DNA of 64,000 nucleotides from Lachnospiraceae bacterium (GCA_017619635.1 JAFZRZ010000032.1:1-64000); one strand, 5' to 3'; numbered from the stretch's first letter, positions 1 through 64,000 are shown. Program-made: numbers and translations. The notes: generated by a model from the letters alone, not told the origin.

Positions 1-38
1 CTGATTAACCCTGTTTTTATTATGTTAAAAGCTTCAAA

Positions 39-125
39 CCCTCACGAAGGACCCTCAAACCAGCCCCTCATGAAAGCCCCTCACGATAAACCCTCAAGTT
101 GTCCCCTCACGAAGACAGCCCCTCA
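39..125. repeat. 13-bp-phased CCCTCA tandem array
   Basis: The hexamer CCCTCA starts at 39, 52, 65, 78, 91, 104 and 120, so six copies are exactly 13 bp apart and the last is 16 bp on. Several copies continue as CCCTCACGA or CCCTCATGA; the rest of each unit is divergent. A 13-bp period is not a multiple of three, which argues against a coding repeat. The array sits just before a terminator, so it is probably in the 3' part of an upstream transcript or is a DNA-level element. Function unknown. Confidence 0.8.
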
Positions 126-155
126 ACAACTTTGAATACCCAATTTTAGATACAT

Positions 156-201
156 AAGCTGCAAGCTGGTCAAATGCGCCAAACTTGTGGCTTTTTCTTT
201 T
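156..201 (+). terminator. Rho-independent terminator of an upstream unit
   Basis: AAGCTGCAAG (156-165) pairs with CTTGTGGCTT (184-193) through ten pairs including two G-T wobbles. A further TGG/CCA pairing (167-169 with 179-181) closes the inner part, and TTTTCTTTT follows. This should end transcription arriving from outside the window and separate it from the glycosyltransferase genes. Confidence 0.6.
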
Positions 202-217
202 ATTTATCGCTTGAATG

Positions 218-226
218 TGGTAAAAT
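218..226 (+). promoter_or_regulatory. Extended -10 promoter candidate for the polysaccharide genes
   Basis: TGGTAAAAT is an extended -10 match (TGn plus TAAAAT) after the terminator and about 35 bases before the first glycosyltransferase start. No good -35 hexamer is visible at the usual distance, so this is tentative. Confidence 0.35.
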
Positions 227-261
227 ATTAAGAAAAATTAAGGTTTGAAGGAATTAAGGTT

Positions 262-1017
262 ATGCAACCGGGATTGGTATCGATAATAACACCCTGTTAT
301 AACGGCGCAAGGTACATAAAAGAGACGATAGATTCGGTATTGGCACAGACATATCCCGACTGGGAGATGTATATCATAGATGACGGATCTAAGGATGATT
401 CGGCAGCCATAGTCGAGGAATATGAAAAGAAAGATAACCGTATTCATCTGCTTCGCCAAAAGAATGCTGGATCTGCTGCAGCCAGAAACAACGGTATAAG
501 ACATGCCGAGGGACAATATATAGCACTTCTTGATGCTGATGATCTTTGGAAACCGGAGTTTTTAAAGACTCAGACAGCATTCATCAAAGAGCATGACACG
601 GCATGTGTATTCTGCTCATACAATCGTATAGATGAGAATTCAAAAGAGATTTTAAGACCTACTATAGCCAAAGGTGTAATAACCGCAAAGCATATGAAGG
701 TCATGAATTACATAGGATGTCTTACAGGACTTTATGATGCATCTAAGCATGGGAAGATGTTTCTTGATGAATCACTTAAGAGTATACGCGATGACTATGC
801 GTTCTGGTATGAACTTGTAAAGCTGGATGGGAAGGCTTACGGAAATCCTCAGATCCTTGCCAGTTACAGAGTATTGAAAACAAGTGTGACCGGTAACAAG
901 CAGAAGCTTATCAAGAAACAGTACAGGTTTTACAGGACCTATCTTAAAGAAAATCCTATCGTATCCGGTATAAATGTGATCCGATGGGGGATAGCAGGAG
1001 TAAGGAAGTTCTGGTAA
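262..1017 (+). CDS. Family 2 glycosyltransferase
   Basis: A 251-residue cytoplasmic or membrane-peripheral GT-A sugar transferase that should add one sugar from a nucleotide-sugar donor to a growing surface glycan. The N-terminal Rossmann-like part begins VSIITPCYNGARYI. Asp40-Asp41 lie in the DDGSKDDS motif, and the metal-binding DxD is Asp91-Ala-Asp93 in LLDADDLW. The C-terminal 100 residues are divergent and basic, ending without a membrane anchor. The start ATG follows a GAAGGAA ribosome site. It is the first gene of a same-strand polysaccharide group. Donor and acceptor cannot be read from the sequence. Confidence 0.9.
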   Translation: MQPGLVSIITPCYNGARYIKETIDSVLAQTYPDWEMYIIDDGSKDDSAAIVEEYEKKDNRIHLLRQKNAGSAAARNNGIRHAEGQYIALLDADDLWKPEFLKTQTAFIKEHDTACVFCSYNRIDENSKEILRPTIAKGVITAKHMKVMNYIGCLTGLYDASKHGKMFLDESLKSIRDDYAFWYELVKLDGKAYGNPQILASYRVLKTSVTGNKQKLIKKQYRFYRTYLKENPIVSGINVIRWGIAGVRKFW

Positions 1018-1046
1018 GGAAATATCTTTAAGAAACGGAAAACAGT

Positions 1047-1931
1047 ATGTCAAATAAAATAGCGGCAGTGGTCGTAACATACAACAGAAAAGAATTACTG
1101 CTGGAATGCTTAGAGAAGTTGTTTAAGCAGACATTTGATGCTTTTGACATCTTACTGATAGACAATCACAGCACAGATGGTACCAGGGAGGCTGTAGAGA
1201 AATACCTGGTTGATCCGAGGATGATATACAAAGATACCGGGAGTAACCTTGGAGGAGCAGGCGGATTTCAGTTTGGTATAAAAGAAGCGGCAGATCGTAA
1301 ATATGACTATATCTGGACAATGGACGATGATTGCATGCCGGAACCGGATGCACTGCAAAAGCTTATAGATGCAAACAATGAACTGCATGATCCGGGTTAT
1401 TTATCAAGTGTTGTTTTATGGACAGATGGAAAGCTGTGTCAGACTAATATACACAGGAGCAGTCTTACTAAAAAAATAGCAGTTTTGACTGAAAAGTATA
1501 CCGAAGCTGTTCTGGGGTCTTTTGTATCTCTTTGGGTACCTATGAGTGTTGTTAAAGAGGTTGGGTTGCCTATTAAAGAATTCTTTATCTGGGGAGATGA
1601 TTGGGAATTCACAAGAAGGATATCTAGACAATACAAATGCTATGTTGTCTCTGACAGCAAAGTAGTCCACAAAACAAAGTCAAACACAGGAGTAAATATA
1701 GCTACAGATTCTGAAGACAGGATAGAGCGATATAGATATGCCTACCGAAATGAGATGTATCTTTTTAAGAGGGAAGGCATTAAAGGGATATCATATATAT
1801 TTGCAAGAACTCTAATACATGTGTTCAGAGTATTATTATTTGCAAAATCCAAAAAGATGTATCGTATAAAGCTTATTATTGGCAGTACGATCCAGGGGAT
1901 ACGGTTTAACCCTAAAATAGAAAAAATATAG
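1047..1931 (+). CDS. GlfT2-like family 2 glycosyltransferase
   Basis: A 294-residue GT2 enzyme. It has the N-terminal VVVTYNRKELL strand, LLIDNHSTDGT, then the NLGGAGGFQFG loop and the WTMDDDCMPEP motif. The NxGGAGGF loop plus the DDD metal motif is typical of the branch that contains galactofuranosyl- and rhamnosyltransferases such as GlfT2, so transfer of galactofuranose or a deoxyhexose is possible but not shown. A second acidic motif, WGDDWEFTRR, fits the catalytic-base region. It lies 29 bases after the previous gene and is probably co-transcribed in the surface polysaccharide locus. Confidence 0.88.
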   Translation: MSNKIAAVVVTYNRKELLLECLEKLFKQTFDAFDILLIDNHSTDGTREAVEKYLVDPRMIYKDTGSNLGGAGGFQFGIKEAADRKYDYIWTMDDDCMPEPDALQKLIDANNELHDPGYLSSVVLWTDGKLCQTNIHRSSLTKKIAVLTEKYTEAVLGSFVSLWVPMSVVKEVGLPIKEFFIWGDDWEFTRRISRQYKCYVVSDSKVVHKTKSNTGVNIATDSEDRIERYRYAYRNEMYLFKREGIKGISYIFARTLIHVFRVLLFAKSKKMYRIKLIIGSTIQGIRFNPKIEKI

Positions 1932-1965
1932 ATTAGGTGAAACAGTATTGAGGGGTAAATGAGTA

Positions 1966-3972
1966 TTGAGTGTCATAAGATCTTCCAAACGCATAACAAA
2001 AAAAGTCTTAGACAACAGAGTTGGCAAAGAATATTTTAGTCTTAATGATATAAGCGATAATACGAAGGTGGTATCCTTTGACATTTTTGATACTCTTATA
2101 TTACGTGATGTCGATAAACCGTCTGATGTTTTTAAGATAATTGAAAAAGAGTATAACATACCCGGATTTTACAAAAAGAGGATCATGGCAGAACAGGAGG
2201 CTCGAAAGAAGGATCCCTGTAATCCGGAAGTGAAAATAGAAGATATTTATAATTCGTATGAAGGTATCTCGCAAGAGGAAGCTGCAAAATATATAGACTT
2301 TGAATTACAGACAGAAATGGATCTGTGTCATCCTAACTTGGATATCGTACCATTTTACGAAGCGTGTAAAGAAAAGTATAAGGTCATAATCACAAGCGAT
2401 ATGTATATTTCGAATGACATGATGGAAAAGATACTTATCAGTTGTGGTATTACCGGATATATAAAGCTTTATGTATCATGCGATGTGGGAAGATCAAAAT
2501 ACAATAAAGGCGAGTTGTTTGAACACATTGCATCTGATCTTAAGATCCGTACAGATGAAATAACGCATTTTGGAGATGATTATAAATCTGATTATATGAA
2601 CGCAAAGAGTAAGGGCGTTCATGCAAATAAACTAAGGCGCTTGCAAAGAAACAAACTGATCAGTGACTATCTTGTACGTAATGGAAAAAAGAAAAATTCT
2701 GAACAGTTTGGCATAATCTATAATTTCATTAGGAATACAACAAGCAAAGACTTTGATTTTTATTACAGATTTGGTTATGAAAATGTTGGAGTATTATTAT
2801 GGAGTTTTTGCAAGTGGCTGATAGAAAAAATGAGCTCTGAGAATATCGAGCAGGTTCTGTTTATCGCACGTGACGGATATATGATAAAAGAAGTGTATGA
2901 TGCTTTGGGATATTCAAAAGTAATACCTTCATATTACTTTGAAATGTCCAGACGCAGTGCGATGATACCGGCTTCATTTTCAAAGGGATTAAGCTATGAT
3001 GAGATGCTTGAAATAATAAGGTTGCCTGCATGTATAAAGGCGGGACAATTATTAGAAGCATGGGGGCTTGAGGAGACAGATTACAAGGATGTCCTGATCG
3101 AATTAGAGATCGATGATAATACAGAGTATCGAAGATCCGGATTAAAAGAAGAAATAAGAATAAGAAATCTCTATGATAGAGTTAAGGAAGATATTAAAGC
3201 CAATGCTGCTAAAGAGTATGAGTTGTTCCTGAAGTATTTGGAGAAATATCATTTGGAAAAGAAAACTGCTCTGGTAGATATAGGCTGGTCTGCAACGATA
3301 CAAAAAGAGTTAATTAAGACACGTAAAAATGAGGGCTTGGATGTTGATGTAAGAGGTTTTTATCTGGCGTTGGACAGAACGTCTTCTGTAAACAGCGAAG
3401 ATCTTAATGCGGAAGGTTTCTTATGGGATCATTACAATGTGTACAGTGATGAACCTGAAGAGGGTGCATATGTTGGAATGATCGAAACACTTTTTCATGA
3501 ACAGCTGGGCTCTGTAAAAAAATACTCATCAGATGGGGATGATGTCCTTGCAAAACGATATCCATACGAATATGAAATGCCAGGAGGCATTCTTGATGAA
3601 ATAAGTGTTTTAAATAGAATACAGCAAGGAACAACGGACTTTACAAAAGCAATAAGTGACAGAAGCCATTCTGAAGTGATTAGTCTAAATGGTAAAGAGG
3701 CTTTTGGGCTACTTAAGAATTGTATCATGGAACCATCCATGGAGATGATAAAGAATTTTGGAAGTATCAGATATTTTGATATAGGAGATTTTACTTATCT
3801 CGCCAAACCCAAAATGAGTCTGGGAAGATATATCCTGAATCCCAAACGATTTACAAGGGATTTTTATGAGGCTGAATGGCCGATAGGATTTCTTAAGGCG
3901 GTTTTAAGAATAAATATATCCTATGAGGGACTGTGGAATACTTTATGGTATATAAAACACGCAAATAAATGA
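1966..3972 (+). CDS. Large HAD-superfamily protein of a polysaccharide locus (COG5610-like)
   Basis: A 668-residue soluble protein. An N-terminal HAD hydrolase module carries motif I FDIFDTLILRD (Asp39, Asp42), motif II ITSDMYIS near residue 145 and motif IV FGDDYKSDYMNA near residue 205. About 400 further residues, with VLFIARDGYMIKE and LVDIGWSATIQKEL segments, match proteins I know from capsule and O-antigen loci rather than a characterised enzyme. The start is TTG at 1966, because the in-register AGGGG (1951-1955) sits 10 bases upstream and the nearby ATG at 1959 is in another frame. It lies between glycosyltransferase genes, so a role in activating or modifying a sugar phosphate is inferred. 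The substrate is unknown. Confidence 0.75.
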   Translation: MSVIRSSKRITKKVLDNRVGKEYFSLNDISDNTKVVSFDIFDTLILRDVDKPSDVFKIIEKEYNIPGFYKKRIMAEQEARKKDPCNPEVKIEDIYNSYEGISQEEAAKYIDFELQTEMDLCHPNLDIVPFYEACKEKYKVIITSDMYISNDMMEKILISCGITGYIKLYVSCDVGRSKYNKGELFEHIASDLKIRTDEITHFGDDYKSDYMNAKSKGVHANKLRRLQRNKLISDYLVRNGKKKNSEQFGIIYNFIRNTTSKDFDFYYRFGYENVGVLLWSFCKWLIEKMSSENIEQVLFIARDGYMIKEVYDALGYSKVIPSYYFEMSRRSAMIPASFSKGLSYDEMLEIIRLPACIKAGQLLEAWGLEETDYKDVLIELEIDDNTEYRRSGLKEEIRIRNLYDRVKEDIKANAAKEYELFLKYLEKYHLEKKTALVDIGWSATIQKELIKTRKNEGLDVDVRGFYLALDRTSSVNSEDLNAEGFLWDHYNVYSDEPEEGAYVGMIETLFHEQLGSVKKYSSDGDDVLAKRYPYEYEMPGGILDEISVLNRIQQGTTDFTKAISDRSHSEVISLNGKEAFGLLKNCIMEPSMEMIKNFGSIRYFDIGDFTYLAKPKMSLGRYILNPKRFTRDFYEAEWPIGFLKAVLRINISYEGLWNTLWYIKHANK

Positions 3973-3993
3973 TAGTAGTATGATTGGTGACAT

Positions 3994-4842
3994 ATGAATA
4001 CCGCTCCTTTTTTTACGATAGTTACAGTTACATATAATGCTGGAGAAAAAGTATCTAAGACAATAGAATCCGTATATGAACAGAGCTGCACAGACTATGA
4101 ATATATACTGGTGGACGGTGCATCAGAAGATGATACGGTTCAAAGAATATCTGAGAACAAAAACAGATTCGATGAAAAATGCATATCGTATAAATATATT
4201 TCAGAAAATGATGATGGAATATATGATGCAATGAATAAAAGCATATCTATGGCCGGTGGAAGATGGGTTTGTTTTCTGAATGCAGGAGATATGTTTTATG
4301 ATACTGAGTCGTTAGACATAATAAAGAAATCAGCAGAAAAAGGCACTGCGGAAATAGTATATGGGGATACAATAGAATTCAAAGCAAATGGTCTGTATAT
4401 CTACAGGAAGGCCTTCCCGTTAGATCAAATATCACAAGTTATTCCCTTTTTTCATCAGAGTAGTGCAACAAAACTGGAAGTGCTTAGAAAATATCTATAT
4501 GATACCCAATATACAATATGCGCTGACTATGATTTTTTCTTGAGATGCTACCAAAACAAGATAAATTTTGAGTATATAGAAACTCCTTTGTCCAGGTATG
4601 AATTTGGAGGCCTATCATCTCGCGAAGAAAGTGCGATTCAATTGTTAAAAGAACAATTGGAGATTCGTAAGAATCGAGGGGTGTTCAGCGATGATGAGTA
4701 TCATGATAAGAGTAATGAGTATGAAAAGAGGTATAACCATATCACTTTTAAATTCAAGATAAAAAGGCTTATTCCAAATGTATTGTTAAATAAGGTGATG
4801 TATATTCATGATATTAGAAAGGGATGGAAGCGCCTTTTTTGA
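3994..4842 (+). CDS. WcaA/WcaE-like family 2 glycosyltransferase
   Basis: A 282-residue GT2 enzyme. Visible motifs are FTIVTVTYNAGEKV at the N-terminus, LVDGASEDDT, the acceptor-side END-DGIYDAMNKSI segment and FLNAGDMFYD. The last replaces a classical DxD, as in the colanic-acid WcaE-type branch, where the GIYDAMNKGI and FLNAGD segments are characteristic. A basic C-terminal tail (KRLIPNVLLNKVMY) may contact the membrane. It follows the HAD gene by 21 bases and belongs to the same transcription unit. The sugar transferred is unknown. Confidence 0.85.
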   Translation: MNTAPFFTIVTVTYNAGEKVSKTIESVYEQSCTDYEYILVDGASEDDTVQRISENKNRFDEKCISYKYISENDDGIYDAMNKSISMAGGRWVCFLNAGDMFYDTESLDIIKKSAEKGTAEIVYGDTIEFKANGLYIYRKAFPLDQISQVIPFFHQSSATKLEVLRKYLYDTQYTICADYDFFLRCYQNKINFEYIETPLSRYEFGGLSSREESAIQLLKEQLEIRKNRGVFSDDEYHDKSNEYEKRYNHITFKFKIKRLIPNVLLNKVMYIHDIRKGWKRLF

Positions 4843-4913
4843 ATGTGAGTTTTTATAGATTTTGGCATAAGCTAAAACAAGTATACAGTTGGAATTATAA
4901 CTTGGAGTAATTG

Positions 4914-6344
4914 ATGGCGAGTAAATATGATTATTTGGCTAAGAATACATTGATTTTTTCTATTAGTACATTTGGTACGAAAATACTAGCTTTTTTTCTT
5001 GTGCCATTCTATACAAATGTTTTATCTACTGCAGAATATGGAACAGCAGATATTGTATCGACAGCTTCAAGTCTTATGATTTTTCTTGTAACACTTTGCA
5101 TAGCAGATGCAGTTATGAGGTTTTCAATTGAGAGTAAGGAAAGCCGATACGGAGTTTTTCGTTTTGGATTAGAGGTGATGCTTCTAGGATACGTTATAAG
5201 TGGAGTAAGTCTCGTTGTATTTGCGTATTTTAATCCGATATATTGGGAAAAATACCTATATATTTTTCTATATTTGGTTTTCATATCTAATTCGTTAAAT
5301 CAGATGGTTTCGTATTATTTGCGTTCTATTGAAAGAGTTATTACGGTTGCGATTATGGGGATATTAACTACTATTGTTACTATAGCTTGTAATCTTATAA
5401 CTCTTTTATACTTTAAGATGGGGGTTGTAGGATTTTTATTATCTATTGTGGCGGGTAGCACACTTTCGATGATTATAGGTTTTGTAGATATTTGCATTCA
5501 TGATAAAGAATGTTTTAGACAATCTTGTAGTATTGACACAAAACATAAAATGATAAAGTATTCCATTCCTTTGGTGTTTAATGGATTAGCGTGGTGGGTG
5601 AATGGTAGTCTTGATCGTTTTTTTATTGTTTATTTTCGAGGAGTTACTGTTAATGGGGTGTATGCTGTATCGGCTAAGATTTCTACGATTATAATAGTCG
5701 TTCATCAAATTTTTGGACAGGCGTGGGGATTGTCAGCTATAAAAGAGTATGATTATGAAGATAGAGAGGGTTTTTTTAGAGATGTTTATTCTATATACAA
5801 TGCATTAATTGTAATTACATGTAGTACGTTAATCTTATTTAATGTACCTATGGCAAAAATACTTTTTGCAAAAGAATTCTATGATGCATGGCGGTATTCA
5901 TCTTTTTTGGTTATTTCTACTGTTTTTTCTGCGTTGAGTGGTTTTTTAGGAAGTATTTTTATAGCAGTGAAGAATTCCAAAGTGTTGGCCTATTCGGTGG
6001 TTTTGGCGGCGATTGTTAATATTTTATTGAATATTCTTTTTATTCCTAAGTTTGGGGCAACAGGTGCAGCTATAGCTACAATTATATCATTTGTAGTTAT
6101 GTGGATAATGAGATATAAATTTTTAACTAGATTTATGAAGTTGAAAATTGATGTTCGAAAAGATTGCTTAGTATATGTGCTACTTTTATTTCAGGCGATA
6201 ATCGGGTTAAAGAGAGGGTGGTTATATGCCTTTCAGGGCGTAATATATCTATTCATAATTTATGTTTATAGAGCAGAATTAATTATTGTTTGGAAAAAGA
6301 TGAGTAAGATGATCTTAAAAAAGAATAAGATGATGGATTTATGA
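4914..6344 (+). CDS. Wzx-like polysaccharide flippase (MOP superfamily)
   Basis: A 476-residue integral membrane protein with about 12-14 hydrophobic segments, beginning KYDYLAKNTLIFSISTFGTK. That N-terminal pattern, then FLVPFYTNVLSTAEYGT, is typical of the polysaccharide-transporter family that flips lipid-linked oligosaccharide units across the membrane. ATG 4914 is preferred over TTG 4911 because GGAG at 4904-4907 is then correctly spaced. The DNA is visibly more T-rich than the genes before it, with many TTT, ATT and TTA codons, which suggests separate acquisition. The stop overlaps the next start by four bases (ATGA), so the two are translationally coupled. Confidence 0.88.
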   Translation: MASKYDYLAKNTLIFSISTFGTKILAFFLVPFYTNVLSTAEYGTADIVSTASSLMIFLVTLCIADAVMRFSIESKESRYGVFRFGLEVMLLGYVISGVSLVVFAYFNPIYWEKYLYIFLYLVFISNSLNQMVSYYLRSIERVITVAIMGILTTIVTIACNLITLLYFKMGVVGFLLSIVAGSTLSMIIGFVDICIHDKECFRQSCSIDTKHKMIKYSIPLVFNGLAWWVNGSLDRFFIVYFRGVTVNGVYAVSAKISTIIIVVHQIFGQAWGLSAIKEYDYEDREGFFRDVYSIYNALIVITCSTLILFNVPMAKILFAKEFYDAWRYSSFLVISTVFSALSGFLGSIFIAVKNSKVLAYSVVLAAIVNILLNILFIPKFGATGAAIATIISFVVMWIMRYKFLTRFMKLKIDVRKDCLVYVLLLFQAIIGLKRGWLYAFQGVIYLFIIYVYRAELIIVWKKMSKMILKKNKMMDL

Positions 6345-7729
6345 TGAAAGAGTATGATTTCGTTTTTATCTATGAAGTAAAAAACAGAGAACTTGATAGT
6401 GTATTGTTAATGAAATGCGAATTGGAGAGAAGGGGATATTCTGTTTACTTGGTGGAGACATGGGAGAGAGATATAATAAGAACTAACCCAGTCATTGCTA
6501 ATGTTGCTGTTTGCTTTGCACTATATAATGACGACATATTTAGATTTGTCAGACAATTTGTGAAAAACTGTAACAAATTTGTTAACCTTCAATGGGAACA
6601 GATTAACACAAATGGGACGGAAATTTCACAGGAAAACGATAGTAATGATGCTGCAGGTTTTTATGGTGTAGCAAAAAAAGCCGTACATATATCATGGGGA
6701 CAATACAATTATTGGAAATTGACGCAAAAATATGGTATAGATGCTAAGCTCGTTCGAATTTGTGGGAATGTAAATCTGGATTTTTTGAGAGATGAATTTA
6801 GAAGTTTATACTTATCTAGAGATGAGATGGAACATAGATATAGCATGGAAGGATATGAGAGTCTGTACCTGTTTATATCTTCATTTAGTTATGCAGATTT
6901 GCCAGAGACTATTCTTGATCAAGATATATATAAAAACCAATCTTTTGATGTTAAAAAACACTGTGAATTATCGTATTATTCCAGAATAAAGATATTGGAA
7001 TGGTTTGAGAGAGAATTAAGGTATCATCCCAAGACATTGATAATATATAGACCTCATCCAGCAGAAAAAAACTCGGATGTTCTCAAGAACTTAGAAAAAC
7101 AGTATTCAAATTTTAGAGTTTATGGGGATTTATCAATAAGACAGTGGATTTTGATTGCGGATAAGATATATATGTGGTGGAGCACATCAATAGCTGAAGT
7201 GTTTTTGGCCAATAAGGGATGTGAGATTCTACGTCCTATGTCATTACCATATGTTAATGAATTACAGATATATAAAGAAGCAAGATTTATAAAGACATTT
7301 GAAGAATTTGATAGAACATTTGATAGTAAATCTGAATTTCCTATTAATTCAATAAATGTAGAAAGATTTTATAATATAGATAAAAACACACCTTCCTTTA
7401 TTAGAGTCTGCAATGTTTTAGAAGAAGTATTAGGAGACGATAATTATAGTATTAGTGAATTAGAATACTTAGCTAAACCATATCCTTATTGGCGTTTTCA
7501 TAATTTCAAAAGGAGAGTTATGTCATTGGCATTGGGAAATGACTACGTATTCCGCTTTTTAAGAAGAATACTTGGACAAAGAATTATAAAATCTGGAAAG
7601 ACTATAGAAACTTATAAAAGAGAATATGATTATGCAATGGAGATGATAAGTAAGAATCGATACATAGATGATGAAGTGTCGGAAAAAACAAAAGTCATAA
7701 AGCTAATATTGGAGCGTTACTATAAATAG
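6341..7729 (+). CDS. Surface carbohydrate biosynthesis protein with PHPAE motif
   Basis: A 462-residue soluble protein that resembles 'surface carbohydrate biosynthesis' and CDP-glycerol/BFO_1060-like GT-B proteins. The N-terminal half opens YDFVFIYEVKNRELDS with a Rossmann-like pattern. The C-terminal half contains IIYRPHPAEKN (near residue 235), followed by WSTSIAEVFLANKG. An RPHP loop followed by a Ser/Thr-rich acceptor loop is how this group binds a nucleotide-linked donor. It overlaps the flippase by four bases and shares its AT-rich composition. It could instead transfer a glycerol- or ribitol-phosphate. The exact reaction is not determinable. Confidence 0.6.
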   Translation: MMKEYDFVFIYEVKNRELDSVLLMKCELERRGYSVYLVETWERDIIRTNPVIANVAVCFALYNDDIFRFVRQFVKNCNKFVNLQWEQINTNGTEISQENDSNDAAGFYGVAKKAVHISWGQYNYWKLTQKYGIDAKLVRICGNVNLDFLRDEFRSLYLSRDEMEHRYSMEGYESLYLFISSFSYADLPETILDQDIYKNQSFDVKKHCELSYYSRIKILEWFERELRYHPKTLIIYRPHPAEKNSDVLKNLEKQYSNFRVYGDLSIRQWILIADKIYMWWSTSIAEVFLANKGCEILRPMSLPYVNELQIYKEARFIKTFEEFDRTFDSKSEFPINSINVERFYNIDKNTPSFIRVCNVLEEVLGDDNYSISELEYLAKPYPYWRFHNFKRRVMSLALGNDYVFRFLRRILGQRIIKSGKTIETYKREYDYAMEMISKNRYIDDEVSEKTKVIKLILERYYK

Positions 7730-7755
7730 AAGCTAAAAACAAGTATTGCTTATGA

Positions 7756-8092
7756 AATGATGCTACAATGGTTTGCTCATTAAAGAATAGTGAGATACCA
7801 TTTGGCGTTGTTAATTTTCTAAGGGAGGAGAAATAGAATCTTTTGAAGAAAAACCTCATATGAGTTTCTTTATTAATTCAGGGTATTATGTTATAGAGCC
7901 GTGTATAATGTATTATATAAATAATGATGAGGTTATAGATGTGCCTGATATAGCTGAGCAAATGAGAAAGGATGGAAAAGGGTAGAAGTATATCCGATTA
8001 GTGAGAATTTGTGGCTAGACATGGGGCAATTTGATTTTATGGAAAGCATGGAACAAAGATTCAAGAAAATCAATGATTCTAATTTGGATTAA
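7756..8092 (+). pseudogene. Frameshifted remnant of a sugar nucleotidyltransferase
   Basis: The stretch has no intact gene but encodes, in three successive pieces, the C-terminal half of a glucose-1-phosphate/mannose-1-phosphate nucleotidyltransferase. NDATMVCS...IPFGVVNF reads from 7756. After a shift near 7820, GGEIESFEEKPHMSFF then INSGYYVIEP and DVPDIAEQMRKDGK read to a TAG near 7984. After a second shift, VEVYPISENLWLDMGQFDF runs to TAA at 8090-8092. The order VPYGVV / FEEKP / INxGxYVIEP / WLDxGxxxD is the family's normal order. The catalytic N-terminal GTR loop is missing, so no activity is expected. The rest of the 7730-8166 gap shows nothing else. Confidence 0.8.
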
Positions 8093-8166
8093 CAATATTT
8101 TCTGATGAACTACTAAATAAAGAAAAGTAAAAAAACTATTACGAATGATAAGGAGATTAATTAGAT

Positions 8167-8730
8167 ATGGCAGAAAACAAATGGAGATGTAGAGCAGAAG
8201 ATCTTAAGGGTACTCAGACAGAAAAAAATTTACAGGAAGCGTTTGCTGGTGAGTCGCAGGCTCGTAATAAGTATACATTCTTTGCATCAAAAGCAAAAAA
8301 AGAGGGATATGTTCAGATATCTAATATATTTGCTGAAACGGCAGCAAATGAGAAGGAACATGCTGAGATATGGTATAAGATACTTACAGGTATAGGAAGT
8401 ACGATAGATAATCTTAAAGAAGCAGCTGAGGGTGAATCGTATGAATGGAATGAGATGTATCCTTCATTTGCCAAGACAGCCAGAGAAGAAGGCTTTGAAG
8501 AGATTGCAGAGCTTTTTGAAGGTGTAGCAGCTATTGAGAAAGAGCATGAGGAGAGATATCGTAAGCTTCTTAAGAATATTGAGGATAAGATTGTATTCTC
8601 ACGAGAAGGAGACTGCATATGGCAGTGTAGTAACTGTGGACATATAGTTGTTGGTAAGGAAGCTCCAGAAGTCTGCCCTGTTTGCAACCATCCGAGAGAT
8701 TATTTCCAACTTAAGGCGGAGAATTATTAG
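8167..8730 (+). CDS. rbr: Rubrerythrin
   Basis: A 187-residue cytoplasmic non-haem iron protein that reduces hydrogen peroxide in anaerobes. The ferritin-like diiron domain carries Glu24, Glu62-x-x-His65, Glu90/Glu93 and Glu124-x-x-His127. The C-terminal rubredoxin-like domain has Cys154-x-x-Cys157 and Cys170-x-x-Cys173 around the single iron. Length and ligand order are normal for the family. AAGGAG lies about 11 bases before the ATG. It stands between the polysaccharide remnant and the YfhO genes with no functional link to either, and suggests an anaerobe that meets oxygen occasionally. Confidence 0.96.
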
Positions 8731-8750
8731 AAAGATGTTTCGGTGTTTTT

Positions 8751-8759
8751 TGGTATAAT
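8751..8759 (+). promoter_or_regulatory. Extended -10 promoter before the first YfhO gene
   Basis: TGGTATAAT is a perfect extended -10 element 29 bases before the preferred start at 8789. No convincing -35 is seen, which extended -10 promoters can tolerate. It would start the run of five large membrane-protein genes. Confidence 0.5.
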
Positions 8760-8788
8760 TTGATGTCGATCAAATTGGAGATGTGTTT

Positions 8789-11164
8789 ATGAATCTGCGG
8801 ATAATAAAGCGACCTTTAGCAATCTTATTACTGATGTCTTTTATTGTTCCAGCTGTTATTCTGGCTTCAGCATATTATAGGATTGGAATTTACCCGGGAG
8901 GCACGAACACTGTTTTGGTGGCGGATTTGCAGGCGCTATATATGCCGTTTTGGGCTTCTCTCAGGTATTTAGGTGAATCCGATAACTCTATATTCCTGAC
9001 AATGTCAGGTGCTTTGGGAAATAATTTTGTAGCGTATGCATGTTATGGGGCTTTTGCTCCTTTGACGTGGATGACGGTTTTGTTTCCGTTGGAACAATTG
9101 CCCGATGTCATATATTATCTCATACTCGTAAAGATAGGTATGTGTGGCGCAGGTTTTTGTTATTACCTTTGGTATACATATCCTACTAGACGTCACTTAA
9201 CATCTATATTTCTCCTTTCATGCTGTTATGCGCTTATGTCATATAATGTGGGATACTCTGTAAACCCCATGTGGCTTGATGCTGTTCTTATGCTTCCATG
9301 GATATTAGTTGGTATAGAACGCATTTTGAACGGAGAAAAACCGATACTTTTTATCACAGCTGTTTTTATCAGCATGCTGTGCAATTATTATATCACAGCC
9401 ATGTCAGCCATATTTTCTATAGGATATTTGTTTATAAGGCTATCAGAGAATAGAGCGTGGAGATTAAAAACTATACTGCGATATATTCTATATGCATTGT
9501 TGGGAGCAGGTATGTCTGCGCCTGTTGTCTTACCTGCTGTATTAGGACTTATAGGTGGGAAGATAGGCAATGGCTCAAGATCTTTAGAACGGCTTTTTCG
9601 TTATAAGCTTTTAGATTTATTACTTCAATTCATTTCGGGCAGATATGATACATTACGTGATGATGGACTACCATTGATATTCTGTGGCACCGGTACATTA
9701 GTATTAGTGCTGTTTTATTTTATTAAATCTAAACATAGTTGGAAGATTAAATTTGCATGGGCGGGTTTTATTCTGTTTTACGTATTTGCGATGTGTTTTA
9801 TTCCGTTGGACAGGGTAATGCATGGATTCAAAGAAACCGTATACTATGAGGCAAGATACTCTTTTTCGCTTAGTTGCTTATTGTTAATTATGGCATATAG
9901 AGGTGTAGACAGCATATCTGATGATTTGGAGACTTTATCAATAGTAAGATTTTTGAAAATAGTATCAATAGTGTTTGTTATATCAGAACTGTATATGAAC
10001 AGTGCTATATTGCTTACTGGAATTAGTAAAGAAATGAATTATTATACTCGCTTAGGGTATGATTCGGAACTGAAAAGTAGAAAAGAACTACTTACGTATA
10101 TAAATGACGATGGCTTTTATAGAATTTCTGATTATTTTGGATATACAGGAAATGATGGGGCTTGGCTGAACTATAATGGTGTAGGTTATTTTTCTTCATG
10201 TCACAATTTGAATGTTATGGATTTCTTTGGTGCCATGGGAGAAAGGCAGACATATCATGCTATGGCCAATGGAATCAGATCACCATTAGAGGAATCACTT
10301 ATTGGCGCAAAGTATATTGTGGCATGTGAAGAAGTTGGCGAAGCGGGGGAGGATGGTAATGAAAGTGAGATTTATACAATAAAAGAAAACGATGATGCGT
10401 TGTCATTAGGATATATGGTAAATCTGCGTGATGATAATATAAAACAGTTTGGAAATAATGCGTTTGAAAATCAGAATAGTGTGATAAAAGATCTCACTGG
10501 CAAAGAAGGCGAAGTTTTTGTTGAACTCATTCCATCTCGCTGCGAAAAGACTGAGACCGATGAACATGTTTGGATATATGAATACTTGGTTGAAGCCAAA
10601 GAAGATGCCACGGTTTGGGTGTATTTTGAAAGATCTGATATTTCGCTTCCAGATACCAAACTCGTTGTTGATGGAATAGACATGGGAGAATACATATACA
10701 AAGATTTCAATTCTCCATATATGATATATTTGGGAAGGTATGAAAAAGGAAAGCTAATTGAGATAGAGACTCTATCTAATGCAGATAACGGGAAACTTCA
10801 TATAGACTATTTTGATGAGAATGTATATAGAGAACTGATAAGTGAGCTTGCTTCCAACCAATTGGATGTGACCTATCATTCTGCTGGACATTTTTGCGGA
10901 ACAATAGACGTCGAAGAAGATGGCATAATGTTGTTGTCGCTGCCGGCTATTGATGGATGGAGGGTAAAAGTCGATGGAAAGAACGCTGATTTGGGAGAAT
11001 ATAGGAATGTAATGCTTACTGTTAACTTGGCGTCTGGAAAACATGATATAGATATTCGCTTTGTACCACCGGGATTATATTTTGGTGTGTTTTTGGGGGG
11101 ATTATGCTTGCTGATATTTGTAATATTTATAATCCGTTCGAAGGAAAATTGCGTTTACATATGA
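8789..11164 (+). CDS. YfhO-family membrane protein (GT-C-like), copy A
   Basis: A 791-residue protein with about 12 hydrophobic segments and a large extracytoplasmic C-terminal domain that ends in DGWRVKVDGK and a last membrane helix. That layout is the YfhO family. In Bacillus subtilis YfhO is linked to glycosylation of lipoteichoic acid, so transfer of a lipid-linked sugar on the outer membrane face is the likely role. The N-terminal YPGGTNTVLVADLQALYMPF contains the acidic loop typical of GT-C enzymes. ATG 8789 is preferred over GTG 8783 because TTGGAG (8775-8780) is properly spaced only for the ATG. It is closely similar to the third copy at 13887. Confidence 0.85.
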   Translation: MNLRIIKRPLAILLLMSFIVPAVILASAYYRIGIYPGGTNTVLVADLQALYMPFWASLRYLGESDNSIFLTMSGALGNNFVAYACYGAFAPLTWMTVLFPLEQLPDVIYYLILVKIGMCGAGFCYYLWYTYPTRRHLTSIFLLSCCYALMSYNVGYSVNPMWLDAVLMLPWILVGIERILNGEKPILFITAVFISMLCNYYITAMSAIFSIGYLFIRLSENRAWRLKTILRYILYALLGAGMSAPVVLPAVLGLIGGKIGNGSRSLERLFRYKLLDLLLQFISGRYDTLRDDGLPLIFCGTGTLVLVLFYFIKSKHSWKIKFAWAGFILFYVFAMCFIPLDRVMHGFKETVYYEARYSFSLSCLLLIMAYRGVDSISDDLETLSIVRFLKIVSIVFVISELYMNSAILLTGISKEMNYYTRLGYDSELKSRKELLTYINDDGFYRISDYFGYTGNDGAWLNYNGVGYFSSCHNLNVMDFFGAMGERQTYHAMANGIRSPLEESLIGAKYIVACEEVGEAGEDGNESEIYTIKENDDALSLGYMVNLRDDNIKQFGNNAFENQNSVIKDLTGKEGEVFVELIPSRCEKTETDEHVWIYEYLVEAKEDATVWVYFERSDISLPDTKLVVDGIDMGEYIYKDFNSPYMIYLGRYEKGKLIEIETLSNADNGKLHIDYFDENVYRELISELASNQLDVTYHSAGHFCGTIDVEEDGIMLLSLPAIDGWRVKVDGKNADLGEYRNVMLTVNLASGKHDIDIRFVPPGLYFGVFLGGLCLLIFVIFIIRSKENCVYI

Positions 11165-11279
11165 GATAACGTAAGTAGCGGGATATCTGTATTGAGATTA
11201 TTACATACATGTATAGGTGACGTTTGGGAATATACTTGGAATGATGGATATATTTGAGGGGTAAAAAGGACATATACTC

Positions 11280-13871
11280 ATGAAAAAAAAGATGAATAAA
11301 TATTCGCTAATAAGTTTTATCTTATCTATGACTTGCATGAGTATGATTATCTTTGTGCGGGGCATTTTGTCTGATGGAACCTATTGCATAATCGATGGGG
11401 ATCTTTTCTACCAGTACTTACCAGCAATTAAGAATATGTGCAGGGATGTTATTCGTGGGGAAAGCTTTGACTATTCTTGGAATATATCTCTTGGATTGAA
11501 TACTTCGTTGTTCAATGCATATTATTCAGTGTACAATCCTTTCAATATTTTATTTTTGCTGGATGGATTCCTAAGTGATGTTCAGATATTAGAAATGATA
11601 ATTATTCTGAAAACAGGTATTGCAGCACTATCATTTCAGGTTTTTTTGAAAAATGCTCATAAAATCGATGACTATTCTTCAGTATTTTTTTCAATTCTTT
11701 ATTCACTGTGTTCATTTCAGGTTTACTACAACATCATAAATATTATTTGGCTGGATGCTATGTTTGTTCTGCCTTTTATATTGCTGGGTGTAAGAGAACT
11801 GTTTAAAACAAAACGTTTGACTAAACTGTTGTTGGGGTTTAGCTATATTTTTATTACACAGTTTTACATGGGCTATGTCATTGGTGTTTTCAGTTTTGGT
11901 TATTTTATATTGCTGTGTTGTTTTGAGTATCGTGAGCGTTTGACGGGTAAAAGAGGTATTATTCAATACTGCCTTAGATACGTTATGGCGTTGCTCTTAT
12001 CGGTTGGTATATCAGCATTTGTATGGATGCCGGCACTCATGTTTTTCGTAAACAATCGTATTATAGTTCCTGAAGAACTGGTGGAAAGACGTATTTCTGT
12101 TATGGATTTTTGCACTCGATTATTATGGGGACAGAATTGGAATGAAAATGGAACCTTGCCTAATGTATATTGTGGCATAGCAGTAATACTTATGATCATG
12201 CTGTTTTTTGTCTTCAGACAGATTGAGGCAAAATACAAGATTGTATATGGCATCTTACTTTTTTTCACAATAATATCTTGCTTTGTAGATGGTTTATATA
12301 TGATGTGGCATGGATTTGATAATCCTGATGGATGTCCATACAGGTTTTCATTTCTTATTAGTTTCTTGCTTTGTATAATGGCTGCGCTTGCTTTTGAGAA
12401 TCTGCAGGATAACAGCTTGAGGGTGATAATTGTACCATTTGCTATTTGTTTGGTATTTTGTTTGCTTTGCCTGGTTGTTAATCATGGAAACAAGCAGTGG
12501 ATATATTTAACAAATATCGTTCTTCTTTGTTTATGGGAAAGTTTGATACTGTCATACTTTTGGTTTAAAGATAGGAAGGAAGTGCTTTTAAGGAGCATGC
12601 TTATTCTTGCGGTTATAGAAATAATAGGGAATGGATGTGTTTGTTACAATGGGACCACGACCAAACTCTTATACAATGTATGGGATTATGGAACAAATGA
12701 GATCAGAGACAAACTGTCTGATGATGAAGATATATACAGAGTTAATAGTTTATACGATATAGGCTTAAATACAGGTACTTGTAAGGACTTTAATTCGGTT
12801 GGATATTTTTATAGTCCGGAGTATATCTATACCAGACATGCGTTGGGAGATTTGGGGATGTATAATTCACCCAAATTAATGTTGAATTTTGGGCTCACAC
12901 CTGTAACAAAGATGATACTTGGCGTCCGTTATGATGTCTATGGAGCGTTTGAAGGGATAATAAATGGCGAATCTGATTTTCACTCAAAAGTCATTAAAAA
13001 TGATAATACGTTAAGCTTGGGATTTATGGTTGAAGGAGCACCTGAGGATTATTATTTCTATGAAGACAGTTCGTTTGCAAACAATAATTCAATGATAAAT
13101 GTGATGACAGGTGAAAATATTGAAGTGTTTAGCCCTGTCAACGCAGATTGCATAAGTATATATAATAATGGAGTAAATATAGGAAATGCTCAATCGGGTA
13201 ACGGATATCGTATATACAGAGATATAGATACTGATGAAACAGATCCCATGCTTCAGATCAGTGTAGATGCTAAAGAAGTATATGCATATTTTTATAATGA
13301 ATCATCTTCTAAGAGTGATCTGTACGATTATTTTTTGTTGGATGGAGGAGTGGAAAATGCTGTTAAGAGATGGGGGGATATAGATGTTTCATATATAAAA
13401 GAGCTTGAGTATGATAATAACACATCAGTATTAGATATATTGCCTCAGGGAGATATTTCTGAAGCTTCGTTTGAAAACGTTTTTTTTGCGACTTTAGATA
13501 TGGATAAGCTTGTTGAAGCTTATGATGTACTAAAAGAAAATCAGCTTTGTATCTCCGAATATAGAGATGATTTTATTAAGGCAAATGTAATGGTTCCCGA
13601 AAACAAAAATCTATTGTTCACAAGCATACCATATGACAAAGGCTGGCGAGTTAAAGTGGATGGTGTGGATTGCGTTACCTGCCCTATATTAAATGATGGT
13701 TTTTTGTCTGTTACGATAACTGAACCGGGTATACATGAAGTAGAGTTTATGTTTGAGGCCGAAGGAAGTAAAATTGGGAAATGTATAAGTCTGATTAGTT
13801 TTTTTGGGGTTATTTTTGCTGTTATCCTTCGTAGGTATAAACATTGTCTAAGAACGCAGTATGAACATTAA
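11280..13871 (+). CDS. YfhO-family membrane protein, divergent copy B
   Basis: An 863-residue polytopic protein with the same plan as its neighbours. A first helix is followed by an acidic loop (IIDGDLFYQYLPAI), multiple helices occupy residues 60-430, an extracytoplasmic domain follows, and the GWRVKVDG signature near residue 785 precedes a final helix. It has FSWN-like SWNISLGLNTSL and HGFDNPDGCPYRFSF segments where the A copies have HGFKET. Sequence divergence suggests a different substrate or donor. ATG 11280 is preceded by AAAAGGA. The 115-base gap before it holds no clear promoter. Confidence 0.83.
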   Translation: MKKKMNKYSLISFILSMTCMSMIIFVRGILSDGTYCIIDGDLFYQYLPAIKNMCRDVIRGESFDYSWNISLGLNTSLFNAYYSVYNPFNILFLLDGFLSDVQILEMIIILKTGIAALSFQVFLKNAHKIDDYSSVFFSILYSLCSFQVYYNIINIIWLDAMFVLPFILLGVRELFKTKRLTKLLLGFSYIFITQFYMGYVIGVFSFGYFILLCCFEYRERLTGKRGIIQYCLRYVMALLLSVGISAFVWMPALMFFVNNRIIVPEELVERRISVMDFCTRLLWGQNWNENGTLPNVYCGIAVILMIMLFFVFRQIEAKYKIVYGILLFFTIISCFVDGLYMMWHGFDNPDGCPYRFSFLISFLLCIMAALAFENLQDNSLRVIIVPFAICLVFCLLCLVVNHGNKQWIYLTNIVLLCLWESLILSYFWFKDRKEVLLRSMLILAVIEIIGNGCVCYNGTTTKLLYNVWDYGTNEIRDKLSDDEDIYRVNSLYDIGLNTGTCKDFNSVGYFYSPEYIYTRHALGDLGMYNSPKLMLNFGLTPVTKMILGVRYDVYGAFEGIINGESDFHSKVIKNDNTLSLGFMVEGAPEDYYFYEDSSFANNNSMINVMTGENIEVFSPVNADCISIYNNGVNIGNAQSGNGYRIYRDIDTDETDPMLQISVDAKEVYAYFYNESSSKSDLYDYFLLDGGVENAVKRWGDIDVSYIKELEYDNNTSVLDILPQGDISEASFENVFFATLDMDKLVEAYDVLKENQLCISEYRDDFIKANVMVPENKNLLFTSIPYDKGWRVKVDGVDCVTCPILNDGFLSVTITEPGIHEVEFMFEAEGSKIGKCISLISFFGVIFAVILRRYKHCLRTQYEH

Positions 13872-13886
13872 TATAAATATGAAGTT

Positions 13887-16301
13887 ATGAGAAAAGATAT
13901 AAAAGAAAAAACAATCCTTTGTTTTATAGCTGGAATAATTTCGATTTTTATTCTTGCTTTAGTCTATTATTTTATAGGAATATATCCGGGTGGACCAATC
14001 ACTATACTGACATATGATATGAAATCTCAGTATATGCCTTTTTTTGCGTCCCTCAGATACATCTGTGACTCGACCACTGATAGTTCTTTGTTTTTGAATA
14101 TGTCTGGATCATTGGCGAATAATTTTATGGGGTTTGCATACTATATTTATTCGCCTATGACCTGGATGACAACTCTTTTTTCGTTGGAGAAGTTACCTGA
14201 CGCCATATATTTTCTTACGTTAGTAAGGATAGGTTTATGCGGAGTGGGCTTTTGTTACCACCTTTATTATACATATCCGGAAAAAAGACATAAATTATCA
14301 ATAATTCTCCTTGCGTGTTGCTATGCGCTGATGGCATATAATATTGGCTATTCTGTCAACATCATGTGGTTGGATGCGGTGCTTATGCTTCCTTGGATAC
14401 TGACTGGAATAGAGAAGTGCCTTAGGGAAGAACGACCAGGCATGTTTATAGTATCTGTTTTTCTGACTTTGGTATTAAATTATTACATATCTTTTATGTC
14501 AGGGATCTTTGCAATTGGATATCTTTTTATTCGTATGTTTGAGCTGAACAAGTGGAATGCAAAAAGATTTGGTGGATTTGTTATTTATTCCTTGGTTGGA
14601 ATTGGAACAGCTATGCCTGTTTTGTTACCTGGAGTACTTGCTTTATCAAATGGAAGGATGGAGGAAGACAAATATCCTGTTGTAAGGATGTTTAGATATA
14701 GCTTTATTGATGTTTTGTGTCAATTGACATCAGGCAAGTATGATACTGTCATGGACGATGGCCTTCCGTTTATCTTTTGTGGGTCGCTGACGATTGTGTT
14801 AGTGTTAGTGTATTTTGCCAAGAGCAAAGACGATGTTATCAGCAAATTGAGATGGTTAATACTAATTGCATTCTATCTGTTTTCTATGTGCTTTGTACCA
14901 TTAGACAGGATCATGCACGGATTTCAAGAAACAACATGTTTTGAAGTCAGATATGGTTTTGCTTTTAGCTGCATGCTTTTAATACTGGCATACAGAGGTG
15001 TTGACTGCGTAGTGAAGGTGATAAAGGACAAAACATATCAGAAGTACATAAAAACTCTGTTTGCCATATTTGTTCTTGCAGAACTGTATATGAACAGTTC
15101 TATATTGATATCTGAACTGAATGTTGAACTACACTATGGAACACGTGTAGATTATGATAGGATCCTAAATTCCAAGCAAAAGCTTCTGGGGAGTATAGAA
15201 GATACAGGTTTTTACAGAGTATCAGAGAATACAGCTTATACATACAACGATGCAGCGTGGCTGGGTTATAATGGCTTTGGATATTTTTCTTCATGTTATA
15301 ACCTTAAAGTCATGAACTTTCTGGGATCTATGGGGGAGAATCAATCACATCACATTTTGAGAGATGGATTAAGGACTCCTGTGGAAGAGACACTTCTAGG
15401 TGCGAAGTATAAGATTTTGTATGCTGAGAAACCTATATATGGCAAACTCATTGCTTATGATGGGCTTTATTCGTTATATGAGGATGATAATGCACTGTCT
15501 TTGGGGTATATGTCAGAATTGAAGGATGGTGGAACAAGTCAAGAATTGAGTGGGAATGCTTTTGAAAATCAGAATATTTGGATTAAAGAGCTGACGGGAA
15601 GAACAGAAGATGTGTTTCGAGAGTTACAACATGATGAACAGATCTCCTATAGTTCTGATGGCTTGGTACAGCATGATGTTTTTAGCGTGATGATATCGAA
15701 AAAAGCAAATATATGGGCGTATTTTGAGATTGATAATAACAGACAATTGCCAGATGAAAAAAAAACACTCAAAGCGGATAATGAAATGTTTTTGAATGGT
15801 GAAAGTATAGGTGAATTCATAGATCCTCATAATGAATCGGCTTATATGGTATTCTTGGGTGAACATGAATCTGGAGAAAAGCTGAATCTTGAAATCTTAA
15901 GTTCAAAATACTGTGGTATTATGCATCTTTTTTCTTTTGATGAGGGAGTATATCATAATTGCATGAATTCTTTATCAAAGAATCAGCTTTATATAACTGA
16001 GCATTCTAATGGGCATTTTGAAGGGACAATTGAATCTGGTAAGTGTGGAAGTATGCTACTTACATTACCATTTATGGATGGATGGAATATTAAGGTTGAT
16101 GGTAAAAAGGTTGAATATAGTGATTATAGGGAAACTATGATAGTTGTTCCTTTGGATGCAGGATTGCATAATATAGAGATAGCTTTTTTCCCTCCGGGAC
16201 TAATAACCGGGTTGATCATTATGCTCGTTTCTGTATGTTTGGGAATTGTGCTCGCACTAAGAAAAAGGATAAGCATTTTAACGAAAATGATGCTCATTTG
16301 A
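13887..16301 (+). CDS. YfhO-family membrane protein (GT-C-like), copy A'
   Basis: An 804-residue protein clearly paralogous to the one at 8789. Shared stretches include IYPGG near residue 30, YMPF-ASLRY, MWLDAVLMLPWIL near residue 160, PLDRIMHGF-ET near residue 345, and NGFGYFSSCYNL near 475. The extracytoplasmic C-terminal part carries DGWNIKVDGKKV, the family's end signature, before the last helix. It starts 15 bases after the previous stop. With two other YfhO proteins and two O-antigen-ligase-like proteins beside it, a role in glycosylating a surface polymer or protein is inferred. Confidence 0.85.
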   Translation: MRKDIKEKTILCFIAGIISIFILALVYYFIGIYPGGPITILTYDMKSQYMPFFASLRYICDSTTDSSLFLNMSGSLANNFMGFAYYIYSPMTWMTTLFSLEKLPDAIYFLTLVRIGLCGVGFCYHLYYTYPEKRHKLSIILLACCYALMAYNIGYSVNIMWLDAVLMLPWILTGIEKCLREERPGMFIVSVFLTLVLNYYISFMSGIFAIGYLFIRMFELNKWNAKRFGGFVIYSLVGIGTAMPVLLPGVLALSNGRMEEDKYPVVRMFRYSFIDVLCQLTSGKYDTVMDDGLPFIFCGSLTIVLVLVYFAKSKDDVISKLRWLILIAFYLFSMCFVPLDRIMHGFQETTCFEVRYGFAFSCMLLILAYRGVDCVVKVIKDKTYQKYIKTLFAIFVLAELYMNSSILISELNVELHYGTRVDYDRILNSKQKLLGSIEDTGFYRVSENTAYTYNDAAWLGYNGFGYFSSCYNLKVMNFLGSMGENQSHHILRDGLRTPVEETLLGAKYKILYAEKPIYGKLIAYDGLYSLYEDDNALSLGYMSELKDGGTSQELSGNAFENQNIWIKELTGRTEDVFRELQHDEQISYSSDGLVQHDVFSVMISKKANIWAYFEIDNNRQLPDEKKTLKADNEMFLNGESIGEFIDPHNESAYMVFLGEHESGEKLNLEILSSKYCGIMHLFSFDEGVYHNCMNSLSKNQLYITEHSNGHFEGTIESGKCGSMLLTLPFMDGWNIKVDGKKVEYSDYRETMIVVPLDAGLHNIEIAFFPPGLITGLIIMLVSVCLGIVLALRKRISILTKMMLI

Positions 16302-16470
16302 AAACTGATCAAGTTTTGGCGTGAGTAGAAAAACGTAATAAACTATTGTAGCAAAGGCTTTAGTAAATCAAGTTGTCCGTAATGATTATTTGAAGTAGTA
16401 TTGTTCATGATTGATCCGCTTGAATACTATAACATAAATATGAATAATGAAGTGTAAGGACGAAATTGCT

Positions 16471-17889
16471 ATGGAAGAAAAAGGAAAAAGGATATTATTA
16501 GTAAGTATTTTGGGGAGAATCGGGAAAGAAGGATTTGAGGAGATCTCTGAGTGGCTTTTGCGTTTACTTTGTGTAACGCCGTTAATCACCGGCATAATAA
16601 ATTATATTATGTTGTTGGACATACCTTCATATGATCCTTATCTATATAATTACAGGTGCATAATTGTTTCAAGTATTGGTTTTATCCTTATGACTGTCTT
16701 TATCTTGTTCTTTATAATAGGGAAGATAATGCATGAACATTTGGGAATAAAGGATATATTGTGGAAGGTAAAATGTAGGGAACCCTGGTTACTCTGGTGG
16801 ATCGCACTATTGGTATGGGGGATTATTACGGTAGTTGCTTCAGCTTATCCTAAATCAGCTTTGCTTGGCGGAACAATTCTTTATTCTGGATATATTACAC
16901 ATATATATATGATATGTGTGATGATATGTGCATATCTTTTGAATGATGATGGACGAAGAAGAGTTATTAATACATATGTTGTAGTATCTGACATATTAGC
17001 GATCATAATGATATCATTTAATTATGATCTTCCATTCTTTAATAGTTTTTCGGGTTATGCCGGAGTGGCTACATTTACTAATTCAAATCATTATGGGTAT
17101 TATTTAGCAATGGCGATCCCCTGTTTGGCAGGTTTGTTTTTACAAAAATATGATGAAGCTGATCAGGGAAAAGAAAAAAGTAATACTTCATGTATAGTAT
17201 TTCTTGTTTCATATATAATTCATATGCAGGCTATGGTTATAAATGACTGCATGGGAGCTTTTTTGGGAGTCTTTTTTTCGCTGGTGTTTTTAACTGTATT
17301 CTGGATTATAAGACGAAGAAAGTTCAAATTAGCCTATTTTATGCCTGTGATAATTCTTGCGGTTATGGTTTATCTTAGTTATGTTGGCGTTATCACATCA
17401 GTGCTGGGGAAAACAACAGGTACAAGTCTGCGAGTGCTTTTTTATGATATCTTCCGTGTCGCAAAGAAAAGTGAAGGATATGAAGAGGCGGGAACAAATC
17501 GAATTTATCTGTGGAAGGAAACAATCGCGGCTATAAAAAGAAACCCTGTCTTTGGGTATGGACCGGATATTATGCTTGATAAAAACGGGAATATGTGTGT
17601 GAGTATAACCCCACATAATGAGTTTTTGGAGTGTGCATTATATATGGGTATTCCGGGTGCGATAATGTATCTGGGAGGCTTGATATCACTGTTTGTTAAT
17701 AGACTGAAAAATCTGAAAAGACTTCCTGATTATATGATAACAGCAGCCTGTGCAGTGATAGGATATCAGATCAGTGCTTTTTTTGGAGTAAGGAAATTTC
17801 ATATTGTGCCATATATGTTTATGTTTTTGGGAATGATAATAATGAAAGAAAGTAAAGGAACTGAAGATGAAGAAACTAAGAGAGTGTAA
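16471..17889 (+). CDS. O-antigen ligase/polymerase-like (Wzy_C) membrane protein 1
   Basis: A 472-residue polytopic protein. The Wzy_C signature is in the C-terminal half: RIYLWKETIAA, then PVFGYGPDIM and TPHNEFLECALYMGIPG, with the His-Asn-Glu motif in the large periplasm-side loop that members use for transfer of glycan from lipid carrier. I place the start at ATG 16471 because AAGGA (16456-16460) precedes it by ten bases, while ATG 16447 has no ribosome site. The end overlaps the next gene by 23 bases. Members act as O-antigen ligases, polymerases or pilin O-oligosaccharyltransferases; position next to prepilin genes makes the last worth testing. Confidence 0.8.
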   Translation: MEEKGKRILLVSILGRIGKEGFEEISEWLLRLLCVTPLITGIINYIMLLDIPSYDPYLYNYRCIIVSSIGFILMTVFILFFIIGKIMHEHLGIKDILWKVKCREPWLLWWIALLVWGIITVVASAYPKSALLGGTILYSGYITHIYMICVMICAYLLNDDGRRRVINTYVVVSDILAIIMISFNYDLPFFNSFSGYAGVATFTNSNHYGYYLAMAIPCLAGLFLQKYDEADQGKEKSNTSCIVFLVSYIIHMQAMVINDCMGAFLGVFFSLVFLTVFWIIRRRKFKLAYFMPVIILAVMVYLSYVGVITSVLGKTTGTSLRVLFYDIFRVAKKSEGYEEAGTNRIYLWKETIAAIKRNPVFGYGPDIMLDKNGNMCVSITPHNEFLECALYMGIPGAIMYLGGLISLFVNRLKNLKRLPDYMITAACAVIGYQISAFFGVRKFHIVPYMFMFLGMIIMKESKGTEDEETKRV

Positions 17890-19312
17890 GAATTTTGGGG
17901 AATTATATGAAACTATCGGCGAAGCGAATTTTGAGAATGTGGCTTACATATTGACAATCATGCTGATAGTGGCACCTGTTATTGCGGGAATAATCAATTA
18001 TTTTATGATACAGGATTCTTATAACTATATAACGCCATATAATGCATACGAATACAATTATAAGTGTATGCCAATATGGAATATAGTCTTCATGCTAATG
18101 TGTTTTTGGTGCGTTCTCTATTATGTTGGAAAGATTTCTTACAATAAATGTGGCGTAAAAGGTGCTTTTTTTAGCATTAAAAAGGAGCAAAAATGGCTGA
18201 TTTGGTGGATGCTTCTTCTGGTTTGGACTGTAATACCAGTTATTTTTTCACCTGATGTTCAGGGGGCGTTTCTTGGAACTAGTCAATTGGCCAGCGGATA
18301 TATATCACACTTTTATACTCTGGGTGTAATGGGGTGTGTGAACATGGTATCAAATCGCAAAAAAAAGGAAGAGATTGTATGGGCTTTCATCATTATAATG
18401 GATGTTCTTTCTATTATTATGATCGCATATGAATATGATGTTCCTTTTTTGAGGCTGTTCACAGCTACGTCAGGAGTGTCTGTATATACAAACAGTAATC
18501 ATTTTGGATATATGCTAACGATGGTCTGTGTCGCAATAACTGGAATATATTACAAACTTTTATCATCGAATGAAGATAAAAAGCGAAGAAAGATTGCGTT
18601 CTGCCTGCTTTCATTTGCTATTCAGGCATTTTCGATAATTATAAACGATACGTTGGGATCATATCTTGCGATAGTATTTGCTTTGATCGTAATTCCATTT
18701 ATATGGCTGGCAAATAAGAAAAAGATAAGAATAACATGTTTTATCCCACATTTCATTTTGCTTATATTGACTATGTTGAGTTATTATGGAGCGTTTCCTA
18801 CAAAACTGGGAAGTACGATTGGTCAAAGCTTGGTTGTATTTGTTTTTGACTTATTAAAAGTAAAGCAGCAAACTGAAGGGTATAGACATGCGGGTACAGA
18901 TAGAATGGGATTGTGGATAGATACAGTAAAGAAAATATCTGAAAGTCCAATAGTGGGATACGGGCCGGGTGTTATTTCATATAGAAACGGTAATTATATT
19001 CTTTGGGATACGCCACACAACGAATTTTTGGAGTGTGCGCTCTTTATGGGAATTCCCGGACTGGTTTTATACGTTGGCGGCCTTATTGCATTGTGTATAG
19101 ATAAATGCAGGAAGATAAAAAGCCTGACAACATCGGAATTGATAGCAGGTGGCGTTATCATAGGCTATCTGGCTAGTTCTTTTTTTGGAGTACGAAAGTA
19201 TAATACGGTTTGCTACTTTTTTATGTTTATTGGATTGTTGGTTGGAAAACAGAGACAAAACTATAAAAATGAAGACCGTTGTTTAAGTGATGAAGGAAGC
19301 GAAGAAAAATAG
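17867..19312 (+). CDS. O-antigen ligase/polymerase-like (Wzy_C) membrane protein 2
   Basis: A 481-residue paralogue of the preceding gene, with 10-12 hydrophobic segments. The C-terminal signature is RMGLWIDTVKK, IVGYGPGVI, and TPHNEFLECALFMGIPG, almost identical to its neighbour's. The N-terminus LRECKNFGELYETIGEAN is also alignable with the first copy. AAAGGAA precedes the ATG inside the upstream gene, so translation is likely coupled. Two tandem copies imply either two acceptors (for example a polymer and a pilin) or one recent duplication. The first prepilin gene starts 147 bases downstream. Confidence 0.8.
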   Translation: MKKLRECKNFGELYETIGEANFENVAYILTIMLIVAPVIAGIINYFMIQDSYNYITPYNAYEYNYKCMPIWNIVFMLMCFWCVLYYVGKISYNKCGVKGAFFSIKKEQKWLIWWMLLLVWTVIPVIFSPDVQGAFLGTSQLASGYISHFYTLGVMGCVNMVSNRKKKEEIVWAFIIIMDVLSIIMIAYEYDVPFLRLFTATSGVSVYTNSNHFGYMLTMVCVAITGIYYKLLSSNEDKKRRKIAFCLLSFAIQAFSIIINDTLGSYLAIVFALIVIPFIWLANKKKIRITCFIPHFILLILTMLSYYGAFPTKLGSTIGQSLVVFVFDLLKVKQQTEGYRHAGTDRMGLWIDTVKKISESPIVGYGPGVISYRNGNYILWDTPHNEFLECALFMGIPGLVLYVGGLIALCIDKCRKIKSLTTSELIAGGVIIGYLASSFFGVRKYNTVCYFFMFIGLLVGKQRQNYKNEDRCLSDEGSEEK

Positions 19313-19321
19313 AGCAGAGAT

Positions 19322-19375
19322 AAAACTTAAGAAAAATTAAGATTTAGACATGAAATTTAAAAAAAATTAAGTTTT
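19322..19375 (+). other. AT-rich inverted repeat between ligase and pilus genes
   Basis: AAAACTTAA (19322-19330) can pair with TTAAGTTTT (19367-19375), followed by further T residues, and an inner CTTAA-GAAAAA-TTAAG repeat is present. It could be a weak terminator separating the ligase genes from the pilus operon, but the stem has almost no G-C pairs. The 15-mer TTAAGAAAAATTAAG here also occurs at 228-242. No confident promoter was found in the remaining gap to 19459. Confidence 0.35.
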
Positions 19376-19459
19376 TTTTAATAAATATATTGTAATATGA
19401 TAAATGATGTGTTAACATAAAAACCAAGATGTATAGTATGTTCATATAGAGGTCATACA

Positions 19460-20509
19460 ATGAGAATGAGTAAAAAATTTAACGACGGAATGTCACTTGT
19501 TGAGCTGATAGCAGTAATAGCGATAGTTGCAACTCTTACCGGGCTGATAGTACCGCAGTTTACCAGGTATATCAATCAGAAGAGAGAAACGGCGTGCGTT
19601 GAGAACAGAGATGCTGTCGTCAATATATGCGAAAAGATGGTTTACAGCGGAGTTCCGCTTAGCCAAATCCAGGCGTGTGTTAATGAGATAGTTACATCCG
19701 GAAGTGCGACAACTCATTCAATTCCTGCAGAATATGAAGAAGCATTGAAAAGACATTGGATTTGCTCCGATGGCGGTGCTATGAGTGTGACTGTTAACAC
19801 AACAACAGGCATAATCACGTGCCAATGCGGAGTGCATGGAACAAAAGATGTTGTGGCAGATGTATCTACTTGGGGAGGCGTTGGAGATATGACCACCGAT
19901 CCGAGTTTCGATGTGCCTACGGTGCCGGTATCCCCCGCTTTGCCTACAACTGTACCGCCAACCCCGTCGCCTACAACATATCCCACATCCGTACCGTCTA
20001 ATTCGTATTGGCCTTATCTTGATGATTATAGATGGGACGCGGCAGGACGTTACAGTGGTTCTTATCTGTACGTAAATGCTCCCTCGGGTAAGTTTGCCAT
20101 GAGAAATTCTTCTGGTGTTACTACTTATTATGTAATGATAGATAAGAACGGTGACGGAAAGTGTAAGATTACATATGAGCATGCATTTGATCCTTCCTAT
20201 TATCTTGCGGGATCGGATTCTGAATGCGTTATCGCTACAAATGGTACAGAGTATACATATGCATCGATTTCGGAGGCGGCTCAAACAGTAGCGAGCTTAA
20301 AGAAGCATAGCGATGATCCACACCAAACGGCAGACACTGAAGAGTATCTTATCAGTGGTGGTACGATATTCAATAACGGAACTCATCGTTACGTGTATTT
20401 CCACCAAGGCCAGGAATATGCCAAATTGCCCACGGTTAATAATGTTGGAAGTAACACAAACAAGTTTGGCAACTGGTATCTTATGAAAGATACTGATGAA
20501 GTGGATTAA
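19460..20509 (+). CDS. Type IV prepilin-like protein with Ser/Thr/Pro linker
   Basis: A 349-residue prepilin. The short basic leader ends at Gly10 and is followed by MSLVELIAVIAIVATLTGLI, so cleavage should be Gly10|Met11 with the conserved Glu at +5 (Glu15). The pilin helix runs to about residue 50, followed by a globular part with several Cys. Residues about 152-181 form a linker rich in Pro, Thr, Ser and Val (PTVPVSPALPTTVPPTPSPT), and an extra C-terminal domain of 165 residues follows. A linker like this is unusual for a pilin and looks like an O-glycosylation target. It is the first gene of the pilus cluster, 24 bases before the ATPase gene. Confidence 0.85.
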   Translation: MRMSKKFNDGMSLVELIAVIAIVATLTGLIVPQFTRYINQKRETACVENRDAVVNICEKMVYSGVPLSQIQACVNEIVTSGSATTHSIPAEYEEALKRHWICSDGGAMSVTVNTTTGIITCQCGVHGTKDVVADVSTWGGVGDMTTDPSFDVPTVPVSPALPTTVPPTPSPTTYPTSVPSNSYWPYLDDYRWDAAGRYSGSYLYVNAPSGKFAMRNSSGVTTYYVMIDKNGDGKCKITYEHAFDPSYYLAGSDSECVIATNGTEYTYASISEAAQTVASLKKHSDDPHQTADTEEYLISGGTIFNNGTHRYVYFHQGQEYAKLPTVNNVGSNTNKFGNWYLMKDTDEVD

Positions 20510-20533
20510 AACTGACATCACGAGGAAACGACT

Positions 20534-22249
20534 TTGAGCATGATAACATTGCAGCGCAAAAAAATGCGCTTGGGCGATTTACTTATAAAAGATGGAACCA
20601 TCACTCCGGAACAGTTGGAGATGGGATTGCGCAAACAGCGCGAAAGTGGCAAGAAGCTGGGAGAGGCATTAGTAGACCTTGGTGTTACTACTGATGATTC
20701 CATAGCTGTTGCGCTGGCGAATCAGCTTGGCTATAACATGGTCAACCTTTCTGAGGTTGAAGTAGATAAAAAGCTTTTTGAGATGTACCCGCAGCTAACG
20801 CCTGCCATGCTTAAAAAGTATAATTGCATACCTTATGAGATAGCGGCAGATTCTGCAAACATCTTGCATGTAGCCATGGCTGACCCCATGGATATGATGG
20901 CTATGGATGATATTGGTATCATCACCAACATGCAAGTTGAACCCGTGGTTTCTACTACTGCGGATATATCTAGAGCGATAGACAAGGTCTTTGGACACAA
21001 GGACGTTGACTCTAAACTCCAATCATATGCGGATGAAAGAAAAGCCAAAGAGGCGGCAAATTCCGAAGAAGAAGCAAATGTAGAGATTGAGAACTCGCCG
21101 ATCGTTCAGCTTGTTAAGAGTATGATAGAACAAGCTGTTAGACAGAGGACTTCGGATATTCACATCGAACCCATGGAAAGCGGCGTTCGAATTCGTTACA
21201 GAATAGATGGTACTTTGTTTGTAAGAAGCCATTATTCACCACAGCTGTTACCTGCTATCGTGGCCCGTATAAAGATTATTGGTGGAATGGATATATCTGA
21301 GAAGAGAAAACCGCAAGACGGTCGTATCACTCAGGTAGTTGATAGACAGGAATATGATATCCGTGTATCTGTTCTTCCTACTGTATACGGCGAAAAGATA
21401 GTTATGAGACTTACTTCCAAGACTGGTCTTACTCGAGATAAAGCCGATCTTGGATTTAATGAGAAAGAATTAAAAGTTTTTGATCACATTCTTTCTAATC
21501 CTCATGGTATATTGTTGGTTACGGGGCCTACTGGTTCGGGAAAGTCGACCACACTATATACAGCACTTTCGGAATTGAATTCAACCGAGGTTAATATTAT
21601 CACGGTAGAAGATCCTGTTGAGGCAAATATAGATGGTATCAATCAGGTTCAAACAAATAATAAAGCTGGCTTGACATTTGCTTCTGCTCTTAGGTCTATC
21701 TTACGTCAGGACCCTGACATCATAATGATAGGTGAGATTCGAGATAATGAGACTGCATCGATAGCTGTTCAGGCTTCTATTACCGGCCATATGGTTGTTA
21801 GTACGTTACATACTAACTCGGCAGCAAGTACGGTAACGCGTCTTGCGGATATGGGCATCGAACCATATCTTATAGCAGACTCTGTTGTCGGAATTATGGC
21901 GCAACGTCTTGTGAGAAGACTTTGCCCTGCTTGCAAAAAAGAATATGAGCCGACAGAAGAAGAGAAAGAGCTTTTGAACATAAAACCTGGCGACACATAT
22001 ACGATATTTGGTCCTAATGGTTGCAAGATGTGTGATGATACCGGATATAAAGGACGTATCGGTGTATATGAGATTATGGAATTGTCTCATGAATTGAAGC
22101 TTGTTATATCCAAAGGTGGCACGGCAGATGACATCAAGGAACAGGCGCTTAAAGATGGCATGAGCACTCTGAGAATGAGCGCCACAAGATATGTACTGAA
22201 CGGTATAACATCTATCAGCGAGATGAAAAAAGTCTCGTTTGATGAATAG
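20534..22249 (+). CDS. pilB: Type IV pilus assembly ATPase PilB/GspE
   Basis: A 571-residue cytoplasmic hexameric ATPase that powers pilin extraction and pilus growth. The N-terminal MshEN/T2SSE_N domain occupies roughly residues 1-150. Walker A is GPTGSGKST at about 331-339, followed by the Asp box (VEDPVE) and Walker B in DPDIIMIGEIRD. The His box is STLHTNSA, and the zinc-binding tetracysteine is CPAC near 465 with CKMC near 498. Both TTG 20534 and ATG 20540 fit the GAGGAAA site; TTG is used here. The Glu-containing N-domain and Zn motif fit extension rather than retraction ATPases. Confidence 0.95.
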   Translation: MSMITLQRKKMRLGDLLIKDGTITPEQLEMGLRKQRESGKKLGEALVDLGVTTDDSIAVALANQLGYNMVNLSEVEVDKKLFEMYPQLTPAMLKKYNCIPYEIAADSANILHVAMADPMDMMAMDDIGIITNMQVEPVVSTTADISRAIDKVFGHKDVDSKLQSYADERKAKEAANSEEEANVEIENSPIVQLVKSMIEQAVRQRTSDIHIEPMESGVRIRYRIDGTLFVRSHYSPQLLPAIVARIKIIGGMDISEKRKPQDGRITQVVDRQEYDIRVSVLPTVYGEKIVMRLTSKTGLTRDKADLGFNEKELKVFDHILSNPHGILLVTGPTGSGKSTTLYTALSELNSTEVNIITVEDPVEANIDGINQVQTNNKAGLTFASALRSILRQDPDIIMIGEIRDNETASIAVQASITGHMVVSTLHTNSAASTVTRLADMGIEPYLIADSVVGIMAQRLVRRLCPACKKEYEPTEEEKELLNIKPGDTYTIFGPNGCKMCDDTGYKGRIGVYEIMELSHELKLVISKGGTADDIKEQALKDGMSTLRMSATRYVLNGITSISEMKKVSFDE

Positions 22250-22256
22250 TTATCAA

Positions 22257-22270
22257 CACGTGAAAACGTG
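22257..22270 (+). other. Small GAAA-loop hairpin between pilB and pilC
   Basis: CACGT-GAAA-ACGTG forms a five-base stem with a GNRA-type tetraloop in the 69-base gap. It is followed by no T-run, so it is not a terminator. It may only stabilise the message. Confidence 0.35.
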
Positions 22271-22318
22271 ACGATATATATAAATGTATAGAGATTACGA
22301 AGGGACAGGAGCATAATT

Positions 22319-23533
22319 ATGGCAGATTTTAGCTACGTTGCCTTATCGGCAAACGGCAAAGAGGTAAAAGGTACTATTGTGGCTGAAAATCCTGATTCAG
22401 CCAGAGCCCAGTTGAAAAATCAAGGTTTGGTTGTGACAAACGTTAAGGAGCAGGGACTTCTTGATAAAGAGATTTCGATTGGACCAAAAAAGAAAATAAC
22501 ACCAAGAGAACTTGCAGTATTCTGCAGACAGTTTGTATCAATGTCTAAAGCGGGTGTAACGATCATCGAATGTTTGAGCCTACTTAGAGAACAGACTGAG
22601 AATCCGAGACTTGCGCAGGCAATTAGAGATGTTCAGACCAGCGTAGAAAAGGGTGAAACTCTTGCTTATGGATTGGAGGCACAGCCTGATGTATTTCCAT
22701 CACTGATGTGTACTACTATTGCAGCAGGTGAAGCATCAGGTTCTTTGGAAGTCAGTTTGGAGAGGATGGCTGATCAGTTTGAAAAGTCGGCAAAAACACA
22801 GGCTCTTGTTAAGAAAGCTATGATTTATCCTGTGGTTGTTGCTTGCGTTGCTGTTGGCGTTGTTATATTGATGCTGATAAAGGTTATTCCTGCATACACT
22901 GACATGTTTAATGACCTTGGGACTGATCTTCCTAAGATCACAAAAATGGTTGTAGCTGCAAGTGATTTCCTAATGGCGTATTGGTTTATAATTGTTCCTG
23001 TTGTCATTGCTATCGTAGTTGGAATAAAAACATGGTTCAAGACTGACTCGGGTAAGCTTGCGTGGAGTACTTTTCAGTTAAAGGTACCGGCTATTAAGAA
23101 TCTGGTTGTAAAGAGTGCTTGTTCCTCGCTTGCAAGAACACTTTCAACATTGCTTGCAGCCGGTGTTGGACTTACCGATGCGGTTGGTATAGTTGCTGAT
23201 ACAATGCAGAACGTACTTATTCAGGATGCGTTAAGATTTTCGAGAGATGAGGTTATGAAGGGCGTTCCACTTTCAGAGCCGATAGAGGACAGCGGACTCT
23301 TCCCGCCTATGCTTTATCATATGATGAGGATTGGTGAAGAAGCTGGTAACTCAGAAGAGATGCTTACAAAACTTGCTGATTATTACGATGAAGAAGTGGA
23401 GATGGCAACCCAGTCGCTCATGGCATTGATGGAGCCAGCTATCATACTTGTGCTTGCGGGTGTTGTTGGCGTACTTATTGGAGCTATAATGGCACCTATG
23501 TTGGCGATGTACCAGGCAATGGATAATCTGTAA
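22319..23533 (+). CDS. pilC: Type IV pilus inner-membrane platform protein PilC/GspF
   Basis: A 404-residue membrane protein, the normal family length. It has two GspF domains: one around residues 65-190 (FCRQFVSMSKAGVTIIECL, then MYP-type segment MIYPVVVACVAVGVV) and a second at 270-395 (SLARTLSTLLAAGVGLTDAV, then PAIILVLAGVVGVLIGAIM). Three to four helices anchor it. PilC couples PilB's ATPase to pilin insertion. AGGAG precedes ATG 22319. It lies between the ATPase and the major-type prepilin, the normal order. Confidence 0.94.
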   Translation: MADFSYVALSANGKEVKGTIVAENPDSARAQLKNQGLVVTNVKEQGLLDKEISIGPKKKITPRELAVFCRQFVSMSKAGVTIIECLSLLREQTENPRLAQAIRDVQTSVEKGETLAYGLEAQPDVFPSLMCTTIAAGEASGSLEVSLERMADQFEKSAKTQALVKKAMIYPVVVACVAVGVVILMLIKVIPAYTDMFNDLGTDLPKITKMVVAASDFLMAYWFIIVPVVIAIVVGIKTWFKTDSGKLAWSTFQLKVPAIKNLVVKSACSSLARTLSTLLAAGVGLTDAVGIVADTMQNVLIQDALRFSRDEVMKGVPLSEPIEDSGLFPPMLYHMMRIGEEAGNSEEMLTKLADYYDEEVEMATQSLMALMEPAIILVLAGVVGVLIGAIMAPMLAMYQAMDNL

Positions 23534-23622
23534 AATAACATGAATTAAACATCGGATTGTAGGGGTTCGATGCTTAAGATAAAAAGATGAAAACTAAACA
23601 AAAGAAAAGGAGAAAATTCATT

Positions 23623-24030
23623 ATGAAGAAAATGAACAACAAAGGTTTTTCACTCGTTGAGTTGATCGTTGTTATCGCGATCATGGCAGTTCTGGTTGGT
23701 GTACTTGCACCCCAGTTCATCAAGTATGTAGAGAGCTCAAGAAGATCAACAGATATCTCTAACGCTCAGAATATTCAGTCAGCTGTTCTTGCTGATATCG
23801 CTGATGGCCTTCTCAGTGGAACAGGTTCTGCAACCTTGACAGTTACAGCTGGAACACCTACAGCTATCGGAGAAGTTCCGAAGGTTAAGGGTAATAAGAC
23901 TGGTGGTGCTACACCTGGTTCAACATCTTGGTCTGTAGAATATAACGCTGCTTCTGGTACATGTGCTGTTGGATTAGGATCATTCGTTCTTACAGATTCG
24001 GACGGCGCTTCTAACTACAAGCAGCCCTAA
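23623..24030 (+). CDS. pilA: Major-type type IV prepilin
   Basis: A 135-residue prepilin, the shortest and simplest in the cluster, so the best candidate for the fibre subunit. The leader MKKMNNKG is cleaved before Phe9, followed by SLVELIVVIAIMAVLVGVL with Glu at +5 (Glu13). After the helix a small Thr/Gly/Ala-rich domain follows with only one Cys (residue 120 region). ATG 23623 is chosen over ATG 23587 because AAGGAG (23607-23612) is ten bases upstream and the resulting leader has the usual length. Codons are less AT-biased than in the minor prepilins, consistent with high expression. The prepilin peptidase follows by 31 bases. Confidence 0.9.
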   Translation: MKKMNNKGFSLVELIVVIAIMAVLVGVLAPQFIKYVESSRRSTDISNAQNIQSAVLADIADGLLSGTGSATLTVTAGTPTAIGEVPKVKGNKTGGATPGSTSWSVEYNAASGTCAVGLGSFVLTDSDGASNYKQP

Positions 24031-24061
24031 TTGAATTAAAAATTTCAAGGCAGTTTGAGAT

Positions 24062-24826
24062 ATGTTAGATATAACAACTATTATGATATACATACTAATA
24101 TTAATATATGGAATATTGGTTGGTAGTTTCTTGAATGTATGTGTCTATCGCATACCTAAGAAAGAGAATATCGCAATAATCAGATCTCACTGCATGACAT
24201 GCAATCATCAGCTGAAGTGGTATGATAACATACCACTTCTCAGCTGGCTGATGCTAAGGGGCAAGTGCAGATATTGCAAAGCTCCGATATCTCCACAGTA
24301 TCCAATCATAGAAGCTTCTAACGGCTTGCTGTGGTTGCTTGTGGCAATAATCAGAGGGTTGAGCGTAGATACCCTACTCTACGCGTTACTTTTCTCAGCT
24401 TTATTGACATTAAGCGTAATTGATTTTAGAACTTATGAGATTCCTGCAGGAATCAACATATTCATACTGGCACTGGGGCTGGTCATGACAGTATATCATT
24501 ATACTGATTGGGTTGACCACGTGATCGGCTTCTTCGTTGTCAGTATACCATTGTATATCATCATTATCGTGACGAATGGTCGCGGTATCGGCGGTGGTGA
24601 TATGAAGCTGATGGCAACAGCGGGATTGCTGATTGGCTGGAAGCTTGTGGTATTGGCTTTCGCTCTGGGTTGCATAATAGGTGCGCCTGTTCACGTTATT
24701 AGAATGAAGATGTCAGGTGCAGACAGGGTGCTGGCTATGGGGCCGTACTTAAGTATTGGCATATTTATATCGGTGTTATGGGGAGAACAACTTATAAGTT
24801 GGTATCTTAATATGGCCGGTATCTGA
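24062..24826 (+). CDS. pilD: Prepilin peptidase PilD
   Basis: A 254-residue polytopic aspartyl protease (family A24A) that cuts prepilin leaders after Gly and N-methylates the new N-terminus. The N-terminal cytoplasmic methylase domain has Cys44-x-x-Cys47 and Cys69-x-x-Cys72. The two active aspartates are Asp121 in VIDFRTYEIP and Asp180 in GIGGGDMKLMA. Presence of both pairs of Cys indicates the bifunctional form. The prepilins around it are its expected substrates. Confidence 0.95.
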   Translation: MLDITTIMIYILILIYGILVGSFLNVCVYRIPKKENIAIIRSHCMTCNHQLKWYDNIPLLSWLMLRGKCRYCKAPISPQYPIIEASNGLLWLLVAIIRGLSVDTLLYALLFSALLTLSVIDFRTYEIPAGINIFILALGLVMTVYHYTDWVDHVIGFFVVSIPLYIIIIVTNGRGIGGGDMKLMATAGLLIGWKLVVLAFALGCIIGAPVHVIRMKMSGADRVLAMGPYLSIGIFISVLWGEQLISWYLNMAGI

Positions 24827-24918
24827 ATCAGATTGACATAATATAAGGCATATATAACTATTTCACATTAGAATTTTACATAAAATATCAAAAATATTGA
24901 AAAAATTGCAATAATTGC

Positions 24919-24947
24919 TTGATTTTATAGATTAACATAATTATAAT
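24919..24947 (+). promoter_or_regulatory. SigA-type promoter for the pilM-led gene group
   Basis: TTGATT (24919-24924), 17 bases, TATAAT (24942-24947): a strong housekeeping-type promoter in the 238-base gap before pilM. The predicted transcript would have a leader of about 110 bases. It splits the pilus cluster into at least two transcription units. Confidence 0.65.
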
Positions 24948-25036
24948 TTACATAAATAGTTAACCACTAGTTTATTTTTGTATGCGAAAGTATTAAGGCT
25001 TATGTCTTTTTACCTTTATAGATCTTAATGTATAGA

Positions 25037-25048
25037 GATAATATTATC
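25037..25048. promoter_or_regulatory. 12-bp palindrome before the pilM ribosome site
   Basis: GATAATATTATC is a perfect dyad directly upstream of AGGAAGGGA and the pilM start. It could be an operator or a small RNA fold. No regulator is identified. Confidence 0.3.
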
Positions 25049-25064
25049 CAGGAAGGGAACTAAG

Positions 25065-26876
25065 ATGGCAGAGAGAGTATTAAGTATCGAGATGGGAAGC
25101 TCGCTCACTAAGGTCATTGAGACTGATTTAGGTGCAAAGAGCCCCAAGATCTACAACAGCTTTGTGGTTACCACGCCCGAAGGAATGTTGAAGGATGGTA
25201 TCGTGGATACCGATGACGAATTCGTCAACACTTTCTTGCGTATGCTTACTGTTAAGCGTATCAAGACCAGAAGAGCAGTATTTACAATCTCTTCTTCTAA
25301 GATTGCAACAAGAGAGGCGCGTATTCCTTATTGTAAGGAGAGTAAGATCAAGGATTTGGTTAGAACCAACTTGAATGACTACTTTCCTATTGATGGCAGT
25401 CAGTACATGTTCTCACACAGTGTTATAGGTGTTGAGTACGAATCAAAAGAAGAGAAGACAGAAACAATTGAGGATAAGAAGGAAGAGAGCAAAGCACCCC
25501 TTACCAAAGCTGAACAGGTTAAGGCTGAACTTGATTCTGGTACAGCGAAAGTTGCCGGAAAGCAGAAGAAGGGTAAGGCGATTGGATATAAGTTACTTCT
25601 TCTTGCAGCTCCTAAACAGTTAGTACAGAGTTATGAAAAACTTGCACAGGCAATAGGCCTTTCAATAGCTGCTCTTGACTACAATGGTAATTCAATATTC
25701 CAGGCAGCAAAAGACGAGTGTCGCGATGGCGTTCAACTCATTGTGAAAGTTGATGAGAGAGGAACTCTTCTCATGGTTCTTGAAGATGGCGCGACAACTC
25801 TGAATAGAACAATTCCGTATGGTGTTGACGAAGCAATCAAGTCTCTGATGCAGACTGATATCTTTGGTGACACAAAAGATTATGAAAAGGCTGTGAATAT
25901 AGCAAGATCTAAGCAAGTTCTTATGCCTTCCTTTGAAGAGTGCGATACAGAGGATCCTAAGGAAGAATTTGCAGTAAGGAGTGAGATCACTCTTACACTC
26001 AGATCTCTTGCTGGTGGTATTATTAGAGTAATAGATTATTATAATGCTAACCATGGTCAGAGACCTGTAGAGAAGATGCTTATTACGGGACTTGGTGCAG
26101 ATTTTACAGGTCTTGATGTCCTTCTTACTAGTGAAATCGGACTTAAGATTAGAGATATTACCAGAGTAGCCGGCGTTGACATCGATAGGATATTTAGAGG
26201 AAGTACCTATAGTGAGTTTGTTGGATGTATCGGTGCAGCACTTTCACCTATAGGATTTTACCCTGAGAGCGCTGAAGAAGAGGATCGAAAGGGCAGAGAC
26301 GTCAATGCGACTGGTAATGCTATAGGTTGGGCTGTGCTTGCTGCAGGTGTTATTGCATCTATAGCTATGATAGCTGTAACGATGGTTCCTTATATGCAGG
26401 AACAGGAGTTGAATGAGAGCTATAAGGCTACAATCAATGAACTTCAGCCTGTATATGATATGTATCTTGATTATCTTGAGTTAGAGAACGACGTGAAATA
26501 TGTTGAGGCTCTTGATTCTGCTACGATTAATAGAAATGAGAATCTGGTTAAGTTTTTAGGCGCATTAGAAAATCAGATGCCGAGCACATTTATGCTTAAC
26601 AGTTTGACAACAAGCCGTACTACGGTTACGCTTGATGCTACTGTTGCCACAAAAGAGGAAGCTGCATATGCGTTAAGCAAACTTAAGCAGGTTGACGGAT
26701 TCATTACAGCAGATACTACATCTGTAACAGAGATGATTGTTGAAGAAACAGGAGAAATCAAGTATTCTTTCGTGACTGAAATGATATATGCTCCTACTGA
26801 ACTTGCAGTGGAAGATGAAGTGACTTATGAAGAACCAGCTGCAGAGGTGGCTGAAGAAGTAGCTGAAGAACAGTAA
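25065..26876 (+). CDS. pilM: Fused PilM-PilN pilus assembly protein
   Basis: A 603-residue protein, much longer than PilM (about 350). The N-terminal part (to about 410) is the actin-like PilM: LSIEMGSSLTKVIE at the phosphate loop, and LITGLGADFTGLD plus SEFVGCIGAALSP near the C-terminal end of the fold. A Lys/Glu-rich insertion sits at about 128-172. A membrane helix (about 419-440) follows, then a coiled stretch and a PilN-like periplasmic domain (MPSTFMLNSLTTSRTTVTLD...) to about 570, and an acidic tail. In most systems PilM binds the cytoplasmic tail of a separate PilN; here both are one chain. PilO is the next gene, and no separate pilN is present, which supports the fusion. Confidence 0.85.
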   Translation: MAERVLSIEMGSSLTKVIETDLGAKSPKIYNSFVVTTPEGMLKDGIVDTDDEFVNTFLRMLTVKRIKTRRAVFTISSSKIATREARIPYCKESKIKDLVRTNLNDYFPIDGSQYMFSHSVIGVEYESKEEKTETIEDKKEESKAPLTKAEQVKAELDSGTAKVAGKQKKGKAIGYKLLLLAAPKQLVQSYEKLAQAIGLSIAALDYNGNSIFQAAKDECRDGVQLIVKVDERGTLLMVLEDGATTLNRTIPYGVDEAIKSLMQTDIFGDTKDYEKAVNIARSKQVLMPSFEECDTEDPKEEFAVRSEITLTLRSLAGGIIRVIDYYNANHGQRPVEKMLITGLGADFTGLDVLLTSEIGLKIRDITRVAGVDIDRIFRGSTYSEFVGCIGAALSPIGFYPESAEEEDRKGRDVNATGNAIGWAVLAAGVIASIAMIAVTMVPYMQEQELNESYKATINELQPVYDMYLDYLELENDVKYVEALDSATINRNENLVKFLGALENQMPSTFMLNSLTTSRTTVTLDATVATKEEAAYALSKLKQVDGFITADTTSVTEMIVEETGEIKYSFVTEMIYAPTELAVEDEVTYEEPAAEVAEEVAEEQ

Positions 26877-26889
26877 AGGGGGCGATATC

Positions 26890-27612
26890 ATGAAACTTGG
26901 AAGTAAAGAAAAGAATCTTATAAAAGGACTCATAGGTATAGTTCTTGCTGTTTTGGTATGGATGTTTGTTGCAAGCCCGATAAAGGATAAGAAGGAAGTG
27001 CTTGCTGCTGAGAATGCGGAACTTAAGGTTAAAAAAGAAGAATATGAAGCAGTTAATGCTCAAAAAGCAAAATATGAAGAAGGTATGACGGCTCTTCAGA
27101 ATGAAAGAGAAGAGTTGCTCGAAAACTATCCTTCAGGCATGATCACAGAAGATCGTATCATGTATTGGGCTAACATGGAGAGAGCTAATAGTGGTCAGCT
27201 TGCTCTTGAAAACATAGCAATGTCAAGCCTTCAGGAGGTTGTTGTTGAAACTGAGGCAACTGAGGGCGATGAAGAAGGGGCAACTCAGCTTCATCTCTAC
27301 AAAGCCCCTGTAAACTATACTTATAAAGCAACATATGATGGCTTGAAGGGAATGGTTGATTATGTGTTTGCTCAGAATGATAAGAAGAGTATCGAAGGTA
27401 TAATGGCCGCTTACAACGAGGAAACAGGCAATATCGAAGGTACCCTTGATATGAATATGTATTACATGGTTGGAACAGGAAAAGATCATATTCCTGCTAC
27501 AATCCCGAGTGTTCCTACTGGAGTTGTTAATCCTTATCATGCATCTAATACCAAGGTCATTACTGAAAGCGAATTGGCAATGGGGCTTGAACCGGATGTT
27601 GAAAGAGAATAA
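26890..27612 (+). CDS. pilO: PilO-like pilus alignment protein
   Basis: A 240-residue bitopic protein. A short basic N-terminus is followed by a helix (LIGIVLAVLVWMFVASPI), a coiled coil at about 35-80, and a small ferredoxin-like domain. That is the PilO plan: it pairs with PilN in the membrane to align the pilus machine. Sequence conservation is weak, so the call rests on plan and on being 13 bases after the PilM-PilN fusion. AAAGGGGG precedes the ATG. The gene ends with the acidic stretch LEPDVERE. Confidence 0.75.
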   Translation: MKLGSKEKNLIKGLIGIVLAVLVWMFVASPIKDKKEVLAAENAELKVKKEEYEAVNAQKAKYEEGMTALQNEREELLENYPSGMITEDRIMYWANMERANSGQLALENIAMSSLQEVVVETEATEGDEEGATQLHLYKAPVNYTYKATYDGLKGMVDYVFAQNDKKSIEGIMAAYNEETGNIEGTLDMNMYYMVGTGKDHIPATIPSVPTGVVNPYHASNTKVITESELAMGLEPDVERE

Positions 27613-27631
27613 TTTGTAATAATGAAAATGT

Positions 27632-27661
27632 GCATAAGAGAGGTTGACGCCTCTCTTATGC
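27632..27661 (+). other. Perfect 12-bp hairpin before the PilV-like prepilin gene
   Basis: GCATAAGAGAGG (27632-27643), loop TTGACG, CCTCTCTTATGC (27650-27661): twelve perfect base pairs. No T-run follows (GGATATTTGAAG), so it is not a normal terminator. It lies 35 bases before the GTG start of the next gene and shows that the longer reading frame from 27622 is not the natural N-terminus. It may be an mRNA stabiliser, processing site or protein-binding element. Confidence 0.8.
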
Positions 27662-27696
27662 GGATATTTGAAGAAAGAGTATTTAGGAGTAGAAGC

Positions 27697-29034
27697 GTGA
27701 ATAATAAAGCTATGAAGGTTAAATCGAATAACGGCGGATTTACACTGCTTGAAGTATTAGTAGCAATGATTATACTTACTGTGGTCTGTGTACCGCTTCT
27801 ACGTTCATTTGCGACAAGTGCACAGACGAATGCCAAAGCTAAGATTCAGATGAAATCTACAACGGCTGCAGAAAATGTCATGGAGAAAATAAAGACCATG
27901 TCTCAAGAAGAACTTGAGGATATGACGACATTATATACAGCGAGTGGTTCTCTCAACGATAAGATTACATATACTATTGATGATAATGATGTATTAAAGG
28001 CTGATTTGCCTACTGGATACTATGCTACAGTGGAGCTTGATGCAAACGGTGCGAGCGGAGATGAGGCGTATCCGAATGCTAACAGCCTGAATCTTTCGGA
28101 TTTTAATCCTATCTCGGTCAGAGATTGCGCGGTCTATACCATGGCGGATGATTTTGATCATAATGCTTATAATACTATCCTTGCTAGAAATTCTGCAAGA
28201 TATGCAGCTCATCCGGCAACCACGGTTCAGTGGAATGAAGATGATTGTAAGAGCAAGCTTACCAGAACCATGACCATAATTACAGAAGATGCAGGAAGTT
28301 ATGTTGATGATGATGGTGAGACGCAAAAACTAGTAAGAGTTAAGCTTAAAATAGATTATCATGTTAGTGAATCAAATGTGGTAGCCTCTACAGACAGAGA
28401 TTATACGGCCACAGAAGCATATCTTTTTGATAACACATCTTCACATCAGAAGTTGAGTGGAATATATCTGTTCTATTATCCCAGATATACAGCAGCGTCT
28501 TCTGGAAATAAAGAAGTATTAAATGTTAAGAATAATGCAGGTGTTAGCACAGATCTTTATGTGGTTGCCATGAATGGTGGTACAGATTATTCAACAGTGG
28601 CTAAGGACACATATCTGCTGACAGGAAAAGGCCTTTCTATGGTGATTTCAGAACCTGCTTTAGATGCAGACGGAAAGGGTAAACTTACTCTTAGAACGAA
28701 TTTGTTGTCACGAAACAGTGTGACTACTTTTAGAACACCCTATAGTACTAATGATAACAACGATTATAGACTTGGTTTCTCATTGACATATAAACCAGGA
28801 ACAGATAACTATACAGCCAATCAGACAACTGATCCCAATCCGGCTGATTATGCATTGCTTAATGGTGCGATTAAAGGTCTTACAGTTTCTGATATAGATG
28901 GAAAAACGTTAAACAGTTCCCTGAGCAGGGTGAGGATATACAGAGTAAGAGTTAAAGTGTTTGAACCGGGAGCTGATCCGGAGGTTGATCTTCCGGTATC
29001 TTACATGGAAGGAACGAAACTTAATCACGGTTAA
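27697..29034 (+). CDS. Large PilV/GspI-like minor prepilin
   Basis: A 445-residue prepilin-like protein. GTG 27697 is chosen because AGGAG (27685-27689) sits seven bases upstream and the leader then ends NNGG before FTLLEVLVAMIILTVVCVPL, with Glu at +5 after Phe15. The TLLEVLVAMxIL pattern is typical of PilV/GspI. The remaining 380 residues are much longer than in usual PilV (about 150-200) and look like beta-rich Thr/Asn/Asp-rich extracellular sequence. It should be a minor subunit that primes the fibre or sits at its tip. The function of the extra part is unknown. Confidence 0.8.
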   Translation: MNNKAMKVKSNNGGFTLLEVLVAMIILTVVCVPLLRSFATSAQTNAKAKIQMKSTTAAENVMEKIKTMSQEELEDMTTLYTASGSLNDKITYTIDDNDVLKADLPTGYYATVELDANGASGDEAYPNANSLNLSDFNPISVRDCAVYTMADDFDHNAYNTILARNSARYAAHPATTVQWNEDDCKSKLTRTMTIITEDAGSYVDDDGETQKLVRVKLKIDYHVSESNVVASTDRDYTATEAYLFDNTSSHQKLSGIYLFYYPRYTAASSGNKEVLNVKNNAGVSTDLYVVAMNGGTDYSTVAKDTYLLTGKGLSMVISEPALDADGKGKLTLRTNLLSRNSVTTFRTPYSTNDNNDYRLGFSLTYKPGTDNYTANQTTDPNPADYALLNGAIKGLTVSDIDGKTLNSSLSRVRIYRVRVKVFEPGADPEVDLPVSYMEGTKLNHG

Positions 29035-29129
29035 ATTGATGTTATTATTTGATCTAAAGTGCAGATAAGGCAGAAATGTATACAACTCGGAGTTAATGTG
29101 GATCTCAAATATTTATAGAGGATGAAGCG

Positions 29130-31538
29130 GTGAGAAAAAAAAGATTACAGGCAAGAATAAAAAGAAGAATCAAGGATAATAAAGGTATTGCGTTGGTCAC
29201 AGTTATCATAGCAATAGGCTTTGTTGCTGCTTTGGTCAGCATCCTTCTTATGACCACACTGGTCAACTTTAAAATGAAAGTAGTAAATGAAGAAGGAACC
29301 GATACATTCTATTCGGCAGAGCAGGTTCTTGATGAGATTACCGTAGGACTTCAAAGAGTTGTTTCTAATGCACTAAGTACTTCGTATACAGAGATATTGG
29401 AAAACTATGGTGATAATACTCTTGATAATACCACAAAGAAACAGATGATTCAGACGAGGTATTATGAGAAAGTTTGGGAGGAATTACAGTATTCAACTTC
29501 TGATCACTCAAAGTATAAGATTGAAAAGTTAGAGAGTTTTCTTAAAGACAGTACAAAGTATCATGGATATGATTTGAATGGAGATGGTACTGAAGATACT
29601 GATGAAGGCTTCGGTGCGATATTAGTAGCTGTTACTAATGATGCTACAGGCGCGGAGATTGAGTCAGCTGATTACGGCGATATGCTTACATTCTCGGGTA
29701 CTGGTATCGTGCTAAAGAATATTAAGGTTTATTACAGGGATGTAAATGGATTTGTTTCTGTTATACAGAGTGATATCAGACTTAACTATCCGGAATTCGA
29801 TTTCGCCAAGAACTCATCTATGGCTGATATTGCAGATTACTGCTTTATAGCAGATGGTGGTTTTGAGAGAACACATAACGGTGATCTTGATATATCTGGA
29901 AATATATACGCCAACAACTTTGCGACCAAGGGAGTTAATGTAAAATTCAGTGATAATAATCTCATACTTGTAAAACATGATATTTTCATAGATGGTCAGA
30001 GTTTTAGAACTGGAACCGGATGTAATATTTGGGCTGACAATCTAAAAGCTAGATCATGTACGATGAATATTGATGGTTCGGTGAATCTTTCGAATGACCT
30101 TAATCTTTTAGGTGACCATCCCAGTGTAAAACTGAAGGGAGAGTTCAATGGATACGGTTGTTCTATAGATGATGCGGATGAGAGTTCGGCCATTCTTATA
30201 AACGGTAAAAAGGCAAAATTGGATTTTGATGATGTAACAAAGCTTAAGATCTCTGGACATGCTTTCTTGGGATTGAGTTCAGCAGGTTCATCATCATCTA
30301 CTCATGACTATACAAGTGTTGATGCATCTACTCAGTACAAGGATATATATACAGGTGAATCAGTCGCTGCAAAATCTGATCAGCTTATGTATCTTGTACC
30401 TGCTGAGGCTATAGGTGTGGATGAGAAGACAGGAAGATCGAAGTATAACGCAAATCCTCTTACTAAAGCACAGTATGAAGACATAGTTGCACAAGCGACT
30501 TATGATGATACACATGCCGATAGTGCTACATCCTTCGTGAAGGTATCAGATTCGACACCTATTTCTGTTCTTTCGGGTGGTACAATTGCTCCATATCTAA
30601 AGTATGATGCAAGTTCAAAACCTGCAGTATATGAACATAAGATAAGAGTAAATGATGCTTCAACAGGATATCTTGTCTTCTTCTATATGCAGTTTGCCGA
30701 CGAGGTAAAAGCAAATGAGTATTTTGCAATGTATTATTCAAACAATGAGAAGGCGTTGGCAAAATATACAAATACATACATAGAAGAGATTAAGTTCAAA
30801 CATCTTGTTGATTCTATTACAGCAGGTAGTACTTATGTTACTGATGCTACTGATGCTGAGAACGACGGTCTTTCTATTTGGCCTCAGTCGCAGTTGTCAG
30901 CAAGCTTAGTAATGAATCAGGACTCCTCAGAGAATCTGCAGAAGTTTAAAGCTTATACCACAAAACTGATACCAAACTTCTCGGAACTTACGGGCTGTGC
31001 GTCAAACGATATGAATGATATCGACAGTCAGGTTATATTTGAAAATGTTGCCACAGATGAAACGCATATACTTGAGTATATTGACAGAGCAAATGATGCT
31101 GGTTTGAGTGGAAGCACATTTGGAACTGTAACCGTAAATATTTCAGGCTTTGGTTCCAATAAGACCATGACATTTACTGATAGTTCTGATGGATCAATTG
31201 CGATAGTTTCAACAGCAGATGTAACAGTTAACGATTCCAATATCAACCTTGTAGTAACTACGGGTGAAGTTACTGTTACAACAACAAGTTTTAATGGTGT
31301 AATACTTTGCAATGGTAAACTTAAAATGTCAGGTACGTCAGCACAGACAATGACAAAGAGCCCTGAGTTAGTAAGAAAGTGTTTGGGCTACGGATATGAG
31401 GATGCTGGATTAACATATGCGATTGCCAGCTGCCTCGCGAATGGAGATGACTACATTTATGCTTCATATGGAAGCGGAGGTTCGAGTGATACTTCCCTCA
31501 CTGGACTTGTTACTTATGAGAACTGGAAGAAGGAATAA
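29130..31538 (+). CDS. Very large PilX/GspK-like minor prepilin lacking Glu5
   Basis: An 802-residue protein with a strongly basic leader ending at Gly19, followed by IALVTVIIAIGFVAALVSIL. Position +5 is Thr rather than Glu, which is a hallmark of the capping pseudopilin GspK and of PilX-type proteins. The rest is a long exported beta-rich region with a repeated Asp/Ser-Gly style (residues 230-330, LDISGNIYANNF and similar) that looks like a right-handed repeat or adhesin fold. Usual GspK/PilX are 150-350 residues. GTG 29130 follows AGAGGA by seven bases. A tip-cap role is inferred from the missing Glu5 and its place among minor prepilins. Confidence 0.75.
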   Translation: MRKKRLQARIKRRIKDNKGIALVTVIIAIGFVAALVSILLMTTLVNFKMKVVNEEGTDTFYSAEQVLDEITVGLQRVVSNALSTSYTEILENYGDNTLDNTTKKQMIQTRYYEKVWEELQYSTSDHSKYKIEKLESFLKDSTKYHGYDLNGDGTEDTDEGFGAILVAVTNDATGAEIESADYGDMLTFSGTGIVLKNIKVYYRDVNGFVSVIQSDIRLNYPEFDFAKNSSMADIADYCFIADGGFERTHNGDLDISGNIYANNFATKGVNVKFSDNNLILVKHDIFIDGQSFRTGTGCNIWADNLKARSCTMNIDGSVNLSNDLNLLGDHPSVKLKGEFNGYGCSIDDADESSAILINGKKAKLDFDDVTKLKISGHAFLGLSSAGSSSSTHDYTSVDASTQYKDIYTGESVAAKSDQLMYLVPAEAIGVDEKTGRSKYNANPLTKAQYEDIVAQATYDDTHADSATSFVKVSDSTPISVLSGGTIAPYLKYDASSKPAVYEHKIRVNDASTGYLVFFYMQFADEVKANEYFAMYYSNNEKALAKYTNTYIEEIKFKHLVDSITAGSTYVTDATDAENDGLSIWPQSQLSASLVMNQDSSENLQKFKAYTTKLIPNFSELTGCASNDMNDIDSQVIFENVATDETHILEYIDRANDAGLSGSTFGTVTVNISGFGSNKTMTFTDSSDGSIAIVSTADVTVNDSNINLVVTTGEVTVTTTSFNGVILCNGKLKMSGTSAQTMTKSPELVRKCLGYGYEDAGLTYAIASCLANGDDYIYASYGSGGSSDTSLTGLVTYENWKKE

Positions 31539-31541
31539 GGT

Positions 31542-32165
31542 ATGAGAAGAAAAAGAGCAATCACAGACAACAAAGGTTTCTCGCTTGTTGAGCTTATTGT
31601 GATAATTGCTATCATGGCACTCATGGTTGGTATGGGTACGTTAGCCGTATCACTGCTTACCGGCTCTGAAGCCAAACAGGCTTGCGAAAAGATAAGCGCT
31701 CAATTAAATGAGGCTAAGACTGGTTCTATGAGCAGGTATGATGAGGATATGAATATCGTATATGTTGATGATCCATCTGCTTATGATTGGGCCGACAAAG
31801 AAGGATATTATGTTGTAAAGCAGCTTTATACATTTACTAAAGATGCTACTACAAAAAAACCTGTAGTTATGTCCCTTGGATCTGAACATAGATACATATG
31901 TAATAGTAGAGTGAGCATGGTATTCACATATGATGGAGGCAATTACTCGGTTAGCCCAGTATCTGGAAATGGAGTAGGATTTACCTTTGACAGAGCAACA
32001 GGCTTGTACAAAGATGTAAGAACTGGATGCGGACTAGATGGTTCGGGCGATGTTATTTTTACTACAGTGGATGCTCAGCCTGTATCACTTGAGATGACTA
32101 GCGGTCTTAGGACATATAAGATAAACTTTATAAGTGAGACCGGAAAACATACTATAGAGAAATAA
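31542..32165 (+). CDS. GspH/FimT-like minor prepilin
   Basis: A 207-residue prepilin. Leader of 12 residues ending DNKG, then FSLVELIVIIAIMALMVGMG with Glu at +5. The helix is followed by a region with ACEKISAQLNEAKTGSMSR, a pattern common in GspH/FimT proteins, and a short beta domain. It starts three bases after the previous stop, so the two are co-translated. It is the smallest of the minor subunits in this run and probably part of the priming complex with its neighbours. Confidence 0.82.
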   Translation: MRRKRAITDNKGFSLVELIVIIAIMALMVGMGTLAVSLLTGSEAKQACEKISAQLNEAKTGSMSRYDEDMNIVYVDDPSAYDWADKEGYYVVKQLYTFTKDATTKKPVVMSLGSEHRYICNSRVSMVFTYDGGNYSVSPVSGNGVGFTFDRATGLYKDVRTGCGLDGSGDVIFTTVDAQPVSLEMTSGLRTYKINFISETGKHTIEK

Positions 32166-32204
32166 AGTTAACTTTCAAATGATTATAAAAATGGGTATGT
32201 GGAT

Positions 32205-34523
32205 ATGAAGAATAATAAAGGATTTTCATTAGTTGAATTGATTGTATCATTTGCCATCTTGGCTATTGCTGGAGTGGCTATATATGGTATGATGAGCACC
32301 AGCACAAATCATTTTAAGAAGACTGGCGGAGACGTAGGCTTACAATATGAACAGCAGGTCGTTGTCAATAAGCTTCGCGATACATTACTTGAGTCAAGTA
32401 ATGCTCTTTCTTACGATGATTCTACCAAGGTGTTGTATGTTTACAATCAGGAAGATATGGGACCTACTGCTCCTGGCGCAACAACACATATCTATAAATA
32501 TAAAGTAACGAAGATTTTTTTAAGTGGAACTGAACTCAAACAGGTTTCTAGGATATTTGATGATATCAGTGGAACAGATGGTGTCGATATTACAGCTATA
32601 TCTGATGATGATGCAAAACTTTTGGGTGAAGAAGTTAAGGATATAACATTTGATCTTGATAAGATATCGGAAGGTAAGATTGGATTTGTTATCACATTTG
32701 AATCAGAGGGAAAAGAACTTGTTTCTGAACAGGTTGTTTCGCTTAGAAACAGAGTAATAAACAGTGATGATCCCACGACGATCTATACAAGCACAGAAGA
32801 ATTTGTTAACAGTTTTATAAGTTATATCACTATATACAGAAATGGTATCCCGCTTGCAGCAGGTGCTGATACAGAGTTGGCAAAGAGCGGAGCTACAGAT
32901 TTAAGTATTCCATTTACTTATGAAGTTACAGCAAATGAATATTCAGGAAGGACATATGTAGCATCTTGGTCTCTTGATACTAACATAGCAGGAATGGCAG
33001 TTGATTCGGCAACAGGTGTTGTTACTGTTAGTCATACAGTACCGGCAGGTACGACTAATATACTGAGATGTACTAGCGTGGACGATGCTTCGAAGTCTCA
33101 GACTGTAAGACTTGTTGTTACAGACAGTGGTGTGTATCCGGAGTCTCTTATAATTCAGAATAAGGGACATATTGATTATGATGGTTACAGGAATTACAGC
33201 ATATGTCCTAAGGTTACATATACTGACCATACAACAGCAGAAGAAGCTTCTTTATGTACTTGGGTTATATCTCCGATATTACCTCAGGGCTGTACATATG
33301 ATCAGGGAACAGGAACTTTGACGGCTCTAAGTTCGTTAAATGGACAGACTGTTGTATTCAAAGCAACTCTGAAGGCTCCAAAGGCAGATGGAACGTTCCT
33401 TACTGCAACTTTTGAACTTCCGATTTCAGATGTAGGCGATTATGTACCGAATCAACAGTTATATCTGAGCGGAGTTGATTCAAAATACAACTCAAGAGGT
33501 CAGAATTCCGTGGTTATTGCCTCTTGGTTAAATTCGACATCGACTGACTTTACATATTATTGGAGGGTATCATCTTACGGAGAGAATTGGGCAACCGAGG
33601 ATTCAGATCCAGACCGCATGCGCTTCAGCAAAACTATTTCCATGAGTGGTGGAAACGGTGTTACCATGACAGATGAGGGAGATGGATTCTACTCTACTCC
33701 AAGCGGTTACAGTTATCTTTACCTGGGATCAGTGCCTTGGCTGGATTGGTCTAAACAATATCAGGTTAAAGTTGAGTGTTTTGCGGTAGATTCAAAAGGA
33801 AAGAAATATGGAGTTGGACATGAGTCTGACATTGCATCGCAGAATAACTATACAGGTCCTGTATCAATGCTTGTTACATATGAGCCTGTAAAGATAATCT
33901 TGAAACCGACGAGTGCATTTAAACAAAATTCATCTCAGACATATAAGTTTAATACCTCTCTTGATCTTAAGAGAACGACTGATGGTACAAAGGACTGGCA
34001 GGGAAATTACAATCCTGATTATAGTCATTTTAGCGGACGTACAGTCAGAACATTCGAGATTATGGCGAGAGGTGTTGACTTCGATGCAACCAAAACTGCG
34101 AATGTAACCATTAATGATGCAAACAATGCAACAAATACAAAGAACTGTAAGTTTATGTTCTACAATTCAGCTGGTGAAACAATATCGGATAAAGATATAA
34201 AGAATTATTTTACAGTAACAGACTATTGCTATACTTCTGGATATACAGTTTCTATAGCTGCATCAATGAACGATTCAGGCTTTAAGAAGTATTATACAGA
34301 CATCATCAACAAAGGAGCTCTTTCTATGACGAATCTGCCTGATACAGTGACACCGATATTCACTGCATGGGACGGTCATGGAAATGTTGTGGATACATAT
34401 TACCTGACAGGAACAGATTACTATAATGACGGTGATCTTGAGGCCGCAAAGGATCATAAGTTCAAGATTATATATGATCCATCAAAAATGAAGGATCTGT
34501 CATATACTGAGAAGAATAACTGA
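32205..34523 (+). CDS. Large PilW/GspJ-like minor prepilin with Ig-like domains
   Basis: A 772-residue prepilin. MKNNKG precedes FSLVELIVSFAILAIAGVAI, with Glu at +5; the segment FAILAIAGVAIYGMMSTSTNHF is PilW/GspJ-like. After about 190 residues the sequence enters repeated beta-sandwich-like stretches (TYVASWSLDTNIAGMAVDSA then GVVTVSHTVPAGTTN) that resemble bacterial Ig-like domains. PilW is normally about 350 residues. GTG 32199 in the same frame is possible, but neither start has a strong ribosome site; ATG 32205 gives the usual short leader. Ig-like domains on a minor pilin suggest surface exposure and binding. Confidence 0.78.
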   Translation: MKNNKGFSLVELIVSFAILAIAGVAIYGMMSTSTNHFKKTGGDVGLQYEQQVVVNKLRDTLLESSNALSYDDSTKVLYVYNQEDMGPTAPGATTHIYKYKVTKIFLSGTELKQVSRIFDDISGTDGVDITAISDDDAKLLGEEVKDITFDLDKISEGKIGFVITFESEGKELVSEQVVSLRNRVINSDDPTTIYTSTEEFVNSFISYITIYRNGIPLAAGADTELAKSGATDLSIPFTYEVTANEYSGRTYVASWSLDTNIAGMAVDSATGVVTVSHTVPAGTTNILRCTSVDDASKSQTVRLVVTDSGVYPESLIIQNKGHIDYDGYRNYSICPKVTYTDHTTAEEASLCTWVISPILPQGCTYDQGTGTLTALSSLNGQTVVFKATLKAPKADGTFLTATFELPISDVGDYVPNQQLYLSGVDSKYNSRGQNSVVIASWLNSTSTDFTYYWRVSSYGENWATEDSDPDRMRFSKTISMSGGNGVTMTDEGDGFYSTPSGYSYLYLGSVPWLDWSKQYQVKVECFAVDSKGKKYGVGHESDIASQNNYTGPVSMLVTYEPVKIILKPTSAFKQNSSQTYKFNTSLDLKRTTDGTKDWQGNYNPDYSHFSGRTVRTFEIMARGVDFDATKTANVTINDANNATNTKNCKFMFYNSAGETISDKDIKNYFTVTDYCYTSGYTVSIAASMNDSGFKKYYTDIINKGALSMTNLPDTVTPIFTAWDGHGNVVDTYYLTGTDYYNDGDLEAAKDHKFKIIYDPSKMKDLSYTEKNN

Positions 34524-34531
34524 TAAAAAGT

Positions 34532-34550
34532 CCGTGATGAGGGATCACGG
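34532..34550 (+). other. Intercistronic hairpin before the giant gene
   Basis: CCGTGAT (34532-34538), loop GAGGG, ATCACGG (34544-34550): seven perfect pairs, with no T-run. It lies between the PilW-like gene and the giant gene, so it could attenuate or protect the message. No promoter is obvious after it. Confidence 0.5.
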
Positions 34551-34592
34551 CAAGATGAATATACCTATAGTATCTAACAAAAGGAGTGCAAT

Positions 34593-37500
34593 ATGCATCG
34601 AATTAACGCGGGTAGAGGGAAAAAAATAATATCTGCTTCAATAGCTGGAGTTCTTACTGTAGCTATTGTAAGTACGGCATTGTATAAGGATTCATCTGTA
34701 GCACTAGCCAGACCTTCTTTGCCGGGTATCGAGGAGATAGTAAACGGAAATAGCAGTGGCAGACCGTTTAAGATTCTTGAGATAGTCGATCAGTATACGA
34801 ATGCGCGTATTGGATATACGGTTGCCGGTGAAGAGCCATCAAATAAAGATGCACAGGCAATATCAGATATGGCTTCATACGGCGAGCGTAAAGATTATTT
34901 TATGACGGATTATGATTCAACTGATCCTATAGATAATTCTGCATGGAATACAGCTTTTGATGAACTGAATACAAAAGCATTTGCTTATGCGGATTATGAT
35001 CAGGGCCCCGAACCTGGTGCTGTTGGTGCTTATGATGATAAAACGGATGGAATAAAAACCGGAAAGTCATATGGTACTTTTGAGACTAATTCTACTACAA
35101 CTGGACGGTATGACGATGCGGATACATCGGGAGATTATGTTCAGGTTAATGACGGAACAGCTAATACTGATGGACATAAAACTATAGATGACGTTTATCA
35201 GAAACTTCCAGGAACTGATCAGACAGGCTATTTTTACATGAATTATGCAGGTTTTCTGTATAATGGTGATACTACGCTTGCAAATAATTACAATATTCTT
35301 CAGTATGCGTTAATAGATACTGATAACAGCTGGAAGTTTCCCTTTAAGATATATGAAGAGGATGTTAACACGGATGCAGATGGAAATCTTCTAGTTGATG
35401 GAAATGGTAATCCTTACAGCATACATTATCAGTATTATGATGATGACCGCTATATTTTTAATGATCCTTTTGAGGCGATACTTGATGAAAATGATGCGGA
35501 CGATGCAAATGATGATATCTACACATTTACAACTGAGCCTGCTGATGGAAGCGTGATTTATACATCTGAAGATGACGGTAGGCTCAAATACTGCGGTTAT
35601 ATATCAACTGTATCAGGTGTTCTTTCATTAAATTATGATTCAAATAATGATGGCACAATAGATAAGACCATACCTGTTTCTGCACGCGTATATGAGTTTG
35701 ATCCTGATGTTAATGGTGATCCGCAGAAGGATACAGATGGTAATACAATACTCAAACTTGATGCTTCGGGAAATCCGATCCCTATTGAATCATTTGCAAG
35801 TATTGCTTTGAATGATCTTTCAATTAAATACTCTACTGTTAGAAAAGCGACCAACGGTGATGGAGCCGCCATTAAGAAGTATTATATTTCTTCAACTCAG
35901 CAGGGTGTAGGCGGTCTTTATGAACTTGCGACTTTGAGATTCCGTGCAGTGAACGATCCTGATGTTCTACCTGAAGAGTTTGGAATTAAGGATGAGACTG
36001 AAAAAGGTCTTTTTGCTGCAGGACCTGCAGGTGACAATACATGGTATCATGTATGGTACTATAAGTCACAGAGTAATTCTCCGTACAAGTATAATGAAAA
36101 ACCTCATGATGGAAAGTATGATTTCGTTCATGATTATACTGCGCCCGATGTAGATACATACTATTACAAGGGTGGTTATACAAACTATGAGTGGTTCAAG
36201 AAAGAAGTTCTTGATGTTGATGAAGCTGATTGTGGAAAAATATGCATTGATGTTATCACTAAGAAGCTTCACGAAGTAACCGCTGATGATATCAAAGATG
36301 CAGATCTCATCTATTTTACAGGTAATGGTGTATATGATACAGATACATCAGGTGCCGCAATAGATATGCAATACGATGCGGCTGCAGCACTTATTACAGC
36401 TGTTGACCAGGAAAATAAGGCTGTTGTTATCAACTTGAGAGCAACCAATGCCGGTACACAGTTTATACATTTTGGTGGAACAATCGCTCAAACTGCTATA
36501 TCTTTGTTATTACAGAATGATGTTGATGGTATCAGTCAGTTTGTAGGAGCTACTGATTGGAACATGAGCGACGAAAAGAAGACAGAACTTCTTGGATGGC
36601 GTTTGGCTTATTATGCTAACGCTGGTAGTACTCGTAAAGATCTTAGCCATGTTACTGGTTCTGTTTTCGTAAATGATAACGTAGATACAACTTTGGATGC
36701 TATATCTACAGATTTCACGACGGCATATTCAGATGCTAAGGTTAGCGGATTTACTCTTAATGTTTCTACTTCGACTAGTACACATGCTGACTTTACATTT
36801 GACGGATTCAAAGATGTACAGAAAGATATAGATGAAGAGAAGTTTTATCTTGAAGTGGCTGGAAAGAATGTTGGCGATTTCAATGATACTATAAGTAAGG
36901 CTACTTCTATAAGATATATTCTCAACTATGGCGACAGACGTGTGGTTGGTAAGACCGCATTGAGAGTGCTTGACCTTGAGCCGTACTATTCAAGAGACGT
37001 TGAAGGTGTCGTAGATGATTACAGTGATAATAATGAGCTTAAGAAGGTATTGTATGTAAATAATGGCAGAAGCAATGTTACCGTTGAAAATATTGCTGAT
37101 GTTAGAGATATTTTTGCTATAAACTGGTTTAAGCAGAACGTATCAGATACTACAGATAGAATTGACGTGACTGGTATTGGTACCAAGGAATTCATAGGTA
37201 GGATAGAAGATCTCAATGAGTCCTACGATATGATCTATATCGGAATGGATACTGCTTATATCAATACAGCGATATCTAAAGAGAATAATAAGTATTATAA
37301 ATCAAAGAATGTTGTATCAAATGATGGAGCAACATATGTATACAGGCATACTGGAGATAGAATATCTACAAGTAATCAGACTGGTGGTGATGGAACCTGG
37401 AACATGGGTGGAAATGATATCACACCGGATAAGTTTAGAGAACTTCAGAATTATGTTAAAGCAGGATATGCAGTTCTATTGTCTGATGAATTCTTTAAGT

Positions 37501-39893
37501 ATGATCGTAACGGAAATGTATTAAAAGATTCGAAAGGTAATCTTGTAATAGACACTGATAGAGTCGAAGCTCATCTGGATGAAGATAATCAGAATTCGTA
37601 TTTATATGATTTTGTTTACTGGTGTATTAGTGAGAAGGATGGGAATAATTACAAATATCTGTATAAGAATGTCGATATTACAAGAAACTTTGAAAACAAT
37701 ACTGTTACAACTGATGGTAAGACGGCACTTGCTCACAGAGAGAGCTTTATAAAATATGTAAATATTTCTAAACTTCAGGTTGAAGTTAAGGAACAGCCAC
37801 CGTTATACAATCCTTATGATACAAATGACAGTAATAAGCATAACTACCTTGCAATGAATAGCATGGGTCAGTATGCACTTGAATATACTGTTAAACTTAC
37901 AAATGATGCTGCAGTAGATACTACCAAGACAAATTATGATTGTCAGTTATACATTGACCATGATGGTGACGGACGTTTCGAGGCGGTGGAAATGCTTGAC
38001 GGAATTGATATAACCAATGTCGATAACAATGATTATATCAGTCCTGATGGTTCAGGAAAGTATCATCTCACAACAGGTACTACTTACAAGATCTACAGAA
38101 CAGTTCCAGAAGGATATGTTGGTTTGGTTCCTTGGAAGTTGGTATTTGTTGAAAACAGAGATGGAGACGGAGCTGCTCTTATAAAGACGGCAGTTCAGGA
38201 TTACTCTGCTATAGCCGATCTGACTAACAAGCCTACCATCAAGATTTTGCAGATCACTTCAGGAAATAGTGACAGTACAAACTTGAACCTTTGGAATGAT
38301 GCGAGATTAAGAGAGTTATATACGCAGGTTGTTGACTTCAATATTCAGGTAGACCATGTTAAGTCATCAGATTTCATGAATCGTACCGGAACTATATTCG
38401 GAAACGGAGTTGATAGACTTGAGAAGATGTACGAGTATGATATGCTTGTTCTTGGCTTCCTTGATATGTACAGCCTGACAGGTACGAATACAGCTACATC
38501 TAAAGAGGGTATATTGTGTATTCGTGAATATATGCTTTCAGGACGAAGCGTATTGTTCACACATGACCTTACCTCTACGAGAATCAGAAATACAGATGGT
38601 AACGATTGGGGTGAACTTGCAGACAGATATCTGAGAGATATTCAGGGAATGGATAGATATGGCTATATTCAAGATAATGTTGCTAATCTGACATTCTCAA
38701 ATGGAACAGCCCTAACAGAGTATAAATCTGTATATGATACCAGATATAGTAGTAACCTGGCTAAAGTAGGTTTCTCTGACTCCAGTCTTCTTAGAAGAAG
38801 TAGTAGTGACTATGGTGATATAGCAGCACAGAATACCAGAAATCTGTCTAACAGCAGTAATGGTAGTGATAAGTATATGGATAACGAACGTGAAGGTTAT
38901 TCTGTAGCTCGAGTTAACAGAGGACAGATCACAGAGTATCCGTTCAGAATTGGATCTCTTGAGCAGAGTAACATCGCTAATGGTGATACAAATTATTATG
39001 CTAATCCGTACATTACAGTTGCAAAGACTCACCATCAGTACTTCCAGCTTGATATGGAGACTGATTACACGGACGAGAACTATGATGATGATATTGTAGT
39101 ATGGTATGCATTAAGCTTACCGGGTAATGCGAAGTCTAAGTACCTTAAACTGAATTATAACGATGTAAGAAATAACTTCTACATATATAATAAGGGTAAT
39201 ATCACATATACAGGTGCTGGACATTCTAACATCGGTGGCGATGAAGAAAAGAAGCTTTTTGTTAACACGCTGGTTGCTGCATACAATGCAGGTACACATG
39301 CTCCTTATGCATCGTATAAGAATAACGATACGAGACTTGCAACAGACATCACAAGCAGTTATATTCCTTACGATATAACATTCTCACAGACAACTGCTGA
39401 AGATGGAGGCAATGAGAATGGTTGGCTTCAGGATACAGTTACTGTATATTTCAAGACGGTTAACAACAACCTTCAGGACAACCGTAGAGCTCTTATAGCA
39501 CAGTATTATGTTGAAGTTCCTTCAGGTGGGGACATTACAATCGGTACAACACAGTATAAGATCATTACTCCTGTTGCTGGTTCGGTTAAACTTTGTACCA
39601 TAACAAACAGCGGTACAACGTACACAGATGTAAGTGATCCTCAGGTGCTTGAAAACGGACGTGTATATAAGATGGACTTCAGAGTTTCAGACCTTATGAA
39701 TGGTGATCTTCAGGGCGTTAACACTAGATACCATGCTAAGATCTACACACGTATGAGATGTCAGTCAAAGTCAAAGAGTGTAGACGAAGAAAAAGCAGAT
39801 ATCAATGCTACAGGAACATTTACTTCACTTTCTGCTAACGACAGTATGAAGCCTCTGAATGTAAACTTTACACAGTTATATGATCTGAAGTAA
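34593..39893 (+). CDS. Giant exported protein, DUF5057-like, possible pilus tip adhesin
   Basis: A 1766-residue protein with a signal-peptide-like N-terminus: basic residues to about 11, a hydrophobic core (12-31) and an ALA motif at 37-39. There is no prepilin motif (no Gly-Phe-x3-Glu) and no LPXTG at the C-terminus. Early motif FKILEIV (59-65) and the later YDMLVLGFLDMY and REYMLSGRSVLFTHD segment (His1324-Asp1325) are features I associate with the DUF5057 proteins of Lachnospiraceae, which have a Rossmann-like core. Many Asp-Gly/Asn repeats (DTDGNT, DGNGNP, DADGN) could bind calcium. It is the last gene of the pilus run and ends at a terminator, so a role at the pilus tip, like PilY1, is an inference only. 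Confidence 0.65.
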   Translation: MHRINAGRGKKIISASIAGVLTVAIVSTALYKDSSVALARPSLPGIEEIVNGNSSGRPFKILEIVDQYTNARIGYTVAGEEPSNKDAQAISDMASYGERKDYFMTDYDSTDPIDNSAWNTAFDELNTKAFAYADYDQGPEPGAVGAYDDKTDGIKTGKSYGTFETNSTTTGRYDDADTSGDYVQVNDGTANTDGHKTIDDVYQKLPGTDQTGYFYMNYAGFLYNGDTTLANNYNILQYALIDTDNSWKFPFKIYEEDVNTDADGNLLVDGNGNPYSIHYQYYDDDRYIFNDPFEAILDENDADDANDDIYTFTTEPADGSVIYTSEDDGRLKYCGYISTVSGVLSLNYDSNNDGTIDKTIPVSARVYEFDPDVNGDPQKDTDGNTILKLDASGNPIPIESFASIALNDLSIKYSTVRKATNGDGAAIKKYYISSTQQGVGGLYELATLRFRAVNDPDVLPEEFGIKDETEKGLFAAGPAGDNTWYHVWYYKSQSNSPYKYNEKPHDGKYDFVHDYTAPDVDTYYYKGGYTNYEWFKKEVLDVDEADCGKICIDVITKKLHEVTADDIKDADLIYFTGNGVYDTDTSGAAIDMQYDAAAALITAVDQENKAVVINLRATNAGTQFIHFGGTIAQTAISLLLQNDVDGISQFVGATDWNMSDEKKTELLGWRLAYYANAGSTRKDLSHVTGSVFVNDNVDTTLDAISTDFTTAYSDAKVSGFTLNVSTSTSTHADFTFDGFKDVQKDIDEEKFYLEVAGKNVGDFNDTISKATSIRYILNYGDRRVVGKTALRVLDLEPYYSRDVEGVVDDYSDNNELKKVLYVNNGRSNVTVENIADVRDIFAINWFKQNVSDTTDRIDVTGIGTKEFIGRIEDLNESYDMIYIGMDTAYINTAISKENNKYYKSKNVVSNDGATYVYRHTGDRISTSNQTGGDGTWNMGGNDITPDKFRELQNYVKAGYAVLLSDEFFKYDRNGNVLKDSKGNLVIDTDRVEAHLDEDNQNSYLYDFVYWCISEKDGNNYKYLYKNVDITRNFENNTVTTDGKTALAHRESFIKYVNISKLQVEVKEQPPLYNPYDTNDSNKHNYLAMNSMGQYALEYTVKLTNDAAVDTTKTNYDCQLYIDHDGDGRFEAVEMLDGIDITNVDNNDYISPDGSGKYHLTTGTTYKIYRTVPEGYVGLVPWKLVFVENRDGDGAALIKTAVQDYSAIADLTNKPTIKILQITSGNSDSTNLNLWNDARLRELYTQVVDFNIQVDHVKSSDFMNRTGTIFGNGVDRLEKMYEYDMLVLGFLDMYSLTGTNTATSKEGILCIREYMLSGRSVLFTHDLTSTRIRNTDGNDWGELADRYLRDIQGMDRYGYIQDNVANLTFSNGTALTEYKSVYDTRYSSNLAKVGFSDSSLLRRSSSDYGDIAAQNTRNLSNSSNGSDKYMDNEREGYSVARVNRGQITEYPFRIGSLEQSNIANGDTNYYANPYITVAKTHHQYFQLDMETDYTDENYDDDIVVWYALSLPGNAKSKYLKLNYNDVRNNFYIYNKGNITYTGAGHSNIGGDEEKKLFVNTLVAAYNAGTHAPYASYKNNDTRLATDITSSYIPYDITFSQTTAEDGGNENGWLQDTVTVYFKTVNNNLQDNRRALIAQYYVEVPSGGDITIGTTQYKIITPVAGSVKLCTITNSGTTYTDVSDPQVLENGRVYKMDFRVSDLMNGDLQGVNTRYHAKIYTRMRCQSKSKSVDEEKADINATGTFTSLSANDSMKPLNVNFTQLYDLK

Positions 39894-39916
39894 AAGATTT
39901 AATAAATAATTTTACT

Positions 39917-39948
39917 ATATACGGGAGAGTGATCTCCCGTATATTTTT
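39917..39948 (+). terminator. Rho-independent terminator of the pilus cluster
   Basis: ATATACGGGAGA (39917-39928), loop GTGA, TCTCCCGTATAT (39933-39944), then a run of T to 39948. Twelve perfect pairs. It marks the end of the pilus transcription unit. Confidence 0.93.
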
Positions 39949-39952
39949 GCTA

Positions 39953-39982
39953 TTGATTATCACAAAGGTTTTGCGCTATAAT
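39953..39982 (+). promoter_or_regulatory. SigA-type promoter for the small HTH gene
   Basis: TTGATT (39953-39958), 18 bases, TATAAT (39977-39982). It follows the pilus terminator directly and lies about 68 bases before the start at 40050. Confidence 0.7.
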
Positions 39983-40049
39983 ATAATCAGATTTATATGG
40001 GTAGCTATGTTTTTATATAGATTTGATTCTTATTGAAGGAGGGAAAATT

Positions 40050-40364
40050 ATGGCAAAAGAGATGATCTGGGTGGCTAAAGGTGGAAGACCATGCAAGAAT
40101 AAGCCCAAAATGAGCGAACTTCGTAAAGAGGCAAAGGTCATGACGGTCCAGGAACTTATGGAGAAATATGATGTAAGTCAGGCAACCATGTATCGTTACC
40201 TCAAAGAGGCTTTTGAAGGCCCTGTAAAGAAGGAGAAGGCACCTGCTCCCGAAGATCTTAATATGAAGGAACTTATCAAGGAAAATGCTGATCTTAAAAA
40301 GCAGGTTGAGCGTCTTATGGTGTACAAGCAGAAATACGAGGATCTCAAGAAGAAAGTAAAATAA
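40050..40364 (+). CDS. Small HTH protein with C-terminal coiled coil
   Basis: A 104-residue basic protein I do not recognise by name. The N-terminus MAKEMIWVAKGGRPCKNKP has an AT-hook-like GGRPCKNKP. It is followed by VMTVQELMEKYDVSQATMYRYLKEA, which fits a helix-turn-helix of the resolvase-C/Hin type (VxxLxxxYxVSxxTxYRYL). The C-terminal part (ELIKENADLKKQVERLMVY) is a coiled coil, probably for dimerisation. ATG 40050 has GAAGGAGGG upstream; longer starts are unlikely. It has its own promoter and terminator between the pilus cluster and topA, so it is a monocistronic putative DNA-binding regulator. Its targets are unknown. Confidence 0.75.
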   Translation: MAKEMIWVAKGGRPCKNKPKMSELRKEAKVMTVQELMEKYDVSQATMYRYLKEAFEGPVKKEKAPAPEDLNMKELIKENADLKKQVERLMVYKQKYEDLKKKVK

Positions 40365-40365
40365 G

Positions 40366-40388
40366 AAAAGAGCTTCGGCTCTTTTTTT
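40366..40388 (+). terminator. Rho-independent terminator after the small HTH gene
   Basis: AAAAGAGC, tetraloop TTCG, GCTCTTTT with the T-run continuing to 40388. Immediately follows the stop codon at 40362-40364. Confidence 0.92.
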
Positions 40389-40410
40389 AGTGCAGATTTT
40401 GAAATAATTT

Positions 40411-40439
40411 TTGACATTGAAGTTTTTTTGTTGTATAGT
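40411..40439 (+). promoter_or_regulatory. SigA-type promoter of topA
   Basis: TTGACA (40411-40416), 17 bases, TATAGT (40434-40439). A perfect -35 and near-perfect -10. The transcript would have a leader of about 95 bases before topA; I see no known riboswitch fold in it. Confidence 0.85.
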
Positions 40440-40540
40440 GTTGACCGAAACTGATTTATAAATCTATTGAAGGTATGTTAGGGATAAGAGTTTTGGGACG
40501 ATTAGATGTCCTAAGATATTAAACCTACAGGGAATGAGAA

Positions 40541-42589
40541 ATGGCAAAGAATCTGGTAATAGTGGAGTCACCCGCAAAGGTGAAGACCATAGGAAAGTTT
40601 TTGGGAAGCAATTACATAGTGGCTGCCAGTAATGGTCATGTAAGGGATCTGCCCAAGTCATCGCTTGGTATAGATGTCGAGAATGATTATGAACCCAAGT
40701 ATATAACAATAAGAGGAAAGGGAGATATTCTTGCGAATCTTCGTAAGGAAGTCAAGAAAGCTGACAAGATATACCTTGCAACTGACCCTGACCGTGAAGG
40801 AGAGGCTATAAGCTGGCATCTTCTCGCGGCTTTAAAACTCGATGATAAAAAAGTATATCGTATCACATTTAACGAGATAACAAAGAATGCTGTCAAAGAA
40901 TCACTTAAAAACGCCCGTGAGATAGACATGGATCTGGTTGATGCACAGCAGGCCAGACGTTGCCTTGACAGGTGTGTTGGATATCGTATATCACCCCTTT
41001 TGTGGGCAAAGGTTAAGCGTGGTCTTAGTGCAGGCCGTGTACAGTCTGTTGCTTTAAGGATCATCTGTGACAGAGAAGATGAGATCGCAAACTTTGTGCC
41101 AGAAGAATACTGGACGTTAGATGCAAACCTTGTATGCCAGCGTAAGGGCAAGGATTTTACTGTTAATTACACCGGCGATATAAAGGGCGGAGAACAGATT
41201 GATAGTATCGTAAAAGAACTTAATGGCGCTGAGTTTACGGTTGATGAGGTAAAGAACGGAACACGTACCAAAAAAGCACCGCTTCCGTTTACGACTTCTA
41301 CTCTTCAGCAGGAAGCAAGTAAGGCACTCAATTTCTCTACGACCAAGACTATGCGTATAGCTCAGCAGCTCTATGAAGGCGTTGAAATCAAGGGGCAGGG
41401 TACCGTTGGTATAATCACTTACTTAAGAACCGATTCTACAAGAGTTTCTGATGAGGCTTTAAAGAATGCACGTGAGTATATCGCAAGCCAGTATGGCGAG
41501 AGATATGTGGGTGAGGAAGTTACCGCTAAAAAAGAAGGCGGAAAGATCCAGGATGCGCATGAGGCTATCAGGCCCACAGATATAGCACGTACACCTCAGC
41601 TTATCAAGGATTCGCTTTCAAGAGATCAGCTGAGACTGTACCAATTAATATGGAAGAGATTCGTTGCATCACGTATGGCTGCAGCCATATATGATACGAC
41701 TTCTGTTAAGTTTTCTGCGGGTAAGCATAATTTTAGTGCTGGAGCCAGCAAGATCGCGTTTGAAGGTTTCAGGAATGTATATATAGAAGCTGATGATGCT
41801 AAAGATAATGGCAATTCGCTTCTTTGTAACCTTATACAGGGTGATAAGCTTGATTGTAAGGGCCTTGAGCCTAAACAGCATTTTACACAGCCTCCGGCTC
41901 ATTTTACGGAAGCGAGCCTTGTAAGAGCACTTGAAGAGCTTGGAATAGGCCGTCCGAGTACATATGCACCTACTATAAGTACTATCCTTGGCAGAAGATA
42001 TATAGTCAAGGAAGGCAGAAACATATATGTTACGGAACTTGGAGAGATCGTAAATAACCTCATGAAAGAGGCATTTCCAAGCATAGTTGATGTTACATTC
42101 ACGGCAAACATGGAAGCTCTGCTGGATGCTGTTGAGGAAGGTAATGTCAAGTGGAAGACTATCATAGCCAATTTCTATCCGGATCTTGATGAGGCTGTTA
42201 TCGCAGCTGAAAAGGAACTGGAAAATGTTGAGATACGCGATGAGGAATCAGGCGAGCTCTGCGAGCAGTGCGGCAAACCGCTTCTTATCAAATACGGACC
42301 TCACGGTAAGTTCCAGGCATGTTCCGGTTTCCCGGATTGTCATTTCACAAAGCCTTACTTTGAAAAGATAGGTGTTACCTGTCCGAAATGTGGTAAGGAT
42401 ATCGTGGTTAAGGCTACAAGAAAAGGACGTAAATACTATGGCTGTATAGATAATCCTGATTGTGACTTTATGACATGGCAGAAGCCTTCAGGAAAGCTTT
42501 GTCCCAAATGCGGTCAGATGCTTCTTCATCGTGGTGGTAAGCTTGTATGCATGTCAGAGGAGTGCAATTACTCTGAAAGCGAAAAATAA
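40541..42589 (+). CDS. topA: DNA topoisomerase I
   Basis: A 682-residue type IA topoisomerase that relaxes negative supercoils. The TOPRIM domain has Glu9 in VIVESPAKVKTIGKF and Asp82-x-Asp84-x-Glu86 in DPDREGE. The catalytic tyrosine is Tyr294 in GIITYLRTDSTR. Residues about 575-680 hold three topoisomerase C4 zinc ribbons: CEQCGKPL...C, CPKCGKDI...C, CPKCGQM...C. Length and domain order are typical for Firmicutes. It has its own promoter and terminator. codY follows, as in the wider Bacillus codY neighbourhood. Confidence 0.97.
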   Translation: MAKNLVIVESPAKVKTIGKFLGSNYIVAASNGHVRDLPKSSLGIDVENDYEPKYITIRGKGDILANLRKEVKKADKIYLATDPDREGEAISWHLLAALKLDDKKVYRITFNEITKNAVKESLKNAREIDMDLVDAQQARRCLDRCVGYRISPLLWAKVKRGLSAGRVQSVALRIICDREDEIANFVPEEYWTLDANLVCQRKGKDFTVNYTGDIKGGEQIDSIVKELNGAEFTVDEVKNGTRTKKAPLPFTTSTLQQEASKALNFSTTKTMRIAQQLYEGVEIKGQGTVGIITYLRTDSTRVSDEALKNAREYIASQYGERYVGEEVTAKKEGGKIQDAHEAIRPTDIARTPQLIKDSLSRDQLRLYQLIWKRFVASRMAAAIYDTTSVKFSAGKHNFSAGASKIAFEGFRNVYIEADDAKDNGNSLLCNLIQGDKLDCKGLEPKQHFTQPPAHFTEASLVRALEELGIGRPSTYAPTISTILGRRYIVKEGRNIYVTELGEIVNNLMKEAFPSIVDVTFTANMEALLDAVEEGNVKWKTIIANFYPDLDEAVIAAEKELENVEIRDEESGELCEQCGKPLLIKYGPHGKFQACSGFPDCHFTKPYFEKIGVTCPKCGKDIVVKATRKGRKYYGCIDNPDCDFMTWQKPSGKLCPKCGQMLLHRGGKLVCMSEECNYSESEK

Positions 42590-42608
42590 CACAGTTTGAA
42601 CAGACGCT

Positions 42609-42642
42609 AAAGATCATCTCAATTTGGAGATGATCTTTTTTT
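42609..42642 (+). terminator. Rho-independent terminator of topA
   Basis: AAAGATCATCTC (42609-42620), loop AATTTG, GAGATGATCTTT (42627-42638), then T to 42642. Twelve perfect pairs. Confidence 0.93.
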
Positions 42643-42674
42643 ATAAATAAATCAATAATAGAATAAACAATCTA

Positions 42675-42689
42675 AATTGTCTAAAAATA
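42675..42689 (+). promoter_or_regulatory. Possible CodY box before codY
   Basis: AATTGTCTAAAAATA matches the CodY consensus AATTTTCWGAAAATT at 12 of 15 positions and lies directly upstream of the -35. This suggests autoregulation, though AT-rich DNA gives such matches by chance. Confidence 0.4.
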
Positions 42690-42690
42690 T

Positions 42691-42719
42691 TTGAACTATC
42701 CTGTCAATTGTGATAAAAT
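42691..42719 (+). promoter_or_regulatory. SigA-type promoter of codY
   Basis: TTGAAC (42691-42696), 17 bases, TAAAAT (42714-42719). The start codon follows after a leader of about 50 bases with AGGAGGT at 42762-42768. Confidence 0.7.
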
Positions 42720-42776
42720 TATATCCAAGGAAGTGCCATTGGAGGAATATGGAGATTATTCAGGAGGTATTTATCT

Positions 42777-43559
42777 ATGAGTAGTGTTCAATTATTGGAT
42801 AAGACCAGAAAGATAGGTAAGCTTTTACATAACAATAATTCAAGTAAGGTTGTGTTTAATGATATATGTGCTGTTATGCAGGAAATCCTTGACAGCAATG
42901 TTCTTGTTATCAGTAAGAAAGGCAAGGTTCTTGGAATAGACAACACTGAAAATGTGGAAGTCATCCATGAACTTATAAAGGATAAGGTTGGCGGATTCAT
43001 AGACGGTATGCTGAATGAGCGTATGCTTGCGGTTCTTTCGACCAAAGAGAATGTTAACCTTGAGACACTTGGATTTGAGGATACCGATGTCAGCAAGTTT
43101 ACTGCTATCATTGCTCCTATTGAGATAGCAGGAGAGAGGCTTGGCACACTGTTCATCTATAAATCAGGACAGATGTATGACATAGATGACATCATCCTGT
43201 GCGAATACGGATCAACTGTTGTGGGGCTTGAGATGCTGCGCGCGGTTAACGAAGAGAATGCCGAAGAGTCCAGAAAGGTAGCGGTTGTAAAATCGGCAAT
43301 AAGCACACTCAGTTTTTCTGAGATGGAAGCTATCGTTCATATATTTGATGAACTCAACGGTATGGAAGGCATCCTGGTTGCAAGTAAGATCGCAGACAGA
43401 GTCGGGATCACCAGAAGTGTTATAGTTAATGCTTTAAGAAAATTTGAGTCGGCAGGTGTTATAGAATCAAGGTCATCCGGAATGAAGGGAACATACATCA
43501 AAGTATTAAATGATGTTGTGTTTGATGAGATAGACAAACTGAGAAAAAAAGAATCATAA
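42777..43559 (+). CDS. codY: GTP-sensing pleiotropic repressor CodY
   Basis: A 260-residue global regulator that binds GTP and branched-chain amino acids and represses stationary-phase genes. The N-terminal GAF domain (about 1-155) begins with LLDKTRKIGKLLH. The C-terminal winged HTH has IADRVGITRSVIVNALRKFE, followed by SAGVIESRSSGMKGTYIKVLN, nearly identical to Bacillus CodY, so the DNA target should be similar. AGGAGGT precedes the ATG. It sits directly upstream of the flagellar operon, as in B. subtilis; in that genus CodY also represses the fla/che promoter, so nutrient control of motility is plausible here. Confidence 0.96.
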   Translation: MSSVQLLDKTRKIGKLLHNNNSSKVVFNDICAVMQEILDSNVLVISKKGKVLGIDNTENVEVIHELIKDKVGGFIDGMLNERMLAVLSTKENVNLETLGFEDTDVSKFTAIIAPIEIAGERLGTLFIYKSGQMYDIDDIILCEYGSTVVGLEMLRAVNEENAEESRKVAVVKSAISTLSFSEMEAIVHIFDELNGMEGILVASKIADRVGITRSVIVNALRKFESAGVIESRSSGMKGTYIKVLNDVVFDEIDKLRKKES

Positions 43560-43629
43560 AGTAAACGGACGATCCTGTCGATATATGTTTTGAACAGCAA
43601 ACAATATCTGAAATGGAATTCGCGTATAT

Positions 43630-43660
43630 AAAAGGACTTATACATCGTATAAGTCCTTTT
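43630..43660 (+). terminator. Rho-independent terminator of codY
   Basis: AAAAGGACTTATAC (43630-43643), loop ATC, GTATAAGTCCTTTT (43647-43660). Fourteen perfect pairs. A-rich and T-rich ends on both sides make it potentially bidirectional. It separates codY from the flagellar operon; the rest of the 43560-43878 gap contains the operon promoter and a leader. Confidence 0.9.
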
Positions 43661-43769
43661 ATGTTTTACAGGATGCGTCGAATGAATGCTTATAATGGCA
43701 CAAAAGCCTATAGATGCCCAATATCTATAACTTTTTTGTAAAAAAGGCACAAGATAATGTGTTTTTCTC

Positions 43770-43797
43770 TTGTATTTTTTGCGTAATTCTATATAAT
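43770..43797 (+). promoter_or_regulatory. SigA-type promoter of the flagellar operon
   Basis: TTGTAT (43770-43775), 16 bases, TATAAT (43792-43797), about 80 bases before the flgB start. No SigD-type element is seen here, so the operon is probably led by the housekeeping factor, as with the fla/che promoter of B. subtilis. Confidence 0.6.
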
Positions 43798-43878
43798 TAA
43801 ATAGGATATGTTTGCATATAAGCGGATTATACGCTGAGAGGTTAACATAACTACAACCTTAATGCAGAAAGGAACTAC

Positions 43879-44268
43879 ATGTACAATTCGGGAATATACA
43901 GCTACATAAACGTTTTGGACAAAGCAGCAGATGCTTCGTGGCTTCGTAATGAACTTATATCCAACAACATAGCCAATCAGGACACTCCGGGTTATAAGCG
44001 CACGGATGTTGATTTTGAGAGTCAGCTTTCACAGGCTCTTAAAAATCAGAAGTATACCTCGATCGATGCGAAGGTAAAGAACGCCGATCTTAAGAAACTC
44101 AACGGAAGGATCTATACCGATTACGGTGATTTCTCATACAGAATGGATGAGAACAATGTCGATCCGGAACAGGAACAGGTAAAGCTTGCTGCCAACCAGC
44201 TTAAGTATCAGGGACTGATCCAGGCGATGACCAAGGAATTTGCCAATATCAAATCAGTGTTGAAGTAG
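43879..44268 (+). CDS. flgB: Flagellar basal-body rod protein FlgB
   Basis: A 129-residue proximal rod subunit exported by the flagellar type III apparatus. The N-terminal region has LRNELISNNIANQDTPGYKR, the signature shared by rod and hook proteins. The C-terminal half ends in helical LAANQLKYQGLIQAMTKEF. Size is normal. AAAGGAAC precedes the ATG. It heads the 20-kb operon and is 11 bases from flgC. Confidence 0.95.
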   Translation: MYNSGIYSYINVLDKAADASWLRNELISNNIANQDTPGYKRTDVDFESQLSQALKNQKYTSIDAKVKNADLKKLNGRIYTDYGDFSYRMDENNVDPEQEQVKLAANQLKYQGLIQAMTKEFANIKSVLK

Positions 44269-44279
44269 AGGTGTGACTT

Positions 44280-44729
44280 ATGAGTATGTTTGATTCTTTT
44301 AATATAAATGCGAGCGGTCTGACAGCCCAGCGTTACCGTATGGATGTCATAGCAGAAAATGTGGCCAATGCCAATACGACAAGAACAGAGGACGGAACTC
44401 CTTACAAGAGAAAGGTTGTTACTTTTGAGGAGAAGAACGGCCATTACGAGAACTTTGATACGATATTTGGTCGTGCGAGCAGAAGGTTCAAAGGTCACGG
44501 CGTTGTTGCAAGCGGAACTTTTGAAGACAATTCTGAAGGAAACATGGTATATGATCCTGCTCATCCCGATGCGGATGAGAACGGATACGTTATATATCCT
44601 AATGTAAATATCATCACTGAGATGACAAACCTCATAGATGCATCCAGAAGTTATGAGGCAAATGCGACTGCATTTGAGGCAAGCAAATCAATTGCCAAGC
44701 AGGGGCTCAGCATGGGACAGGGCGGTTGA
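44280..44729 (+). CDS. flgC: Flagellar basal-body rod protein FlgC
   Basis: A 149-residue proximal rod subunit. N-terminal NINASGLTAQRYRMDVIAEN, then VANANTTRTEDGTPYKRK, and C-terminal MTNLIDASRSYEANATAFEAS are the FlgC family signatures. It assembles with FlgB and FliE between the MS ring and the distal rod. Translation start is ATG 44280 after a GAGGTGTG site. Confidence 0.95.
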   Translation: MSMFDSFNINASGLTAQRYRMDVIAENVANANTTRTEDGTPYKRKVVTFEEKNGHYENFDTIFGRASRRFKGHGVVASGTFEDNSEGNMVYDPAHPDADENGYVIYPNVNIITEMTNLIDASRSYEANATAFEASKSIAKQGLSMGQGG

Positions 44730-44786
44730 TGATAAGACAGTCAGTTTGAGATGACATTTAGCCTTTATATCAAAGGAGAATGAACG

Positions 44787-45113
44787 GTGGATATAACAGC
44801 TTTATATAACATATCATCAGGGGCGATACAGACAGCAACGAAGAATTCCGTAGCCGGTGTTAAGACAACGACTAATGATTCTGAGGATGCTTTCGGAGCT
44901 ATCTTCCAGACAGCTCTTGATAATATAAATCAGACAAATTCATATCTGTCAGATGCAGAGAATGAGGAACTTAAGTTTGCAATGGGACTTACAGACAACA
45001 CCCATGATCTGACTATAGCTTTGGAAAAAGCTTCAACAGCTCTTCAGTACACAGTAGCTGTAAGAGACAAACTCTTGGAAGCTTACAAAGAGCTCATGCA
45101 GATGCAGATATAA
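44787..45113 (+). CDS. fliE: Flagellar hook-basal body protein FliE
   Basis: A 108-residue adaptor between the FliF ring and the rod. The C-terminal part has MGLTDNTHDLTIALEKASTA and a helical VAVRDKLLEAYKELMQMQI end, the FliE pattern. GTG start at 44787 with AAAGGAG upstream. It is 18 bases from fliF. Confidence 0.93.
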   Translation: MDITALYNISSGAIQTATKNSVAGVKTTTNDSEDAFGAIFQTALDNINQTNSYLSDAENEELKFAMGLTDNTHDLTIALEKASTALQYTVAVRDKLLEAYKELMQMQI

Positions 45114-45131
45114 AAAATATAGAGGCAACTC

Positions 45132-46739
45132 ATGGTTGAAAAACTGAAACAACTGCCACAGAAATTTTTGGAGTGGTGGAACAAATTTGAACCAAAACAA
45201 AAAACGATTATCGTGTCCGCAGTATTGGGCGTGGTAGTCGCTCTTGTTGTGCTCGTAACTTTGCTTACAAGACCTGTTTACGAGACACTCGTTGTATGTG
45301 AATCCACGAAGGAATCATCGCAGATAATAGAACTGCTCGAAGGTGACAACATCACTTATAAGACAAGTGAAGACGGGTATCAGATCAGCGTTTTAAAGAG
45401 TCAGGTGGCACAGGCAAATCTCTTACTTGGTGCAAACAACATACCTACTGCTTCTTATGATCTGAGTAATGTTACCGGAGGAGGCCTCTCGACCACTGAA
45501 TCGGATAAGCAGCGAAGCTATAAACTCTATCTCGAAAAGCAGATGGAGAGCCATATAGAAGGTCTTGCAAATGTTAAGAATGCAACCGTGCAGCTTGATC
45601 TTCCTTCGGATAACGGGACACTTATTGCAACAAAGGAAGAATCCAGCGCAGCCATCATGATAGAGCCTGACGGTGAATTCACGGCAGAGAATGCGGAGAA
45701 TGTGGCTAAATTTGTAAAGACTGCTCTCGGGAACAGCTCTATCGCTAATATCACTATCATTGACAATGAAGGCCAGCTTCTATTCTCAGGTGATGAGGAT
45801 TATTCGATAACCGGTGCTGCCACAGGTCAGCAGGCTGTAAAGCAGAATGCTGAGAACATCATACAGGCTAATATCAAAAAAGTACTGCTTGGCACAAATG
45901 AATTTGACATGATCGAGGTATCAAGCAAGCTTGATCTGGATTTCTCTGTGACTGAGAAGACAAGCCATTTATATACTCCTGCAGAGGATCAGAGTCAGGG
46001 TGTACTGAGTTCCGAAGATATTTACAACTCCGAGTCTACAGGATCGACAGCGGGTGTTCCGGGAACAGACTCTAACGGTGAGGACGGAACAACTTATGTG
46101 ATTCAGGACAATCAGAGTTCAAGCTCTACCGTCACTGAGGAATCAAGGAAGTATCTTCCTAATGAGGAAGTTACAAAGACGACAATACCTGCGGGGCTTA
46201 TTAAATATTCCACATCATCCGTATCGGTAGCCGCCATTAAATACAAGGCTTTAAAGGAAGAGGATGCCAAAACCCAGGGGCTTCTTGATGGAGTTACATG
46301 GGATGAGTATAAACTGGCTAATCAGCAAAGAACCAGGATCGATGTGGATGAGAGCATGATCGATCTTGTTTCGAATGCATCAGGTATTCCCAAGGAATCG
46401 ATAACGATAATCGCTTACGAGGAACCTCTCTTTATAGATAAGGAAGGAACTGCTGTTGAAGTAGGCGATATAATCCAGATCATACTCATAGTTGCGATAC
46501 TCGGACTTCTTGCGTTTGTAATCCTTCGCGGTATGAAGACAGAAAAGGTCGAAGAGGTAGAGGAAGAACTCGCAGTGGAAAGCTTATTGCAGTCAGGACC
46601 TGTTAATCCTGCTGAAGTTGATTCGATCGAAGTTGAAGAGAAATCAGAGACCAGAAAGGTCGTTGATAAATTTGTGGATGAGAACCCGGAAGCAGCCGCA
46701 GCATTGTTGCGTAACTGGCTGAACGAAGACTGGGGTTGA
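45132..46739 (+). CDS. fliF: Flagellar MS-ring protein FliF
   Basis: A 535-residue membrane protein forming the base ring of the motor. A first helix (about 24-47) and a second (about 450-468) flank the extracytoplasmic ring-building motifs; LPSDNGTLIATKEESSAAIM and NIQANIKKVL-type segments are present. The C-terminal cytoplasmic tail (NPEAAAALLRNWLNEDWG) is the conserved FliG-binding end. Normal length. Confidence 0.96.
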   Translation: MVEKLKQLPQKFLEWWNKFEPKQKTIIVSAVLGVVVALVVLVTLLTRPVYETLVVCESTKESSQIIELLEGDNITYKTSEDGYQISVLKSQVAQANLLLGANNIPTASYDLSNVTGGGLSTTESDKQRSYKLYLEKQMESHIEGLANVKNATVQLDLPSDNGTLIATKEESSAAIMIEPDGEFTAENAENVAKFVKTALGNSSIANITIIDNEGQLLFSGDEDYSITGAATGQQAVKQNAENIIQANIKKVLLGTNEFDMIEVSSKLDLDFSVTEKTSHLYTPAEDQSQGVLSSEDIYNSESTGSTAGVPGTDSNGEDGTTYVIQDNQSSSSTVTEESRKYLPNEEVTKTTIPAGLIKYSTSSVSVAAIKYKALKEEDAKTQGLLDGVTWDEYKLANQQRTRIDVDESMIDLVSNASGIPKESITIIAYEEPLFIDKEGTAVEVGDIIQIILIVAILGLLAFVILRGMKTEKVEEVEEELAVESLLQSGPVNPAEVDSIEVEEKSETRKVVDKFVDENPEAAAALLRNWLNEDWG

Positions 46740-46780
46740 TCATCTGTTTAATGCAGGTGAGAGAATAGAGGTTTACCAAG

Positions 46781-47800
46781 ATGGCCAAGAATCAGCAAGA
46801 TGAGGGCTTATCGGGAATACAGAAAGCGGCGGTACTTCTGATCGCGCTCGGACCCGAGAAGTCGGCAACTATATTTAAACATTTGAAGGAAGAAGAGATA
46901 GAGGAACTCACGCTTGAGATCGCAAACACCCGAAGTATCATCCCGAGTGTTAAGGAACAGGTAATAGACGAGTTCTATCAGGTATGTCTTGCGCAGCAGT
47001 ATATCGCAGAAGGTGGTATCGGCTATGCGAAAGAATTGCTTGAAAAGGCTCTTGGTTCCGAACAGGCAGTCAGCGTTATATCAAAACTTACTGCGAGCTT
47101 ACAGGTCAAGCCTTTCGAATTTGTCAGAAAGACAGACCCCAGCCAGCTGCTCAACTTTATACAGGACGAGCACCCGCAGACTATTGCTCTTATATTGTCA
47201 TACCTTGCGCCTGCACAGGCAGGTGCTGTCATATCCGCTTTACCGGCAGACAGGCAGCCTGATGTTGCAAAACGTGTGGCTATGATGGACAGAACAAGCC
47301 CTGATGTTATCAAGGAAGTGGAGAAGATGCTCGAAAGCAAACTTGCAAGCCTTGTAAACCAGGATTACACGATTATCGGTGGTGTGGATCAGGTTGTAGA
47401 GATACTCAATTCGGTAGACCGTGGTACAGAAAAACATATCATGGAGATATTGGAGATCGAAGAGCCTGAGCTTGCCGACGATATCAGAAAGAAGATGTTC
47501 GTATTCGAGGATATCCTTCTTTTGGACGACCGTGCCATTCAAAGAGTGTTGCGTGATGTTGACAATAATGACCTGGCACTTGCACTTAAGGGTTCAAATG
47601 AGCAGGTACAGAATGCTATCTTTAACAACCTTTCAAAGAGACTTGCGACCATGATCAAGGAAGATATGGAATTCATGGGCCCTGTACGTATGAAGGATGT
47701 TGAAGAAGCACAGCAGAAGATAGTTAATATAATCCGTAAGTTAGAGGACAGTGCTGAGATAGTAATATCAAGAGGCGGTGGAGACGAGATCATTGTCTAA
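46781..47800 (+). CDS. fliG: Flagellar motor switch protein FliG
   Basis: A 339-residue switch protein of the C-ring. The N-terminal domain binds FliF (IQKAAVLLIALGPEKSATIF), the middle domain has the EHPQTIALIL motif, and the C-terminal domain carries the charged helix (FEDILLLDDRAIQRVLRDVD) that contacts MotA. Normal length. Its end overlaps the likely fliH start. Confidence 0.97.
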   Translation: MAKNQQDEGLSGIQKAAVLLIALGPEKSATIFKHLKEEEIEELTLEIANTRSIIPSVKEQVIDEFYQVCLAQQYIAEGGIGYAKELLEKALGSEQAVSVISKLTASLQVKPFEFVRKTDPSQLLNFIQDEHPQTIALILSYLAPAQAGAVISALPADRQPDVAKRVAMMDRTSPDVIKEVEKMLESKLASLVNQDYTIIGGVDQVVEILNSVDRGTEKHIMEILEIEEPELADDIRKKMFVFEDILLLDDRAIQRVLRDVDNNDLALALKGSNEQVQNAIFNNLSKRLATMIKEDMEFMGPVRMKDVEEAQQKIVNIIRKLEDSAEIVISRGGGDEIIV

Positions 47801-48731
47801 GAATCTGGTTAAATCCTATTATGTTACAAAAGAGACATCCTCTCCAAGGGTTATTGACGGCAATATAACCGTGGAGCAGAGCCTTGAGAGGATCAAATAT
47901 ATATTTCCTGACGGAGTTCCTAATGTGCAGGATCAGGATAGTCTTTCAGAAGATGGCACAGAGGGCGAATTTTCGGAGGCTGCGTTCAGTGAGCTTGATG
48001 CCGAGATGGTAAAAGGTCTTGTGGATGATATGGGTGATGAGCCAACAGATGGCGGAGAAGCACCTGTATCGAACGTGATAAAAGCGGGTCAACCGCAGGA
48101 ACCGATCCCCTCGGAAGAAGAGGTAAGAGCTGAGGTTGAAGGTTTAAGACACCGTCTGGTTGAAGAAACACTTGCTGATATCGCTGTAATGAAGAATCAG
48201 GCAGCCGAAGAAGTGGCAAGGGATAAGGCCATAGCTTTGGAAGCCGCAAAGACACAGGGGTATCAGGAAGGCAGAGATGCGGGATACGCCGAACTCGAGG
48301 AAGCACGCAGGAAATTTGAGGAAGAAAAGAACAAACATGACGAGGAATATGCCGAGTTGTTGTTTGAGCTTGAACCTAAGTTTGTAAGATATATAACAAA
48401 TATTTATGAGAAGGTCTTTCAGGTAGACCTTTCGGAAGAAAAGAATATAGTGGTGAACCTTTTACGCAATGCCATGCAGAAGGTGGAAGGTTCCAAGAAT
48501 TACATCATACATGTAAGCAAAGAAGATTATAAATTTGTATACGAGCGTAAGAAGGAACTGGCTGATGCGGCCATGGCCGAGGATGTAACTATCGATGTTA
48601 TCGAGGATCTGACAATGAAGAGCGGGGATGCCCTCATTGAAACAGCAAACGGTATATTCGATTGCGGTGTGGAGACACAGCTCACGGCCATAAAGAAGAA
48701 GCTTATGCTTCTCGCATATGATGGAAGGTAG
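47793..48731 (+). CDS. fliH: Flagellar assembly protein FliH
   Basis: A 312-residue regulator of the export ATPase FliI. The middle section is a long coiled coil (about 110-200) with many Glu, Ala and Arg, and the C-terminal domain (KNIVVNLLRNAMQKVEG and on) is the FliI-binding part, V-ATPase-subunit-E-like. I choose TTG 47793 because GGAG (47780-47783) is spaced correctly and the protein then begins SKNLVKSYYV, the family's typical N-terminus; GTG 47778 has a poor spacing. It overlaps the fliG stop by eight bases. It is longer than average because of an acidic N-terminal insertion. Confidence 0.85.
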   Translation: MSKNLVKSYYVTKETSSPRVIDGNITVEQSLERIKYIFPDGVPNVQDQDSLSEDGTEGEFSEAAFSELDAEMVKGLVDDMGDEPTDGGEAPVSNVIKAGQPQEPIPSEEEVRAEVEGLRHRLVEETLADIAVMKNQAAEEVARDKAIALEAAKTQGYQEGRDAGYAELEEARRKFEEEKNKHDEEYAELLFELEPKFVRYITNIYEKVFQVDLSEEKNIVVNLLRNAMQKVEGSKNYIIHVSKEDYKFVYERKKELADAAMAEDVTIDVIEDLTMKSGDALIETANGIFDCGVETQLTAIKKKLMLLAYDGR

Positions 48732-48739
48732 GAAGAGAC

Positions 48740-50065
48740 TTGGATGCAGTCAAGATAAATTTTGATAAATATATTAAGGTTGCAGAAGAGTCTTTTTTTG
48801 CACGTAAGGGTAAGATCGTAAACGTTGTAGGACTTACCATTGAATCAATGGGACCTGATGCGAGACTAGGTGATGTATGCTACGTATATCCTGATGATTC
48901 AACGGCAAAGCCCATAATGACGGAAGTGGTCGGGTTTAAAGAAGGAAAGACTCAGCTGATGCCTTACGGCTCAACCGAAGGAATCGGTATCGGAAATATA
49001 GTTGTTAATACCGAGAATCCATTGACTGTTATGGTCAGCGACGGACTTTTGGGAAAAACGCTTGACGGTCTGGGCAGACCTACGGACGGATCGAAGATCT
49101 TGGACGGAAAAGCATATTCGGTTGAAGCACCTCCGCCTGATCCGATGGCAAGAAAAATAATAAATGAGGTCCTCTGCCTTGGAGTAAAAGCGGTAGATGG
49201 CCTGCTTACCATAGGCAAGGGACAGCGTATAGGAATCTTTGCGGGTTCCGGTGTCGGTAAATCCACACTCATGGGTATGTTTGCGAGAAACACCAAAGCG
49301 GACATCAATGTTATAGCTCTTATCGGAGAGCGTGGACGTGAGGTCAGGGAGTTTATAGAAAGAGATTTGGGACCTGAGGGCATGAAAAGGTCGGTTGTTG
49401 TTGTGGCTACATCCGACAGACCGGCTCTTGAGAGAAACAAAGCTGCAAAGACTGCCACGGCGATAGCGGAATATTTCAGGGATCAGGGTAAAGATGTTCT
49501 TCTTATGATGGACTCACTTACACGTTTTTCCATGGCACAGCGTGAGATAGGACTGGCAGGTGGTGAACCTCCGGTATCACGCGGATATCCGCCGAGCGTT
49601 TATTCGGAGATGCCAAAACTTTTGGAAAGAGCAGGATGTGATGATAAGGGCTCGATCACCGGACTTTATACCGTACTTGTTGACGGTGATGATTTCAATG
49701 AACCTATCACAGATACGGCAAGATCTATCCTTGACGGACATATAATGCTTAACAGAAAGCTGGCGCATAAGAATCATTATCCGGCGATCGATGTACTGCA
49801 GTCCATAAGCCGATGCATGAGTCAGATAGTTGATAAGGAGCACAAGAAAGTAGCAGGAAAACTTAAAAATGTTCTTGCGACCTATAATGACAGTGAGGAT
49901 CTTATCAATATCGGGGCTTATAAACGTGGCAATAACAAAAATATAGACTATGCCATAGACAAGATAGATTCGGTGAATGAGTTTCTGCTCCAGGATACTG
50001 ATGAGAAGTTTGATTACGAAGAGAGCTTAAGGCTCATGGAGAGTATATTCACGGATGCTTCGTAA
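48740..50065 (+). CDS. fliI: Flagellum-specific ATPase FliI
   Basis: A 441-residue hexameric ATPase of flagellar protein export, related to F1-beta. Walker A is GSGVGKST at residues 169-176, Walker B LLMMDSLTRFSMAQ near 255-268, followed by the family motif EIGLAGGEPPVSRGYPPS. TTG 48740 is the start; the ATG at 48744 is in another frame, and AGGAAG precedes. Eight bases after fliH, consistent with a FliH-FliI-FliJ complex. Confidence 0.97.
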   Translation: MDAVKINFDKYIKVAEESFFARKGKIVNVVGLTIESMGPDARLGDVCYVYPDDSTAKPIMTEVVGFKEGKTQLMPYGSTEGIGIGNIVVNTENPLTVMVSDGLLGKTLDGLGRPTDGSKILDGKAYSVEAPPPDPMARKIINEVLCLGVKAVDGLLTIGKGQRIGIFAGSGVGKSTLMGMFARNTKADINVIALIGERGREVREFIERDLGPEGMKRSVVVVATSDRPALERNKAAKTATAIAEYFRDQGKDVLLMMDSLTRFSMAQREIGLAGGEPPVSRGYPPSVYSEMPKLLERAGCDDKGSITGLYTVLVDGDDFNEPITDTARSILDGHIMLNRKLAHKNHYPAIDVLQSISRCMSQIVDKEHKKVAGKLKNVLATYNDSEDLINIGAYKRGNNKNIDYAIDKIDSVNEFLLQDTDEKFDYEESLRLMESIFTDAS

Positions 50066-50083
50066 TGAGAAGAGAGTCGATTT

Positions 50084-50566
50084 ATGGCTAAGTTTAAATA
50101 TAAACTGCAAAACGTCCTTGATATCAAATACAGGATTGAAGATCAGGCAAGAGCTGCCTTTGCCGCTGCTCAGGCAAAACTTGATGAAGAGGAGCACAAA
50201 AGAGATCTGCTGATCGAAAGAAGAGTCGAGTACGAGCAGAAAGGACGAAAGTTAAGAGAAGATGTCCTGAACCCCTATGATATGAGGGATAATGACCGTG
50301 CGATAGAGAATATCAAAGGACAGATAAAAGAACAGGAAAAGAATGTTGAGAAGGCACGAAAAGGTGTCGAACAGGCAAGACTGCAACTGACTGATGCCAT
50401 GCAGGAGAGAAAGATACACGAGAAGCTTAAGGAGAACAGCTTTGTGGAATTCATGCATGAAGTCAATGCTGCGGAGAGCAAAGAGATAGACGAACTTGTC
50501 AGCTACACTTACGGTGAGCGTATAAAAGCTGGCAATAACAATACAGAGGAAAAGGCAAGTATCTAG
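50084..50566 (+). CDS. fliJ: Flagellar export protein FliJ
   Basis: A 160-residue, almost wholly helical coiled-coil protein (rich in Lys, Glu, Arg, Gln from residue 5 to 130) beginning MAKFKYKLQNVLDIKYRIED. FliJ sits in the FliI hexamer and passes substrates to FlhA. The gene directly abuts the next start (TAG then ATG). Confidence 0.92.
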   Translation: MAKFKYKLQNVLDIKYRIEDQARAAFAAAQAKLDEEEHKRDLLIERRVEYEQKGRKLREDVLNPYDMRDNDRAIENIKGQIKEQEKNVEKARKGVEQARLQLTDAMQERKIHEKLKENSFVEFMHEVNAAESKEIDELVSYTYGERIKAGNNNTEEKASI

Positions 50567-51439
50567 ATGGCTAAAGAACCTATGGATCCTGAAGTTGCGA
50601 AACTCAAAGAGAACCAAAAGCAATTTAAGGAACAACAGAAAAAAGAAAAGAAAGATCAGAAAGCACGTAAGAAAGAGGCAAAAAAGAGAGCCAAGGAACT
50701 GGCGGATGAAGAAGCTCGTATCATGGACGATGAGGGCAGTGGCATACCGGTATTTATAACCACAGTCATCATAATCCTTGTATGGGTCGCTATTTTGTGC
50801 GCTCTTGTAAAACTGGATGTCGGCGGTTTTGGCTCCAGTGTTCTTGCTCCTGTCTTAAAAAACGTTCCCGTTGTCAATAAGATCTTACCGGACAGTGTTT
50901 TGGAGGAAGATGACGAATATGTTGATGTATCGGGATACTCTTCGTTGAGAGATGCGGTGCGCGAGATCGATGATCTGAAGGCACAGGTCAGCAGGCTCAG
51001 CGAGGATAATACAAGGAAGGATGAGCAGATATCCGTTCAGGCTGAGGAGATAAACAGGTTAAAGACTTTTGAAGACAAACAGGTTGAGTTTGAGAAGATA
51101 AAGACAGAGTTTTACAACGAAGTCGTTTATGCGCAAAAGGGACCGGGAGCAGAGGAATACCAGAAGTATTACGAGACCATGGATCCCGCAACGGCCGAAG
51201 CACTTTACAAACAGGTGATCATCCAGAAGGAAGAGGATGAGCTTGTTAAGAACTATGCACAGGCATATTCTGAGATGAAACCCAAACAGGCTGCTGAGAT
51301 ATTTGAGCAGATGACGGATAACCTCGAACTTGTTGCAAGGATACTCTGGCAGATGGAACCTGATGAGAGAGGCAAGATCCTTGGCGTAATGGACCAGGAG
51401 GTTGCGGCCAAACTCACAAAGATCATGGATCCGGAGTGA
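50567..51439 (+). CDS. MotE/YlxF-like protein with MgtE-N domain
   Basis: A 290-residue bitopic membrane protein. It has a Lys/Glu-rich N-terminal coiled coil (residues about 5-55), a helix (VFITTVIIILVWVAILCALV, about 62-82), a second coiled coil, and a C-terminal MgtE intracellular N-like domain (MKPKQAAEIFEQMTDNLELV, then ARILWQMEPDERGKILGVMD). This matches the YlxF/MotE group found between fliJ and fliK in Firmicutes, thought to act as a periplasmic chaperone or stator factor. Exact function in Clostridia is unsettled. Confidence 0.85.
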   Translation: MAKEPMDPEVAKLKENQKQFKEQQKKEKKDQKARKKEAKKRAKELADEEARIMDDEGSGIPVFITTVIIILVWVAILCALVKLDVGGFGSSVLAPVLKNVPVVNKILPDSVLEEDDEYVDVSGYSSLRDAVREIDDLKAQVSRLSEDNTRKDEQISVQAEEINRLKTFEDKQVEFEKIKTEFYNEVVYAQKGPGAEEYQKYYETMDPATAEALYKQVIIQKEEDELVKNYAQAYSEMKPKQAAEIFEQMTDNLELVARILWQMEPDERGKILGVMDQEVAAKLTKIMDPE

Positions 51440-51455
51440 TAAGGAAAACAAAATC

Positions 51456-51483
51456 TAATCTTTTGAGCGGGTATGACCGAAAT
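51456..51483 (+). promoter_or_regulatory. Candidate SigD (sigma-28) promoter before fliK
   Basis: TAAT, 16 bases, ACCGAAAT resembles the SigD consensus TAAA-N14-16-GCCGATAT with one mismatch in the first part and two in the second. It falls in the 120-base gap before fliK, the largest early gap in the operon. It could boost late hook and stator genes. Confidence 0.4.
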
Positions 51484-51559
51484 ATATATTGTCTAGGAGA
51501 TTGCGCCTTTTTATGAGATTCTCAGGCGTGATCCGGGATGGTAGAAAGGAGGTCGATAT

Positions 51560-52861
51560 ATGACGACGGGATCAATATCAAAGATAAGCCCGATAAGCGA
51601 ACTGACCAATGTTGTACAGGCTAACGCCAAGACAGATGCATCACAGAATTTCTCGGATGTATTAAAGAACAGCAATAAGCAGGCAGATGCTTCGTCGGAC
51701 ACATCGAAGACAGCGGATACCGTAAAAACAGACGATAAGACAAAAGTCAAGAAATCTGAAGTTACAGAGAACAGGGATGATGTATCCAAAGCTGATAACA
51801 AGGACGTTAAAAAAACATCAAATGCTGATGATGAAAATACAAAAAAGGAGGACACCGGTATTGATGAAGCTGTGATCGATGCAGCGACTCAGATGGTACA
51901 GGTTGTCGCTCAGGTACTTAACATCGAGCCCGAAGCGGTAACAGATGGACTTGAAAATTTGGGACTTGATGCAAACGCACTTCTTGATAGTGCAAATATT
52001 CCACAGGTCGTTGTGGAACTTACAGGCGCTGAAGATACTCTTGCGATAGCAACAGATGAGGATCTGTTTGCAAGCGTGAAAGAGATAAGCGCACAGGCTG
52101 ATGAATTCTTAAGCCAGCTTTCAGAAAAACTGGATATGGCAAAAGAAGATTTAAAGGTTGCGATAACTGAAGAACCTGCTATCAAGCAGAATCCGTTAGA
52201 CAGCCTTACAAATGAGATCACAACAGAAACACTAAATGCCGAAGGACCTCAGATAAAGGTCGACAGGAAAGATACAGGCAGTGCCGGAGATGATTCCCAG
52301 GCCGGAAATCAGATGAACTGGGCACAGACCGTTACTGAAGGCATCAAAGCGGCAGCTGCACAGCAGGCAGCAGAGCCTGAAACGATCTACACACCTGATA
52401 TGGACAGGATCTACGAGCAGGTTACAGAAAGCCTCAAACTCAACATGGGTGAGGATGTGACTGAGATGGAGATGAGCCTTCATCCTGCAAGTCTCGGTAA
52501 TGTACGCATACAGGTTGCTGCAAGAGACGGAGTGGTAACAGCCAACTTCTTAACTCAGAACGAACAGGTCAAGGCAGTTCTTGAATCACAGCTTGTGGAG
52601 CTTAAGCAGAGCATGAACGAACAGGGCATCAAGGTGGAAGCTATTGAAGTAAGCGTTGCGGCTCATGCATTTGAAGAAAACTTAAGCAAGGAAGGTGACA
52701 ATTCTTCCGAATATGAAGCTCGTGAAGGCAGAAAAAGAAGAAGCATCAATCTAAATGAAATCGACGATTCTGACGATATAGATATTGATGGTGACGACGA
52801 GATAAGGATCGCACGAGAGATGATGATGGCAAACGGTAATTCAGTTGATTACATGGCGTGA
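51560..52861 (+). CDS. fliK: Flagellar hook-length control protein FliK
   Basis: A 433-residue exported ruler protein. The N-terminal half is hydrophilic and low-complexity (Asp, Lys, Thr, Ser), as expected for a ruler. The C-terminal Flg_hook domain (about 295-375) has EMEMSLHPASLGNVRIQVAA and FLTQNEQVKAVLESQLVELK, the specificity-switch region that contacts FlhB. The C-terminal tail is acidic (DSDDIDIDGDDE). AAAGGAGG precedes the ATG. Confidence 0.93.
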   Translation: MTTGSISKISPISELTNVVQANAKTDASQNFSDVLKNSNKQADASSDTSKTADTVKTDDKTKVKKSEVTENRDDVSKADNKDVKKTSNADDENTKKEDTGIDEAVIDAATQMVQVVAQVLNIEPEAVTDGLENLGLDANALLDSANIPQVVVELTGAEDTLAIATDEDLFASVKEISAQADEFLSQLSEKLDMAKEDLKVAITEEPAIKQNPLDSLTNEITTETLNAEGPQIKVDRKDTGSAGDDSQAGNQMNWAQTVTEGIKAAAAQQAAEPETIYTPDMDRIYEQVTESLKLNMGEDVTEMEMSLHPASLGNVRIQVAARDGVVTANFLTQNEQVKAVLESQLVELKQSMNEQGIKVEAIEVSVAAHAFEENLSKEGDNSSEYEAREGRKRRSINLNEIDDSDDIDIDGDDEIRIAREMMMANGNSVDYMA

Positions 52862-52887
52862 TCAACAAAACCGCACAGGAGGATTAT

Positions 52888-53604
52888 ATGAGTTCGATAG
52901 CAAATGTGGTAAACGGACAGATAACCAACAATTCTACCGCTGCTTCATCTGTCAACAAGGCTGTTGAAGCTTCTCAGAAGCAGGCAGGAGGAAGTCTTGA
53001 TAAAGACGCTTTCTTAAAACTCCTTGTAACTCAGATGAAATATCAGGATCCTTTGGAACCTACAGATAATACCGAATATGTATCACAGCTGGCTACATTC
53101 TCAGAACTTGAAGAGATGCAGAACATGAGCGCTTCACTTGGAAAGCAGAATGCTTCATCGCTCATTGGTCAGTACGTATACATCGAAGAGACGGATTCTA
53201 CAGGAAACAGCAAGATGGCTGAAGGAACTGTTGAATATGTTTCTTTCTCGGGAAGCAAGACATACCTTTCGATAGACGGAACACTTTACAATTACGACGA
53301 TCTTGTGACTGTAGCGGATTCTGATTATACACTGGCAACGAAACTGGCTGAGACATTCTCTTCAGAGCTTGGAAAGCTTCCTTCGTACGCAGCACTCACA
53401 AATGAAAGCTTAAGTGTTGTTGCAAATGTTATAAATGCTTACAATAACATGACAGCTTATCAGAAATCTTTTATTTCGGATGAAGCTGATGAAGTTTATA
53501 AGCAGTATGCAGACTGGTATGTTAGACAGACAGCCGCAGCAGAAGAGAGCAATACATCTGCTGAAAACGAGAGTGAAGGCGAAGAAGAGATACAGATGGC
53601 ATAA
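52888..53604 (+). CDS. flgD: Flagellar hook cap / assembly protein FlgD
   Basis: A 238-residue hook-cap protein. The N-terminal signature LDKDAFLKLLVTQMKYQDPL and PTDNTEYVSQLATFSELEEM is diagnostic. Start ATG 52888 has AGGAGG (52877-52882) just upstream; the frame could be opened further at GTG 52858 but that overlaps fliK and has no ribosome site. The C-terminus is acidic and poorly conserved. Confidence 0.93.
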   Translation: MSSIANVVNGQITNNSTAASSVNKAVEASQKQAGGSLDKDAFLKLLVTQMKYQDPLEPTDNTEYVSQLATFSELEEMQNMSASLGKQNASSLIGQYVYIEETDSTGNSKMAEGTVEYVSFSGSKTYLSIDGTLYNYDDLVTVADSDYTLATKLAETFSSELGKLPSYAALTNESLSVVANVINAYNNMTAYQKSFISDEADEVYKQYADWYVRQTAAAEESNTSAENESEGEEEIQMA

Positions 53605-53635
53605 TGACAACTGAATAAGAAATGGAGGAAAGCGT

Positions 53636-54034
53636 ATGAATATCACAAATGACAGATTCCTTTCCACCAGACAGATTCAGGATCAGTTCTTTAAAGAACA
53701 GACTAAAGCTCCGATTAATACTTCGGGTACAGGAAGTTTTGAGGAGATCCTGAAGAAAACAGAATCTAAAGCAGCGCAGGGAAGCGTAAAGTTTTCCAAG
53801 CATGCATCAGACAGACTGGCTACAAGAGATATCGTTCTGGACGATAAACAGATAGACAGATTGAACGATGGACTTGCAAGGGCTGAGATGAAAGGAATCA
53901 AAGATTCGCTGATGATCATGGACCAGCTGGCATTCATAGTGAATGTACCAAACAGCACGGTGGTGACCGCAATAGATTCAAGTGTCAGCGACGAACAGGT
54001 ATTTACAAATATAGACGGGGCAGTCATCGTATAG
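53636..54034 (+). CDS. Flagellar operon protein, TIGR02530 family
   Basis: A 132-residue protein found next to flgD/flgE in Firmicutes flagellar operons (TIGR02530). Characteristic stretch: FSKHASDRLATRDIVLDD, with LNDGLARAEMKGIKDSLMIM and AFIVNVPNSTVVTAID after it. Its role is not established; association with hook assembly is assumed from position. A GGAGGAAAG ribosome site precedes ATG 53636. It is followed by a structured gap before flgE. Confidence 0.85.
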   Translation: MNITNDRFLSTRQIQDQFFKEQTKAPINTSGTGSFEEILKKTESKAAQGSVKFSKHASDRLATRDIVLDDKQIDRLNDGLARAEMKGIKDSLMIMDQLAFIVNVPNSTVVTAIDSSVSDEQVFTNIDGAVIV

Positions 54035-54036
54035 GC

Positions 54037-54083
54037 CGGACCTCACAAGGAGGCCGATAACTCCCGAACGACAGAAGGAGTTA
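54037..54083 (+). promoter_or_regulatory. Two adjacent hairpins masking ribosome-site-like sequences upstream of flgE
   Basis: The first hairpin pairs CGG-a-CCTC (54037-54044, one bulged A) with GAGGCCG (54050-54056), enclosing an AAGGAGG. The second pairs TAACTCC (54058-54064) with GGAGTTA (54077-54083), enclosing the GGAG that would serve a short leader ORF at 54088. Neither has a T-run. Together they could regulate translation of the hook protein. Confidence 0.5.
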
Positions 54084-54087
54084 ACAG

Positions 54088-54129
54088 ATGATGATGCCGC
54101 TCAGATCAATTGGAGGGCAAATATTATGA
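54088..54129 (+). CDS. Possible 13-codon leader ORF coupled to flgE
   Basis: Three in-frame ATG codons (54088, 54091, 54094) start MMMPLRSIGGQIL; the stop TGA at 54127-54129 overlaps the flgE ATG (ATGA). AGAAGGAG with seven-base spacing precedes it. This could translate and melt the hairpins upstream of flgE, or be chance. Confidence 0.35.
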   Translation: MMMPLRSIGGQIL

Positions 54130-55802
54130 TGAGATCTATGTACTCCGGCGTTGCCGGACTGAAGACACACCAGACTAAGATGGACGTTATAGGTAACAAC
54201 ATTGCCAATGTCAACACAGTAGCCTATAAGTCACAGTCTGTAACATTTTCTGAGCTTATGTATCAGACCTCACAGGCAGCCAGCGGTGCCAACTCAGTAA
54301 CAGGAACCGCAGGTATCAATGCTCGTCAGATAGGTCTTGGCGTTAAGACCGGAGCTATCAATACAGCGATCAGTTCACAGGGTGCATCACAGACAACAAA
54401 CAATCCTTTCGATATAAGGATTACGGGAGATGCGTTTTTTATAGTTGGAAGCGGTACCGGCGGTGAGAGATTCTTCACCAGAGACGGTTCGTTCTATGTT
54501 GACGGTGTCGGCAATCTCGCTATGACATCAAACGGATACAATGTAATGGGATGGCAGGTTGATCCCGAGACACAGGATATCAAGAGAGATACGGTTTCTC
54601 CCCTTGTTATCATGAGTCCTGAAAACATGACATATCCTCCGGAAGCTACAACAAAGGCTACGGTTTCAGGTATTCTTGATAAGAATGATTCAAATGTCCT
54701 TTCTTCATCAGGAAAGACAATGAACCTTTTGTTCTACGATAAACTTGGTTACAGCTACACAGCAAAGCTTAATGTTAAGGCTACGGATACAGAAGGCGTT
54801 TATACTGTACAGCTTGATTCAATAAAGGATCAGAACAACTCAGAATATCCCATAGGCGATCTTAAGCTTGGCGGTGGCGTTGAAGTTGAAAAGAACACTG
54901 CTCTTAATCTTTCTGATAAGTGGGAAGTTGATGCTTCAGGACAGATCGTTAATAAAGATGATCCTACACAGATCGCTTTTGACGGAACAAATGTTGTTGA
55001 CTGGGATCTTTTGGCAGAAGCATACAACTATTCCGATTCAACAGAACTTCAGAGCATGAAGTTTACGGTAGTAACGGATTCAACAACAGATCCCGTGACA
55101 ACCGAAGATGTTACTCTTGAGCAGATCCTTAAGAATGAAAGCGTCACGGTAGATGGTACAGCTACAAATCTTCAGTCTATATACGATATAACAAGCCTGA
55201 CATCAGATAAGGTTACTCCTACCGGCAGCTCACTTCTTGAGTATAATGCTACAACAGGTGCTTTCAAGAGCATCGCAGGTGGAACAGGTGTAACACTTGG
55301 ACTGAGTCAGCTTGATCCTATTGGAAGATTTGATGATATCGAGATCGATTTCTCAACAACAACAATGTACAACAACGCAGGTACATCTACCATCGCAGCA
55401 GCCAGCGGTGATGTTAAGAAGGTTGGTTGTGGTAGAAAGATGGGTGAGATGAGCGGTGTTTCAATTCAGGACGACGGCCGTATCTATGCTTCATATGACA
55501 ATGGTATGAGTAAGCTTCTTGGTCAGATCGCAGTTGCTGAATTTGCAAATGCTTCAGGTCTTGAAAAAGAAGGTGACAACCTTTACAAGGCAACCCAGAA
55601 CTCCGGCGATTTCGACGGAATCGGTACAGAAGTAAAGACCGGTGGCGGATACATGACAACCGGTGTACTCGAAATGAGTAACGTTGACCTGTCTGCAGAA
55701 TTCACGGATATGATCACTACACAGCGTGGATTCCAGGCAAATTCAAGGATCATAACAGTATCAGACACACTTCTCGAAGAGTTAGTAAATCTGAAGAGAT
55801 AA
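54126..55802 (+). CDS. flgE: Flagellar hook protein FlgE
   Basis: A 558-residue exported subunit of the hook. The N-terminal MYSGVAGLKTHQTKMDVIGN, then NIANVNTVAYKSQSVTF, is the FlgE/F/G signature, and the C-terminal TQRGFQANSRIITVSDTLLE is the FlgE end. Length is above the minimum FlgE because of an extra outer domain in the middle. GGAGG (54112-54116) gives a good ribosome site within the leader ORF. Confidence 0.95.
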   Translation: MMRSMYSGVAGLKTHQTKMDVIGNNIANVNTVAYKSQSVTFSELMYQTSQAASGANSVTGTAGINARQIGLGVKTGAINTAISSQGASQTTNNPFDIRITGDAFFIVGSGTGGERFFTRDGSFYVDGVGNLAMTSNGYNVMGWQVDPETQDIKRDTVSPLVIMSPENMTYPPEATTKATVSGILDKNDSNVLSSSGKTMNLLFYDKLGYSYTAKLNVKATDTEGVYTVQLDSIKDQNNSEYPIGDLKLGGGVEVEKNTALNLSDKWEVDASGQIVNKDDPTQIAFDGTNVVDWDLLAEAYNYSDSTELQSMKFTVVTDSTTDPVTTEDVTLEQILKNESVTVDGTATNLQSIYDITSLTSDKVTPTGSSLLEYNATTGAFKSIAGGTGVTLGLSQLDPIGRFDDIEIDFSTTTMYNNAGTSTIAAASGDVKKVGCGRKMGEMSGVSIQDDGRIYASYDNGMSKLLGQIAVAEFANASGLEKEGDNLYKATQNSGDFDGIGTEVKTGGGYMTTGVLEMSNVDLSAEFTDMITTQRGFQANSRIITVSDTLLEELVNLKR

Positions 55803-55849
55803 TCAGTCTGACGTTTTGATATTGTGCTTTTATATATAGTGACAGTTGG

Positions 55850-55872
55850 TGCATTCGCTAACGGCGAATGCA
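55850..55872 (+). other. Intercistronic hairpin between flgE and flbD
   Basis: TGCATTCGC (55850-55858), loop TAACG, GCGAATGCA (55864-55872): nine perfect pairs, no T-run. It may reduce read-through or protect the long upstream flgE message, giving different levels of hook and stator proteins. Confidence 0.55.
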
Positions 55873-55902
55873 TCACTGCGTTTTAAGAAATGGGGAAAAA
55901 CA

Positions 55903-56109
55903 GTGATCGAAGTTACCAAATTGGACGGAACAAAAACCCTTATAAATCAGGAACTCATAGAGACAGTGGAATCAACGCCTGATACAGTGGTGACACTGAC
56001 CACGGGGAGAAAAATAATTACAAAAGAAAGTAGACAAGAGATAGATAATTTAGTAAAATCGTATAGAAAGGAACTTTATGCAAATCTGCCGATATTTGAC
56101 AGATTATAA
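55903..56109 (+). CDS. flbD: FlbD/SwrD family protein
   Basis: A 68-residue cytoplasmic protein. GTG 55903 with GGGGA upstream starts MIEVTKLDGTKTLINQELIE, the normal FlbD/SwrD N-terminus, and the frame's extra upstream codons run through the hairpin. SwrD of B. subtilis increases stator power, which fits its position immediately before motA-motB. The C-terminus SRQEIDNLVKSYRKELY is conserved. Confidence 0.9.
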   Translation: MIEVTKLDGTKTLINQELIETVESTPDTVVTLTTGRKIITKESRQEIDNLVKSYRKELYANLPIFDRL

Positions 56110-56135
56110 TAGCTTCCTGGGAAAGGTGTGACATC

Positions 56136-56930
56136 GTGGATTTAGCATCGTTAATCGGAATAGTAGTATGTTTGGCCTTGGTCATTTTCGGTATCGTTGC
56201 CGGAAACGGATTTGGAGTTATCAAAAACTTCCTGGACCTCAATTCAGCCCTGATAACCTTTGGCGGGGCTTTTTGTAGTGTAATGGCGAGCAATACTATG
56301 CCTGATTTCGTGGCCGGTATCAAGTCGATCACTCTGATATTCAAAGCTCAGTCCGCAAATACACCTGATGTTATCAAAAAGATCATCGATCTTTCCAATG
56401 TAGCCAGAAAGGAAGGATTGCTCTCACTTGAAGAGGCTGCAGGAGATCTGGATGATGCGTTTTTGAAAAAAGGCATATTGCTTATAGTTGACGGTACAGA
56501 TCCCGAGCTCGTAAGAGGTATCATGGAGACTGAGATGATCTCGGTTGATGAACGTCATAAGAAGAAGATCAATTTCTGGAGTGACCTTGGAGCCATGGGT
56601 CCTGCATGGGGTATGATCGGTACCCTGGTCGGACTTGTTAACATGCTTCAGGCTATGGACGATCCCAGTGCTATCGGACCTGCTATGGCTGTCGCTCTTA
56701 TAACAACATTGTACGGTTCCCTGCTTGCTAACTGGATATGCACTCCTACGAGTGCCAAGCTCAAAGTTCAAAATGAGATGGAGATGATGGGCAAGCAGAT
56801 AGTAATAGAAGGTTTGTTATCCATTCAGGCGGGCGAAAACCCGCGTGTAATCGAGGAAAAGTTAAAGTCATTCCTTGAGCCGGGTGACAAGGCTGCTATG
56901 GACGCCGAGGGAGGTGAAGCAAATGGCTAA
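56136..56930 (+). CDS. motA: Flagellar stator protein MotA
   Basis: A 264-residue stator subunit with four membrane helices; helix one starts SLIGIVVCLALVIFGIVAG. The cytoplasmic loop contains VARKEGLLSLEEAAGD, whose Arg and Glu correspond to the residues that contact FliG. Helices 3-4 include GPAWGMIGTLVGLVNML with the conserved Pro. GTG start 56136; the end overlaps motB by eight bases. Confidence 0.95.
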   Translation: MDLASLIGIVVCLALVIFGIVAGNGFGVIKNFLDLNSALITFGGAFCSVMASNTMPDFVAGIKSITLIFKAQSANTPDVIKKIIDLSNVARKEGLLSLEEAAGDLDDAFLKKGILLIVDGTDPELVRGIMETEMISVDERHKKKINFWSDLGAMGPAWGMIGTLVGLVNMLQAMDDPSAIGPAMAVALITTLYGSLLANWICTPTSAKLKVQNEMEMMGKQIVIEGLLSIQAGENPRVIEEKLKSFLEPGDKAAMDAEGGEANG

Positions 56931-57756
56931 GCGCAAAGAAGATCCGCCGCCGGCCGGTGCCCCCGCCTGGCAAAGTACTTTCGCGGATCTGATGAACCTG
57001 CTGCTTTGCTTCTTCGTTCTTCTGTTTTCAATGTCAAACATGGATGCTGAGAAATTTGAAGCATTGGCGGCGTCATTTTCGAACACCTTCTCGATATTTT
57101 CGGCGGGCGGAAGTTCTTTTGATGACGGGTTGCTGATAAGCAACGGCATGAGCCAGTTGAATCAGCTTGACAATTATATATCGAATGTAGGTGCAGCTGC
57201 AGACAATACAGAATCTCAGAACGAGCTTTTGGAAGAGACTGAAGAGGAACAGTCACTTGCTGAGAAGATGGAAGAAGAGGGCTTAAAAGAGTCTGAAGAG
57301 ATGGCTGAAAGAATAGAAGAAGCTCTTGCTGAAGTGGGTAAGGACAGAGAAGTTGATGTTACATTCACATCTCAGTATGTTCTTATGACACTCAAAGGAA
57401 GCGTTCTGTTTGACTCAGGAAAGGCAGAACTTAAACAGGAGGCTATGCCTACGATAGCTCAGATCGGAGTCATACTTGAAAGATACGGACTGTACGGTAT
57501 TGAGATCGAAGGTCATACGGACAATGTTCCGATGAGTGGCGGAAAGTATGAGAACAACGATGTTCTGAGCAGCTACAGAGCTTTAAGTCTGTTCAATTAT
57601 CTGACTCAGAATACCAGCATAGATCCTGCAGCGATAAAACACAGTGGTAGAGGAGAATATGCTCCTATCGCTGATAATTCCACACCTGAAGGCAGGAGTA
57701 AGAACAGAAGGATCGAGATCAAGGTATACAACAGTCTGAACAGCCTTGTAAGATAA
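56923..57756 (+). CDS. motB: Flagellar stator protein MotB
   Basis: A 277-residue stator subunit. GGAGGTG (56910-56916) precedes ATG 56923, so the protein begins MAKRKEDPPPAGAPAW; a longer frame from 56875 is not the natural start. The single helix contains Asp22 (FADLMNLLLCFFVLLFSMS), the ion-binding aspartate. The C-terminal OmpA-like peptidoglycan-binding domain has YGIEIEGHTDNVPM and RGEYAPIADNSTPEGRSKNR. Whether the ion is H+ or Na+ cannot be read with confidence. Confidence 0.95.
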   Translation: MAKRKEDPPPAGAPAWQSTFADLMNLLLCFFVLLFSMSNMDAEKFEALAASFSNTFSIFSAGGSSFDDGLLISNGMSQLNQLDNYISNVGAAADNTESQNELLEETEEEQSLAEKMEEEGLKESEEMAERIEEALAEVGKDREVDVTFTSQYVLMTLKGSVLFDSGKAELKQEAMPTIAQIGVILERYGLYGIEIEGHTDNVPMSGGKYENNDVLSSYRALSLFNYLTQNTSIDPAAIKHSGRGEYAPIADNSTPEGRSKNRRIEIKVYNSLNSLVR

Positions 57757-57778
57757 GGAATAAGAAGGAATTGACGGT

Positions 57779-58300
57779 ATGAAGAAGAACATGTTATCAA
57801 TTTTGATACTGGCATTGCTCATTGTGAATGTGGCACTCACTTCGGTGATGATGTTCACAATGATGGGGACAAACAAAAAGACAGCCAGACTCATCGACGG
57901 TATCTCAACAGCACTTTCCCTTGAGATAGCTGATCCGACGCAGGAGGGAGTCGAGGAATCCTCAGAAGTGGCAATGGAGGATATCAAAGTCCATCAGATA
58001 CCCGATCAGCTGACCATTGGTCTTGCAAAAGGAGCTGACGGCAAGTCTCATTACTGTGTTGTGAGTATTTCATTATCGCTCAACACCAAAGATCCCGATT
58101 ATGAGAAATACAGTGAGACTCTCAGTGACAATGAGGATATGATCAAGGACAAGATCTTCCAGATAGTCGGAAGTCATACCATAGAAGAAGCCGAGAGCAA
58201 TACGGACGGACTCAGAGAAGAGATACTTGAAGCCCTGCAGAGTATGTACGGTTCCAAGTTCATATACAATATCGTATTCAGAGACATTATGTTCAGCTGA
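57779..58300 (+). CDS. fliL: Flagellar basal-body protein FliL
   Basis: A 173-residue bitopic protein with an N-terminal helix (MLSILILALLIVNVALTSVM) and a periplasmic domain. FliL rings stabilise the stator. The end RDIMFS resembles the family's short C-terminus. It is placed between motB and fliM as usual in Firmicutes. Confidence 0.88.
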   Translation: MKKNMLSILILALLIVNVALTSVMMFTMMGTNKKTARLIDGISTALSLEIADPTQEGVEESSEVAMEDIKVHQIPDQLTIGLAKGADGKSHYCVVSISLSLNTKDPDYEKYSETLSDNEDMIKDKIFQIVGSHTIEEAESNTDGLREEILEALQSMYGSKFIYNIVFRDIMFS

Positions 58301-58353
58301 TGTCTGTTTAAAAGAAAAAGCTGGAAATATGAGATGACGGGAGGTGAGCCTGC

Positions 58354-59334
58354 TTGGGAGAGGTATTATCTCAAAGCGAGATAGACAGCCTGTTAAATGC
58401 GTTGAGCAGTGGAGAGCTTGATGCGGAAGATATTAAGTCCAAGGACGAAATGCAGGTTCGCAATTATGACTTTGCCCGTCCTTCGAAGTTTTCGAAAGAA
58501 CACTTAAGAACACTCGAGATAATATATGAGCATTACGGAAGATTGTTATCGACAAACCTTCCGCTCTACCTTCGAAAGAACGTATCGGTCACGACCGCAA
58601 GTTCTGAGACCGTAGTATTCTCGGAGTTCTCGAATGCATTATCCAATCCTGTAATTTTAGGTATCGTGGATTTTGCACCGCTTAAAGGTTCCATGATGAT
58701 CGAGTTATCACCGAATCTTGGATTTGCGATCATCGACAGGATGTTGGGCGGAAAAGGGTTGCCTATTGACAAAAACAGAGATTTCTCTGAAATAGAGCTT
58801 GTGATCATAGAAAAGATCATGGTGTTATGCATGCAGCTGATGAAGGATCCATGGAAGAACGTGGTTGACCTTAATCCAATGCTTGAAAGGATCGAGACAA
58901 ATCCTCAGTTTGCACAGATAATAGCACCGAATGATATGATAGCCATTGTCACACTCAATGTTACGATAGGAGATGTGGACGGCATCATGAATATATGTCT
59001 TCCCTTCTTTACGATCGAAGAGGTCATAGAGAAGCTGAATACCAAGTTCTGGTACTCAAGGATGAAAGACAGCGACGAGGAGGACTTCTCAGGATATGTT
59101 GAGTCACTCATCAGAAGAGTTGAGGTTCCTATCACTGCATATCTTGGAAAGAGTGTCATAACGGTCAACGATTTTGCCGGACTTCAATGCGGTGACATCA
59201 TAAGACTTGACACCAAAGCTGAGGAACCACTTCCTGTATACGTCGGAAATATAAAGAAATTTTTGGCTGCACCCGGTAAGAGTGGCGATAAATATGCCTG
59301 CAGGGTGACAACAGTCATAAGAGAGGAGGAATAG
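58354..59334 (+). CDS. fliM: Flagellar motor switch protein FliM
   Basis: A 326-residue C-ring protein. The N-terminal LSQSEIDSLLNAL is the CheY-P-binding peptide, the middle CheC-like domain binds FliG (SKFSKEHLRTLEIIYEHYGR at its start), and the C-terminal SpoA domain pairs with FliY/FliN. Start is TTG 58354 preceded by GGGAGGTGA. Three bases separate it from fliY. Confidence 0.96.
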   Translation: MGEVLSQSEIDSLLNALSSGELDAEDIKSKDEMQVRNYDFARPSKFSKEHLRTLEIIYEHYGRLLSTNLPLYLRKNVSVTTASSETVVFSEFSNALSNPVILGIVDFAPLKGSMMIELSPNLGFAIIDRMLGGKGLPIDKNRDFSEIELVIIEKIMVLCMQLMKDPWKNVVDLNPMLERIETNPQFAQIIAPNDMIAIVTLNVTIGDVDGIMNICLPFFTIEEVIEKLNTKFWYSRMKDSDEEDFSGYVESLIRRVEVPITAYLGKSVITVNDFAGLQCGDIIRLDTKAEEPLPVYVGNIKKFLAAPGKSGDKYACRVTTVIREEE

Positions 59335-59337
59335 AGC

Positions 59338-60552
59338 ATGGATGGTATCTTATCTCAGGAAGAGATAAATGCCCTGCTGAGTGGTATGTCAGCAGATCAG
59401 CCGACAGGTGACAGTCCTGCAAGTGAGCCAATAGAGACCACAAGCGATTTGGACGGCGATACATTGTCGGATGTTGAAAAAGACGCCATCGGTGAAGTGG
59501 CCAATATAAGCATGGGAACATCCGCTACAACTCTCTATTCCCTTGTTAATCAGAAGGTCAACATCACGACACCGGTCGTTTCACTCAGTAACTGGGACGA
59601 TCTATCGTCAGAAAAACAGGATCCCGCTATACTGATACAGATCAGGTATACAAAGGGACTGGATGGTTCCAACATACTTATCCTTAAAGAAAATGATGTG
59701 AAGATCATTACCGACCTTATGATGGGCGGTGACGGTACAAATACAGAAGGAGAGATCGGAGAATTACATCTCTCGGCTATATCTGAGGCCATGAACCAGA
59801 TGATGGGTTCATCGGCAACGAGCCTCTCACAGATGCTTGGCAGCATGATAGATATCTCGCCTCCGCAGGCAGAGCGTATCAGCATGGAGCAGGGCGGTCT
59901 TCCGGGAGGAGATGCAGGAGATTTCCTTAAAGGCACGTTTGTAAAGATAGCTTTCAGGATGCAGATTGGAGATCTGGTAGACAGTACGATCCTCCAGTTA
60001 TATCCGGTGGAATTTGCAAGAAGTATCGTAGCAACATTCCTGGGTGGAGGAATACAGACACCCGAAAAGAAGCCTGAACCGGCACCTTACGAACCGCCGA
60101 AGGTTGAAGCGACAGCACCTGCACCGGAACCTCAACCGGCAGCTACACCTCAGCCACAGCCTCAGGCAGCACCGAATATGGCTCCGCCTTATCCTAACAT
60201 GGCACCGCCGTATTATGATCCTAACATGATGCCGCAGTATCAGATGCCTCCGGTAAGCATGAATTACCAGCCGGCACAGTTCGAGCAGTTCTCAACAAAT
60301 GTATCTGCTCTGCAGGGAAATGAGAACATCGGTCTGATCATGGATGTGCCGCTCGAAGTCACAGTAGAGCTTGGCAGGACCAAAAAGAACATTTCGGATA
60401 TACTTGAGTTTGCACCAGGTACGATCATTGAACTCGAGAGACTGGCAGGTGAGCCGATAGATGTTCTGGTAAACGGCAAATTTGTAGCAAAAGGTGAAGT
60501 AGTTGTTATCGAAGAGAGTTTTGGTATTCGAGTAACTGAGATTATAAAATAA
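59338..60552 (+). CDS. fliY: FliY: CheC-like CheY-P phosphatase fused to FliN
   Basis: A 404-residue switch protein. The N-terminus LSQEEINALLSGM resembles FliM's CheY-binding peptide. The CheC-like domain keeps both active-site motifs: Glu53/Asn56 in EVANISMG and Glu150/Asn153 in SEAMNQMMG, so CheY-P dephosphorylation is expected. Residues about 236-308 are a long Pro/Ala/Gln linker, then the C-terminal SpoA (FliN) domain about 318-404 with VPLEVTVELGRTKKNISDIL. A normal Firmicutes FliY of ordinary size. Confidence 0.95.
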   Translation: MDGILSQEEINALLSGMSADQPTGDSPASEPIETTSDLDGDTLSDVEKDAIGEVANISMGTSATTLYSLVNQKVNITTPVVSLSNWDDLSSEKQDPAILIQIRYTKGLDGSNILILKENDVKIITDLMMGGDGTNTEGEIGELHLSAISEAMNQMMGSSATSLSQMLGSMIDISPPQAERISMEQGGLPGGDAGDFLKGTFVKIAFRMQIGDLVDSTILQLYPVEFARSIVATFLGGGIQTPEKKPEPAPYEPPKVEATAPAPEPQPAATPQPQPQAAPNMAPPYPNMAPPYYDPNMMPQYQMPPVSMNYQPAQFEQFSTNVSALQGNENIGLIMDVPLEVTVELGRTKKNISDILEFAPGTIIELERLAGEPIDVLVNGKFVAKGEVVVIEESFGIRVTEIIK

Positions 60553-60573
60553 CAGAAACAGGAGATGTAAACT

Positions 60574-60936
60574 ATGGCAAAGAGTATTCTTATTTGTGAT
60601 GATGCAGCATTTATGCGAATGATGATCAAGGATATCCTTACAAAGAACGGATATAATGTTGCAGGGGAAGCAGAGAACGGAGCTAAGGGCGTAGAGAAGT
60701 ATAACGAACTTAAACCTGATCTTGTACTTATGGATATCACAATGCCGGAAATGGATGGTATCGAGGCACTTAAGGCTATTAAAGCATCAGATGCAGGTGC
60801 TAAGGTTATCATGTGTTCTGCAATGGGTCAGCAGGCTATGGTTATCGAGTCTATCCAGGCAGGCGCTAAGGACTTTATCGTTAAGCCTTTCCAGGCAGAC
60901 AGAGTATTGGAAGCTGTTAAGAAAGTAGTGGGCTGA
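60574..60936 (+). CDS. cheY: Chemotaxis response regulator CheY
   Basis: A 120-residue single-domain receiver. Acidic pair Asp9-Asp10, phospho-acceptor Asp54 in LMDITMPEMDG, Ser82 in the Thr/Ser switch position and Lys104 in IVKPF. It binds FliM and FliY when phosphorylated. Placement beside its phosphatase FliY is the standard operon order. One base separates it from fliO. Confidence 0.95.
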   Translation: MAKSILICDDAAFMRMMIKDILTKNGYNVAGEAENGAKGVEKYNELKPDLVLMDITMPEMDGIEALKAIKASDAGAKVIMCSAMGQQAMVIESIQAGAKDFIVKPFQADRVLEAVKKVVG

Positions 60937-60937
60937 T

Positions 60938-61342
60938 ATGCTTTTGAGTTCAAGCGGCGGAGTCGATTCGGCCGTTCAGCTGATCACTGTGCTTATCATA
61001 TTTATACTGGTGCTTTTTATAACCTTTTATGTCACGAAATGGATGGCGGGGTTTCAAAAGCAGCAGATGACAGGCACTAACATCAAGCTTCTTGAGACCA
61101 TGAGACTCTCGCAGAGTCAGTTTATTCAGATCATAAAGGTTGGGGAACATTACCTTGCCGTTGCTGTAAGCAAAGAGCAGGTGACTTTGCTTGCCGAACT
61201 TTCTGAAGATGAGCTTAAAGATGTCGATGAAAAAGCGACCGAAAAAGATTTTTCGAAGGTCTTTGCGAGATTTAAGGACGCTGTTTTGCAAAACGGAAAT
61301 GATAGCACCGCAAAAGTGCAAGACAAAGATGAAAACATATAG
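60938..61342 (+). CDS. fliO: Flagellar biosynthesis protein FliO/FliZ
   Basis: A 134-residue bitopic protein with an N-terminal helix (LITVLIIFILVLFITFYVTK) and a short cytoplasmic part with IKLLETMRLSQSQFIQIIKV, the FliO pattern. It assists assembly of the FliP-FliQ-FliR core. Its end overlaps the fliP start by 14 bases, suggesting coupling. Confidence 0.85.
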   Translation: MLLSSSGGVDSAVQLITVLIIFILVLFITFYVTKWMAGFQKQQMTGTNIKLLETMRLSQSQFIQIIKVGEHYLAVAVSKEQVTLLAELSEDELKDVDEKATEKDFSKVFARFKDAVLQNGNDSTAKVQDKDENI

Positions 61343-62219
61343 AAGAATAAAAAAATATATCGTTCTAATATGCCTACTGTTAATGGTGGGCATATTGTGT
61401 ATATATCCCGCGATAGACGTACATGCCGAGCAGGTTATACGTGAGGAGGGGATAGGCAGTCAGCTGACTGACACAACTGAAGACAGAACGAATATAAGAG
61501 AGCCCGGGGAGACTGATGATGCCGACGAGCTCAAAGAACTGAATATAGCAAATACTGTGACTATCACATATGACAACGGTAACGGTGAGTTAAACGGAGC
61601 GTTAAGGATTCTCATAACCCTTACGCTTATCGCACTTGCTCCTATGCTCATCCTGTTAATGACGAGTTTTACCAGGATAATCATAGTTATGCATTTTACA
61701 AGGAATGCGCTAAACACCCAGACTGCACCGCCTAACCAGGTGATCATAGGACTGGCTTTGTTTTTGACATTCTTTATAATGACACCCACGATCAATACGA
61801 TCAGAACCGAAGCACTCGTTCCTTTTGACGCGGGGCAGATCGATCAGGCTGAGGCTTTGCAAAGAGCCGTAAAACCTCTGAGAGATTTCATGTATCCGCA
61901 GACCCAGATGAAAGATGTCAGGATGTTCCTTGATATAGCACAGATCGAGTGGACGGAAGAGGACGGTGTGGATGCCATACCCAGCTCAGTACTTATACCG
62001 AGCTTTATAGTGAGCGAATTAAGAACAGCATTTATCATAGGATTTTTGATATATGTGCCGTTTATTGTAATAGACATGGTCGTGGCCTCGGCCCTTATGA
62101 GTATGGGTATGATGATGTTGCCGCCAACGACCATAAGTATGCCGTTTAAGATACTGTTGTTTGTCCTGGCAGACGGCTGGAATCTTGTTATAGGTAACGT
62201 GGTAAGGACTTTCTACTGA
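61329..62219 (+). CDS. fliP: Flagellar export gate protein FliP
   Basis: A 296-residue membrane protein with an N-terminal signal sequence (YIVLICLLLMVGILCIYPAI), normal for FliP. Conserved: LTLIALAPMLILLMTSFTRI and TAPPNQVIIGLALFLTFFIM, and a C-terminal SMGMMMLPPTTISMPFKILL. I choose ATG 61329 because it gives the signal sequence right at the start; a frame from 61191 would add an unlikely basic stretch inside fliO. The ribosome site is weak, so coupling to fliO is likely. Confidence 0.92.
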   Translation: MKTYRRIKKYIVLICLLLMVGILCIYPAIDVHAEQVIREEGIGSQLTDTTEDRTNIREPGETDDADELKELNIANTVTITYDNGNGELNGALRILITLTLIALAPMLILLMTSFTRIIIVMHFTRNALNTQTAPPNQVIIGLALFLTFFIMTPTINTIRTEALVPFDAGQIDQAEALQRAVKPLRDFMYPQTQMKDVRMFLDIAQIEWTEEDGVDAIPSSVLIPSFIVSELRTAFIIGFLIYVPFIVIDMVVASALMSMGMMMLPPTTISMPFKILLFVLADGWNLVIGNVVRTFY

Positions 62220-62234
62220 TAGATTAGTAGATCA

Positions 62235-62250
62235 CATGCCTCTTGGCATG
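62235..62250 (+). other. Small hairpin between fliP and fliQ
   Basis: CATGCC, loop TCTT, GGCATG: six perfect pairs, no T-run. Ends two bases before the ACGGAG ribosome site of fliQ and could modulate its use. Confidence 0.4.
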
Positions 62251-62263
62251 GACGGAGATTGAT

Positions 62264-62533
62264 ATGAGTATTGATGATGTCACAATGATTACAAGGGAAG
62301 CCTTGTATACCATATGTATAACTGCTGCACCGGTTTTACTGGTGAGCCTTATAGTGGGACTTATAGTAAGTATATTTCAGACCATAACGTCCATTCAGGA
62401 GCAGACATTGACGTTTGTTCCAAAGGTCCTGTCGATATTTGCAACACTCATCCTTCTGGGACACTGGATGATGAACAACATGGTGGGATACATGGAAAGA
62501 TTATGGGCTGATTTTTCGGTTTACATAAGATGA
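62264..62533 (+). CDS. fliQ: Flagellar export gate protein FliQ
   Basis: An 89-residue two-helix membrane protein. ACGGAG is six bases before ATG 62264; the frame open from 62243 is not used. Core motif PVLLVSLIVGLIVSIFQTIT, then SIQEQTLTFVPKVL, is diagnostic. The stop overlaps the fliR ATG by four bases. Confidence 0.94.
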   Translation: MSIDDVTMITREALYTICITAAPVLLVSLIVGLIVSIFQTITSIQEQTLTFVPKVLSIFATLILLGHWMMNNMVGYMERLWADFSVYIR

Positions 62534-63312
62534 TTAATTACACTATCAATGTCAGCGATCTTGAGTACTTTCTGCTGATAATGACGCGTATCAGTATGTT
62601 CATAAGCGTGGCTCCTCTGTTTTCTCAAAGAGGGGTACCAAACAGAGTCAAGATCGGATTGTCTTTTTTTATATCGGTGCTGGTGTTCGGAACCATACAT
62701 GACAGAACACCGCTTGATTACAATACTGTGTGGGGGTATGCGGCTATTGTACTTCGTGAGGGAATGGCTGGTCTGCTCATAGGCTTCGCTGCAAATATGG
62801 CCACCACCATAGTGGCTTTCGCAGGAAGGATCATAGACATGGAAACAGGTATGTCCATGGCAAATCTCGTTGACCCCACTACTAATCAGAGTGAATCGAT
62901 CTCCGGTGTATTGTATCAGTATGTTATAACCCTGATGCTGATGATATCCGGTCTGCACAGATATCTTATTACAGCACTGTGCCAGACTTTTGAACTCATA
63001 CCGATAAACAAAGCTGTGTTTGAATCGACCAGACTGTTGGACAGTATAGTAACTTTTTTGAATGATTACATCATGCTTGGCTTCAGGATATGTCTACCGG
63101 TATTTGCTGTAATGCTGTTACTTAATGCGATACTGGGTATTATGACGAAAGTTGCGCCGCAGATGAATATGTTTTCAGTCGGTATGCAGCTAAAGGTGCT
63201 TACCGGTATAGGAACTTTGCTGATAACTGTCGGAATGTTACCGATGGTATCGGAGATGATCTTTGGTGAGATCAGAAAGATGATGGTTACATTTGTTCAG
63301 GCGTTGACCTGA
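62530..63312 (+). CDS. fliR: Flagellar export gate protein FliR
   Basis: A 260-residue polytopic protein of the export gate. APLFSQRGVPNRVKIGLSF and REGMAGLLIGFAANM are FliR family motifs, and the C-terminal half contains LGIMTKVAPQMNMFSVGMQ. Normal length. Translationally coupled to fliQ. Confidence 0.94.
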   Translation: MINYTINVSDLEYFLLIMTRISMFISVAPLFSQRGVPNRVKIGLSFFISVLVFGTIHDRTPLDYNTVWGYAAIVLREGMAGLLIGFAANMATTIVAFAGRIIDMETGMSMANLVDPTTNQSESISGVLYQYVITLMLMISGLHRYLITALCQTFELIPINKAVFESTRLLDSIVTFLNDYIMLGFRICLPVFAVMLLLNAILGIMTKVAPQMNMFSVGMQLKVLTGIGTLLITVGMLPMVSEMIFGEIRKMMVTFVQALT

Positions 63313-63320
63313 CTTTAAGA

Positions 63321-64000
63321 ATGGATATAAGAGAGATTTTACTTAAGGAGCATATCGGATACAAACTTGTCCTTGATCTTCAGTTCTTTGCGGATGACGG
63401 ACAGGGCGGTGAGAAGACCGAACCGGCAACTCAGAAAAAGTTGGACGATGCCAGGAAGGAAGGTCAGGTTGCCAAGTCCAAAGAGATAGCGAGCGGACTT
63501 GGACTGGTTGCACTTTTTTTGGTACTTAAGTTCTGGGCAGCCAGTATGGGCACTCAGTTTCTTGAGATGTTCCATGCTGTATATGGCAGGATACCCGAGA
63601 TGGCAAACCTAATCGGTGGTACGGGTCCTTCGACAGCAGCCACACAGATCTTCAGGTTCGCGGCTTTAAGGACGGTTTTGATACTGCTTCCGATATTTAT
63701 TATCGGTTATCTGGTTGCATTTTTGAGCGATTATGTTCAGGTTCAGTGGAAACCTACAGCCAAACCGTTACAGCCAAAGTTAAGCAAGCTGAATCCTCTA
63801 AACGGATTTAAAAGGATATTTTCCGTTAATTCGCTGGTCGAGCTGATAAAGTCCATTGCGAAGATATTTCTTATCGCATATGTTGCGTATTCGTACCTGG
63901 TAGAGAGACAGAATAATCTTTTGCTTCTATATGATATATCGTTGATCCAGGCGATAGCGTTTATAGGAGAGACGGTCATTAACCTTGGACTTAGGATATC
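63321..64000 (+). CDS. flhB: Flagellar export switch protein FlhB (partial, cut by window end)
   Basis: The first 226 codons of FlhB, open to the window edge. After a short N-terminal tail come LQFFADDGQGGEKTEPATQK and KLDDARKEGQVAKSKEIASG, the conserved cytoplasmic start, and then the membrane helices with the loop KPLQPKLSKLNPLNGFKRIF. The autocleavage NPTH site would be past the edge. ATG 63321 has only a weak AAGA site and the start could be debated. flhA probably follows outside the window, as in other Firmicutes. Confidence 0.93.
   Translation, partial: MDIREILLKEHIGYKLVLDLQFFADDGQGGEKTEPATQKKLDDARKEGQVAKSKEIASGLGLVALFLVLKFWAASMGTQFLEMFHAVYGRIPEMANLIGGTGPSTAATQIFRFAALRTVLILLPIFIIGYLVAFLSDYVQVQWKPTAKPLQPKLSKLNPLNGFKRIFSVNSLVELIKSIAKIFLIAYVAYSYLVERQNNLLLLYDISLIQAIAFIGETVINLGLRI

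Follow-up and report, generated by a model that had tools for sequence, protein, structure and literature searches.

A tandem pair of Wzy_C genes beside a type IV pilus operon in a Lachnospiraceae bacterium: candidate pilus O-glycan ligases

Genes of the locus

The window is a 64,000-nucleotide stretch of DNA from a rumen Lachnospiraceae bacterium (GCA_017619635.1, JAFZRZ010000032.1:1-64000). Glycan-assembly genes, genes for YfhO-family membrane proteins, two Wzy_C genes and a type IV pilus operon are encoded one after another (Table 1), with the third YfhO gene (YfhO3) adjoining WzyC1. A rubrerythrin gene (8167-8730), 97% identical in the congener G019, lies inside the otherwise variable glycan region, and a 1766-residue DUF5057 protein (34593-39893) is encoded 3' of the pilus operon.

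Table 1. Features of the locus, in window coordinates
Feature	Position	Strand	Basis
Glycan-assembly genes: three GT2, HAD protein, Wzx-type flippase, surface-carbohydrate protein	262..7729	+	Pfam/NCBIfam
Wzx-type flippase	4911-6344	+	Pfam/NCBIfam
Surface-carbohydrate protein	6341-7729	+	Pfam/NCBIfam
Three YfhO-family (PgfM-like) GT-C membrane proteins	8783..16301	+	PF09586, 430-461 bits
WzyC1, polytopic Wzy_C/WaaL-fold ligase	16471..17889	+	PF04932, AF2 model, conserved His/Asn of PHNEF
WzyC2, tandem paralog of WzyC1	17867..19312	+	PF04932, 38% identity
Prepilin, 349 aa	19460..20509	+	TIGR02532 over cutoff; nine-congener alignment
Ser/Thr/Pro linker, prepilin residues 153-182	19916..20005	+	22/30 S/T/P
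PilB extension ATPase	20534..22249	+	T2SSE + MshEN
PilC platform protein	22319..23533	+	T2SSF
147-aa type IV pilin	23587..24030	+	N_methyl 34.5 bits
PilD prepilin peptidase	24062..24826	+	A24_N_bact + Peptidase_A24
PilM, PilN, more pilin-like genes	25065..34523	+	PilM_2 and T2SSM (both sub-cutoff), N_methyl matches

The 349-aa prepilin carries a type III signal (DGMSLVEL) and scores 17.7 with TIGR02532 (cutoff 16.3); Pfam N_methyl is sub-threshold on it (15.7 vs 21.2). The gene pilB starts 24 bp 3' of the prepilin gene and is followed by the genes for PilC, the 147-aa pilin, PilD, PilM and PilN. The type III signal and the adjacent pilB, pilC and pilD identify the 349-aa protein as a type IV pilin. 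The 147-aa protein is likely the major pilin. The gap of 147 bp between WzyC2 and the prepilin gene is AT-rich and includes one weak promoter-like site, and in the promoter/terminator scan the sites were no commoner than in shuffled sequence; co-transcription of the ligases with the prepilin is therefore not established.

The Wzy_C pair

As the original prediction stated, two tandem Wzy_C ORFs precede the prepilin and pilB. The scores with PF04932 (Wzy_C) are 62.7 bits for WzyC1 and 55.5 bits for WzyC2, both above the gathering cutoff of 31.7 bits. The two proteins, whose genes overlap by 23 bp, align across 457 aa at the identity given in Table 1 and are tandem paralogs in the Wzy_C/O-antigen ligase superfamily. 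The longest form of the WzyC1 ORF is 16447-17889; since an AAGGA at 16457 sits shortly upstream of ATG 16471, this codon is the more likely start than ATG 16447. In an alignment of four close genes, PHNE (His390 and Asn391, counted from ATG 16447) and Arg352 are kept.

The structure of WzyC1 was modeled with AlphaFold2 from a 13-homolog alignment (pLDDT 84, pTM 0.87). The top PDB match of the model in the fold search was the O-antigen ligase WaaL (7tpg; Z 21.9 over 352 residues), and FtsW and RodA came next, far below it, at Z of about 14 or less. The model thus has the WaaL-type GT-C fold; in the structural alignment with 7tpg the identity is 13%, and the window genes differ from WaaL in adjoining pilus genes. 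A profile match to WaaL was obtained with E = 4e-4. Single-sequence searches of PDB with WzyC1 and WzyC2 gave no matches, and an earlier WzyC1 model of poor quality, from a 4-row alignment, gave an empty fold search at E <= 0.001. The common fold alone says nothing on the function of WzyC1 and WzyC2.

The likeness to PglL raised in the original prediction did not extend to PglL-specific domains: PglL_A (PF15864) was absent from both proteins at E up to 10, in a search whose speed filters let few matches through beyond about 0.1, and Wzy_C_2 was found in neither by Pfam search. Neisseria PglL has in common with the window the Wzy_C core and a Wzx-type flippase and glycosyltransferases nearby; however, since PglL_A was undetected, the window proteins are not classified as PglL.

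In the tree, WzyC1 groups with the gene of G019 and WzyC2 with that of G001. These groupings suggest either that the duplication is older than these species and was followed by differential retention of the copies, or that copies were transferred between species. A second, broken WzyC1-like copy (87% identity over 195 residues), adjoining a YfhO3 remnant, is present in G019 about 28 kb from the intact one (L085 end and L101:1-2200; C78:57.7-60.2 kb). The pieces are remnants of a YfhO3-WzyC1 pair like that of G000, separated by a stop and an acyltransferase gene, and represent either decay or replacement of the cassette.

Wzy_C genes in other pilus loci

Close WzyC homologs were found in only two of 19 congeners, each upstream of a prepilin gene and pilB, and seven congeners have prepilin and pilus genes with no linked ligase. 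In several congeners without a linked Wzy_C gene, the slot 5' of the prepilin gene is occupied by a sulfatase/phosphoglycerol-transferase-type membrane protein (L093:488-2302, L092:1557-3347, L090:6586-8316, L128), and PF00884 is over cutoff in two of these proteins.

The WzyC subfamily is present in 11 of 397 genomes of the family, all of which have PilB, and PilB overall is found in 161/397. With the window's own genome left out, 10/10 subfamily genomes have PilB against 160/396 (p = 1e-4). Ligases in relatives without pili had been named as evidence against a pilus role; the family sample went the other way, with the subfamily only in PilB-bearing genomes. The ligase gene is directly 5' of pilB in G143 and G225, 2.2 kb from pilB in G126, and adjoins pilC in G096, where one or more sugar-related genes are also nearby. 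In G420, it stands alone between two prepilin genes on a small contig that also carries an IS110 transposase. Among more distant relatives, the ligase gene is immediately 5' of pilB in G220, and a Wzy_C pair with a polysaccharide deacetylase between its members is near pilB in G158 (L161:5136-8911). No glycan-assembly genes were recognized near the ligase in G225, G220, G420 and G126, and the nameable neighbors in G225, G420 and G220 are housekeeping or mobile genes.

Order- and class-level searches revealed such loci in families f22, f65, f77, f64 and f24. The ligase gene is 84 bp and 76 bp 3' of pilA in G521 and G827, 5' of two prepilin genes in G1099, 2.4 kb from pilD-pilB in G1019, and 6 kb from pilus genes in G499/G469. 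Around the two genes 3' of pilA, too, no polysaccharide genes were recognized. Around half of the family-level matches and 3/20 loci at the class level are pilus-linked; unlinked homologs include those of G342, G082, G255 and G707. Altogether, a ligase gene within about 6.5 kb of pilus genes was observed in about eight genera besides the genus of the window. Many of the compared genomes are drafts with mechanically called ORFs, and distances and linkage were judged by eye from ORF tables.

The association of ligase and pilus exceeds chance, and this part of the original prediction is upheld by the PilB comparison in the family and the pilA-ligase layouts in other families. In a set of 60 genomes with about 107 Wzy_C genes, six were located 8 kb or less from PilB, where 0.64 were expected. 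This set is mostly PilB-bearing and includes four genomes chosen owing to earlier matches, without which three genes remain near PilB (p = 0.018); therefore, the genome-level PilB test and the cross-family operons outweigh the proximity count. On the Wzy_C tree, the pilus-linked genes cluster (10 changes vs 16 in shuffles, 0/500), in part because near relatives have the linkage in common, and the clade of the window genes is 8/10 pilus-linked. The wider Wzy_C tree implies that ligases were recruited to pilus loci several times independently.

The acceptor and the function of the pair

The prepilin linker rich in Thr, Ser and Pro, described in the original prediction, is real and no accident of composition: its S/T/P content was reached in 0/20,000 shuffles of the prepilin sequence past residue 36. 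In an alignment of the prepilins of nine congeners, the linker is a variable insert, and the C-terminal domain is conserved (WPY..DD..W). T/P-rich linkers are found in the prepilins of G000, G019 and G017, of which G017 has no linked ligase despite its linker, only an unlinked Wzy_C gene elsewhere in the genome. The G001 prepilin has a weaker T/P linker though a ligase is present, and G012, G008, G002 and G004 have a List_Bact_rpt (PF09479) domain at this position. In other genera, the pilins encoded next to a ligase lack an S/T/P linker of this kind. Because the linker does not co-vary with the ligase, among congeners or at other loci, it was rejected as a diagnostic O-glycan acceptor; it is a possible acceptor that the sequences do not indicate, and the original view of it as the likely one was given up. 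The C-terminal Ser/Thr rule of TfpO was also considered and is unenriched, holding for 5/14 pilins with a linked ligase and 7/22 without; the window pilins end in TDEVD and YKQP, not in Ser/Thr. The prepilin encoded upstream of pilB is itself modular, with a variable linker slot between the conserved pilin part and the conserved C-terminal domain (L089, L090, L091, L092).

Thus, of the proposed pilus glycosylation system, the link between pilus and ligase is supported, and the linker as its acceptor is not. It is about an even chance that WzyC1 and WzyC2 are dedicated pilus O-glycan ligases, TfpO-like in genomic context. The glycan would be built on undecaprenyl diphosphate by the upstream glycosyltransferases and flipped by Wzx. 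On the outer side of the membrane, while the pilus is being assembled or earlier, one or both of the Wzy_C proteins would transfer it en bloc to a hydroxyl of a subunit of the pilus. Its acceptor may be the 349-aa prepilin or, alternatively, the 147-aa pilin; like the acceptor, the transfer to pilin, the glycan and the split of labor between WzyC1 and WzyC2 are putative.

TfpO and TfpM have neither PglL_A nor Wzy_C_2 and are often encoded next to their own pilin (PMC12645811). TfpO/PilO of Pseudomonas and Acinetobacter and TfpM of Moraxellaceae therefore resemble the window proteins, which are Wzy_C proteins without these domains, and the linkage to a pilin gene is seen in the window and its relatives, with pilA-ligase order in G521 and G827. 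They differ in that the window has a tandem pair in a nominally Gram-positive host, and because the C-terminal Ser/Thr acceptor rule is not seen, the window genes are not classed as TfpO. En bloc O-oligosaccharyltransferases have been called widespread across Gram-negative species (PMC12645811), and Schulz (2013) reported PglL homologs in 31 Gram-negative species, with 21 of 31 homologs adjoining pilin genes (PMC3643930).

En bloc O-glycosylation of pilins has so far been described only from Gram-negatives, and a literature search on TfpO with pilin in Firmicutes gave no match. A glycosylated Ruminococcus albus pilin was looked for in the literature as well and was not confirmed. That several families of Clostridia keep a ligase gene beside pilin genes suggests that these nominally Gram-positive bacteria may glycosylate their pili by such a route. 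Widespread, previously undescribed pilus-dedicated O-glycan ligases in Clostridia, without PglL domains, recruited several times and glycosylating type IV pilins en bloc, are plausible at a little under even chances. If they exist, pilin glycosylation would reach into the abundant commensals of gut and rumen through the Wzy_C genes of Clostridial pilin operons. These genes would also provide testable enzyme-acceptor pairs and bear on the ways in which such bacteria vary their pili against phage, host or substrate.

The foremost rival reading makes the pair Wzy polymerases, which polymerize, or attach to the wall, the repeat unit of the upstream wzx/GT/YfhO locus, this locus merely abutting the pilus operon. 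It has an appreciable probability, well short of even. Wzx and three GT2 enzymes are encoded upstream, and Firmicutes Wzy polymerases often match Wzy_C. No second Wzy-like polytopic protein was seen in the stretches read of the wzx clusters of G000, G019 and G001, with the window's own contig readable only from window position 1 onward, and wzyC adjoins YfhO3 in G000, in G019, and at the broken second copy of G019. The locus is also variable among congeners, whereas for pilB the closest congeners show 93-98% identity. However, the homologs of several genera reside in pilus loci where glycan-assembly genes were not recognized, and in the family sample the subfamily has no member outside the PilB-bearing genomes; both observations speak against a polymerase.

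Another rival assigns pilin glycosylation to a Pgf-like route, with YfhO-aided stepwise modification of Thr residues in the linker, and Wzy_C not as the pilin enzyme. In Streptococcus mutans, Pgf modifies Cnm; PgfM1 and PgfM2 with PgfS were proposed to act on its Thr-rich part, in a model without an O-oligosaccharyltransferase (PMC5856776). The window YfhO proteins belong to the same membrane-protein family as PgfM1/PgfM2, which are linked with the glycosylation of a Thr-rich protein of the cell surface, and three YfhO genes are directly 5' of the pair; YfhO3, however, scores 212.7 bits with the NCBIfam PgfM1 model, far below the equivalog cutoff of 1400. YfhO genes are enriched within 8 kb of PilB, where 8 of the 60 Lachnospiraceae genomes have them (8 loci against 0.66 expected), and GT-C enzymes appear to be drawn to pilus loci. 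On the other hand, YfhO also decorates teichoic acids, and G017, whose linker is among the two richest in T/P, lacks YfhO across the 12 kb of upstream sequence that was read. The Pgf-like route is improbable. The pilB-linked YfhO loci (window 8783-16301; L095, L099, L137, L144, L175) include giants of about 1500 residues.
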